DNA from: Setaria digitata
Lineage: Eukaryota > Nematoda > Chromadorea > Rhabditida > Setariidae
Reading direction: 5' to 3'
DNA length: 64,000 nucleotides
Assembly (NCBI GenBank): GCA_003640385.1
Contig: RCAB01000254.1
Span: 27,367 to 91,366 of the forward strand
The translations under genes were made by a program, and so were the position numbers. The first letter of the stretch is position 1, and each line of letters opens with the position of its first letter. Below, piece by piece: positions 1-64,000 of this stretch. Under the pieces are notes generated by a model. The model was not told the origin of the DNA and searched no databases. It was given only the letters and a program-made list of their open reading frames with translations.

Positions 1-94
1 TTTGACGTCATATCATTATATCACTTACCTTTTTCATTCTCATTTTCTACTTCTTCCATTCTTCTCTTTTAACAATAATTTATTATCTTCGGAG

Positions 95-134
<40 letters not shown>

Positions 135-3100
135 NATATATATGTTTAATAGAAATTGAAAAAGAAAGGTAGTAATTAAAAGATAAGGTACAAAAATATT
201 TTGACATAAAATATATAAATAAACCTATAATTTGTTGAAAATTTTTTGGAAAAAAAGATGGAAAGTAAAATATGTTTAAAATAAAAAAAAAAAAAAAAAA
301 AACGATTATTGTTTAAATAATAGAAAGTTAAAAATGACTAAAATTCATATTTTGTGGTCTATAAGTTTTGCTTTAGAGACATAGTTTTAAAATGAGTCGA
401 CAATAGATTAATGAATAAAATAAACAAGGTGAAGTGATTTCGTCGACTAAGTAAACAGGTAAATAAGTTACTACTTCCTAAGTAAATAGGTAAATAAGTT
501 TTATGTAGTCCAATACTACACCATTGGTAGTAGTGGTAGTAGTGAAATGAAAGTAGTAGTTATCAGATTGCATGCTACTACAATATACCACCAAATTGTT
601 CCACTTTTCTTATCAGTAATCATCGCAAAATGTTAGAATGCAACTGATAAAGGGGAGAAAGAGAAACGGAATCGAGCATTAGTTTTAGTTTTGCAGAAAG
701 AAATAATTAAAAGAAGTGTAATTAATATTCCGAATGAAAAAAAAAAAATCTAAAAATTAAATTAAAAAAGCATAATTGTTATAATGAATGAAAAATTTCA
801 GTAATTTATGTAATTAAATAGTCATTAATTTAAATAAAAATTTTATTAAGCATTAAAAATCCAAAAATACAAATCGAAGTCAAAAAAAAAAGACAGAAAT
901 TAAGAAAATCGATTTGAAAAGAAGAAAAAAGGAAAACGAATGAAGCAGTTTTATTGTTTCATTTTCATCAGTTACATTTCAGTGATGAAAATTGATTATT
1001 TAGGTTTAAAATTTAAATTGCTGCTAGAAAGTAAAAAAAAAGAAAAAGAAATCTTGGTTGCAATTCATTTTAATTGGTCATTTAATGAGAAAGGTTAGTT
1101 TTAGGACTAGACAAGAATCAGATGACGCAAATAGTCAGAAATGCATTTATTGACTTATTTAATTATACTCATTTATTTGATGCTATTTCGATTAAATAAT
1201 CATTCAATTTTTTTAAAATGAAAATTCGACAAGAAACACTTCCACAAGAAAGCAATATTAATTTAATTAAAAAAAAAGAATTTAATTTAAAACGAGAAAA
1301 AAATTTTCCAAAGTTTAAGCATTAATGAAGCGAAGTCGACTTATAGTCAATTGACTTCATGAATAGTTAGGCAAATCTATCAGTAACCTCATATTCATTA
1401 ATTTTATCAGTTTATCACGATGATATGTCGAGAATATAGATAGATTATACTTCGAGTTTATCATGAAAGTTCTAAGATGCTGCATTTAAGTGTTTATTAA
1501 ATGAAACATTGAAAAATGGACAATTGACTACTGCAATAAAATCAATTTCTTAATTATCAGTTATCAACAATTAAGATCAATATGAGATAAAATTTAAGCA
1601 TCAAAAATTAAAGTTATTTGAAATGAAATTCAAGCATCATAGAATTCGAAATTAAATCATTAAGCCGAAGTTACTAGCAGGACTAAAAGAACTTTTCTAT
1701 TAATTGTCCGGAGAGTGGATAGTTAAAATTTAAAACGAAAAAATTCATTCAGTTGAAAAGATACGATTACATTGTGCAGTTGTGCGGAAAATTATAGGTT
1801 GTTTTAAGGAAATAAAACTTCGAAAATCCTAAAATATTTTAAAGGAATAAAACCTTGAAAATTCCAAAATATTTCGAAAATTTTATTTTCAAAAACTAAA
1901 CACTTTTAATGCACATCTGAAGTTCATATAGGAAATTTTTTTTGAAAAGATTTGGCATAAATATTTATCAAATGAAACGACCAATAGCACACACCACTTA
2001 GTAATAATTATCAAAAAAAAAAAAAAAAACCTTTAAAAAAATATTTTACCAAAAGAAAAAAAAAAAAAAAATGAATAAATCAAAGTTTGATAGGATTTGT
2101 TGCTAGAAGTGATGTGAAAAATCACATAAAATGATTCATTTTAAAAAGGAAATGAATATTTATAGCTTCATCCTTTTGCATTTTCAATTTGATGCTTATC
2201 ATTTCTTATCATTCTCACTTTTAACTTTTCATTTTCCACTCCTCTGCATTATTTTTGCTTTACTTTTTTTTCAGACACATTTAAAGAATTTTTCTAGCAT
2301 CTTACAATGGCTTTTTTTTTTCATCCAATTTATCAATCTTTTATACGAGTTGTTAAAAAAAAAAAAAACTATCGTAAATGTTGAATTATATGGAAGTTTA
2401 TGATGTTTAAAGGGAATAGAGAAAAGAATTTCAAAATTCCAAAAAGATTCGAGAAACAGTACTCTTCATATATAGGTTGAACTTAATGGAGGGAAGGAAG
2501 AGAATTTTATTTTAAATAAATATAAAATTATATGAATTCAGGAGAATTATAAATTGTTGAAAAATTGAATTACTGAGTGCTTATATTTTCATTAATAAAA
2601 TGGAAATTGTAAAGGATTATAGATAAATCGTAAAATTAATTTTGGAAAAAAGTTGGAAAATGGATATTAAAAAGCACTACAAATTTATAAAATGCATCAT
2701 TTATCATTTCAATAAATAACATACTACAAATTATTAAAATTAAAAAGCTATAAGTGATTTCAAATTTATTAAAAAAAAAAATGATTTAAAGCATTTTGAG
2801 TTGAAATATGAGCGAACAAGTAAAACAAAAATGCTCCAAATATAGCATAAAATTTTGAAAACACAATAGAAAAATTGCAAAAATTAAAAATAATCTAAAC
2901 TTATAGATATAATAGCTGATAGCATAAATAAATTAAATTATCATTTCAATGACAAAAAATAAATAAATATTCAAAAAAAAAAAAGGATAAGAATAAATGG
3001 TAATCAAAAAATTAATTTATAATTTAAATGAAAAATTGTACAAATGAAATGGAAATATAAATTCGTATCGTTTCGTTCATAAGACTGCCAGAGGATTGAA

Positions 3101-3680
3101 ATGAAAATTGTCAATGAATTGGTCGTCGTCGGTGCTTTTCAAATCTTTTTCTTTTTTTTTTTTCCTTCCTTCTCTTTCATCAAATCTTTCTTTTTGGCCT
3201 ATTCATTTCATACAATTCATTCATTTTCAATAGTATCATCTGATTGTTAAAATGAGAGGAATTTCAAGGTGAGCGAAATAAATTTAACGGTAGCACGTAG
3301 TAGTAGAAAGCCGAATTGAAACGAATTGATCGCTTAAAAATGCAACGAAATGAATGGAAATGAAAGGAAATGAAATGAAGTGAAATGAAACAGAAAAACT
3401 GGTTGCTATAAAGATGATGATGATGATGAAATGAAATGAAATGAAATGAAATAGAAATAAAAAAAAAAATAATAAAAATGTAATACAATTCATTGCAATG
3501 ATGATAAAATTAAATGCAAGAAAAGACGAAGTATTGACATTCTTTCCTTTTTATATGTAAAATTGATTGTGAAACAATTTTCTTGCACAATATATTTTAT
3601 TTTGGAAAGGAAAAAAAAAAACAATTAAGAATTAATATTAGAATTTTTAATTTAAAATTTTTAATTTAACTGTAAAACGG

Positions 3681-3943
3681 TTAATTTTGTGTGTATTTTT
3701 AAATTAAAATAAAGCGATTAGTTGTAGTGAATAGGAAATTTAAAAAAAAAAAAAAAAAACTTTGAATGTTTTTGATGGATGCGAGGTATTTGCTTCATTT
3801 TGCAATCATTANTTAATTTTGTGTGTATTTTTAAATTAAAATAAAGCGATTAGTTGTAGTGAATAGGAAATTTAAAAAAAAAAAAAAAAAACTTTGAATG
3901 TTTTTGATGGATGCGAGGTATTTGCTTCATTTTGCAATCATTA
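3681..3943. repeat. 131-bp direct duplication around an N (probable assembly artefact)
   Basis: Positions 3681-3811 and 3813-3943 read the same, with a single N at 3812 between them. A perfect head-to-tail copy separated by one ambiguous base is what an unmerged contig overlap looks like. The true sequence probably has one copy. Confidence 0.85.
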
Positions 3944-5889
3944 ATTTCTGTGATTTGAACAAAATTAAAAAAAAAAAAAGAAATTTATTAAAAAGTGGGA
4001 CGAAGTAAGTCTTTTTTTTTGGGATGAATAATTTCATTTCTGATATGTTAGTAGTCAAGCAAAATTAATTTATCATACATATATATATATATATATATAA
4101 TTTAATTTATTAAAACTAAAATAAATATTTCCTTTTTTTTTTCTTGTTACAAGAAGGGGAATTTTCAAAAAACTGATATCTTAAGTATTTTGAGTATTTA
4201 AATAGTTAAGTGTAGCTTAAGTATTTTATGTATTTGCATGAAATTGAGTGAATTATTCGCTGATAGCATGCTAAATTATCAAATATTTAACTAACATTGG
4301 ATAAAATTGATAAATTCAGATTTACAAGTTGCAAGCATTTCCAGTAGTCTATTTTCTAATACAAATTTTTATAAATGAGAAAATTTTAGCCATTATTTTT
4401 TCATGGAAAAACCTTAAAAAAAAAAAAAAAAAAAGAAAAAGTAAAAAATGAAAATGAACAAATCTTTCTTCAGTAAGCAATAAAAATTTTTCTTTCAGAA
4501 AAATATATGTGGACTTTGCTAATAATTACAAATAAAATTTAAAAGTTAAATTTCGTTAATTTAATTGTTGGATGAAAAAAAAAATCACTCTTGTATGTAT
4601 GTATGATGCTGGAAGAAATAGATATGAAATGTTGAAAGGAATTTCAAAATTCAAATTCTTCATAGTTATTTTTGCAATTTAATTTCCCCAAAGATTGCTT
4701 CTACTCTGACCATTTAACATTTATCACTGTGAAACAATCATTTAGAAATACAATATTGCTAGTGGAATAGAATGGTGATATTGTTAATACTAGCAATGAT
4801 TATCATTATATTAATAATGCTGTAATATTTTATTTGATAAATTAAGGCTAATAATTTTCAGTAAATTTTAGTAATTATTTGTCAGAAAATATGGGGCTGC
4901 ATAAGAGATGTTAAAAGAGTAGTGAATGGAATGAAATGATATGATTAGTAATAATTAATCTTTATTAATGAAATTTAGCATGAAATATTTGTAAAATATC
5001 AATGCTAAGCTATGTCAATCGATTTTAAAATATAACTTTATCGAAAAGAAGTGTACGATTTGATCATTTGTTCGTTCGCTAATCGTCATCGATTCGACGG
5101 ACAAAATTTTGCTGTAAACGATGTCGAGAATGTACTCTCGCAGAAAAGCTTCACGAATAAGAGAGGAGAAAAAGAAAAGAGGCATTTCTCAATTTTTTTT
5201 TTTTAAAAGACAAATATAATCCATATTGAATTATACAGCATTTTATTTTTCTTTTTTCTTCCTTTTTTTTTTTTTTTTTTTGTTGAAATTATGAATTTTT
5301 CAAATGAACACTGAAGTTATGAATTTATTTAATAAATTAGAAAAAATAAAAATAAAAAAGATTTGCATCTTATTTATTTTTTTCTAGTAATTTAATTTAG
5401 GAATTTGTTCAGAGCATTGCAAACAAATTCATTCTAAAATTACCGCAAAATCTTGATGGTGATATTTCGATTTCTAGCCTAGTAATATTTCTTGTTCTCG
5501 AGAATAATTTGATAATTTTTCAAAATTAATGAAGCAATGATGTTAAAGAATATTGCATATTAAAAAAAAAAAAAAGGAAAAAAGGAAAAGAAAAAATACG
5601 CAAAAAAAAAAAAAAAGAAAGATGAAAATCGGCAAAAGAACAATTCATATTAAAACAAGAAAGAAAAATAAAAAATACATTTTCATCAGTTTTCTTTCCT
5701 TTAATGACCTATCTAACTTTCAGCTAATATAGAAGTGTGATGATTTTGAACGTCTGAAATCTGATACTTGATAAAATTATCAAGCAATAAATTGTTGATT
5801 ATCATTTTATATCAGCTACTGTAACAACAAAATCATACTGATAATTTGTAACATCTGTAATGAAGCAGTTGAAAATAATTTCATATAAA

Positions 5890-5895
5890 TTTATT
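5890..5895 (-). terminator. Candidate poly(A) signal of the Mpv17-family gene
   Basis: TTTATT on the plus strand reads AATAAA on the minus strand, 52-57 bases past the stop codon at 5947-5949. The hexamer is canonical, but AT-rich DNA gives many by chance. Confidence 0.45.
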
Positions 5896-5946
5896 TTCAT
5901 TCCGAATTTTACTAATAATTTGATAAATCAAATTTCGATTTTAACA

Positions 5947-8551
5947 TCATTTTGGTTTGCTTGCTCGTTTAGACTCAACTTGCGTAGCATACGATAAATA
6001 CATATTCCAAAATAGGCCAATAAACTGAACAAATATAAGCCTATAACGGAGGGGCAACAGATAGAAATTTATAAGTTGCGCCAATGGCCATACCTAAATA
6101 TCTCATTTCATTTTTTTGTTTTCCGCTTTTTGTTTTTTAAATTTACTGAAATAAATCACGAAATTTTTGCATTTTTTTGACAATGATTATTAAATTAATG
6201 ATTCTATATGGAGTGATTAGCATTTAATTTAATTTAACATTAATTAATTAGCAAATTTAGATCCTATCTTAAAGAAGGAATTAATTGGCATGTTAAGGTA
6301 ATAAGTGTAACAGCATTTATTTGTCAGATCATTAATTTAGAGAACAATTGTGATAATATTTGAAGTAAATTGCTAATTTAATAAGCCAAGCATTTTATAA
6401 TTTTTTTTATTATTTTCTTTGCAAGAGAATACTGATCAGTTTGTTTAATGAGGACAAATAATTAGGAGAATACAGAAAATGCCGAAACAATTATACATTA
6501 TCACATAGCATTGCATTCTCAATGCAAAAAACAAAAAAAAAAAAAAAAAATTTTTTTTTAAAAATTCAAAAACAATATTCAATTCAAAATTTTCAAAATT
6601 TAATTTAAAATTCCAAAAAGCGAAGCAAATTATTTTCCAGTAAGCTAGGAAAAGAAAAAAATCATACCTTATAATTGGTTTTCATAACTGGAATAATATC
6701 ATTTGATGCTTTTTCCAATGCATCATACGGCGAATTACCTTCTAATATTCGTAAATTGGTAATAAAACTAAATGTAAATATTGGTGCCGCTAAGCACTGC
6801 AAAGTATTAAATTTTAACTTAAGAAATTTACAACAAAAAAAAAGCGAGAAGCGAGGACGAAAAATATAGGAAAATTAATCATTAAAATTATTATTATTAT
6901 GATTATTTTTTCATTTTGCTAAATTTCGAATTTCCCTTTTTTTTTTTTTTTCTTTTTTTTTTTTGGTTCTTTCCTTTAATGGGAAAATTATAATTTAAGA
7001 GATTTGAGAATAGCTAACCTGATCAAGAATCATTCGTTTAAATGGTAGCAAAGGAGCTTTACCTTTTAATTTTTCAAGCAATAAAAACCACCGATATGTT
7101 ATAGGAGCCTTGAAATGGAAAAGAAAACAAAATGAAAACTACATGCAACGCTTAAAACGTAAAATAAAGAAAATGCAGAAGCCGTAATGTGTGACATGAT
7201 ATCACGTTACGTTTATGTCATACTGATATGATATACTGATAGATATGATATTTATACCATACTGATATTTATGCCATAAGTGAATATTAGAATTTTTACT
7301 AGCATTTTAGAATTATCATTTTGTCTGTTACAAATTAGATTACAACATTCAGATTAATAATATTTCTTGCTTTGGAAGTTTATGAAATGGATGAAAAAAA
7401 AAAATTTTTGATTTGAAATAATTTGATTTAAATTTAAAAGTACGGTTAATGCATAAATAACAATCAGTCTGTATTATTGATTAATTTTGAAAGTTTAAAA
7501 AATTATTGTATTATTTCTTTTTAACAAATACGATTCAGTCATTGAGCAGTTAGCTCATCCGACATTTCAGTCTTAATTAATTTGAAATCTAAGCATTAGT
7601 CGACTAATCTTAGCATAGCATTATTTGCTACACCTGAAGTTCTAATAAAAAAAAAGCTACAAAAAAAAAAAACAACTGAAACTAACAATCCAGAAAAGAA
7701 TGACAGATGAAAAACGAATAGTTCGTGCCGGATTATATTCCATATTGCTTAATCGTTTTTCGACAAAATTTTGTGTTAAAATATCAGCCATTGCTGCTAA
7801 TGCTCCTATACAACTAGGCAGTTATCAGGAAAGGCTTTTTTTTTTATTTTAAAGTGCTATCAATAAAAAATCGTAATTAGTAACCATAAATTATCGTTTT
7901 TTACATTTAAAGCTTAAAAAAAAAAAAAAGAAAGAAGAAAAAAGCGATAATTTATGCTTACCAATTACTTTTTTAGATTTAAAACTAAAAAAAGGAAGAA
8001 AGAAAGAGGCAGCGGTATTTGAGAAGTATTTTACAAATGGGAATTGAACAAGATATTTTTGAAATTTCATTGTTGATAAAAAAAAAAAGAAGAAAGTTTC
8101 ACGCTGATTTCTCCATCTCTGTTTCTGTTAGAATAAAAATTCATAATTTGATGTTGAAAATTAATTTCATTTCAATTTTTAAGGAGAATAAAAAAAACCG
8201 GTGAAAAATCAATCTTTACCATTCTTCTTGAAAAGAAATTATGGAATTTCAACCAATTTTATTTTTCTGGAAATGAAATTATAGCATTCCGATCAAAAAT
8301 AAATTAATTTTCCAATCAATTTCATTTTTCTTGAAAAAAAAAAAAAAAAAAAAAAAATTACGGAATAATTGACTAAAATCAACCAGTGAACAACTTCATT
8401 CTCGTTTCCGTTTCCGTTTCCGTCTACAGCATTTTTCACTTCCAAATCACCTTAGAAAATGTGAAAAAGTCTAACCAGCACTTGAAGTTTGTGTCATAAA
8501 TGGATACTTTGCTAGTGCTCTTTCGTATGCTCGATATGTTGCTGCCAACAT
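5947..8551 (-). CDS. Mpv17/PMP22-family membrane protein, five exons
   Basis: Exons on the minus strand are 8551-8476, 7805-7705, 7108-7019, 6796-6668 and 6093-5947. They join in frame to 180 residues, close to the 176 of human MPV17. The start is the first Met after an acceptor at 8575-8576. The N-terminus (residues about 5-20, YRAYERALAKYPF then a Thr-Gln) is the family's opening motif. The C-terminal exon carries the family signature: Trp-Pro, Gln, Asn-Phe, Pro, Tyr-Arg, then Trp-Asn-x-Tyr-Leu-Ser. About four hydrophobic segments are visible (roughly residues 24-40, 55-72, 85-105 and 143-165). Members are multi-spanning proteins of the mitochondrial inner membrane or peroxisome, and MPV17 loss depletes mitochondrial DNA. 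Which paralogue this is, and where it acts, cannot be told from the sequence. The exon 2 donor (GTCATT) is weak, and the loop after residue about 57 is some six residues shorter than usual, so that boundary may be wrong. Confidence 0.88.
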
Positions 8552-8576
8552 AATTCGTATGTTCCAAGATATTTCT

Positions 8577-9898
8577 TCAATAGCAATTATTTTTTCCTCA
8601 TTTAATTTGTATTAGTTTTGTATCACCGTATAAATGTATGCATTTTAGATCATCTATGAAATTAATCAAAGTTCAAAATTGATCACACTGATGCACTAAT
8701 CAAATACTCATTTTCTTTATTAGCAATATTTTATTAAATGTAATTCTAGTAGTGTAAAAATTATGCATTGTATATACATCATTGTATCGCATTTTTCCTC
8801 TAAACAATCATTTAAATTGACCTAAAATTTTCTGCCACAGTATAGTTTCATTTCAACAGATGAGAGACACTAACAAAAGGATGAATAGAGAGCACTCATC
8901 TAGTTCTATTTCTTCAGATTTTATTCAATTTATGATAATTATTTCTAAATGATATATCTTCAAATACTGCTAAATATAACTAATGCGTTGCAATCACTTT
9001 TTCCAGACAGTATTTTATTTCATCATCTTCTACTTTACTATGCAAACTTTTCACTTTTTAATTCTATGCATAAACAAGCGCTTTATTTATTTATTTATTT
9101 ATTTTTTAAATCCTAAGCCTGAGGAAAAATTACTGCCCATAAATACCCGAAATAAAATGATATTGCATGAATATGGAAAAAAAAGAATGAAGAAACAAGT
9201 ACCAAAGGAGAAGTTTACCAACATTTAAGAAAGCGCTAAAAGAGAAGCGTATATGCGGCCAACTAGCGTACAATGAATGCCAAAAAAAAATGACTACTAC
9301 TTTATAATTCATTTCAAATGGAGAGGAAAATGAAAATTTATGATATTTGATATCATTTGAAAGTCTGTGTCGAAAATGTGACAGCCGACAAAGTTTCCTC
9401 AAATTTTTGCATACTGGCAATATCGAAGATTGATTAGTTGAGGAAAATAATGCAAATCTCAAAAATGGCAGAAATTGGTTGACGAAATATTTGAGAGAAA
9501 GTGCTATAGCAGCACGCTCCAAAAAAAATGTATATTAAAATCATATCGATAGGAAGACGAGTAAAAGAATTAAGTATGCGCAAAAAAAAAAAAAAAGGAA
9601 GTTTCTTTTTAAGGGTCTCAAGAATACAAAAAACAGAACGATTTCGAGAAATATTTCTAAAATCAAAAATTTCAGGAACGAAAAACTACATCATTCGCTA
9701 ACAACCATTCAAATTTTAGAACGTGCAGGACAGGGTAATATGAGATCACAACAAATTTTCATTACAGCAGTTAAAAGTGTGAAAAAAACAAACAAACATA
9801 ACATCAAAAAATAGGCGATAAAGGACTTTCCTTATAATCGGATTGAAAGCAGACTAATTTTTGAGCAAGCCAGAAAGAATTTCACATTTAATAAAACG
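8577..9898. other. Intergenic stretch between two minus-strand genes
   Basis: About 1.3 kb separate the stop of the unknown gene from the acceptor of the Mpv17-family gene. No exon with family resemblance was found. A 130-residue minus-strand open frame (9130-9522) begins with Met. It is longer than most chance frames here but lacks motifs and splice sites that would tie it to a neighbour, and it may be 3' UTR. Same-strand order would allow an operon, but the gap is longer than the usual spacing within nematode operons. Confidence 0.5.
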
Positions 9899-12800
9899 TC
9901 ACTCTTCGTCATAATATTCATTTTCGAAGAAGTCCAGCGAAAAACTTGGCATAGACCTAAAAATAAACGATAAATTCATGATATCCACTGAAAATATAAA
10001 ATTACTTCAAATTTAAAAGTAATACGAAATATTGATATATAATGCAGAAACAGGAACCGGTATGATTTCCTGGAGAGGTTCAAATCCATTTGGATGAAAA
10101 ATATTTCTTAATTGCTTAGAAAAAAAGTAAAAATATATCCAAGTAATCTAAGCTTCTTCCCTTCTTATCTTTCTCTAATGAAAGAGGATTATCCAGCAAA
10201 TTTTATCAAATGACTAGACATCAATAAAACATAAATGAATTTCCAATATAAAACATCCCATCTTCTTCAGACTGAAATCTACTTTGTGAACTTAACCATG
10301 AACTGTGAAAAAAATTGTAATAATAGAGTTTGGGAGAAGGCACTCACTTTGTTACTTCAGAATTTGACTTGAAGAAGTTCAAGCTTTTTCTTTCTAGTGA
10401 TTATTAAAATAATATTTATCATAATATTATCACCAAAGTGAATAAGTAAGTTAAGAAACTAAGAGAGTTGAAATCATTTCGAAAACTGAGCTAATGTTTC
10501 GGATATTTCCATGGGATTGGTCGCCCCATATGGAGTAGTGTGGGTGAATTAAGTATATGAAATGGAAATTCAATACATAATCCCAAACATGACCATACCA
10601 GTAATTAAGATCCTATAAAAATTCTAGTGAATAATCTTCAGCAGAAATCTTCAGCAAAATGCATTAAATGAAAAAAAATAAAAAATAAAAAAAAAAACCT
10701 ACACCATCGTTCTGAAGGGCATTTGAAAGCGATAACTGCGGTGTCACTGTTAAGGAAGCTGTTTCACAATTCTGTACATCATCTTCAGTTAAAACCAACA
10801 ATGGCATATCATCTTCGGGTACTGAGGCAAGCTGAAATCTTTTATGAGCTAGACAATTTCAGCATGTGTAATTCGGGAAGGGATAGTTATGATACAAATA
10901 TATAAATTAAAAATAAAAAATAGTGCTACTGAAATTTATAGAGAAATCATTTATCAGAGAAATCACTAATAACATTAATGCTTGCTTTACGTAAGAGTAC
11001 TGTTCTTCATTATTAAGCAAAAGACGGTAGAATGCGCTCTGTCACTTTTCCTTTTATTTCTTTACAATTAGGCATTTCTAAACAATTATTTATTCTTTAA
11101 TACATGAAATAGTGAATCTCTTACTAACCTCTGACGAGCTAGAATTCCCACCATTGCAAGTAGATTCTTTTAAAAGCCCGCCAATTATTTTCTTATCTTC
11201 CACTAATTCGCCTCTACTCGGAACTTTACGGGTGAACCACCACTAAAATAAGAGTCGCTATGAATTTCGATCAGGAATTTGATTATTTTGAAAAAGAGTA
11301 AAATCAATTTAATCATCATTACTTTGCATATCCATTGCTAACAAAACATTAAACTATCCAAAGAAATTTCTCAAGTTCACCATTTCATTGCTCAAGCATA
11401 AACTTCTAGAACTCAAATAAATATTTTTTGAGTCCGATTTCTTTTTCAAATCGACAATTGAAAAAACGTCCTTGATTTTAAATTTTACTGCTTGCAAGTA
11501 AAATTCCACAGAGCAAATTAAAAGCTAACCCCATCATTATCCTGCCTTTCCACAGGTATTGCATGAAACATTTCATGCTCGGAATCATCACTACTACTAT
11601 CCACTTCTTGATCGATTAATGGCATATCTCTGCTATTATTAACTTGCTGTTCAACCGCAGAACATCCATTGCAAATCACTGAACTATTTTTTGCAGGATT
11701 TTTTGATTTGACTGCAGTAAAGCTTATCGAATAGTCCTCGTCTTCCATTTTCAATGTCTGCTCTGAAATTTGTGGATTTTTGGATTTGAACTTCCGAAGA
11801 TATGGAGTTAATCATCATTTAAATTACTTCAGTAGCAGAATAACTGAATAAAGCCTTCAATGTATGTTAACTGAATAGGTATCAAATTAAAAAAAATACC
11901 ACAAAGAAACCTTTTGGCACGCTAATTCCTTTAGCAATATGATGTAAATCAGCATTTTCTGGTTCTCTATCTTGTGATGATATGCTGAAGAAATATAAAA
12001 TTAAATGCTGTTAAACTATGCAGCTATAAATTATTTCCATCCAACACTATCTAACATTTAAATCATTCTCTTTTAAAGCACACTTTATAAAAAGACTATT
12101 AAAACTGATCCTTTTATGCAATCGCTGATATGTTAGATGATATGCTATATTTACTTCATACTCATATTATACTAAATTCCACTGTAAAGTAAATAACAGT
12201 ATAGAGCAAAATATTGGTAACAGTAGGTGCCTAAAGTAGTCCAAAGGTCCCCATAAGTGCATGCGGACACAACTGAAAACTCAGCCCTGAAAAACAAAAC
12301 TATGGCTATGCTTTCGATAGAATACAAGTCATCAAGTTCTACTTAAACAGTTCTCAATGGCGAGGTTAAGAGATAGACTAATTAAGTGAAACTTTAAAAA
12401 TAAACAAACTTACCATATATTTTCGCCATTCCTGTGATTACAATCGTGCATTTCTGCTTCACAATTGTTTTTCTTCTCCTTATTAACATCGAAATGAAAT
12501 GAAGAAAGAGTAAAATCGTCATCTAACACATGAAACTGTCGAACCTTCGCATCAATAGTCTGCGCGTCATCTGCAGCATTGAAATCAACTAATAAATCGG
12601 AACGTGATGGATAATTAGTCGCATCGGAAGAAGTTGAACTGCGCATCAGCATTGTTTCATTAATATAATTTGTCGTCGTATTGGGTGCATCAAAGTCGAT
12701 AGTAGCAAGCAAATTAAGAGTAACCGATGATACCGCTGCAGTGTTTGAAAGAGCAGAACTTGGTGAGAATGCCTGAACTACTAAACAACTTTCAGACCAA

Positions 12801-15800
12801 AGTTTAATTGCTGATACAATTCAGACAGTGGTTTACAAAGAACATAGATAAGAGATATTGCCTATCAACTCTGAGAGCTTACGTTGTGCCAAGAGTATAA
12901 AAAAAAGGGCATTAGAAATCCCACTGAAAACAGCCTACTTACTTACACAACACTGTCACAGACAATAGTTTTCTTTTTTTTTAGCTTCAATCCTCTTCTT
13001 GAGCTTTTTTTTTTTTCACCTCCTTGTTTTCTTTTCTACCCAATTTGAATTTGAACCCACCGGCAAAGGTTCAACATCGAATTCAATCAGTTGTTTTGAG
13101 TTATTCCGTGACAAGTTTGTAGAAGTTGCTAATCCCATGGCACTAGTCGATTCATCAGCAGTGAAAGCCTTTTGATTTGTAACGATCTAAAACAGTTCTT
13201 AAAAGATGAAAAAATTTCCGCTCCTCTTTACTAAGGAGAGAAGGTAACTTTCTTGATATCGATATGCTAAATAAGGATACATAAGCTAAAAATAATGGCT
13301 TAATTGATTTTATTTAAAATATGTTGTCTATCAATCTGACTGAAGTTTTACAGTTTGTTCAGGAAGTCGTTTCCGCGTAGTGGAATTATCAGTGACAATA
13401 TCATCCTCCAAACTGTCTAAGCTATATACCCGATATTTGTATCTACGATTTGGCAATTCTGGACAAGCACGGAAATACCACTTTGAGTTTAAACGATAAA
13501 GATCCTGAATAAAATTCATTGTCAGACTACTATACAGTTTGCTTTGTTCGTACTCGATATTTTATATATATATATACATGTATATATATTTTATATATGT
13601 ATAAAAAATATATATACAATATATATATTATTGTATATATATATATATATATATATAAAACCTCTAAAAAGATATAAAAATTATGGAATAAAGTTTAGCA
13701 CCTTCAACCATGTCAAATTTTTTTTCAAATCAATCGATTAACATTTTGATAGTGATTAGCCAATATGATTCTAAAAGATCCGAAAAGCAGCCATCACAGG
13801 TTTTTTTTTCTGCCATTCTAAATGCCGACAAAACCTCAATATTTGCTTTCAGCTGGTAAGAATTCAGTTCCAAATTAACACCTCGCATTCTGCTATGGCA
13901 CGCGAAGTGTCAGTTCGCATTTCATAGGGGAAAAACAAATCGCCACATATTTTCCTATCTTCTTCATCGATTGGCATAAGAACAACACCCCGTCCAATAT
14001 GCTGCAAAACGACTTCATAATTATTTCTCATAAAATGTAAAAAGGTATAAAGCGAACGAAATTTAGGGACAAACAATTAGAAAATAAAGAAACTTGAGAA
14101 GAACATCAATAACCTCTTTGATTACTGCGAAACCTTCTCGATCCCGTCCAAATCGTTGTACACTCAACGCAATTTTTTTAGCTGCCGGATTTGTAAATTC
14201 ACGTATCCATGGAGGTGCATTCAGAATTCGTCCTTCTACAGAGCGTCCGATAGTGGCAAATTCTGGCCATTCTGTCTGGAAATATTTGGAAATCTTATAA
14301 TTGCTACTTGAAAAGTAGCAAAGAAATCCAGTTGTGTTGTTTCGATGTGCTCAATATACCAGTAAGAAAGATTAGTTACTATATAGGAGCAGACGCAGAG
14401 CTTCCTATATGGAACTACGACTATCGACGAATTTTGTTTAATCGTTTGATTTCGCTATCTTCAAGGTGGTGTGGAACTACTGCTACATCATAATCAAAGA
14501 GGTTTTAAGAGATGACAAATAACTGCTAGGAAAAAAATAACTTACATCTGTGGTAAGAGAGCTTTTCTTTGCCATGAATGCCGAAGTAACTTCTTCCACA
14601 GGGAAAACTTGCCGAGGAATTGCAACTAGCTCATGATTAGCTATCAAGGCAAGTGGAACTTCATGATCATCCTGTATTATTACCATAGGCACCAATTCTG
14701 CTGAAAAGATATCTCCATTAAAATCCCTAATCTTTTCTAAATAGATTAGGAATTAGACTTCAAAACTTACGCTCATTGCCAGCTTCTGTGTTTGGCTTTA
14801 TGGAGATACACGTCAGTATCACGTGGACGCAATCTTTTAGTCCTTTTGGATTAATACCTCCCTCTATTTCAATTTCAACCTGAAATCATTCTGTGTATCA
14901 CTAGGCTAAGCAGTGATTTAATCACAAATTTTCATAACAATCGTATAGAACAAAATTAAACATGAGCAATCAATTTATTACAACAATTTTAATCTCACTT
15001 TAAAACTTCATTGCTATTATATAGTAATAAATCGCGTCTAAGTAATATTGATGTCAAGCAAATAATGAACAATATAAACTATGACAAAAAATTTGGTAAA
15101 TGTAGTAGAAGGATTTGGAAAAATGACAAGAAAGCATACCACTGCTCCAGCCTGGAAAATATCTGCAAGGTTATCCGTGATTGCACTCAATGGTGCATCG
15201 TTAACCAGAGTTGAAAGCGAAAAATAAATATGAATATTTGACGAGGAAAAATTAGACTGACTTAGAATACGGCCGTACTCTCTTTGAACCTCCAGGATTA
15301 ATCCTGTTTCTCTCACCACTTCTGGAACTGAAACCAACTACTATCCGACTTCTTTTTCCCAGACCAGCACATCTATTTCTTTTATCCATTTTTTTTTCTT
15401 TCCACACTTCCAGAAATACCTAAACACAAGTAACTTACTTGGTCGTGAATTACCCTGTTGAACAAAATTACTTTGCTTACGACTCAAACCAGAACCAGTA
15501 CCATTAAACGCTGATCTCCTAGCACCACTGTTATACTGTGCGTATTCTGAAATTAGAAAATAAACATTTTCTTCAATTTACAGCAATACTACTATGAAAT
15601 TAAAATTTCGAAAATAAAATTTTCACAAAAATGAATAAAAATTTTCGGACTTTTTCTTTTTTTTGAGGAATCTAAACCGTTTTTTAAAGAATATTTGAGG
15701 TTCCCTTTTCTAAAAAGAAAAAAAAAATAAAGAACTGTATATAGTTCAGATTCCAAGAAGTGATTGGATCAACGGAAAATTTAAAATCAGTTTTAAGAGT

Positions 15801-15944
15801 ACCATATTACCATGTATAAGAACTTCCCCTTAATCTCTTATATGTATGGAATGAAAAAAAGAACTAACGATGATTGCGACTGTTGGAATTACCACCGCCA
15901 CGATGCATTGAGTGTGAATAGGCCTCTTGTGCTGTTTCGGTCAT
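9899..15944 (-). CDS. Unrecognised protein of about 730 residues, 16 exons
   Basis: Minus-strand exons: 15944-15869, 15546-15439, 15327-15140, 14879-14771, 14700-14546, 14275-14114, 14001-13882, 13504-13352, 13186-13061, 12772-12414, 11984-11900, 11760-11530, 11242-11129, 10831-10703, 10367-10348 and 9956-9899. All joins keep frame (2193 bases with stop). Residues about 1-60 are Gly/Ser/Asn/Gln-rich and look disordered. Residues about 63-355 look globular; parts (TGLILEVQREYGRI and a later GRGVVLMPIDEEDR) hint at small beta-barrel folds of the cold-shock/OB kind, but this is only an impression. From about 400 to the end the chain is Ser/Asp/Glu-rich with repeated acidic-hydrophobic patches (EFDVEPL, LVDFNAADD, C-terminal DFFENEYYDEE). 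No signal peptide or membrane span is seen, so it is probably cytosolic or nuclear. The exon 11/12 junction is ambiguous: using the strongest acceptor (11763-11764) needs another donor upstream. I do not recognise the family. Confidence 0.72.
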
Positions 15945-15961
15945 TCCGGTTTGAAAGCACT
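15945..15961 (-). promoter_or_regulatory. Splice acceptor just upstream of the unknown gene's start codon
   Basis: On the minus strand TTTCGCAG ends at 15960, followed by 15 bases and then ATG at 15944-15942. An acceptor this close to the start is typical of nematode spliced-leader addition, but a short 5' UTR exon further upstream is also possible. Confidence 0.5.
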
Positions 15962-17349
15962 GCGAAAGGTGAAACAATTCCGACAATGTAACTAAATATC
16001 AAGTAATTCTGGAAATAAACCTAAATTATATAATTTCGAAAGTGAAAGTTCAACACAGTGATCGAAATGGAAAGTATCATAGTAAAGTAAGAATTAGCAA
16101 CATGACAGACTGACCGCAACAGATAACATGCCATGGAACAATGGTAAATATTCCTATAAAAAAGAGCAATAAATAAAATTTAAATAAACAATCATCAGAT
16201 TCCTCGTAATATCATTGCAAATATGGCAAATTTCACATGATAACTGATAACGTATCTTTTCATATCACTGATAATCTTAATATACAGGCATGTGACCTAT
16301 AGAAAGAGAACTCCTTCAAGCAAACTTGCCTGATCTTCTCTATCTTAATTCATATTCTCAACAATATCTCACCCATTAATACGATAATAATGACCAAGAC
16401 GAAATAAGTTTAATCTTTCGAGAAACTAGCGAATATTTTCCGGAAAAAAAAACGACAAATAAAACTTCAAATAAATTTAAACGTAAATGAACTCTTAAAT
16501 AATAAAGAATTGAATAAATTTAAACAAAAATCGAAAAAGCGATATTGGGTACTTTATGACGGGGAACACAGTTATGTATTTTCTTTTTCAGGATAACGTG
16601 AAATACTAAAAGATGAAAGTTTATGATGAAAGAGAAAAAAAAAACACATCTATTTTAACGCATTTTAGGCAGTTTCTATGAATCTTCCGTGAAATTGTTA
16701 CCTTTCTGAACTTTTTACTATCTTTTCGTATCGCTTCCGGAAAGCCTGACAGTGCTGCCGTATCAATTCCGCAAAGTTGTTGTCTATTGCTATCGCTTCG
16801 TGAGCTTCTTATCCTTCATCGCCAGAATCACGATGCAACAACTCTATGTGTACATAATCCGGCAAAACCTACACCTATTTTAAAAATAAACTCACCGTGA
16901 TCCACAATTTTTTCATATCGGCGTGCGGTGTAGAAGCCTAAAATGTGGTTTGATGAATTACTGTTAACCCTATTTGTGCTACAGTTGTGGGCTTTTTTTT
17001 TGCTGGTTGGTTCAGGTGTTTACGTGTAGTTACGTCGTTCGTCTACTTCGCGTTACGTGGCCACTCTTACGTCTACTTTACGTTTAGCTATAATACATTT
17101 AACATCGCTATGCTGGTGTATTCTATTCCGATGCAAAGTTGAATGCTTTAGGTGTAAAGTGCAGTGTTTATTGTGTGGAATTCTCGCGTTATTCGGACAG
17201 TTAGTATTTATAGGCTCATATTGAATGTTTATCTTCCTTGAATATTTCTATGTTTAAAGTATTTCTTACCTGATAAGTAATGCTTAATACGCATGGAGGG
17301 TTTTTTTTTTCACACAATTTTCAGTGGTTATCTTGTTGGTTCTTTTCAG
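15962..17349. promoter_or_regulatory. Divergent intergenic region between the unknown gene and rpl-5
   Basis: The two genes are transcribed away from each other across about 1.4 kb. The right half is less AT-rich than the rest and holds the TTACGT cluster. Positions about 16690-16900 have balanced composition and short inverted matches (AGTTGTTG near 16782 against CAACAACT near 16836). They could be a 5' UTR exon, a promoter block or an unrecognised structured RNA. No tRNA or snRNA signature was seen. Confidence 0.5.
17020..17083. promoter_or_regulatory. Five TTACGT boxes upstream of rpl-5
   Basis: TTACGT occurs at 17020, 17030, 17053, 17067 and 17078, all in the same orientation, about 275-340 bases before the rpl-5 start. 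Parts of the flanks repeat too (GTCTACTT twice). ACGT is the core of many bZIP and bHLH sites. The spacing and orientation suggest a promoter element of the ribosomal protein gene. No factor can be named from sequence alone. Confidence 0.5.
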
Positions 17350-17357
17350 AGTGTGCG
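17341..17357 (+). promoter_or_regulatory. Splice acceptor and short leader before the rpl-5 ATG
   Basis: TCTTTTCAG ends at 17349 and ATG begins at 17358. This is the usual distance for a trans-spliced nematode ribosomal protein mRNA. A second acceptor-like TTTTCAG lies about 27 bases upstream. Confidence 0.6.
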
Positions 17358-19341
17358 ATGGGATTCGTAAAAGTAGTTAAGAATAAGGCATATTTCAAAC
17401 GTTATCAGGTTAAGCTGAGGCGTAGACGTGAGGGTAAAACCGACTATCATGCAAGGAAACGTCTCACTGTGCAGGATAAAAATAAATACAACACCCCGAA
17501 ATATCGTCTTATCGTACGTTTCACCAACAGGGATGTCATTGCGCAGGTGATTGTAATTACTTTGCTGTTAGCTAGACCTTAAATTAGTCTTGAGGATGGA
17601 ATTAAAGACGAGTAAAATTGCAGATAATTTCGTATGATTACTTTTCATCTTTTTGATGATTTTTTTAATAAAGTCGGAAATTGTAAATCTGATATGGTGA
17701 TGTAAATCTGACACATCGTAAACATGCTTTTCATAAACCGACTTGCTCAACTCGTAACCTTCATCACGGTATTTTTTTCTGTCACTAAAGAGTTTGTAAA
17801 GCATGATTTCCTTTCAGTTGACCATTTCCTTTTATTATTGATAATTTGTTCAAATTTCAGATAGCCTATTCGCGAATTGAGGGTGATATAGTCGTATGTG
17901 CTGCTTACTCACACGAACTGCCGCGTTACGGGATTAAGGTTACATTTGAATCGTTTTCCAGTAGATTGGGAGATGTATTTTTAAATTGCGTAACGGTATG
18001 TTTATTCAGAAAAAAAAAAAGGAATTTGCTTGTTGCTTTATCTGATATACGTAGGTACTTGCGATTTGGAGGTTCTTTGAAAAAATGGCAGTACTATATA
18101 GGGAATATGCAATTACATGTTGAAACGTTTGCTGTTTATGGTGCCTTTGTGAGAGTCGCAATCGGATGGAGAAGAAACATTGATACTTAGATATGAGAAA
18201 TGGCATAAAAACAAGCATAGATCATGTGTTGATTGGATGACGAGTACAAGTAGAGGGATATGCAATGATTTATCATTTGCAGGTGGGTTTGACGAACTAT
18301 GCATCGGCTTATGCAACTGGTTTATTGTTGGCTCGACGTCATCTGCAAAAAATCGGTTTAGCGGAGACTTACAAAGGAATAGAAGAAGTGAATGGTGAGG
18401 ATTATAACGTTGAAAAAGAAGGTGAACGGGCACCATTCCGAGCAGTCCTTGATGTTGGCTTGGCACGTACTGTTACTGGTGCTAAGATATTCGCAGTCAT
18501 GAAGGGTGTTGCTGATGGTGGTATCGATGTACCACACAGGTATCATCTTAGTGCTTTCTAAATACATGTGGTTTCGTGTTTATAAGTAAATTTGTTTTCA
18601 TCCAATTTTCATGCGATATTCCCATTTAGCAGTGGTCTTATGCTGTGTTATCTCATTGTAACGTCAATGTGACTTACTATTTTACAGTTTGAGATGTGAC
18701 TTTTGCTGAATTGTTAGCATTTTTTTTAGTGAGACACGTTTCTTTGGTTATAATTCGGAAACGAAATATAATGCTGAGGCACATCGTGATAGGATACTTG
18801 GAAAACATGTTGCTGATTATATGGCACTGTTGAAAGAACAAGATGAAGAGGCGTATAAACGACATTTTTCACGTTTCATTGCTGCTAATATCGGTCCAGA
18901 TGACGTAGGTTACTTCAAAAATTTATCCTTCAGAAATATGAATAGTTTTCTAAACCTTTTCAATGTTTTTAGTTTTATTTCTAAATTTAATGAGTAAAGG
19001 ATTACTTACAGATTGTGGACATGTACAAAAAGGCTCATGAAGCTATCCGTAAAGATCCAATACGACCAGCTCCAGCACCAAAAGAGGTTATATAATTTTT
19101 TTTCTCTGCAGTCTTGTGCCATTGATTTTCAATGACATCTATGTATATGTTTTGGAAAAACTAAATTACTGCTTCAGTGTTCTTTATCACTTCTTTATAT
19201 GGGCTTCCTAAGATCGATTATTTCTAGGTCACAAAGAAACGTTGGACGGCAAAGAAATCTTCGGTTGCGGTACGCAAGAATCGTGTCAAAAACAAGAAGG
19301 CGTACCTTATGGCAATGAAAGCGCAGCAGGAAGCGCAGTAG
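17358..19341 (+). CDS. rpl-5: 60S ribosomal protein L5 (uL18), six exons
   Basis: Exons are 17358-17546, 17861-17938, 18283-18539, 18730-18904, 19012-19086 and 19228-19341. They give 888 bases, or 295 residues, against 297 in human. The protein opens [19 protein letters not shown] and continues with the basic [10 protein letters not shown] segment and the [11 protein letters not shown] block, all diagnostic of eukaryotic L5. Later blocks ([36 protein letters not shown]) cover the 5S rRNA-binding core, and the C-terminus is Lys-rich. L5 binds 5S rRNA with L11 and carries it into the large subunit. All introns are GT-AG and small (107-344 bases). The first Met after a nearby acceptor fixes the start. 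Nothing is missing. The third exon (18283-18539) is the longest. Confidence 0.97.
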
Positions 19342-21964
19342 TTGAAAGGAGTCGTTTTCCAATGTTATCGTATCTCTAAAAAATTATATGATTATTTTAT
19401 GAAACAAATGTTAAATTTGGCTCGTATAACAAAATATACAATTGTTAAAACAGTGCTACACAGGAGCATCATATTGAAAGATCTGCAGATCAGTACTACT
19501 GACAAATTAGACAACAGAAGTTGGATTTCTCGTTTTGGCTTGGAGGAGCACTAGTCTGTTCACATTTGGCAATTCATTGCTCTATTACAAAATTGCATGG
19601 AAATTTCGTTTAAGATTGGAATTTTCTCTATTTTCCATCAGTTATATACTGAATATAGTTGAATGGTGATTGGTATTGATGCAGCAGTGCAGTTGTACAT
19701 GTTATCGAAGCACAACAGGATCACTTCAGTTGAATTTAGAATGAGCAAAATATATGATCAGATATTTTCATTGGCGAAGCTGAAAACACTAAACTATAGA
19801 TTGAAGATGGATGTTGAATGAGATGGAGTAATTTCAGGGAAAAGTGTATGTGTGTGCTTGCGTGTGTACCTGCATAAATGTTTTTTACTAAATTCAAAAT
19901 TTTCAAAACAGTGCAGGTGATTCTGTCCTATTTAATCTTGTGTTAAGCCGTGAGTGTTGTAACAATTACTTTTTCTTTATTACTTTGAATTAAATGATAT
20001 TTTCTCGGTATAAGTGGTAAGATTTGAAGAAAAGAAAAGAAAAGAAAAGAAATATTTTAGAGGTTCATCCCTCCAAAAAGGAACAGGAAAAACGAAAACT
20101 AAGTAAGGGGTAAGCCAAAAAGTATGTGACATTTAATTTGTGATTATCATTGACATGTGCTGACGGGTTGCGATCGTGTGAACTGTGACCCGAAAGTAGT
20201 TATAATTACGATTTGTCTGTGAAAATTCTTTTTTTTTTTTTTGTTTTTTGATTTGTGGGTGAAATGGGAAGGAATTGTGTAATACTGCGCTGATTTTGTG
20301 AGATAAATAATGATAAAATAAATGAAGTGACTGGAGAAGGAAGGGTGATGTAAGAGGGGGAGAGAGAGAGGGGGGAGGAAGAAGAAGAAGGAGAGAGAGA
20401 GAGAGAGAAAGGTAGGAAATGGTAACGTTTCGTAATATTTTTATTATCATGTTATTTAATGATTTTCTCATGAGAAATATTTCAATTAAGAAAAAATAAA
20501 AAAGTAGAAAATTAGTGCTTTTTTTGTTAAATTTTGAAAAGTTTGTTTGAAATTCATTTGGTCAAATTAATGAATTTCTTTTGATTATTTTAAAATTTTT
20601 GATGTTGGTTTTTTTTTTTTTTTTTTTTTAATAAATTTTATTTAAGCTTGTGAATGAATGACTTTTCTGACGGAGGAAGTGCATAAGAAACGTAGAGTAA
20701 CACGGTTGACTTCTTCTCTTTCTCGAGAATTGATCATCTGGAAAATTCAGAGATAACCTAAAATGGTCAAAAAATAGGAGTAACTTGCATTCATGCAAAA
20801 AATTACATTTCCATTTTCAAAAAATTTGAGAAAAGGAGAGGAAGTGACTGTGGAAGTGAGTAAAGTTTAGTTTTATTTTCAAAATTCAAAAACTTTTTAG
20901 GATTTTTGACAAAGCTTATACGCTTTAAGCAGCTTCAGTTCTTTTGAACGGAAGCTCATTCATTTCGGTTTCTAAAAATCAGACCGCTCTCTCGCAGAAA
21001 AAAAAAGAAAAAAAAAAATAAAAAACCGCTAGTAGTTTGAAAGTTCATTTCAATTGATTAAAATTAAAAAAAAAAAAAAAAAAAAAATGAAGATTTCAAA
21101 TTAAAACGAAATTCATTCAATTTCAAACATTTCCTTTTTTTTTTCACAAAAAGGAAATGAAATAGTTAAAAATAATTAATTTCATTTAATTCGGAAATTC
21201 TCTCGGTAGTTCAGTCTATTGTTGATTTTTAAGGGGAGAAATAAGCCCTTAACACAACTGAAGCTGTCATTAAATAAAAAAATTTCTTTTTCTGTTTTCA
21301 AGTTGTTCATTGCGATCCTAAAATAATTACAAATTTTATTTTCAAATTTTCATATCGCAATTTAAAAGATTTTCGGTTTAAATTTCAGTAATTAATTTTT
21401 CTTTTCTTTAATTTTAGCAAATTGCTTACCCAACTAACTTCTTCAAAATTTAATAAATTTATTTTAGAATAGAGAACTTTTAATTGAATTAATAATTGGG
21501 ACACAAAAACACGAAGAAAAAAAAAAAAAAGAAGTAATTATTATCAACCAGAAATGCATACATACCGTTAAAATGTAACACTTTACAGGTGGGTCATTAT
21601 GGGGCGACAAGATGTCGCATTATTATTGGGACAATATTTAATTCATTCATGGGAAACGATTTCTTGAGAATGTAATCAGATCACACTCACTGCAATGTGA
21701 ACTTACCGACAAAAGTATTTATTTATGATTATTATTTGAAGCCAAGAAAATGAGCCAAAGATGTTTCCCATTTGCATATTTCTCTTATCAGTGATATTTA
21801 TCAGTTACAATATTTGTTCATTTATGAGTTCAAATAAGTATTTATATAAGTAAATAGATGAGCAGAAGAAGCATGTACAATGGCAATAATATTGTTTAGT
21901 TATTATTTAAAATAATTAGCCAAAGATAAACAGCAATATATGAAATTATATGAGAAATTTATAT

Positions 21965-22277
21965 AGAAATAATGATGTGAAATAAATAAAATCATTGGTC
22001 ATTTGCGAAATGAAAATTTTCTAGAAGTTAGAAAAAATATATATATATATATATTTTTAAAATATATATATATAATGAATTAAATGTTTACTCATGATTT
22101 TAAAATTTTCAAAATGAACAGGAAAAAGAAAGTGATGCCATGAAATGTGGATTAACAAATAGATAAATGAAAAATTGTATAGAAATTATGAAAATATGAT
22201 GATAATCAGAAATAATGGTGTGAAATAAATAAAATCATTGGTCATTTGCGAAATGAAAATTTTCTAGAAGTTAGAAA
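21965..22277. repeat. Two copies of a 70-bp direct repeat
   Basis: Positions 21965-22034 and 22208-22277 match except for one base early in the copy. An AT dinucleotide run follows the first copy. The 173 bases between them are not repeated. It looks like a local duplication rather than a known element. Confidence 0.8.
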
Positions 22278-23196
22278 TTTCTGGCTAGTATTTAAAAAAA
22301 ATTAATAAATAAGTAGGTGAAAAATCGAGGAAGAAAAAAAAAAAACGAATTCAATGATAATTATAAATGAAAAAAAAAAAATAGAGGACAAGCGAGAATA
22401 ATTAACAATAATAATTATTGTTTATTAATCAGTATTTATGAAAATTCGTCTTCTCCTCTTTCTTTTTTCCTAAATTTTGAATTGAAAGTTTAGAAAATTT
22501 TAATAAAGAACTAAATTTGAAATTTTTCAAAAAATGTATAAATGTGAAAAATAATTGAAAAAAAAAATGCAGAAGCAGAAATTGCATCAATTTTTTTGTC
22601 TTATAAATCTTGCTAATTCAATTTAATTTTAAAAAATTTGCAAAAGTTTTTTTTTGAAACAGTTTAGTTTAGCATACTGTATATATACATATAAAGCAAC
22701 TTAATATTATGCTATATTTTATTACATTTTAGCACAAGATTATTTAAAAAAAAAAAAAAATAGAATTGTAATTTGAAGAATTTCCAAAAAAAAAAAAGAA
22801 AAAATTAGGCTTTAAATACTTTTTTTTTTTATTAAGAAAAAATATAAATAATAAAAGTAGGTAAAATTCATGACATTAACTTCCAAGTTCGGTAATTTTT
22901 CATTTGTCAATTTCTAGAATTATTAAGAAAAACAAAAAAAGAATAATTAAATGCAAGAAGAAATGAAACATTTTCGACATTTTCTTGGTAAAATAATATG
23001 CGAATTTTATTGTAAATGCATGTTCCCATGAAATTGAAACTTGCAAATTTGGAAGAAAGAAAAAAAAAAAATAACTAATTTTTTTTTTTTGTATTCTTTT
23101 CAGCGAACTTATATCAATTCATTTCCTTTCGTAATTATTTGCACATTTAAATGTGTGAAGTATTTTTCTGTGTTTGGCTAGAATAAATTAAACTGC

Positions 23197-23236
<40 letters not shown>
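23197..23236. repeat. GA microsatellite
   Basis: An interrupted (GA)n tract of about 40 bases on the plus strand. Similar tracts at 27803-27842, 62407-62440, 62838-62872 and 63911-63946 show this class is common in the region. Confidence 0.85.
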
Positions 23237-23238
<2 letters not shown>

Positions 23239-24925
23239 AAAAAATTCCAACTTATTAATGTTTTAAATTTATCAATTAAAATATATTTTTATATTTTTTA
23301 AAATTCTAAAAAACTTTTTCATGTCCACTTTTGGCTTCTCTTCCTAAATGTTTCAAATGATAAATTTAAAGCATTTTTAGCATCATCGTCAATAAAGATA
23401 AAAAAAAACGTTTTTTTAAATCAAATAATACTATTAATTAACAAAAGGTAAAGATGATTTCAATTCATTTATATTTATTACAAAGGAATTTGAAGCACTT
23501 TTTGACCTCAAAAAATTTATTTGGAAAAGGAAAAAAAAAGGAATTTCAAAAAAAAAAAAGAAAAACTTTTTCATTGTGTGAAAAATGTTGCGAGCAAAAT
23601 TTATTAAATGACTCTATTTCATATTTTTATCGCTAAAAATGTTTTTATTTAATTATTCAAATATCTCTTTTTTTTTTGACAGTTAATAATTTTTCATGCA
23701 TTTTAATTTACTTAATTTACTATCTGATAAGCAATGAATGATGAATATTAATAACTGATGGATAACATTTTTTGATGAGTGATAATGGATGATAATTACT
23801 GATAAGTGTTAAGCATTGATAATATTTCTTAAAGACTAAAATCTTCCATCCATATTATCAGTAACATCCTTCTTACTATCATTATCACTAAAAAACATTT
23901 TTTCTTCTACCTTTTTTTTTTTTTTTTTTTTTTTAATTATGTTCCCAGAATTAAGATGATGAGAATCTCTGATAGTCTTTTGATGATAATCTGACGGTAC
24001 ATTTCTCCTTTGCGATGATAATCTGATGGTACTTTTTCCATCCGTTTACAATGAGAATCTGATGATACGTTTTCATCTTCATTTTTTTTTTTTTTTTTTC
24101 CTTCCTTTCTTTTTTCTTTTCTTTTTTTTTTACGATGCGAAATCTGATGATATTGCTTTGAGGAAAGTTTAAAAGTAATAAAAATTTAATAATAATAATT
24201 ATTTTTCATATATAGTAGTACAAAAATAATATTTTAGTTTGCTTTTATTTTACACTTTTAAAAATAAATATGTATTTAAACAGTTGCAAAATTATTAAAA
24301 TAGAAACTTCCAAAGCATTTATGTGTTTGTATATTTTCATAAATAAGCATAACTGACAATACTGCATCGAATAAAAAATTTTACCAAATTATAATAATTA
24401 TTATTTCTCATATATTATTGCAGTGCTTAATTTTCATTTCATTTTTTTGTGTTAAAAAAAAAAAAAAAAAAAATAATAATAATAATAATGAGCAAACAAA
24501 ATAAAATAAAAAAGTAAACAAACAGTAGCAAAAAAAAAATTATCAAATTGCTAGTGCAGTGTAGAAGCTTACAAAACATTGCATGTTTGCATAATTATTT
24601 GTCTAATTCCATAAATAATTATGAAATATATTCATCGGCGCCAGTCTAGAATAAACTTCTCGGATATGAAGAAGGAAGAAAAGAAAACGATGGAAAAAGT
24701 AGGGATTATCCTATAAATCCATAAGGAGGATAGATGAAAACTATCTATACTCATTCATTAATCATAAGCAAATCGTATAACACAATCATTTTTTTTTTTT
24801 TTTTCTTTTTCAAATATAAATTATTTCATTTATATTTAAAAATTTTCATCTCTTCTTCCTATCCTTCTTTTTTTCTTCTTTTTGGATTAATTAGCAAAAT
24901 AATAAGATAGGAGAAATTATGAAGA

Positions 24926-25244
24926 TGATAAGAATCTCTGATAGTAAGTTTTGTGTGTGTGTGTGTGTGCATGTGTGTGCTTAAAATTTCCTTTTTCTTG
25001 TCTTTCACCTAATTAGCAAAATAATTAATTAGCAAAGTGAGGTGGAAGAAATTAATTGTGTTAGTGAAAGTGAACATAAAATAATTTTTGATAAGGAATC
25101 TCTGATAATAAGTTTTGTGTGTGTGTGTGTATGCTTAAAATTTCCTTTTTCATGTTTTTCACTTAATTAGCAAAATAATTAATTAGCAAAGTGAGGTGGA
25201 AGAAATTAATTGTGTTAGTGAAAGTGAACGTAAAATAATTTTTT
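24926..25244. repeat. Tandem duplication of an about 160-bp unit
   Basis: Units 24926-25088 and 25089-25244 share an opening TGATAAG.AATCTCTGATA, a GT microsatellite, and a long closing block that is almost identical. They differ by a few substitutions and in GT-run length, so this is real divergence and not an assembly overlap. Confidence 0.85.
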
Positions 25245-27370
25245 CTTTATTTAAAACATATAGTAAGTTGTTTGAAAATTTTAAAAAGAAAATGCTCCTA
25301 AAATTGATAAAAATAAGCATACAACTAACTGTTTAAAATTTAAAATTAAATGAAATTTTTATGGTATTAAAAGTTTTTTTTTTTTGTTTTATCATATAAC
25401 TATAATTAGATAGTTGTATTAATTTTGGCTCTAATAAATTGAATTTAATTGAGAAATGAAATTCGAACGAATATCAATCATTTAGTATGATGTTCCAATC
25501 ATCAATGATAAGATTTTTGCACTTATTTTGATCTTAATTCCAATATTACCGTAGCATAAAATAATATTCATTATTTTATTAAAAGTTTTGTGAAAGAAAA
25601 AAAAAACCTTTTAAAAGCAATAAAATAAATTAAAAACGTTTTTTTTGATAATCTTCGTTATTTAATTATATATTTATTAATAATGAAAATGATTTAAAAA
25701 GATGATAAATATTACACATTTAGTAGCTTTTTCGAAAAAAAAAAGAAAAAATAAATTAGCCAAAGTAAAATTTAATTAGACAATTTGTCAATAATCACAC
25801 ATTGAGAAGTATGTTTTTTTTCTCTTCGTCTCTTTTTTTTTTTTTTTTTTTTTAAATCAGTAATTACAAATGAATAAACTAATTGCGATTAATATCAATA
25901 AGTAATTAAGCTAATTTTTGAAAAACTCACCTTTCTATGTTGTTTAATTCATTCATATATCTTTTGACAATTAAAAAAGAATCTAATTTCTTTACATAAC
26001 TCTAATTTTTTTCCTTTTTTTTTTTTGGAATTAAAATTTTTCGAAAAAAAAAATGCTAAAAGATGAATGGAATGGGAAACTATTATTTAAATAAATCATT
26101 TATTCAAATTGACAGCTATGCAATTTAATTAAATGATTAAATTTGAATAAAAATTTAAAATAGTTTAAAGGAATTTTTGAAGGTTATTAAGCGATCTGTG
26201 CTCATTAGTTGATAGCAATACAGGAACAATTAACACATAAGCAATTAATTGGTTTGGGAAAATTGCTGTTGACATTCGTGTCAACAGCAATTCAAACCAT
26301 TAGCTATCCATCACATGGTTAGATTGGTCAACTTGCATTTAGTTCAATTTATTTTATCAAAATTTCAATGATACAAATTTTCATTCAAATTCTTATCATA
26401 TCTCATTATCATAACTAATCATTTTGCTATCACAATTGAACTTTTGCTTGTTTTATTTTCTGCTCGGCGCAAAAATTGTAAGTGAGAAGTTTAGCAAAAT
26501 CACAATGAAACTTTTTGTTACCTTCATTTCTTTTCTTTTATTTCTGTATCTTTTTTTTTTTCAGGTCTTATTCTATTTTATTTTTATTTTTTACCAAGCC
26601 TAATCATTCTATTATTATAGTTAAAATTTTTCACTTTTTAATACAACTAATGAAAAAGATCGCGGTGAATATTTTAAAAATTGTTTAAGAAGGTTAGTTA
26701 AAAAAAAAAATTTATCAGAAAAAAAAAAAAAACTAAAAATCTTTTTGCATCATTAAATTTTAAAAATTAAATCATAAAATTGAAACTTTTATTTTTTGCT
26801 AACGAAGTTCACTAAAAAAAAAAACCTGCATAAATAGTACAATACTTACTGATAATTATATTAAATTTTTGAAAAGTGCAATTTCAATTATTAAAATTTT
26901 CATTTTACTATGATTACATTTTACAGAAGAAGTATTTAGCGATATTTATCCCTTCTAACCAAGATATCACTAAATCTTCATGTATCGCAAAATTTTTATC
27001 AGTTATTTGCTTGAACTGTTATCTATTATCATAATTTGAACTTCAGCAAAATAAAATAATTATATTTCAAAAAATTTTAAGAAATAAATTTTCCTTGAGC
27101 TCTATCAATTTGTTCGAGTTTGAAAGTTTCCCATTTTGAGAACTCTCTAAATTAATCTTTAATTGTCATTTATATTGTTGTATTTGTCCATTATACGATC
27201 TACAATTCAGTATTTATTTGCTTAGTTGCTAGCATTCATTTATGCTCTATTTGGAAATAGTTTAATTTCTCTACAAATTTAAATTTGAAATTAAAATAAT
27301 CCAATTTAATGTTAAATTCATTTCTTACAGATTTTGAAATTCCAAACTAAAATCATCCAACGAATCAATC

Positions 27371-27402
<32 letters not shown>

Positions 27403-30310
27403 TTTTCGCTGTCAAATTTATTTCGTTCAAATTTAAAAATTGAAATTCTTCATTACTCAACCACTTTTACACACCCACACAAACAACTGTTTTTCTTTTT
27501 TCTTTCTTTCTTTTTTCTTTTTGAAAAAAAAAAAAAAGAAAGCAAACTTATTTGCGAAAAAGGAATGAGCCAAGAAAGAAAGAGAAAAAGAAAAAAAGAA
27601 GAAGAAAAAAAAAAAAAAAGACAAACTACCCAAGAAGAAGTAAGTGATAAAGTTTTGCTTGCTTAGGGATGGGAAAAGTTCCGGCTGAAAGGAAGTTCGG
27701 ACAATTCAGTTATGTGAAAATAAAAATTAAAAATCATAATGCGATTATAAAACTATACCAAATAACATCATCCCTCTCCATTACTGTATTTATGATTTAG
27801 ACAAAGAGAGAGAGAGAGAGGGAGAGAGAACGAGAGAGAGAGAAAAGGTTTTATATTAACTGTAAATGTTGGATTTTATTAACATTTTATGCCGAAAAGT
27901 TAAAAAGGAAAAAATTGAATTAAAAGGAAAAAAAAATTAAAAAGTTTAACTTTTTTCAATTATTATTATTATTATTACTTTTTTTTTTTTGCTTATTTCA
28001 TTTCTTTTCTCTTTCTCTCTCTCTCTCCCTCTCTTTCTTCTTTTTCTTTAATATTAAAAAAAAAGAAAAAAAAAAACTTCTCACATTTCTAAGTCTTTTA
28101 ACAATTTTTGATGACGGGAAAAAAAATTGCATAAGTTTTTTTTTTTTTTTTCTTTTTCTTTTTGTAAAGTTTTGAAAGACCTTGGAACGAATGGTGGGTT
28201 TTTCTTTTGATAATTTAACGGTTTTTCTAACTTCTCACGAATTTCTCTAAAGCAAAAAAAAGAAAAAAAAAAAAGAGGAAGAGAAAGAAAAGAAAGAAAA
28301 AGAGTCTACAATTTTTGTTTTTGAAATTGAATAAAAAAAGAAAAAGAAAAAATGATTTTTATAGTTACCATTCTCAATTTTTGATAATTTTCAACTTTTT
28401 CGCAAAATTTTTAACCAAATTTTCTATTCGAAATGATTTTGGATTAAACATTGGTACGCATATTTGTACTGATAATTTTAGTAGTAGTTCATTTGTTAAT
28501 TTCATTAATTAAATATATCGAATTGTGCATTTGGCACTTTAATTATTTTTTTTTTTTTTTTTGTTTAATTTTCTATGTGTGGTAATTTTCTTTTCTGTAA
28601 TGCATTTTTTTTTTCCGGAGAAATAAAAATTTAAAAAAAAAAACAGAAAATTTTGTAAAAAAAAAAAAGGAAAAATAAGAAATATTCTAAAGAATATATT
28701 AAAATCTCTTGTTGTCCATTATCATAATGAGTACTGATTAAAACAGTCCATCTTTTGTCTTCAATTAACTTTTTGAATAGCAATCATTAAGCGAGAAAAT
28801 TTAATATTTTTAAAATGTGACAATGTTAAATTTTCAAAATTTTCCACCAACTACAACAATTATTGCCAATTTTATTATACTATTAATTATTCGTCTCTCA
28901 CTTAACTGTGACAAAATTACAGTACATGAATTAAATTAAAATACTAAATTGAAATATCGTATAAAACTTACATGAACTAGAAAATATTATTTCATTCAGC
29001 ACCATTTATTCTTTTTTTTTTTTTTTGGCACTTCATTATTGGTCTTCTATTTTTGAAGGAAAAAAAAAAAAAAAAAAAAAAAAAAGTTGAATTAATAAAT
29101 TCACGATACTGCTTGTAATTTAAACTAGTTTTCATTACCAGTTTTTCTATTAATTAATAAAATATCTGCCATAATTGCACGAATTAATTGGATTAATTTA
29201 CAAGCAATAGTAGTATTTAATTGCTTGATTTTGATTGAGCGAAAAAAATTCTTTTTTTATTACTATTGCTGGAGGGGTTTTTTTTTTTTTTAACTAGTCA
29301 ACAATTTAAAAATTGGTGACTGGAATTTTTTTGATGAAGCAAGCAATTCGATCATTTGATTTTATTTTATTATTACTTAACCTTGTTGAAAGCTCATTCA
29401 AATTAAATAATATTTAAGTAAACAGCTTTTTTTTTTTTTTTTTTTTAAATCCATCTTGAAATTATTTAATCATTTACTGGTACTGGCTTGCAACCGTTTA
29501 ATCATATTTAATCAAAGTAAGTTTAAATAATAACTTTTTATTTTTATTTTTATTTTTTCAAATTAATCATTGAGGCCAAATATTGTTTATCATTTTCTTC
29601 TAAGGCTAATTTCAAATCAACGAGAAAATGATAATTTTTGAAGTGATCATCATATCAATCTTGCTAACCTTTCATCCATCCATAATTTATCCATTCTCTT
29701 CTACGTAATTTCATTTTTCTTTTTCGAGCATTAGCAGGTCTTAATTACTTTATCATCGAGAATTATTCCATATTCCATATATTAAGAGTCATTTTCCTAC
29801 AAAAAATTAGCATAGAAAAAAAATTACTTTCCATCCAGAAACTAATTAATTATCAGTGAAAGATTAAATGCATTCATTTTATCTCAAGAATCAGAATAAG
29901 CATTGAAGATTATTGTATTATTATTTTTACCTTGAAAATTAACAAAAGTCCTGTACAGAGGTGCATCTCATCTATTTTATTGCAAATAAATTACCATAAT
30001 TAATTGGTTGAATGATAAAATTACCTCATGCTGTTTTCACTCATTTGTACAGCAGGTGGTAGGTACCACAGTATTCTTCATTATCGTTCAGGAACTTTTT
30101 CCACCTCAAATTTATTCCATTTATCAAATTTGACCTTTACCCTTTTTTTTTTTTACGAAAAAAAAAAAAGTTAAACATAACTTTAATCATTAACAGGTAA
30201 TACGATAATATTATACATATGTATTTGCTTGTCTCTCTGTTTGTCATCATATAGTTGACAAATGAAATGGGTTACTGTAGGTATTTGATGTCACCAATCA
30301 AACCAGAATA

Positions 30311-30377
30311 ATTCATTCATTCATACATACATACATACATTCATTCATTCATTCATTCATTCATTCATTCAATCAAT
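30311..30377. repeat. Tetranucleotide microsatellite (CATT/CATA)n
   Basis: CATT units, then four CATA units, then about ten more CATT units, ending in CAAT units. Plain simple repeat. Confidence 0.9.
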
Positions 30378-31674
30378 CTAGCTGTCTCATCCATCCGTGA
30401 CACGAACATTAATTTTAATTTTAGAAAACTTTTGAAAAAATTTTTTAATTCCTTTTTCATTTTTCAGTTTTATTTTATTTTATTTTTTTTTTTTCCTTGA
30501 AAAAGCAAACGACAAAGAAGTGATAACAAATGTTAAAATGATACGTCAACCGTTAGAGGGAAATTTTATGAAAAAGTTGTTGCGCAATTGAAACGCATTT
30601 CGCTAAATTAGCATATTTTTTTTGTAAAAATTGCAATTTTTCCAAAAAAAAAAAAAAAAAGATTTGAAAAATGACGAATTCGATGATAATTGCAAATTGG
30701 AAAAATTTTAATTACTCATATCACAACTATCTTGTATTTTCCTTTTTTTTTTTTTTTTTTTCTCTTCTTTTGTAATAACTTTTGTATTTGTTCATTTTAT
30801 GATACGAATAATTGCTGCCAGAAAAAGGCTTATACAGTAAAATTATTCCATAATTAGTAGCAATTAAGCAATTTGCTTGTTTTCATTAATTTTTTTAATT
30901 ACGAATTCAAGGGTACATAGAATTAATTATATTATTTCATTTATCACAGCCAATGAGAAGCAGTTAATTTAACTTCCTGCCATCAATATTGTTTTTGCAT
31001 AGATAACAAATGATTTAACGAATGAGATGCAAGTTCGTACTAGCAAAAAAATGGAATGAATTTTCCGGATGAGTGAGTATTCCGATGTAAGCAATTCCGG
31101 ATTGCTCAATTACATCAAATCAACCGGTTCTTTTTTTCTTCCAGTCCTAGCTATGCTATCGACGAGAAATATTTTGTTTTGGTAATTCGTACAAAGTTGA
31201 TGATGCAATAATTGGTGGTAGCTCATTAAGAATTCCACGGGATGGCGCCGTTTTTTATCATGAACATTTGCTCCATGCAAAATGTCATATTGATACTATT
31301 ATTAGCTTGAAATTATCATATTTGATAATTCTAATGGATCAAAAAAAAAAAAAAAAAAAAACAAGAAAAAAGTTATTTGAGGCAATAAAAATTTCTGCTA
31401 AATTTCAAACATTTCTAATTTCTTTTTTCTTTTTTTTTTCATTGCTCAAAATGAAATTTTGCTTTTTTTTTTTTTTGTTTTAATTAAACATTTCGAGCAG
31501 TTATATTGTAATTTAGAGTTTGCTCTTTTTCTTTTTTTCACATCTTTTTAAGCTTATAAATTAATTTTTGTATACTTTCTTAAAAATACTAGCAATTTTT
31601 TTTTTTTTTTTTTTTTAATACTAAAAAAGAGATTTTTAATTTTTTCATTTTTCTTCTTGTTTTTGTTTTTTTTT

Positions 31675-31791
31675 TAGAAAGATTAATTATAAATAAATTT
31701 TAAAAAAAAAAATAAAATTTTTTTTCTTTTTTCTTTCTTTCCTTTTTTTGCTTTTTTTTTTTTTTTAATTTATTTATAATTAATCTTTCTA
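31675..31791. repeat. Inverted repeat with 25-bp arms
   Basis: The arm at 31675-31699 (TAGAAAGATTAATTATAAAT and onward) is matched as its reverse complement by 31767-31791. The loop of about 67 bases is A- and T-run DNA. It may be a miniature element remnant or a chance-expanded hairpin. Confidence 0.75.
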
Positions 31792-33219
31792 AAAATTGCA
31801 TTGTAATTCTAAAATTTCATTTCGTTTTTCATTTATTTCATATATATATATATATATGAGGTATATATATTGACTCCCGAATTACATGCAAATTTTTTTT
31901 TTTACAAACTTTTCACAAATTGCATTTCATTGCTACTGTCACTCATTGTTTTTTTGAGGAAAAAGGAAGGAAACTTTACGAAGTTTGTAAAAGAAAAAAA
32001 AAAAAAACAAAAGATTTGTAAATTGAATGAAAAAAAAAATTACAATTCTTTTTTAAAAAATGTGAAAAAAAAAAAAAAAAAGAAAAAAAAAGATAGGCTA
32101 ACATATTTCTGATTAATGGAGGAGACTTGTTGTTTGTTAGTGGATGTTCAGCAAAACTAATGAAAAATTTGCTTTCTCTCAAATTTTTGCAGTTCATTAC
32201 GCATATATAAATTAATTAATTTATGGCTCAAGAAAATGCAATTTTAGATTTGGGAATTTAAAAAAAAAAAAAAAGTTTCTGAAATTAATGAAAAAGAAAA
32301 AAAAAATAAAATAAAAGAAATATATGCGTATGCGTTTTTTTTTTTTTCGCATTTTTTAATTTAAGATTAGAATTTCAATTCATAAATGTTCACAGCTTTT
32401 AAAAATATATCTGTGAAATATTTGGGGCAAAAATTGGATGCATTTTTTCATTACACTAAAATTGGCAAAAAAGAAAAAAAGAAATGGAATTATTTTTACA
32501 GTAAGACTGAAATTTAATAAGCAAGCAAAAATTCATACTTAAATGTGATATTTAAATTATAATTCAATTTCAGAAAATTGCACACAAATGATCATATGTG
32601 TGATACTTGCACATAACACTTATCATTATCGGAAAGATTATATTTATGTTATCAGTTAAAAAAAAAAAAGTTATTATTAAAAAAAAAGAAAGGAATATTT
32701 TTATAGGATGATATTTTGATCATCTCAGAATGATTGATTATTGATTTTATTATTCAATTTTTCTTTTTTCATTTCTATATATTTAATGAAGATAAGATTA
32801 GCATTACGGAATCATATCTAAAATTAATCAATTTCAAATTTTATCCAAATTCTCGTTTCAATAAATTCGATCATTAAAATGTTTGGTGCAAAGAAATCGA
32901 TCAAAATTTAAGAACTCATTCAGCGAAATGTAATAATTTTTTTTTTATCGAAGTAGTATTGAATTTTTGGCAAAAATTAATTAACTAATTCTAAAAAATT
33001 AACATTAAAAGAAAAAAGATTAATCAATTCAAATTCCAATTTTAATTTTCTTTTCGTTTATTTTCAACTCTCTCTTTTTAGTTCTTTTATTCTTTTTCTT
33101 TCTTTTTTTGTAATTTAAAATTCGTTTTTTTTTCTTTTTTTTACAATAACAAAATAGTGAACTAAAATACCAAAGCGATGATTTATTCGCTTTTCAACTG
33201 TCAGAATTGGATCGCTTAT

Positions 33220-33850
33220 CGCTCCGTGGGCGGGCATCAAATTTGACTCGATCCACCCACGCCCCCGCCCCCGCCCCTTCTCATTCCATTGCCATTCAGT
33301 CAATGCCCTTCTATCTACTGCTGCCACGCACGCCACTTATTGTTCGTTCATGTTCTTCCAGCCATTTTTCTTTTTTTTTTTTTTTTTTTATGCTGAGTGT
33401 TCTGTGCAACCGTTACCTGTTGCATTAAACAACACGCTTATCCACCCACACACGTCACCCACACACGCCCACCCACATACATGGAGTTGTGCGCCCACGC
33501 ACATATAGACGAGCGCCTTCTCACATCCACGCACATGTGCTTATCCTCCTTATCCGCCGCACACACCTGTAACGTCCGTGTGTACGCTGAAACTTACACG
33601 TAGCTTTACGTACACTCATCTATTCATGAGACTTTGCCACATGGAATCATTTAATCGCATACATCCTTTTACACTTAACCTGACGTTCACCAACGTGTAT
33701 TCATGTGGATTCAGGAATAGTTTACCGAATCACTCACGTTCATATCGCTTACTTATAGCTGCGTCCATATCATTTGCATCTACGTACGCTAACCGCTCGT
33801 ATACACCACCTACACGTAACGTATAAAGCGGTTGACGTGTTTTTCTCTCT
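33220..33850. promoter_or_regulatory. CpG- and ACGT-rich island, candidate Notch promoter
   Basis: This is the least AT-rich stretch of the window outside exons. It holds a run of GC boxes at 33257-33278 (CCCACGCCCCCGCCCCCGCC), many CACACA/CCCAC blocks and eleven ACGT cores between 33452 and 33838. TATAAA lies at 33822-33827, and a TGACGTG follows at 33834. Frames through it (33115-33954, both strands) look like chance translations. It ends about 0.96 kb before the first Notch coding exon on the same strand, which fits a promoter or enhancer. Activity is inference. Confidence 0.5.
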
Positions 33851-34469
33851 TTTCTTTTTTTTTTTTTTTTTTTTTTTCCACTGATGGGAGCATTCCAATC
33901 TATCCTTATAGGAGAGTGGTAATAAGCATTCATTACATATTTTGCCTTTCTCATCTTAACACCGATTCATTCCGGTTTCATTTCCATAACCAATCCGTAT
34001 CCGTAATGTGTTTTTTTTTTAGCATCTAATTATCTAGTAATTATAATTTCCATCGATGGTAAATGTGTTTAACAATTATCCATTTACAAATTGTTACTCA
34101 GTGTGTTTCAGAATTTCTAAAATATCACAAAATTCAAAATTCAAAAAAAAAAAAGAAAAAAAAAGGCAAAATTAAAGAAAATATAATAGATCAGAAAGGT
34201 AACATGAAAGAAGGGAAAAGAACTAATTAGAATAGATACTGTGATATATTTATTGATATATTGATATAATTTATTGATATATTGATATACATTTGATGGA
34301 TAATTTATAAACTTTGATAATGATTTCTTTTTAATGTAACATTGGAATATTTGAATTTGTTGTTTGAGAGTGATACGGTAGCGTGTTTATTATTTCGATC
34401 AGTGAAAAGACGAATTTGAATTTAATTATTTTTATCTTTTTTCTTTTCTTTTTTTGTTTTTTTTTTTTT

Positions 34470-34476
34470 TTACAGG
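34470..34476 (+). promoter_or_regulatory. Strong splice acceptor in the Notch 5' leader
   Basis: A long T run followed by ACAG ends at 34475, 333 bases before the first coding ATG. It may receive a spliced leader or a 5' UTR exon from the island upstream. Confidence 0.4.
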
Positions 34477-34808
34477 TGAACAATTTGTCTCTAACGTCAA
34501 TTTTACGCTATTCTTTTTGGAAACTTAATTAACCTGGCAACACTATCAATCGTGCCACTGATAGAGAATTTAGCACTTTTGCTATATTGAATATTCAGTT
34601 GTTTCATTACTCTATCAGCAGTTTACAACTAATATTCAATTTTTGCCTCATCTGAAAGGAAAAGAAAAAGAAAAAGAAAAAAAAAAAAAAGGAAAAAACG
34701 AATAAAAAAAAAGAAAAAAAAAAAAAGAGTTTAAAAATTGCGGCAGAATAATTCAGCAAATTTCGTTTTTTTCTTTCCTTTTTCTTTTTTTTTTTTTCTT
34801 TTTTTACA

Positions 34809-34893
34809 ATGCAATTGCTGTTTTTTATAACAGCAAATATTATTATTATTATCACAAATTTCCGGAACGCTATCAGTGCCACTATTTTAACAG
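34809..34893 (+). other. Exon 1 of the Notch gene: signal peptide
   Basis: ATG opens MQLLFFITANIIIII followed by polar residues and a small-residue region (AISAT), then GT at 34894. The hydrophobic core and the likely cleavage near residues 24-28 fit a secretory signal. It ends in phase 1 and the next exon completes Gly then begins the first EGF Cys. No other Met-led signal exon was seen nearby, but an alternative first exon further upstream cannot be excluded. Confidence 0.7.
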
Positions 34894-36848
34894 GTTAGTT
34901 AATTTGTTCCCTTTTTTTTTATTATTTTTTTTCGTTTTCACTTTTCTGTTCTGTTTACTTTTTTTTTTTCGCTTCTTTTAAGTGATATGATAATGAAGCA
35001 GTGATCATTTGAACTTTATCATAGTTGCATAAGTTTAAGTTAAAAAAAAAAAAAAATTTTCTTATCCATTCATAACACAGTTTTTATTTTCTTTCCAAAA
35101 AAAAATTTACTTAAATTTTTTCCATCTATCTATCTAATTGCTTTAAGCGTAGACTATTTTTTTTTTTTCTACAACTAATTTTGGATACGAAATAATTTTT
35201 AAAATAAAACTTATTTAAATTTTGGAAAGAAAAACAAGGAAGGAGGAAGATGGATATATTGTATAAATGAGTGAAATTGAAAATTAAATAAATAAATAAA
35301 AATAAAGACAAAATTATGAATAAATTAGAGAAAAGAAATTAATTTTTATTCTTTGAAAAACTGTCAGATAAAGTAAGCGATTAATAATTTTTGCATGTGG
35401 AAATATTTTATTAAAGTTTTCCCTTCACATTCCAAATCTTTTTATCAGTAAATTTTATCTTAACGCATAATTAACAAAAAAAAAAAACACATCATCCGTA
35501 TCATTGTTGATATTAATTGCTATCTTTCCTAATTATGCAGATGTTATCATTTTCTATCCACACTGTTGCAATCAATTTTTCAAATATAATTACTGTTATT
35601 ATTAACCTGAAAGATTTCGAACTTTCTTTTTTTTTTCCTTTTTAGAATAGCTCGCATTTTTCGGTTATATGCAAAAAAAGAATTTTTTTTTTCGTTTTCC
35701 TTTTAAAAATTAAAAGAAAAAAACAAAGAGAAAACTAATGTCATTAGAATTAATAATAACTTAAACAGCAGTAATTCCATTCTAAATGCTTGCAACCATT
35801 TTATCGCCTGATAAAAAAAAAAAAAAAAAAAAGTTTTCTAAATTTCAAATACTAATGCTAATGAGCATAATGTAGCTCGTTTTTTTTTTTTTTTATTTAA
35901 CAATAAGAATAATTGGATTTAGTGATAAGCAAAAATTTTGAGAGATTTTTCAACTTAATAATAGTGGTATGATTATTTAACGTATTATTATTTTAGTTTA
36001 ATTATTCTATTATTTTGTTTTAATTATTTAAACTATTTTGCCTAAAAATATATTGCCTTATCTAATTATCAGAACGCTAATTAATCATATGAATATTTAA
36101 CGTAATAACGTAAAAATGCGTTTATTAGTACAAAATAATGAAGGCTTATTGCAATTTAGTTGTTTTTATTTTTTCTATTAATTATTATTTTAATTTATTC
36201 TTTTTTTCTTTCCTTTTTTTTTTTCTTTTTATTGTTGTCAGTTTGCATATAGAATGATAAGTTTACTTAAATTCTCTGGAATTTATAGTATAAATTTAAT
36301 ATTGATAATTACAAATCATAAGATTGATAATTTTGAGTTGATTTTTAAGTTTTGAAAGCTTTATTTATTATCAAAAATACATTAATCACTAATTCATGTA
36401 TTTTTGATGATCGGAAACTCAAAAAAAAGGATAAATTTTTTCTTTTTTTAATTTTCAGGTCGTTGTAATGTCGTATCATCTTGTCGTAACGGTGGATATT
36501 GTATGCAAATTTCACCAAATGTCCACAAGTGCATGTGAGTTTTACAAGTGGAAAAAAAAAGAATTTTCTTTTAAAAAATTTTTTGTAAAAAATTCATTTT
36601 GAGAAAACAAGCAAGCCATTTTGTAAATTTTTAAGATTTCCAAAAATTATCCTCTTTTTCTGTTCAATTATTTTAACTTTATAATTTTTCAGTTGATCTT
36701 ATTTTGAAATTTTTTTTTTCTTTACTCCTTTTATACTTTTTCAAATAATAATTTTTCAAAAGAAGAAATAGATTTTAAACAATTTAATAGACAAAAAAAA
36801 AAAGTGCCTATAAAAGGTTTTCGGTAATTTTTATAAAATAAAAGAGAC

Positions 36849-36880
<32 letters not shown>

Positions 36881-39800
36881 GTGGGAGAAAGAGAGAATTG
36901 AATATGAATGGAATATTTTCCCAGGATAAAAGGTAATTTAGTGGTGAGAAGTTCGAAAGTGTCCTTGTCATTCAAACATTTAAAACTTGTCTATTTTTAT
37001 GTGTGATAACATTTTTGAGGTGAATTATTTCATGCCAAAACTACATCTCTTCTCTCCTTTTTCTAACTTATAAGAGAGAGAGAGAGTGACCGCAATAATG
37101 GCCTATTATAAATGATTGTAATCTTCTTGATCATGATTCCTCTCCTGCTGTTTTCCTAAATCGTATCTTTTTACGTTTGACTAACTGTCACGGAATCAAT
37201 TCATTGTTGCTTTCTCCGTGAAGGTCATTAATTATCAAAATTTATCATCCTTAGCAATATCTATATTTTATTCAAATGTACTTAATAAAAGAATATGCTA
37301 ATTCTATGATTATTTATGATAATATCCTCACAAAATAAATAAATAAATAAATGAATAGATAAAGATCAAAAATAGTTATCATTAATTATCAAAGTTCATC
37401 ATCAGCATACCTATATTATATTCAAATATACTTAACAATGATTACAATAGGATATGCTAATTCTATGCTTGTTTATCGTGGCATTCTATCCAAGAAAAAA
37501 TGAATAATTAATAGACAGAAACTGAAAATGATAAGTTTTATCGATTATAATTAATGATACTTGGTCATGATAAATTTTTTAAGTAATACTACAATGCACC
37601 ATTGATTGCTCTGTAATAGCATTATCAGAAAAGTTGAAAATGATAAGCTTTTGTTTATGATAATTAATAATTAATCCATTGTTATTATTATTAAACTCTT
37701 ACAGGATATAAATAAAATTTTTTTTTTTTTTCATTTGCTAGTTATTGCTAATTTGATCAGTTAATATTGGTTTTCATCCATAAAAACTTGTAATTAATAT
37801 AAATTAACTAATAAAAATGCTCAATAAAATTATTACAGTATTAATTTTAAGCCGATTTCAACTTTTATTTTGCTTCATTTTCATTTATTTATTTCGATAA
37901 TTCATGTATTCGCCCGGCAATGTTATATATTAGCATTACTAAACTAATCACAGAAAGTGATGTCTTTTCACATCAAAAATTGCTGCTGTAAAAAGCATTT
38001 TATAGGGGAGGAATTAATTAGTTGCATAAATTAATGCTATTTGCTCTGATTGATAATTTTTCTTTTTTTTCTTACTTTTTTTAAAACGCTTTATTTTGAT
38101 TTAATTTAAAAGGAATATGAATAATAGTAGAATATATGCTGAGTAAAAATAGGCTAAATGATAACAAATAATAATATCAGTGATAAATGTACAATGTTAT
38201 CAGTGTTTCTTTTTGTCCATTCCATTACATTATCAATTTTAATCAGAATTATTACATTATTTTATTTATCGTTTATAATTAGTTTTTTTTTGTCCTATTT
38301 TTTCTTTTTTTGTTTTCAAATTATCTTTGGATATGATTAGTATTTGTACACATGGGAGGGTTAAGGTTAATCGCTCATTCCGGATCCCATGACTTATACA
38401 TTTTGCTGTTCACATGGAAGGGCTAAGGTTAATATTTCATTCCGGATCCATGACTTCCATTTTACGGTTCATCAAATTGGCCATATTATAAGGAAGTGTT
38501 AAACATAGTATTAAGAAAGAATGAGATGCTGACCTTTTTTTTGGTAATACAATTTGCTGTTATTTAACCGAGCATTCATAAAGAGGGTAATAATCCGATT
38601 TCCTTCTTTACCTCTTAGCTCTTTCTAGTTTTTTTTTTTTTTTTTCCTTTTCTAAGTAACCTTTCCCATCAAATCCTTTGCCTTTTTTAGTGGCTTTCAT
38701 TTTGTTAAATACATACGAAACTAATTTCTTTTTTCCGCTTTTTTTCCTTTTCAATTAAACAAACCTAAGGAGAATATTTTCCATTTCAAATAATTTTAAT
38801 AGCAATTCCTAGCAATACATTTAATAAGTTTTTTCTTTTTTTTCTTAAATTTTTAAAATGAAACAAACAAACAAAAAAAATAAAACTTCATGTAATATTT
38901 AAAAATAAAAATGTTAAAAAAAAAAAAAAAAAAGAAGATTAAGCAAAATTAAATGCTGTTATTTAATACACAGAGCTTATTGCATTAGCAAGAAATCCGA
39001 CAAAGAATCCAGAAAGAGAAAGAAAAAATCTGTTGAATTCCGGGAAAAAATATGTATTAGATATATCGGAAAAAATCATTAGACATTTCATTCGCAACTG
39101 AACGGTCCATAAAAGAACGTCATTGAATTACATTTTCTTTTTTTTTTTTTCGCACTTTTTTTTTTTCTGAAAACTAAATTCGATTAATTTGAAAAAAGAT
39201 AAAACTTTAAAGTGTCAATTTATAAGTAAATTAATTTATTTTCTGCTACGAAATATTAGGTGAAATCTCGAAATGAAGTTACAATTAGTCGGATGTTTCT
39301 TTTTTGCCATTCTAATATAATCATCCATTTTATTCCTATTTTAACATATTATTTCATTTTATTTTTATTTTTGTTTATTTGCTTGAAATTAGTCATCTTT
39401 GTTAATCAAAAACGAAACAAAAAAAAAAAAAAANTTTTTGCCATTCTAATATAATCATCCATTTTATTCCTATTTTAACATATTATTTCATTTTATTTTT
39501 ATTTTTGTTTATTTGCTTGAAATTAGTCATCTTTGTTAATCAAAAACGAAACAAAAAAAAAAAAAAATTGCTCCTTAATCACGTAAATCTACTTAGCCAG
39601 TAATTGATTATTGAAATTAATTTTTGGAATAAAATATTCCTAAATTTTCTCTTTTTTTAATCATTAAATAATATTTCAATTTCTAAATTAAGAAAAATAA
39701 TAATAATCAAATCATTATCAATTGTATAATCAAATGATACTGTATTTATTTTGTGATTAGAATTATTGTTCTTAATCAATTCAGTAGGGGATGAAGAGAT

Positions 39801-42264
39801 GAAATGAAGTGTATTGGAGGGGAAAATTGAGAAACACCAGGTGAGAACTTGTAATTCATTTAGAATTAATTACCTCAAAAAGGTACACCCTCATATATGT
39901 GTGTGTGTGACATGTGACATTTAAATTTCATTTTTAATTTTTTTTTTTTTTTTTTTTATAAAAGGGAAAGAAGAGATAATTTATTTTGAAGATGCAAAAA
40001 ATAAAAAAAAAAACAAATAATAGAAGTATTTTTGATTTTTCTATTCATTTCGAGATATTTTCCACGTATCTAACGTCTATTCGTGAATTTAAATAGAAAA
40101 ATTGAATTTCATGGAAATTTAGTTATCAAATTTTTGTTCTTTTCCATAGGTTATAGGTCATTACAAGGTTATATTATCATCATAAACAGGTCGTATAATA
40201 ACGAATTTATATGACCATTTACGATAAACGAAGTTTTTCCTTCTCATTTCATATCTTTTTTCCCTTATCCTAACATTAAATTAATAAATTAAATTTAGTA
40301 AAATACTTAATTAAAATGTATTTAAACAGGTTGCGTACTTTTGAAACTATTTTTTTTTTTTTTTTTTGAATTTTTAGATTTTCTAGGTAACAGACAGTAA
40401 CATTGTCTGTTTACCGATGAATTATTTGACCTGTTTACCGAGGAATTATTTGCATATTATGGATATTTTATGTTATTTACTTGTTTTTTTTTTTTCCCTC
40501 TTCAAGTTGCATAATAATAATATTACACAATTGATAATGATATACAACTGTATCATTATCATAATCGTAATATGTGTAGCACCAGTCATGTCTGGTGAAA
40601 GATTTCGATTTCTAGATAAAGCTTAATTTTTCTTCACCAGATCAAATCAGGGCAGGAATCTTTACGCTTACCCAAAATATTTCTACTCTATTTTATGGGA
40701 TAGTATCATTTATAATTATTTCTTTCTTTTGCTTCTTCTCTATCACTAAAATTATCAAATTTTTTCTTTTTTTTTTTCATATTTTTTAAAATCATAGAAT
40801 GTAAAGGTTGAGAAAAATTACATGGAAAGAATTAAAAAGATCAGAGAAAAGGAAGGAGAAAAAGAAAGGGGCAAAAGTAATATCCAGACATATATTTTTT
40901 TGGATAAATATAAAATTCACTAAATTTATATGATATTGTTTTTTTTTTTTTTTTTTTTTTTTCTACTCAATAAATCATGCTGGACAGATTTAATTTGTAA
41001 AATTGCTTCATTTACATTGATCATTTTACCCATAATTGAGGTAATATTTTTTAAAGCAATTTAGCATGTAAGAAGAAAAGCTGTAAATATCTATGCTATA
41101 AGATGGGAAATAGGAAATATTTTTCGTTTTAAAATTTGTTTAGCTTGAAAAGTTTAAAAAAAAAAAAAAAAAAGAATGTTATCATTATATCATTGATCGG
41201 AAATGATATAAATGTTACTTTTTTTTTTTTACCAAACAATAAATGTTTTTGAAAAAAGCCAACCGCAAAAAAAAAAAAAAAAGAGAAAATACTATGAATA
41301 TATCCAAAAATTTATAATTCGTACTAGAGAAAAATTTGATATTTTTATTTGCATTAATTAATTTGCTGCTATTGCTACTGTTATTTATCAGTTGGAAAAG
41401 AAATATATTCATGCTAAAATTTATTAATAAGTCACTGATGATAAATTTTACTGCTTTCTCAAATTTTTACCCATAATTTTTATTGATCAAATTTTATCAA
41501 TATTTGTTTGAAATATTTCAATACTAGTGAAGCTATAATATCTATATTATTATTATTATTGTATTACTTACTACTTTTAGTATCAAAAAAATAAATAATG
41601 ATAATGAATGATAAAACATTTGTCATTAATAAGATATTAATAATGCATATTTCACTGATATGCTGATATGATTATCTTTTAACAACAGATGTACGAATGG
41701 ATTTATGGGTGATCGATGTGAGGAACGATGTGATTGTTTGAATGGTGGTAAATGTCTTCGAAAAGGATCTCTTTCAATATGTGTTTGTCCTATTGGTATG
41801 TTTTAAATTTTTTTTTATTTCAGTCTAATAAGAACATTTGTTGTTTTTATTTTGTTTTTGGTAAAAAAAAAAAAAGAGGAAAATACATAATTAGTTATAA
41901 AATTTATTAATATTGCAAGTAACTTTTTTTTTAATTCATTTCTATAAATGTAATAGAATTTAGAATTCGACCATTATTATTGTGTACTTGCTATTGTTTG
42001 TTGTTAAAACAAAAGAAAAAAAAAATTATACTTTTTTTTTGTTATAAATCTAATAAGGAAGCTTTTTTTCTGTTCTTCTTAGATTTATAATTCAGTTATT
42101 AATTATTTAGATTTTCTGAAATCTTTTTTTCCTTTTTTAGCTTTCAGATGATAATTTTCTCAAATTATTTAACAGTTCTTTTTCTACAATTTTCGAAAAA
42201 AAAAAAAAAAAACAACATTCCTTTGATAATTTTAAAAATATTTAATTTTAGAAGAAAGAGAAGG

Positions 42265-42322
<58 letters not shown>

Positions 42323-44460
42323 GAAAGAAAACTAGTGGCGTAATTGTTCTTTATCAGTAATAACCCTCAATTTTTTCTTTTTTCAACTAATTTAAATGAG
42401 CAAATGATAAAAGCATTTTTTGTCTTTAAAGTTTCAATTATAATAATGATGATATTAGTGATAGCAACAGCAAAAAAACAAATGGAGCAGAGAACAAAAA
42501 AAAAAAAAAAAGAGAAAATATTGTCATTTTTGTCATACTACTAATTAACAATTAGATAAGAAAGAATAGAAAAGATTAAAAAGAAAAAAAAAAAAGACAT
42601 AAAAGGGTCATTTTTAGTTATTGCGCCATAATCTTCTCTCTTTAGCACTTTTCACACATTGAAATTATTATCATTATTATTATTTTATTTTACCGATACA
42701 AAAAAAAAAAAAGACGAAGAAAGAAAAAAAATCTTTTATTTCAATTTTTATCATTTTATGCTTTTTCCTTTTTCTATTTTATCGAAAGCGAAAAGTTTTT
42801 GATTCATTTCCGGTAAAATTATTATTATTTTAATGAAAATCAAAAATGAAAAAGAGGAAAAATATATTTAGAAAAAAAAAAAAACAAAGAATTCTTTTAG
42901 TTTCCATCATTCATTTACTTCTTTTTTCTCTCTTTTTTTTTTTTTTTTTACATTTCTCTCATCTCCTTTTTCAATTTATTATCATATTTTAAAAAATAAT
43001 TGTTCATAAACAAATCAAAAAAAAAAAAAAAAACAAAGATATTTTTGATACGATCATTTATTGCATTTGTTTTTGTTTTTGTTTTTATTTATTTATTTCC
43101 TTTTTGTTAAACTTTGCCCTTTTTCTTCCTCTATTTGTTGTTATGTGCTTAATTTAATTTAATAAATTAAAATTTTTCAAAATCCAAAAATTTTCCGTAT
43201 TATTTCTTAATGAACTCTTTTTTCTTTTGCAAATAATTTTTTCCATTCAACTCTTCCCCAGTTTTATTTGCCTTATTTTTGATAAACTTTCTAGCATTCG
43301 TGATTTTTAATTTTATTAGCTATTCAGGTAATTTGTTAATTTAGTTGATAATTTTTCGAATGTGTTTCTTCAAGCAACTTTTCAATCTTAGCCAAAGCTC
43401 TCTCTGATCAAAATTAAAATTGAAAGTAATTTTTTTTTTCTTTTTTTTCGATGAAATATAAAATATTAAACATATCAGGTGATAAATTTTTCGTCAAATT
43501 TTTCCTGAGAATTATTTCATCGCGGTATTATCTTAGTATTCCCTTTTTGAGTAGTTATTTCACTGCGGTATGATCTTAGCATTCTCTTTTTGAGCAGTTA
43601 TTTCACCGCGGTATCATCTTAGCATTCTCTTTTTGAGCAGTTATTTCACCGCGGTATCATCTTAGCATTCTCTTTTTGAGCAGTTATTTCACCGCGGTAT
43701 CATCTTAGCATTCTCTTTTTGAGCAGTTATTTCACCGCGGTATCATCTTAGCATTCTCTTTTTGAGCAGTTATTTCACCGCGGTATCATCTTAGCATTCT
43801 CTTTTTGAGCAGTTATTTCACCGCGGTATCATCTTAGCATTCTCTTTTTGAGCAGTTATTTCACCGCGGTATCATCTTAGCATTCTCTTTTTGAGCAGTT
43901 ATTTCACCGCGGTATCATCTTAGCATTCTCTTTTTGAGCAGTTATTTCACCGCGGTATCATCTTAGCATTCTCTTTTTGAGCAGTTATTTCACCGCGACA
44001 TCATCAGTAGTATTATCCAGTTTGATTTAATCGTACTGATTTCTCTAAAAATAAATCCGATCTAATTCGCATCAAATCTCACTTGATTAATTACTTCGGC
44101 GTAATATCAAATCTTGTTCAGCAATCATTTATATTCCCTTTTTAATGTTCACTTTTAATAAAGATTACGGTACTGAAGTCTGAAGCAATTTCTTATATTT
44201 CCTGATTCTGTTTTTCCATATTTCACCTGTAGTTATTTTATCGCGGCATTTCTTCTATAACAAGATAATGGTCGTCGTTACGGTATCCTAAAACAGACCC
44301 GAAAATAAGAAAAAAAAAAAAAAAAAAAAAGAGTTGATGGTAAACTTTTGTAGTGTTATAAATTTTAACGATATTCAATTTCATCATTCGGGTTTCGGGT
44401 TCTTCTTTGATCATATTTTCATCTTAAAAATTTGGTTTATCCTTTCATCACTATTATCAT

Positions 44461-44499
<39 letters not shown>

Positions 44500-45858
44500 A
44501 AAATAATGAATGAANAATATCATTTATTTTATTATCAATAAATTATGATAATATGATATGATATGATATGAAATGCATATTTGTGACTGGCATTTACATA
44601 CATTCCATTGTCCTTGATGATTTCGCATTTTTACAGAAGCCAAAATTGAACTGAAGATGAGGTGAATTTCATTTCACTCATTTCCTTTCCTCAATTCATT
44701 TCAAATCTTTTTCTTCTCTAACAATCACTGTCATCATTATCATCATTATGATCATCATTATCATTTTTTTTTTTTTTTTTCTTCATCTTTGTAGATGTCC
44801 TCTTTTTTTTCTTTTTTTTTTTTTTTTCGCCTCTCTATGTGAATTTATTTCTTTCTACTTAGTTCATTTCACTCCTTTTTTTTTTGTGCCATTAAAAGTT
44901 GTTAGAAATTTTTTTCCTTTGTTTTTTTTTTCCTCTCTCTCTCTCTCCCCCTCATTTTTCCTTTCTCTCTGAAGTTTTTTTCTTTGTTATTGTTGCTTCT
45001 TTGATATGTGAAAAAATGAGAACGAATTAAAACAACAGCAACAACAATAAAAACGACAATAATAATAGTAGTAATAATAATGATAATGATAATAATAATA
45101 CAATAATAGTAGTAATAATAATAATGATAATAATAATAATAATAATAGTAATAATAATAACAATAATAACAGTAACAACAATAACATATAAAAAAAAGAA
45201 AAATACCAACGACAACGATAGCAACAATAATAAATGAAAGCAGTAATTAAAAACTTGTGAAATTTTTTAAATGTGAAGAAAGAATTTTGATCATTTTTTT
45301 TTTATGCGAACGAAAAGAAAATAGAAAGTTTTATCCATAAAAGAGATCGAGTAAGAGAGAGAGAGAGAGAGAGGAAGAGAGGAGAGAGGAGAAAAAAAAA
45401 AGAAAAGGACAACTAAGTAATTTAGTATCTACTGTCTTCATCATACGTTCTTTGTTAAATTTTTTTTTTTAAATAGAAAAAACTTAAATGGAGGAAAAAA
45501 AAAAAAGAAAAAGGAAATAATGAGAAATGAGAAAGAGAGGAATGGAAGACGAAGAGAGAGAAAGACGAAGAAGAGTATAGAAATTATAAAATAGTATCAT
45601 TGAAATTTTGAAATTGAAATCGGAAAAAAAAATGAAATCGATGATTTTAATTTGAATTTTTTGTCAAAAAGAATAAATAATAAGGATGAGTGCCATCGAA
45701 AATATGATCAATACAATAAATGGATCAAATTTGAAAAGAAATTTTAGGCAATCTAGAAAAAAAAAGAAATTTTTGAAATTACAAAAAAAAAAAGGAAGAA
45801 AAGCGTTTTTTTTTCCCCTCCCTTCATAAATCTACAGTCTTTTTGAATAAAAATTATA

Positions 45859-45905
<47 letters not shown>

Positions 45906-46242
45906 ACTTGAGGTTACTGTCTAAAATTTTAGATAGAAATTATTTTGGAAGAAAGAAAAAACCCCTATACTCTCCGCTGACATTTTAATTAATTAAAAAT
46001 TCCAGATGAAATTTAATGAGAAAATATTTTGGAAAAGAATACATATATATATATGTTTATATTATCCAGAATATTTACAAATTTTGTCTAAAATTTTGAA
46101 CAGAATTTTATTTTTGATTTGGCAATATATTTGTCTAATATTTTGAGGATAAAATTTCTTAAGTTGCAGTTTTTAGCATACATTACTACGTAAATTGGAT
46201 CATTTATCAAGAGAGGATATTAATTTTTCGGTTTAAATCAGT

Positions 46243-46302
<60 letters not shown>

Positions 46303-49300
46303 AAGGGAGGAAGGAGAGAGTTCAATGAAACGAAATGTGAAATTTTTACTCAGATGCTAACATCAAGCCGAGAAATAGAAAAAAGAAAAAAACTTACTGC
46401 TATAATATCTCAATGGCATTTTTACAATTAACTTCAGTTAATTAGTCTTTCTTTCTTTCTTTCCCTCCATCTCTCTCTCTGTCTCTTGCTCTCTTTGTTT
46501 ATCATTTGCTTTTAAAATGAATGAAAATGTTTTAAAATGATGAAAAAAAAAAAAAAAAAGAGGCGAGAGAAATGAAGGAATAGATTTAGAGAAATAAGAA
46601 TTAATAGTTTAAAGAAATAGAAAGACGAAAAGAGTACAAAAGGCCGAATGAAGGTGGCATGGCGGTGGTACGAGCTTGGCCAGATTATATGAATAAAATG
46701 GCTTTGTTGAAGAGAAAAAAAAAAAGAAAAATAGGCAATATCTAAGACGTGAGGTAGAATGTGAGACGATAGAAGGGAAGTTTAGACCAACGGAACGTAC
46801 GAAATGGCTTTGTTGAAAAAAAAAAAAAAGAAGAAAGAAATTTGTAAGTGATCAATTTGCATTTGTATAGGAGAAAAAAAATGGCATCAGAGATGAGATA
46901 TTTTTGCTAAAATATATCTGTATGTATTTAGTGTGTTCAATTTTTTGGCACTTATATTGTTCATTTAAAATATAAAAAGGCAAAGAAGCATTTTAAAAGA
47001 GAGAGAGAGGGGGAGAGAGAGAGGGAGAGAGGGAGAGAAGAGAAAAAAAGAGAAGAAACCGACAACTTATAGCTTATACATATATAAATTATAAATGTAT
47101 TCAATGGCGCCTTCTATGAAAAGAGAAATGAATGACGCAAAATGGTACGATGGAAGAGGAGAGGTGAAAAGGGAATGGATGGAAGAATTGAGGAAAGTAT
47201 ATGGTAAATGAAAATTAAAGAAAATAGTGTGCTAGTTGTTGGTGTAGGATGAAGAGGAGAGATAAAATTGTGATAAGAGATGTGATTAGCAACAATAGAA
47301 TGATAAGCAGAGAGGAAAAGAATGACAGAAATCTGGATGAAAGGTGTGGATTTTGATAAATTCTCTAATAGTGATGAAGAGAGAGAGAAAATTCGAGATG
47401 AACAAGATGAAGGGATTCAGAAGATGATAAAAGTAGGAGGAGAGGAAGGAGGAACGATTCAGGATGAAAACAGGATGAAGGGATTGAGAAGGAGCAGGGA
47501 GAGAAGGGAGGAAGGATTCAGGATGAAGGGATTGAGAAGGAGTGAAAGGTGTATGTGAAATTTATTTCAGGTATATGTCAAATCTAATCAGAATAAAAAT
47601 GCATAAATCATGCAAATAAATGATATTGAAAATTAAAATACATTTGAGATAAATTATAAAATCAATTCATAAGAATATTTAATAAATTAGTATAATTTTT
47701 TTGTATAGTAAACTTTAATTAAACGAATTCAATTGTATATAATATAACTATTAAATTGATCATATATATATATTAGTTAAAGTTTACTATACAAAAAAAT
47801 TATAAAAAAAAATTAATATATATATATATATTAATTTTTTTTGAATTAAACATGTGGAAGAATGTTTTTCTTAGAAATTTTATTTTTCTTTTTTTTTTTA
47901 ATTCATAAATTATATTCAATAAAATGATTAATGAATGAAAAAGACATAATTAATGAATTATGTGTAAATTATTTTGAAAAATAATAATCAGGTTTTAACG
48001 GAACAATTTGTGAATATCAGCAACGAAGCAAATGTGATGAAGCACCATGTATACATGGTCGATGTATTCTTACCAAATCGTTGGATATGTTTCGATGTGA
48101 ATGTCATCATGGATTTACAGGTTTGTAAATTTTTCTTATTGTTTTTTTTTTCTTTTTTCAAATTTAAATTTAAATAAAAACGTCTAAAAGTGTAGCGTAA
48201 AAGAAACGATTTGATGTAAAATGAAGAAAAAAAAAAAAACGAATAAAGAATAGAAATTGTAAAAGATTTTGTCAAAAACTAATTCTTTTTTTTTTCATTT
48301 ATTGTTTTATTGAAAAAAGAACAGAAAAAAAAAAAAGTGATTATATTAGATATTTCACGATTGATGTAGATTTCCGATACTTACATCTTTCTCCCGATAC
48401 CCTGATGAGATTCACCCGCGATTTCATATCAACAGGGGGTCACTTTCTTGCTTAGATATATCTAAACTTCTCCAGAATATACGGTATAATTTTTCCCATC
48501 TTTTCATAGCAAAACTATTTTCTTACCTTTTTTGTTTTTCTACCTTTCCCATTTAGAAAAAGAAATTTTTTTTTTTTTTTTGATTAAATTGTATCCAAAC
48601 AAAAAAAAAGAAAGAAAACAAAATGTTTTCTCATGTCTTATTAGCTTAGCAATTATTTGCCACGATAATAAGTAAACTAAGAACAAGAAGAACTTGTTGT
48701 TTGTCTTTTTTTCTTTTTTCATTTTCAAAGCATTTAATTATAAACATTTATAAAAGATTTTTATTCACATCGTTCATGAAAATTGTATCTTTCTCATCGT
48801 TGCGGTAAAATGAGCAAATATTTGCTTCCAATAAATTTTCTTTTTTTTTTTTTTCTGAAATTTTAATTTCCTTAAATTGAGTTTTTTTTTTTTTTTTTCT
48901 TTCTTCTGTTTCCATATAATTAAGAAATAGTAAAAAAAAAAAAAAAATTTACTTTATTCCAATTTTCCATTATTTTGTTAATAATGGATTAAATTTAATT
49001 TTTTAAATTTTAGCAAAAATTTTACTGTTAAAAAAGAGGAAAAATAAAAAATGTACGTGATCAATCATTCTATTTATAATTTCTAATAATAATTTTTCTT
49101 TTTTTTGTTTCATTTTGACTTCTTTGTTTTATGATAATAATAATAATTTGCTTGACTTTGTTATCTGATCTCTCTTTGTTAGTTCAAATTATACTCTCTC
49201 TCTCTCTCTACTAAATGATAATTGTTCAGAGAAGAGGAAAAAAATGGGAAAAAAAAAAATGACAACCAATATTCTTATCAAATAACAGGCATAAATAAAT

Positions 49301-50470
49301 AAGTTAATTAGCTAATTTGAATGAATTCACAATAGAATACAAAATATGAATATCCACATTGATTATGAATGTATAAAATAAGACAAGGGATAATCGATAA
49401 TAATCAGGACTAATTAATTGTTGTGAAAATTTTTCCTAAATTTTTAATTAAATCAAAAAGTTTATTTAACTTAGTAATAAATTCTAATTTATCACTTCCA
49501 ATTATTCAATAATAATTTCTGCTATATATATATATATATATATTATTCCATTATTATTTCTATCTCTATCATATTTCAATTTTTTCTTAAAAGTCAAAAT
49601 ATTTTTCGATATTTTGAAAAGGAAAAGGAAAGAGAGAGGAGAGAGAGAGAGAGAGAGAGAAAAAAAAAAAAAAAAAAAAAAAGAAAACATTACAATGAAA
49701 AAGTAATTCATTTTCTTTCTTGCCACAAAAATGAGCATTTTAATGTGATGCGATCATTTTCACCTTTTCCGCCTACCTTCATCTTACAAACAAACAACAA
49801 ATATAATAGTCATTTTTGCGCCCAATAGTTCGATAGTTTTTTTTTTTTTTTTTCCATTTCTGCTCATTATTTAGATATGTATATGTGCGTGTAGTAATAT
49901 AATGTAATGTCAATAGCAATAGAAGAAGAGGGAAGGAAAAGCTCAAAGTCATTTATTTCACTCTTTTCATTTCTTCTGAATAATTAATTCCACATCTTTT
50001 TAAAATGCGGCAATAACTTTTGAAATAAACTATAATTTTTTTTTCCCATCAATTAAATTCAAATTAACACCAATAAAATTGTTGGATGATTTCTTGTCAT
50101 TTCAAAAAAAAGAAAAAGAAATTAAAGGAAGGAAAAGAAAGAAGGAAGGAGAAGAGAAAGACGGAAAAAAAAAAAAAAAAAGAAAGAAAGAAAAGGAAAA
50201 ATTTTTCCTTGAATCAAAGAAGGAAAAAGAAAAATAATTATCCTCATTAATTGCTACTGAATTGGTATAAAGAAGATGAAGAGGAAGCGCTACTATCCTG
50301 TTGTCGATGTAAAATAAAAATGAATTCTGGATGAAAATCATAGTTTGAGAAAGAAAACATTAAATTTGTCCTGTTTCAGGAGAAAAAGAGAAAAATTTTG
50401 TTTTGTTCATACTATAAAAGTATGGAAAAACCAGAAAACTGTTATCGTTCATTTTATTTTCTATTTTTTC

Positions 50471-50505
<35 letters not shown>

Positions 50506-53500
50506 GTAGGTTTTCTTTCGTTTTCGAATTTAATTGCTAATAACGCTTGTTTTGATATTGATATTTTAAATTTCTTGGAATAGCTAATAGTAATTTTTCT
50601 TAAATATGCAAATTTTTTTTTAAATCAAAAATTTTAATTTTTCCGGAATTTTTTCAAATAAATTTAATGCAAAAATCTGCACTTTTAAATATTTCAATTT
50701 TAAAATTATATCATCATCACTCAGTGGTCATTTTTACTTTTACTGTTTCTTTCTTTTCTTTTTTTAGTTAGCATAATTAAATTTTTCGGTTTTCTGATTT
50801 CCGATTTGTTGGTAGCAAAATACTAAGACAAATTAGTGGATCGAAACCGGAAATTCCATCTCATTTCTCTAATTCTTGAGATCAATATATATGCAACTTA
50901 TTTGTTCAGTATTATTAGGCTGTTGCCGGAAATGTTCCAATATAACTTATACCTCATCATAAATGGTCATATTTAGGCATTTCCGCTAATGATCGATGAG
51001 GAAATAAGAGCCAAATTTTAACCATATGTGATCCAGATGTAGCTAGCTATATTTGGCCATTTCCGGTTAAAAAAAAAAAAAATAAAAAAAAAAAAGAACT
51101 GAGTAACTCAATCAACAAACTATATTTATTTGATAAAAAACAAAAATAAATTTAATTTTTTAAAATATACACTTTTAAATATTCCAGTTATAAAATTGTT
51201 GATAAAGCATTTGATAAACAAACACTTACCACTAATATCTGATAAAAAAAAAACACTTATCACTAATATTGATCATTTCCTTAGCTACTGTCTCTAACTT
51301 GATTATTTTTCTTATTTTGTCAAAGCTATCACCAAACTTGATTACATATGGTTGTACATTCACCTATATTCACATTATGTGCTATTTATTCAGGCCAAAT
51401 ATTTCCATTTAAGGAAATATTACTCGACTAATTAATTAATTTAGTCGGGAAAATCTGTTATTTTTTCTTATCCTTAGAATTCAACTGTACTTGATCATTT
51501 ACTCTTAATCTAGCATCACATAATTAAACTAAAATTTCTTAGAGAGAGAAAAGAAAAAACAATTTACTCAGATTAATAATTTGAAATTTTTTTTGCATGT
51601 CGAAGAGAAAAAAAAATTTTTTATAATTTTATATTATGAAGTTAAATGGATATGCTATTAAGAGAAGTTCTTGATTACATTATTATCATGGATGGTAGTG
51701 ATAATAATGATAATGGAATCATAATGCAATGCAAGTTGCCATTCTTTCTCTACTGCATGCAAAAATAGATTGAGCTTGCACTGTGCATGTTGTAATCATT
51801 GCTATTATCATAATAGTTCGAAAAAAAAAAACAGAAAAAAATCGGAAAAAAATCGGAAGAAGAGATAAATTGATATGATTGGAATGAAACAAAAAGGGAA
51901 AATATCAAATAGTATAATACAACATTTTCTCGATGAATAACAGTAATATTTTCTTTTTTTTTTTCTTATTTTAGTATTCCTTTTTTTTTTCTTTTTTTCC
52001 TTTTGCAATATCATTTCAATTACGTTTCATTATCATTAATTTTCTTTTTTTCCTTTTTTTTTTCCATTCAGTTATCGAATAAAATGATAAGAAATTTTTT
52101 TTTTTTTTAGATAGAAACATTTTTACAATATGATTAGTGTAAAAAAAAGGGAAAATTCTTCGTTATTCTTTTTTTTGAAAAAGAATTTTTTTTTTTTTGA
52201 AATAAATTAAAAAACGAATGATTGTTGGATAAAATGCATCAGTATTTGATGAATCAATGCATTAAAATAACAGAATTCTTTAAATGAATGATTTGATAAA
52301 AATTTTTTTATGATGCAAAAATTTCTGATTAAGGAAATTTTCTTTAATCTGGAAGGAAAATTAAAATTTAGAATTAGCTTTATCTTCTTTTTTTTTTTTT
52401 TTGAATTTTTATATTAAAAAAAAAAAAAGAAAAAAAAAAGAAAAGTAATCTAAATACACTCATTTTAGTAACGGAGTTGGATAAATATTTAAATCGGTTG
52501 AAAATTTTTTTTTTTTTATCAATAATCGTTTTTTTATTGTTAATGTAACAGTTTAACTGAAATTTTTACTCATAAAAATAGTGTAACAGTTTTCATCAGT
52601 AAAAATTTCAGCTAAACTATAAAATCAAAAATTTGTATTATTAAAAGACAAAGAAAAAGCTCCCATTAAATTCTGATAATTGATTTCCAATTAATCTTCT
52701 CAATAATTGATTTTGAGATTTCGCTTTTTTTTTTTTTTTTTGAATAATCTCCTACTTTCACATTTACTTTTAACTTCATATCTCTTTGAACAAGTGGTTA
52801 TTTTAAATGCAAAATAAATAGAAGATGCTTCATAATTGAGCAATTTTAATTTTGAAATCTTTTAATTTTCACTAATTTCATTGTTTCTATTTCTCCCCTC
52901 TAAACAAATCATTATTCATCATATTCACGTGCATATTTGTTTTGATTGGAGTATAGGCTAAAAATATAATTTTAATTTTAAAGCATTATTTTGGTGGAAC
53001 TTTTTTTTTCCTAAATAAAAGAAAGAAAAAAAAAAGTAGAAAACTGAACAAGGATTTGATATATTATATCGAATGAATGATGATGATATTTCGTTGGTAT
53101 TAGTAAAATAGTAATAGTTTAATTTGGCTGAATAATAATAAATAGCCAATACGTAAAGCATTTTGTTTTATATATCATTTGAAGTCGAATTCTTTCTTTC
53201 TTTTATTTTTCTTTTTCCAAATTTGCGACAAAAATATATGTATTTATATATATATATATTATATATATATTTGTATTACAGTAAAAAAGATTAAATAATT
53301 AAATTTTCAGTCATTTTTTTTTTTATTCACTAGTATAAATGTAATGTAATATATTTTGCTTTGTTCAATAGTACTATTCAATTAGGGATGAAAAAAAAAA
53401 TATTTTGAAATAAAATAAAAAGAAAAAAGTGTTGACTTTTTTTTCCTTAAATTTACAAAATGTTCCTTTTTTTTTTTATTTTTATTTCAAAAAAAAAAAA

Positions 53501-56500
53501 AAAAAAACAAAGATAAAATAAGCGAGAGAAAAAAAAAATGAAGAGTGTATATTTTAAATATCTATCAAAAATTTTTCATTTTATTTCACGTCTAAAACTT
53601 TAAACAAAAACGAAAGAAAAAAAAAACAGGAGAAAAAAGTGACAAATTATAAATAATAAACAGTGAGAAGTTACGATTAATTTATTTTCGATTTATTTTT
53701 TGTTTTGCTTTTCTTTCATCTAAAATTGCAAAATTTTAAGCTGAAATGTAGCTTTCATATTGAAAAAAAAAAAAAATTTTTTTTTTTTTGAAAACCGAAA
53801 ATTCATCTCCATTTTTTTTTTTTTTTTTTTTGCTTTTTCTTTACAGGTGAACGATGTGATGAGCGAAATTACTGTGAAGGTAATCCATGTAAAAATAATG
53901 GCTTATGCATATCAGCATCCGGAGGTTATCGTTGTGAATGTCCAGAAGGATTTCACGGAAACAAATGTGAATTGGACATTAATGAATGTCATTCGAATCC
54001 ATGCATTCGTGGCAAATGTATCAATGAGGTATGTTTAATTATAAACATCAAAATTTTCCATATTATATAATTTTTTCTTTCTTTTTTTTTTTTTGACTCA
54101 AACGTTTAATAGTTAAGATGGATCTGAGAGGTGCAGTTAAATTATTAAATAAGCTAGTGAATGGGCATTTAAATCAGACAAATTCAAATGAGCCAAAATG
54201 AGACAGAATCAAATAAACCGATGGATATAAACATAGGATGAAAGCTAATAAATTTACTGAATAAGAAAAAGCAAAATAATATCTAATTAACAAATTTTAT
54301 ATGCTTTTTTTTCATTCTATTTATTTTTGAAAAGCTAATATTTAATTCATTTCCGTCAAAATATAGGGGGGGAACAAAAAAGCAGATTAGCAATAAAGGT
54401 GAATGGTGAATACATATACAAAAATATCCAGAAATTGCATGAAATATTAAAAAAAAAAAAGAAAAAAAAAATAGAAAAAAGTGCTTAGAAATTAATGTCA
54501 TTCGTTAATGTTTATATTATTACATTTTATCCACCTTATTATTTTTATTAATTAATTTTAATGAATGATTAATTTGTTATAGTTTGGTTCTTATCGTTGC
54601 GAATGTCCACATGATTTTACCGGTCGTAATTGTGAAACATTTTCACTTAATATTAACTCTGATCCGTGTTCCATGTCACCGTGTCATAACAGTGCCAAAT
54701 GTTACACGTATCGAGAGAAGTACTACTCATGTGAATGTCGTCCCGGTATATATTTCTGTTACTAATTTTTTTTTTTTTTTTTTTTTAGCTCAATTTTATT
54801 CTAAATTTTTTTTTTTTTTTTTTTGAAATTTTCAAACTTTAATCATCAAAAAAAAAAAAGAAAAGTCGCATATTTCAATTTAAATACTACATTATTAGAA
54901 AATGTGATGAAAAATTTGTTTTTGCTTTTTTTTTTTCTCCTTTTTTATCTTTCAAAAAAAAAGACAATTCTCTTTAAAATTTGAAATTAATTTTAGAGAA
55001 AAATAATTGCTTTACACCATTTCAAATGGTACATTCTCTTAGTATTATAATGGCTCTTTCTTATCCTTCGAATATTTTATGGCTCTAACTTCTTTTTTTT
55101 CCCGTTGATTTATGTAGTGTGAAAATGAAGTTTGACAGAAAACATTTTTTTTGTCTTTTTTTTTTTCTTTTTTGGAATTTTGTCATATTATTTTCAAAAA
55201 GTTTTCAATTTATGTTCTTCAAAAGAAATTAGTCAAATAAAAGTACTGAAGTTAATCAAAAAATTTAAATGATTAGCATAAGTATTAATTATTTAAGTAA
55301 AATGGGAACAAAGTTGATGATAAAAATAAGTAATCAGTGATTGATAATTTAACAATAGAAGTAAGTAAAAATATGTAAACCTATCTAAAATTATACACTC
55401 CAAGAATGTAATTAGGCAGACTATTTAAATTGCCAAAAAAAAAAAATAAGTGTTATAACTAGTGTGCTAATATTTATGAAAGAATTAATTGTTAGTAAAG
55501 GAATTTGCTCTTAATTTCTGATGAAAGAATTCATGGATAATTTTTTTCTTATTATATTTTATTTATTTTTATATTGTATCCAAATCCCGTATATAATTTC
55601 ATGAACATTTATCATTAAAAGTAGCCCTAAAATTAAATGATAATTTGAAATTATTAAAATTATATTTTATTTAAAATATATTATGCCTAATTTCGTAGGT
55701 GATAATAATATTTTTAGAAAATATTTCAGGTTTTACAGGAAGACATTGTGAAGTGAATGTGGATGATTGTTTCGAAAATGCCTGTATGAATGGTGGTACT
55801 TGTGTTGATCGTGAACAAGGTTATGAATGTAAATGTCCACCATTTTATACAGGTTTATCATTTTTATCAGTTTTTATCAAGCCAATAATATCAATTTGCA
55901 ATTATTAAACATTTGTTTTGAGCAATTTCAAGAATCAAAAAAAAATTATATTTTAGTTTAAAATAAAAGAAAAAATACAACAATAATGTAGCTTTAGAAA
56001 AAAACACTTATATTATTAAATAATGTGCAAAATAAATAAATAAAACAAATAAAATATAATAAATTGGAAAGAATAAATTTGCCAGTGAAAAATATTGTAA
56101 ATTTGTTGAAAGAAAATTTTGAAGGAATTTGCGAATTTGTTCTTTTATAAATTATATTTTTTTTTTTTTTTTTTTTCTTTTGAAATTCCATAAGAGAGAG
56201 CATGCAGTGTGTAATATTATTCATCGTATGGTACTGAAATAGAAATCATGATTAATGCAAATATTTTGATTAATGTCACAAAAAGTTTCAATTTTTTTCT
56301 TTTTTTTTATTTTTTGCCGATTGAATTATAAGAGTATCGTCTCATTTTTTAAATCTCAAAATTTTCTTTTTGTTTTTACTATTTCACTTTCAGAAATTTT
56401 GTGCTTCAAAAAGTTTAATTTAATTGAGATTTGAGATTTTGTTGGAATTATACTTTTAATTTAAAACATTAAAACTTTTAGTGAAGATAAAATCAATTTG

Positions 56501-59500
56501 CTTCCTGTTATTATTTTTTTCCCTATCAAAAATGATAATAATGGAAATTTTGAAATTGATATTTTTTCATATTTGCTACCCTATAATCAATATTTATGCT
56601 TTTGCATAAATTAATTCAATTTAAATTAACGAAATGTTAACTTTTATCACTATTTCAGCTGTAAATAATCTCATTTACTTTTACCTTTATCAATTCAGTT
56701 GATATCATCGTTATCGAGTTGAAATTTTAATGAATGAAAAATTTATTGAAATAGTAAAAAGTTAAAAAAGCAGTAACAGTGTGAGTTGTTGATTGTTTCC
56801 TTATCTAATATTCTCTCTTTTATTATCTTATTTATTTACAATGAAAAATAATGATAATGATGATTGTGATAATATACAGCACCGCGGGAACCATGTGATA
56901 CTTAATATACGACACCGCGAGAACAGAAATGAAGGTCAGGATGAATTAGGTGGGGAATAGAGTTACCGGAGAAGGAAGAAGGAAAAATTAAAGAATTTCC
57001 TAATGATAATAGATTAATAGTAAAGTAAGAAAATTCTCACACCATACTCTTAAAACATCTGCCATTTATTGGGTATGACAGATTGATATGTATTTAACAA
57101 TCTAACAACCATTTTCTTTTTCTGAATAATTTTCAATTCTGAAAAAGATAATTTTTGATATGTATCAAAAAGAAGAAAGGAAAAATTTTTCTTTTTATTT
57201 GTTCCAAAATTTGAAATCATTTTATGTTACGAAATTAAATGATGATATAAATGAACTTTTCTTTTTTTTTCTTTTTTCATCGCATCAAATATCATTATTT
57301 CATTTTGTTGATTTTATTATATTTAATGCATTCATTTCATTTCATTCATTCTTTTATTGTCATTGTTCAAAAATGATTTTTATTCAAATTTTAATTCTTT
57401 TTTTTTCTTCTTCAGAAGGAAATGATACTAAACTTTTCTACTTTATCGGCTTTCTTTTTCCGTTTTCTTTTTGTTCAACCGAAAGGTACTCCGAAAATTT
57501 AATCAACAGTAGTAATATATATATTTATTTATTTACACTTAAAATTCCAATTGAAAAAAATTTTTTTCCAATTTAAATTATGTGTTAAATAATGTGGGGA
57601 AAAAAAAAGAAAAAGAAAATGTAAAAATGTAAGAAGGAAAGGTAACGATAGAAATAATGGTAATTAAATGAGGAGGTAGAATTGAGGAAGAAGAAAATGA
57701 TTTAAAATAAATTGAATTTGTAAATGGAAGAAAAAAAAAAGAAATCACACTTCACTTAAAAGTTATTTAAACATTGCCTTGTACAAAAAAAAAATAATAA
57801 TAATAATAAATTAAAAAAAATTAAATTTTGACAAAAAAAAAAAAATTTGATTTTCCTATTTCATCCAATAATTTTGGCGTACATGTTCATTTGGTGGAAT
57901 TTAAAAATACAATGTGAAAAATAAAGGAGGAAGGGAAGAAATTTGAATGGATAGGAAAAAATTTTTGCAGGAAATTTATTTAAATTCGAAAACTTAATTA
58001 ATCTCAATTAATTATTCCATGACAAAAATTAACCATATAAGTTAAGATAATACAGGTCAAATATTGCATTAATTTAGTTAATATAAAAACAAAAAAAAAA
58101 AAAGCCTAAATTCCTTTAATAGTGATTAATAGGATGTTAAATTCATTAGCATATTTTAAAGGGAGAGGCGGAGAATCTGAAGGCAAATTTGCATCTACTA
58201 ACAGATTAGCAAAATTTGAAGTAATTTAAATGAAAATCTGAAATCATTTATCATCAATTAGGAATGGATTAAGCTATTCTGNGATTCTGAAGTTATTCAT
58301 ATTACAATAAATGATTGCTTGGCGGACAGATAGTAATTATATTATGCAATGAAATGAAATAGAATATGGAAATTTATCTAACTAACTAATTAATTAATTA
58401 ANTATTCTGAAGTTATTCATACTACAATAAATGATTGCTTGGCGGACAGATAGTAATTATATTATGAAATGAAATGAAATAGAATATGGAAATTTATCTA
58501 ACTAACTAATTAATTAATTAATTAATTAATGAAGATAAATAATGATGAAATATATTTTTAGGTCGTTTCTGTGAAGAGGATATTGATGAATGTGAATTAG
58601 GTTTACATCAATGCAAAAATGGTGCAACATGTTTTAATAAAAAAGAAGGCTATCATTGTGTTTGCGTAAACGGTTGGGAAGGTATTCATTGCGAGATAAA
58701 TCATGATGATTGCGTGGATGCGCTTTGTGAAGCGGGTAGCACGTGCGTTGATCATCTTGCTAAGTATACGTGTGAATGTCCAACAGGTCGTATCGGTATG
58801 TGTTATTATCATTTCGATGATTATCGATGTATCATTTTTTTATATGTAATTTTAGGAAAAAAAATAATAATAATAATAATATAATCAAAAAGAAAAAACA
58901 AAAAAATTATTTGAATTTTTTTTTTTTTTTTTTCTACAGGTTTATTTTGTCATATCGAAGATCCATGCTTGTCAAATCCGTGTCGAGTTGGTTCCATATG
59001 TGAACCGGATACATCAAGCGGAAAATATACCTGTGAATGTCCAAAAGGATACACTGGTGATGACTGCTCCGATGATATTAATGAATGTAATCAGGTAAGC
59101 TTACTCAAACTTCTATATGATAAAATATTTTTTTTTTTTTAATCGATATTCTAGAAAATAAGGAAATTTAAAATGGAACGAATGAATGAATAGTCGGAAG
59201 ATCATACCATTATTGGTACTGAAATTCTGCAATGTATTAAAGCAAGAAAAAATGTGTGGTAGGAATATTTCGTTATTACTTCAGGGTGATGTTGTTTGTT
59301 ATAACGGTGGTACTTGCGTAAATACACCTGGATCATTTCATTGTGAATGCCCACCTGGTTACACGGATTGGCATTGTCAAACTCACGTGAATCAATGCTC
59401 AACTAATCCATGTCTTAATTCTGGTACATGTTTGGATTATGGGACACGTTTCAAATGTGTTTGCATGTCTGGTTAGTTTTAACATATAAATAATTTGTGA

Positions 59501-61867
59501 ATAATTTATTAAGAAAAAAAAAAAAAGATAATTAAAGATTATCTTTTTATATATATTAGTTATTTGACATTCCCTTTTTTTTTTTTTTTAAATATTATTA
59601 TTTTTTTTCAGGTTTTCACGGAGAACGATGTGAGCTTCTTTGTCCACCTGGTTATGAAGGTGAAAATTGTGAACGTCGACAGTTTATAGAATGTAGCTTA
59701 ACGGATTGCTTAAATGGTGGTGTTTGTTCGAAAGGTTCGTGTCGTTGTCCACCGGGATATACCGGTGATCGTTGTGAGAAGAAATCAGATCCATGCAAAT
59801 ATCATACCTGTCCACAGAATGCCATTTGTATACCAACCAATAATGATGCTGCATACAAATGCGAATGCAAGCTAGGCTTCTATGGACATGATTGCAAGCA
59901 AGAAGTACGTCCTAATTATATTGCAACTTTCTGAAGTTATAAAAAGATAAAATTTAAAAGTTTTAATTTTCTAAAAAAAAAAAAAAGATTACAACAAAAG
60001 AGGAAAACATATTTTATTTATTTTTGTTTATACATTATACATTAGAAATTGATACATTCTCTCAGATGAATGAATGTGCTTCAAATCCATGCCAACATGG
60101 CGGCGTTTGTACGGATCACGTAAACGGATATGTTTGTTCATGTAGTACCGGTTATACCGGTGATCAGTGTCAGATAAATATCGATGATTGTATCAATCAA
60201 CCTTGTTTGCATGGTGGTACCTGTATCGATGGTATCAATTCCTATTCATGTCATTGTGCTTTACCGTATGATGGTGATCGATGCCAATACGAGTAAATCA
60301 TTTCTATTTCTTTATTAAAAAATTTTCGTTTTATTTATTTTGTATCTTCTATCACTTGATAGCGATTAATTACCAATATACTTTGAGTAAATCAATTTGA
60401 TCTCAGTTTAATTAATTGAATAACTTTTCTTTGCGAAAGTTTTTACTTAATTAAAAATTTAAAAAAAAAAAGATTTTTTTCTTCGGCAAATACTTTTCTG
60501 TAAAGTAAGTTTTCTTTTCTTTTTCTTTATCCAGCCAATATGATGACAAAGTTAAACATGTTTATCCCTTTTTTTTTTACTTATCAGTTTTTTACTACTT
60601 TGCTTGATAGACGCAATTTTTTTTCACTTATTAAACAGAATATCATGTGCTATAACTTTTCTTAACTAACTTTATTTTCCATCTAAGTCATTCATTGAAA
60701 CTGTCATCTTTTAGATTAGATCCATGTCGAACAAATCGCTGTGAAAATGGTGCAAATTGTAAGCCAACTTCAACTTATCGAAATTATACCTGCGCTTGCA
60801 CCAACGGTTTTGANCTAACTTTAAGTCATTCATTGAAACTGTCATCTTTTAGATTAGATCCATGTCGAACAAATCGCTGTGAAAATGGTGCAAATTGTAA
60901 GCCAACTTCAACTTATCGAAATTATACCTGCGCTTGCACCAACGGTTTTGATGGATACTACTGTGATACTGTAAGTTATCATCTTTATATCTATAAATTA
61001 AATTTGGTAACCGTTTTATACCTTATCATATAAATTTTAAATTAAAAGTATACTTCGAATTTTAGCACATCGACAGAAAAATTCAATTTAGATTTAATTA
61101 TTCAATTAATACATATTTATATATTTAGGATATTGATGAATGCGCTACAAAAAATCCTTGTTTAAATGGTGGTAGTTGCGCAAATATATTTGGTTCATAT
61201 CAGTGTCGTTGCCCTGATGGATACACCGGTAGAGATTGTGAGAATGATCGGGATGATTGCTTACCAAGTAGTTTTGTTGAATTCTTTTAATTCCGATTTT
61301 TTTTTTTTTTGTTTTTTAATTCCAAGTAGATGCTTTACTTTTTCTTTCTTTTTTTTTTTTTATTGCTGTAATTTCTAACGATATTTACTGTAGTCAATTT
61401 TGGAAATATATTTTTTAAAACAATTAATTTAAGATAGGACAGAAAAAAAGGAAAGAAGTAAAAGAAAATTTGGAATGAATGAAACTCTTCTCTTTCTTAT
61501 TATTTCATTATAATTTTTAAAAAATTTTGTGCTATTTCTTTATCTAACAGATAATATTTTAAAGTGAAAAAAAAAATCACTAGCAAATTTTTGGAAATTT
61601 TTCAAAATGAAGATTCTAGAAACTTCAACTCTTAACAGATCCGTGTCTAAATGGCGGTAATTGCGTGGACGAATTAAACGGTTATCATTGCGAATGTTTA
61701 GCGGGTTTTACGGGGCGTCAATGTGCGACAAATATCAATGAATGCGAATCGTCACCATGCGAGAATGGTGCATCATGTATCGATCACGTAAACGGTTTTG
61801 AATGCGTTTGTCGTCGTGGTTTCAGTGGTACTTTCTGTCAAACGAACGATGATGACTGTCAATCAGG
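34809..61867 (+). CDS. Notch receptor (lin-12/glp-1 type), 5' part, 15 exons
   Basis: Exons: 34809-34893, 36459-36534, 41689-41795, 47992-48120, 53847-54028, 54583-54745, 55730-55852, 58562-58795, 58940-59094, 59285-59471, 59612-59904, 60066-60292, 60853-60970, 61129-61267 and 61639-61867. They join in frame for about 815 residues; most introns are phase 1, as in EGF-repeat genes. A hydrophobic N-terminus precedes about 20 six-Cys EGF modules, many with the Asp/Asn-x-Asp/Asn-Glu/Asp-Cys calcium motif. Modules 7-12 follow canonical Notch EGF5-10 in order, with the diagnostic CVNGWEG and GRIGLFC turns. Modules 16-20 follow EGF21-25 (CALPYDGDRC, then DPC). Between them, EGF11-19 are reduced. Notch is a surface receptor for DSL ligands; its released intracellular part acts with CSL (LAG-1) in transcription. 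LNR, transmembrane and ankyrin regions lie beyond the window. Exon 15 ends in phase 2 inside the next EGF. Exon 13 is duplicated by an assembly error. Introns 2-4 exceed 5 kb. Confidence 0.88.
38349..38470. repeat. Tandem pair of diverged 60-bp units
   Basis: Units 38349-38410 and 38411-38470 both begin CACATGG.AGGG.TAAGGTTAA and share CATTCCGGATCC followed by ATGACTT. Substitutions and small indels separate them, so the duplication is old enough to be real. Confidence 0.85.
39301..39567. repeat. 133-bp direct duplication around an N (probable assembly artefact)
   Basis: 39301-39433 and 39435-39567 are the same sequence with one N at 39434. Same pattern as at 3812. Confidence 0.85.
42271..42320. 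repeat. GA microsatellite, about 50 bp
   Basis: A near-pure (GA)n run in Notch intron 3. It creates an Arg/Glu-alternating open frame that is not a protein. Confidence 0.9.
43512..44000. repeat. 43-bp minisatellite, 11 full units plus a partial one
   Basis: Units start every 43 bases (43512, 43555, 43598 and so on to 43985). Each unit runs TTATTTCACCGCGGTATCAT, then CTTAGCATTCTCTTTTTGAG, then CAG. The first two units carry substitutions, the middle ones appear identical, and the last breaks off after CACCGCG. A degenerate copy lies near 44223. The unit has no open frame that survives repetition, since 43 is not a multiple of three. It lies in Notch intron 3. Confidence 0.95.
45040..45190. 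repeat. Imperfect trinucleotide repeat (AAT/GAT/CAA)
   Basis: About 150 bases of AAT units with GAT, AGT and CAA variants. It yields a long poly-Leu or poly-Ile reading on the minus strand that is not a gene. Confidence 0.85.
45860..45902. repeat. AT microsatellite
   Basis: A pure (AT)n run of about 42 bases in Notch intron 3. Other AT runs are at 13560-13658, 22029-22073, 49524-49543 and 53248-53270. Confidence 0.9.
46243..46310. repeat. GA microsatellite, about 60 bp
   Basis: Long (GA)n run ending in GGA-rich variants, in Notch intron 3. Together with 45354-45385 and 47000-47040 it forms a purine-rich zone. Confidence 0.9.
47456..47543. repeat. Purine-rich duplicated block
   Basis: The segment GATTCAGGATGAA...GGGATTGAGAAGGAG occurs twice (about 47456-47495 and 47514-47543) inside a strand-biased purine tract from about 47300 to 47560. 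It opens a 78-residue charged frame (47322-47558) that I take to be fortuitous. Confidence 0.7.
47691..47804. repeat. Inverted repeat with 30-bp arms
   Basis: The arm at 47691-47720 (TATAATTTTTTTGTATAGTA and onward) is the reverse complement of 47775-47804, with about one mismatch. The 54-base loop is AT-rich and a run of TA follows. It sits about 190 bases before Notch exon 4. It may be a miniature transposon remnant. Confidence 0.8.
50846..51067. promoter_or_regulatory. Three ETS-like CCGGAAAT sites in Notch intron 4
   Basis: ACCGGAAAT at 50846, GCCGGAAAT at 50935 and the reverse orientation ATTTCCGGT at 51059, with a weaker TTTCCGC near 50978. CCGGAA(A/G)T is the ETS-family consensus. Three in 222 bases is unusual for such AT-rich DNA. 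Function is inferred only. Confidence 0.3.
52550..52618. repeat. Inverted repeat with 21-bp arms
   Basis: 52550-52570 (AGTTTAACTGAAATTTTTAC and T) pairs with 52598-52618 with a single mismatch, leaving a 27-base loop. A transcript of intron 4 would form a stable hairpin here. Confidence 0.8.
58284..58520. repeat. Near-identical 118-bp duplication around an N (probable assembly artefact)
   Basis: 58284-58401 and 58403-58520 match with at least two single-base differences; one N lies between them (58402) and another at 58282. The differences suggest two haplotypes joined instead of merged. It lies in Notch intron 7, just before exon 8, and does not affect coding. Confidence 0.8.
60685..60951. 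repeat. Duplication around an N covering Notch exon 13 (probable assembly artefact)
   Basis: From about 60685 to 60813 and from about 60823 to 60951 the sequence is the same, with N at 60814. Each copy includes the exon 13 acceptor and most of the exon. Only the second copy reaches a proper donor (GTAAGT after 60970). Confidence 0.85.
60715..60813 (+). pseudogene. Truncated duplicate of Notch exon 13
   Basis: Reads the same EGF fragment as 60853-60951 (from LDPCRTNRCENG on) and stops at the N without a donor site. Including both copies would put two partial EGF modules in a row and break the module pattern. It should be dropped from the gene model. Confidence 0.75.
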
Positions 61868-62840
61868 GTATGATAAACTCTAATTTTTAATAAAAAGGAG
61901 AAAACAAAATGAAAATTTAAAACAAAATTCTAGAAAAAAAGAAAAAAATAAACTCCTGAACTGTCGCAGGATTTGGTTCTTTAATTTCGTAAATTTTTAT
62001 GATTCATTACTATGTTTCACTTTTGTGAATGTTTTATTTTGTTTGTTTTTTTTTAAGTAACTTTTTTCTGCTAATTAAAATTTAATTACTCAGATTTATT
62101 TTTCTTCTTTGTTAACAAATATTTATGCATACTTTTTCCCATCCTTAAATTATTGTTAATTTATAAGAAGCCCAAAATGTTGCATAATCATTACACTTTA
62201 AATGAAGTTATGTAGTTAGTGCGGTTAGCTAATTAAAAAATGGCAAATAATTAGTTGGAAAAAAAGAACATAAGTTACAATGGTTAAAATGATAATTATT
62301 AATGCAGCTGAGGGAATTTTGCCACTGCTCGTTATACTCTCAAATTTCAGGTAATTAATTTCATTCATACCTATATTGGATGAGAACGAATAATATTGAA
62401 AAGCACAGAGGGAGAGAAAGAGAGAGAGAGAGAGAAAGAGTTATTTATGTGTTGTTTGTATGATAGGGATTAAACATCTATGTTAATGATAATTTTTTAA
62501 AATTTAAAGGTCAATTTTATCCTTTTATCATTTCGAAACTCTTTTCCCACGACAATTCATCATTCATTTTGCTAAAACAGATTGGCAAACTATTTCGTTC
62601 CCATATGATGTATCTACATATATTTATATCATATTGTAAAGAATAATACAATGTGTAATTAACTATCCGTTAAATTGCTTTATGATAATACTTCACTGTT
62701 TAGTTATCAATGCATCCTTTTGTCCGAATTTTTTAAGAATCCGGTTAGTTAGCATTAAATCAGATTCAGAAATACTACTTTACAACCATCATTTTTCATT
62801 TTTTTTTTCTCTTCCTTTTTTTAGCAAAGAGAAAGAAAGC

Positions 62841-62871
<31 letters not shown>

Positions 62872-64000
62872 GGCGAAAGGGGGAGTGAAATTGAGAATAA
62901 AAATTTTGGGAATAACAAGTTTTATAATAAAGGGAGAGAAGCTTGTATTGAAAAGTTTAAATAATTTTATCATAAAATTGATTATTTTTCTTTTGCTCAC
63001 ATTAATCATCACACAGGTTAAATTAATATTAGGTGCCTCGTATTAAATTAAAATTGTAATTATTATTTTAATTAAGATAAAATTCTTCTTGCAACAAAAA
63101 GATATCAAAAAAATTCCGAATACCATATTTCATTTGTCTTGAAAGAAATTTGAGAGCTCTTCGTATCGTCTTTTTTTTTTTTTTGTTTAGAATTAAGCAA
63201 AAAATTACAGTCAATTAGGCTATAAATAATGGTCTTTGAAAAGATTTAAATATTTTTATATTCTTAAAGCATGAAATTATTATTAAACATTAAGTTAATC
63301 TCCTGTATCTAAGTAGTATGAGAATGCTCCACATTATGTTCATTATGATGAAAGCTTTTTTTTTTTTTTTTCGTTTTATTTTCCTCTTGAAATTTAGATA
63401 AATAATTTACAGATGACACTTTCCTTATTGAATCTTTTAATTAGTAAATAGATTTCAATTTTCGTAATTATATGATGAATGATGCTTGAATGGTAAAACT
63501 TCACACGACCTTAGATTAGCAATTATCGAGAAGTATCAGTCAAGTATACTTAATAACTAAGAAGTATATACATATCTGAATGTAAAGATATTTTCACACA
63601 CACACACATACTTGAGAACTAGAAGTAAACTTTATGGTATATATATATCTATTTCATAGACTGTATGATAAGGTAAATAAACTTAAAAGTATTTTGTATA
63701 ATCAAACTTAATCGTTTCAATCTCTCTCTCTCCCTCCCTTCACACTCTTCTCCATTTTTCATCTCTCTAAATCCTATACATCTTACATATAGCTAGCTAG
63801 ATATTCTTCTTTCCTCTATACTTAAGATAAAATTCTCACATCATTGAGATTGCTAATATTTTGGTTCTATTTTCCTTTATTTAGTCTAAATAATATGGGA
63901 GAAGAAGGGGGNAGAGAGAGAGCGAGAGAGAGAGAGAGAGAGAGAGGGGGGGTAGAAAAAATTTTTGTGGACATTACAACATCTTAAAAATTTTTTCATT
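61868..64000 (+). other. Start of Notch intron 15, no further exon seen
   Basis: After the phase-2 donor at 61868 I find no further EGF exon up to the window end. The stretch holds GA tracts (62407-62440, 62838-62872, 63911-63946), a CA run near 63595 and an N at 63912. The rest of the receptor must lie to the right. Confidence 0.65.

Follow-up and report, generated by a model that had tools for sequence, protein, structure and literature searches.

A long-type Notch gene in Setaria digitata with the EGF11-12 pair in its usual place and a half-module behind it

Gene structure and assembly context

The window (the whole stretch of 64 kb that was analysed, bases 27367-91366 of contig C173 in an assembly of 75.6 Mb and 976 contigs) contains a plus-strand Notch gene beginning at or before 36459, of which 14 exons are listed in Table 1. 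All have AG/GT borders and fitting phases, and together they encode 786 residues with no stop. The best homologues of the gene are nematode Notches, which bears out the first-pass annotation in calling it a nematode Notch gene, and the tandem EGF modules in a recognisable EGF7-12 order place it in the Notch family. Base 64000 of the window is the end of the contig, and the remainder of the gene lies on contig C347, the break between the two falling inside one intron (bases 1-1054 on the C347 side). There, an exon at 1055-1223 (locus L009) finishes in phase the EGF26 begun in exon 15, and LNR, NOD, transmembrane and ankyrin exons follow beyond it.

The protein joined across both contigs has 1670 residues, no internal stop and, when split by cysteine pattern, 21 full EGF modules, a count that belongs to the joined model, as the join bridges a gap of unknown length in which further EGF exons could lie. 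PF00066 (LNR) and PF06816 (NOD) score above cut-off on C347 and are tied to the long Notch by phase and by full-length homologues, while the transmembrane segment and the ankyrin repeats were recognised by eye, the latter appearing also in the Pfam lists of the homologues. Among database matches the joined protein is closest to Acanthocheilonema viteae (89% identity, with 98% of the query covered), followed by Ascaris suum and Toxocara canis (64% each), which suggests a filarial worm related to Acanthocheilonema.

Single N bases stand in the window at 3812, 39434, 58282, 58402 and 60814. At 3812, 39434 and 60814 the two flanks have a repeat of 120 bases or more in common (120 bases being the limit of the search), and at 58402 one of 54 bases; such junctions are probably unmerged assembly overlaps. 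At 60814 an assembly duplication, starting at 60715, repeats most of the EGF22 exon, the intact copy of which is the one given in Table 1.

Table 1. Exons of the long Notch gene in the window (exon numbers are those of the first-pass annotation)
Exon content	Position	Strand	Basis or remark
First part of EGF1	36459..36534	+	AG-GT, phase fits following exon
End of EGF1, most of EGF2	41689..41795	+	
End of EGF2, most of EGF3	47992..48120	+	
End of EGF3, EGF4, start of EGF5	53847..54028	+	
End of EGF5, most of EGF6	54583..54745	+	
Exon 7: end of EGF6, most of EGF7	55730..55852	+	Register test
Exon 8: end of EGF7, EGF8, most of EGF9	58562..58795	+	Register test, 5UK5 alignment
Exon 9: end of EGF9, EGF10, start of EGF11 with calcium motif DINE	58940..59094	+	5UK5 alignment
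Exon 10: remaining EGF11, most of EGF12 (DSL-binding pair); EGF12 starts with HVNQ, not a calcium motif	59285..59471	+	
Exon 11: last residues of EGF12, lone hairpin CPPGYEGENC, short EGF, long-loop EGF	59612..59904	+	
Exon 12: EGF20 and EGF21	60066..60292	+	Register test, 9B3N alignment
Exon 13: EGF22, intact copy behind the duplication	60853..60970	+	Register test
Exon 14: EGF23, start of EGF24	61129..61267	+	Register test, 9B3N alignment
Exon 15: remaining EGF24, EGF25, start of EGF26	61639..61867	+	EGF26 completed on C347

A second, short Notch was found on the minus strand of contig C301, at about 21900-26850 (L007, L008). It comprises EGF8-12, the same half-module that is described below for the long gene, LNR repeats, a NOD match and ankyrin repeats; no sign of EGF1-7 emerged when some 38 kb upstream (C301 26800-65000) were scanned crudely for the cysteine pattern. 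In a tree built from the LNR-to-ankyrin region it groups with the spirurian long Notches (94/92, branch not starred, terminal branch long) and stands separate from the LIN-12/GLP-1 pair as well as from the short Notches of strongylids. The short Notch of Toxocara, whose branch is very long, fell among the outgroups and is hence left unplaced.

Elsewhere in the assembly, three DSL-domain matches were seen on C47, C170 and C45 (L013-L015), which probably represent Notch ligands of this worm. A lone LNR repeat at C132:12890-12991 (L004, L010) lies near a metalloprotease motif, HEIGHILGLWH, and this locus presumably resembles a pappalysin-type protease and not a Notch.

Register of the EGF array and the ligand-binding pair

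The six modules of exons 7-10 were scored against every six-module run of three vertebrate Notch1 proteins, one of which, from lamprey, is devoid of EGF1-6 and was used for block scores only, the other two serving for whole-order alignment as well. The block (modules 7-12) scored best at EGF7 in all three references (747, 735 and 732), with the runner-up registers at 537, 539 and 561. The first-pass annotation had read these exons as EGF5-10, a register for which the two references having EGF5 give only 470 and 458. When the order of the modules was permuted, one of the 720 orders, the real one, scored as high as observed in each of two references; the runners-up came close (736 vs 747 and 728 vs 735), and thus the permutation settles the register more than the exact order. 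Modules scored singly often match better elsewhere in the array, as is expected for repeats, and it is the blocks that carry the result. The register is weak for EGF1-6, for which block scoring pointed to EGF1 in one reference and to EGF17 in another, while whole-order alignment placed the first six modules at EGF1-6 in both usable references.

Comparison with solved structures gave the same numbering. Modules 8-12 align over 195 residues with no gap (E 1.6e-60) to the Notch1 chain of 5UK5, in which EGF8-12 are solved together with Jagged1; this chain, which we take to be rat Notch1, starts at module 8 of the reference used in the register test. Modules 11-12 also match EGF11-12 of 2VJ3. Further along, exons 12-15 and the first C347 exon score best when starting at EGF20 (892, 857 and 840 in the three references, the next registers giving 776, 739 and 738), and modules 15-19 align to EGF20-24 of human Notch1 with a single one-residue gap and E 8.1e-58 (9B3N, an entry named in PMC12979247). 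Exons 12-15, numbered EGF21-25 in the first-pass annotation, are thus EGF20-25 with EGF26 begun.

Alignment of the joined protein to Notch proteins shows the EGF11-12 pair to be encoded by the last part of exon 9 together with exon 10, in its normal place and with its normal spacing, so that the earlier count was two too low. Over this pair, 37 of 78 residues are identical to human. PMC5538765 lists five Notch1 ligand contact residues, plus Thr466, whose O-fucose adds to the interface. Among these positions, F436, L468, D469 and the O-fucose threonine T466 are kept, and I477 is changed to V and R448 to H. These residues were read from the window's own row, as human EGF11-12, when aligned locally to 30 nematode proteins, landed on other module pairs in many of them. 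Judging from the residues, the long Notch most likely binds DSL ligands through EGF11-12, as would any Notch.

The lone hairpin of exon 11

All three elements that the first-pass annotation had described in exon 11 are present, namely the end of a module (the orphan CPPGYEGENC), a very short EGF (CSLTDCLNGGVCSKGSCRC...) and an EGF with an extended loop. The exon replaces EGF13-19 directly behind the ligand-binding pair, and it is common to other nematodes, not unique to this worm. In an alignment of 18 sequences (MAFFT), the order of hairpin, short EGF and long-loop EGF was also found in A. viteae, Ascaris, Toxocara and the environmental sequence P0084, and in the A. viteae orthologue (P0001) EGF12 is directly followed by the hairpin. 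Trichinella has full modules where exon 11 sits, and the tail of its EGF13, CPPGFEGQFC, aligns on the half-module, with a similar stretch after it. The short and long-loop modules fall on EGF14 and EGF17 of one reference and on EGF14 and EGF15 of another by whole-order alignment, and exon 11 alone, compared by sequence with a structure library, finds EGFs of DLL1 and Notch1 in no specific register.

An orphan C-x7-9-C right after a module occurs in 50 of the 189 sequences having at least six modules. Twenty-eight of these carriers are the long Notch described here and nematode or nematode-like Notches, including six environmental ones as well as GLP-1 of C. elegans (P0228) and LIN-12 of C. remanei (P0215); visual inspection of the remaining 22, of which two are strongylid and 20 non-nematode, suggests broken gene models. 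The half-module stands directly behind a module placed as EGF12 in 27 of the 28, the exception being P0217, which begins mid-array and for which the placing script put the block elsewhere, the preceding module being called EGF12 by eye. A half-module behind EGF12 groups this gene with the chromadorean LIN-12/Notch proteins, although it is not universal among them: three Steinernema/Auanema sequences are devoid of it, and strongylids have an altered stretch or none. This distribution indicates that the half-module probably predates the split between Spirurina and Caenorhabditis and was later lost or altered more than once. An AlphaFold2 model of P0217, a Caenorhabditis-like homologue, is poor overall (mean pLDDT 60.8, pTM 0.37); within this weak whole model the half-module (residues 95-104, pLDDT 83 for 91-100 and 80 for 101-110) is predicted to have the strand spacing of the hairpin of the preceding module, as expected for a C-terminal EGF hairpin.

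Being odd and in the middle of the array, exon 11 had been taken by the first-pass annotation for a rebuilt ligand-binding site standing in place of a lost EGF11-12, with exons 7-10 as EGF5-10. This is extremely improbable in view of the block scores and the gap-free alignment to solved EGF8-12 given above, of the contact residues, which are located in exons 9-10 (exon 11 lies behind the pair), and of the same module order in A. viteae (P0001) and Ascaris (P0002). The related claim of a remodelled ligand-binding region survives in a milder form, in that the EGF12 calcium motif is gone (see below) and a full EGF13 is missing; the EGF11-12 pair itself is intact. Nor is it credible, in spite of single-N junctions with duplicated flanks near exon 11 (58402 and 60814), that the exon is an artefact of the assembly or of the gene model and that true EGF13-19 exons are missing. 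The stretch 58940-60292 is free of N, and the introns flanking exon 11, of 140 and 161 bases, have at most one and two cysteines in any open stretch; being so short and poor in cysteine, they leave no room for a hidden EGF exon beside it. Moreover, the independent genomes of Acanthocheilonema, Ascaris and Toxocara have the hairpin and both EGFs, and Caenorhabditis has the hairpin as well.

A different doubt concerns the source of the hairpin, which could derive from another EGF such as EGF19, given that CPPGxxGxxC is generic and the motif is too short for its source to be seen by sequence alone. Its position directly behind EGF12 in nearly all carriers and the alignment on the Trichinella EGF13 tail make such an origin possible but unlikely, and we regard the half-module as a probable remnant of EGF13.

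Calcium motif at EGF12 and comparison with known Notch receptors

The calcium-binding EGF motif was scored as a consensus match only ([DN]-x-[DN]-[EQ] ahead of the first cysteine). EGF11, with DINE, matches it, and EGF12, with HVNQ, fails at the first residue. We located EGF9-12 in 30 sequences, i.e., 25 chromadorean (24 proteins and the C301 gene, with P0084 counted as chromadorean by tree only), two from clade I nematodes and three from vertebrates, with placing margins of 20 (P0216), 28 (P0122) and up to 558. The EGF11 motif is present in all 30, and the EGF12 motif in both clade I and all three vertebrate sequences but in none of the 25 chromadorean ones, which are not independent of each other (eight are from Caenorhabditis, and there are paralogues). 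In a wider set of nematode and nematode-like sequences without clade I, 49 of 56 could be placed, the other seven having no four-module block, and the motif was found in 46 of the 49 at EGF11 and in none at EGF12, with poor placings for P0124 (margin 4), P0217 (wrong) and the Pristionchus rows (weak). Among non-nematode Notches, mostly vertebrate, 132 had a contiguous five-module block, of which 56 were set aside as unclear and 76 had a clear EGF8-12 block; the latter showed the motif in 75 cases at EGF11 and in 73 at EGF12. The EGF12 of 7ALJ, which we take to be Drosophila Notch, begins with NINE. The EGF8 motif, located by offset, is present in 17 of 24 chromadorean rows, and EGF12 is therefore not the sole changed site; at the level of the consensus, it is the only one that combines a complete loss with near-complete presence elsewhere. 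The HVNQ of EGF12 could still bind calcium weakly.

It is this absence of a calcium motif at EGF12 that deserves specialist attention. Neither it nor the half-module is mentioned for nematodes in the titles and abstract beginnings listed on nematode, filarial and Ascaris Notch, on LIN-12/GLP-1 EGFs and on Notch1 contacts, and both may still be in print. One tentative and rather doubtful scenario is that early chromadoreans lost the calcium site that stiffens EGF11-12 together with most of EGF13, the joint becoming calcium-independent and the pair gripping DSL ligands with a tuning unlike that in other animals. The lone hairpin, which many of them retain, would then serve behind the pair as a new hinge or cap.

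Overall, the gene is an ordinary long chromadorean Notch type. It very probably encodes a filarial receptor that has kept EGF1-12 and EGF20-26, has a hairpin and two divergent EGFs in place of EGF13-19, has dropped EGF27-36 and continues with three LNR repeats, NOD, transmembrane segment and ankyrin repeats, working as any Notch does. A DSL ligand would bind EGF11-12 and, by pulling, open the LNR region, after which the intracellular part would be released. The exon 11 stretch would act as a shortened spacer just behind the ligand-binding pair, and with no calcium motif at EGF12 and no more than a hairpin left of EGF13, packing would probably contribute more than calcium to holding the rod on both sides of EGF12. 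In human Notch, EGF20-27 form, according to PMC12979247, a rigid elongated region that lies between the ligand-binding part and the regulatory one and is important for optimal activation, and the kept EGF1-12 and EGF20-26 would fit a working receptor with a shortened spacer.

The closest relatives of this receptor are the long Notches of A. viteae (P0001), Ascaris suum (P0002, F1KQP1) and Toxocara canis (P0003), with which it shares the module order, the hairpin behind EGF12, the short and long-loop EGFs, EGF20-26 (by eye) and HVNQ before EGF12; unlike it, the database models P0001 and P0003 are without the first module or modules. Trichinella Notch (P0004) shares the EGF9-12 order but differs in having the EGF12 calcium motif, full modules in the place of exon 11 and 24 more EGF modules behind EGF12. 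Vertebrate Notch1 has the same register at EGF7-12 and EGF20-26 and most of the ligand contacts, and differs in its 36 EGFs and in the calcium motif at EGF12 and EGF13 (two references).

With Caenorhabditis LIN-12 and GLP-1 the gene shares the hairpin behind EGF12, followed by a short EGF, and the absence of an EGF12 calcium motif; L468-D469, kept here, correspond to A-H in GLP-1 of C. elegans and to L-H in LIN-12 of C. remanei. The first-pass annotation was right in considering it larger and nearer to the ancestral order than these two, as it has 21 EGF modules compared to 13 in C. elegans LIN-12 and 10 in GLP-1 (figures given in PMC6457397). The analysis removes the idea of a filarial Notch without its ligand-binding pair. 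The comparison bears on how far the C. elegans receptors can represent other Notches: with 21 EGFs and mostly canonical contacts, the long type described here makes a better bridge than LIN-12 or GLP-1 to the Notch of flies and humans.
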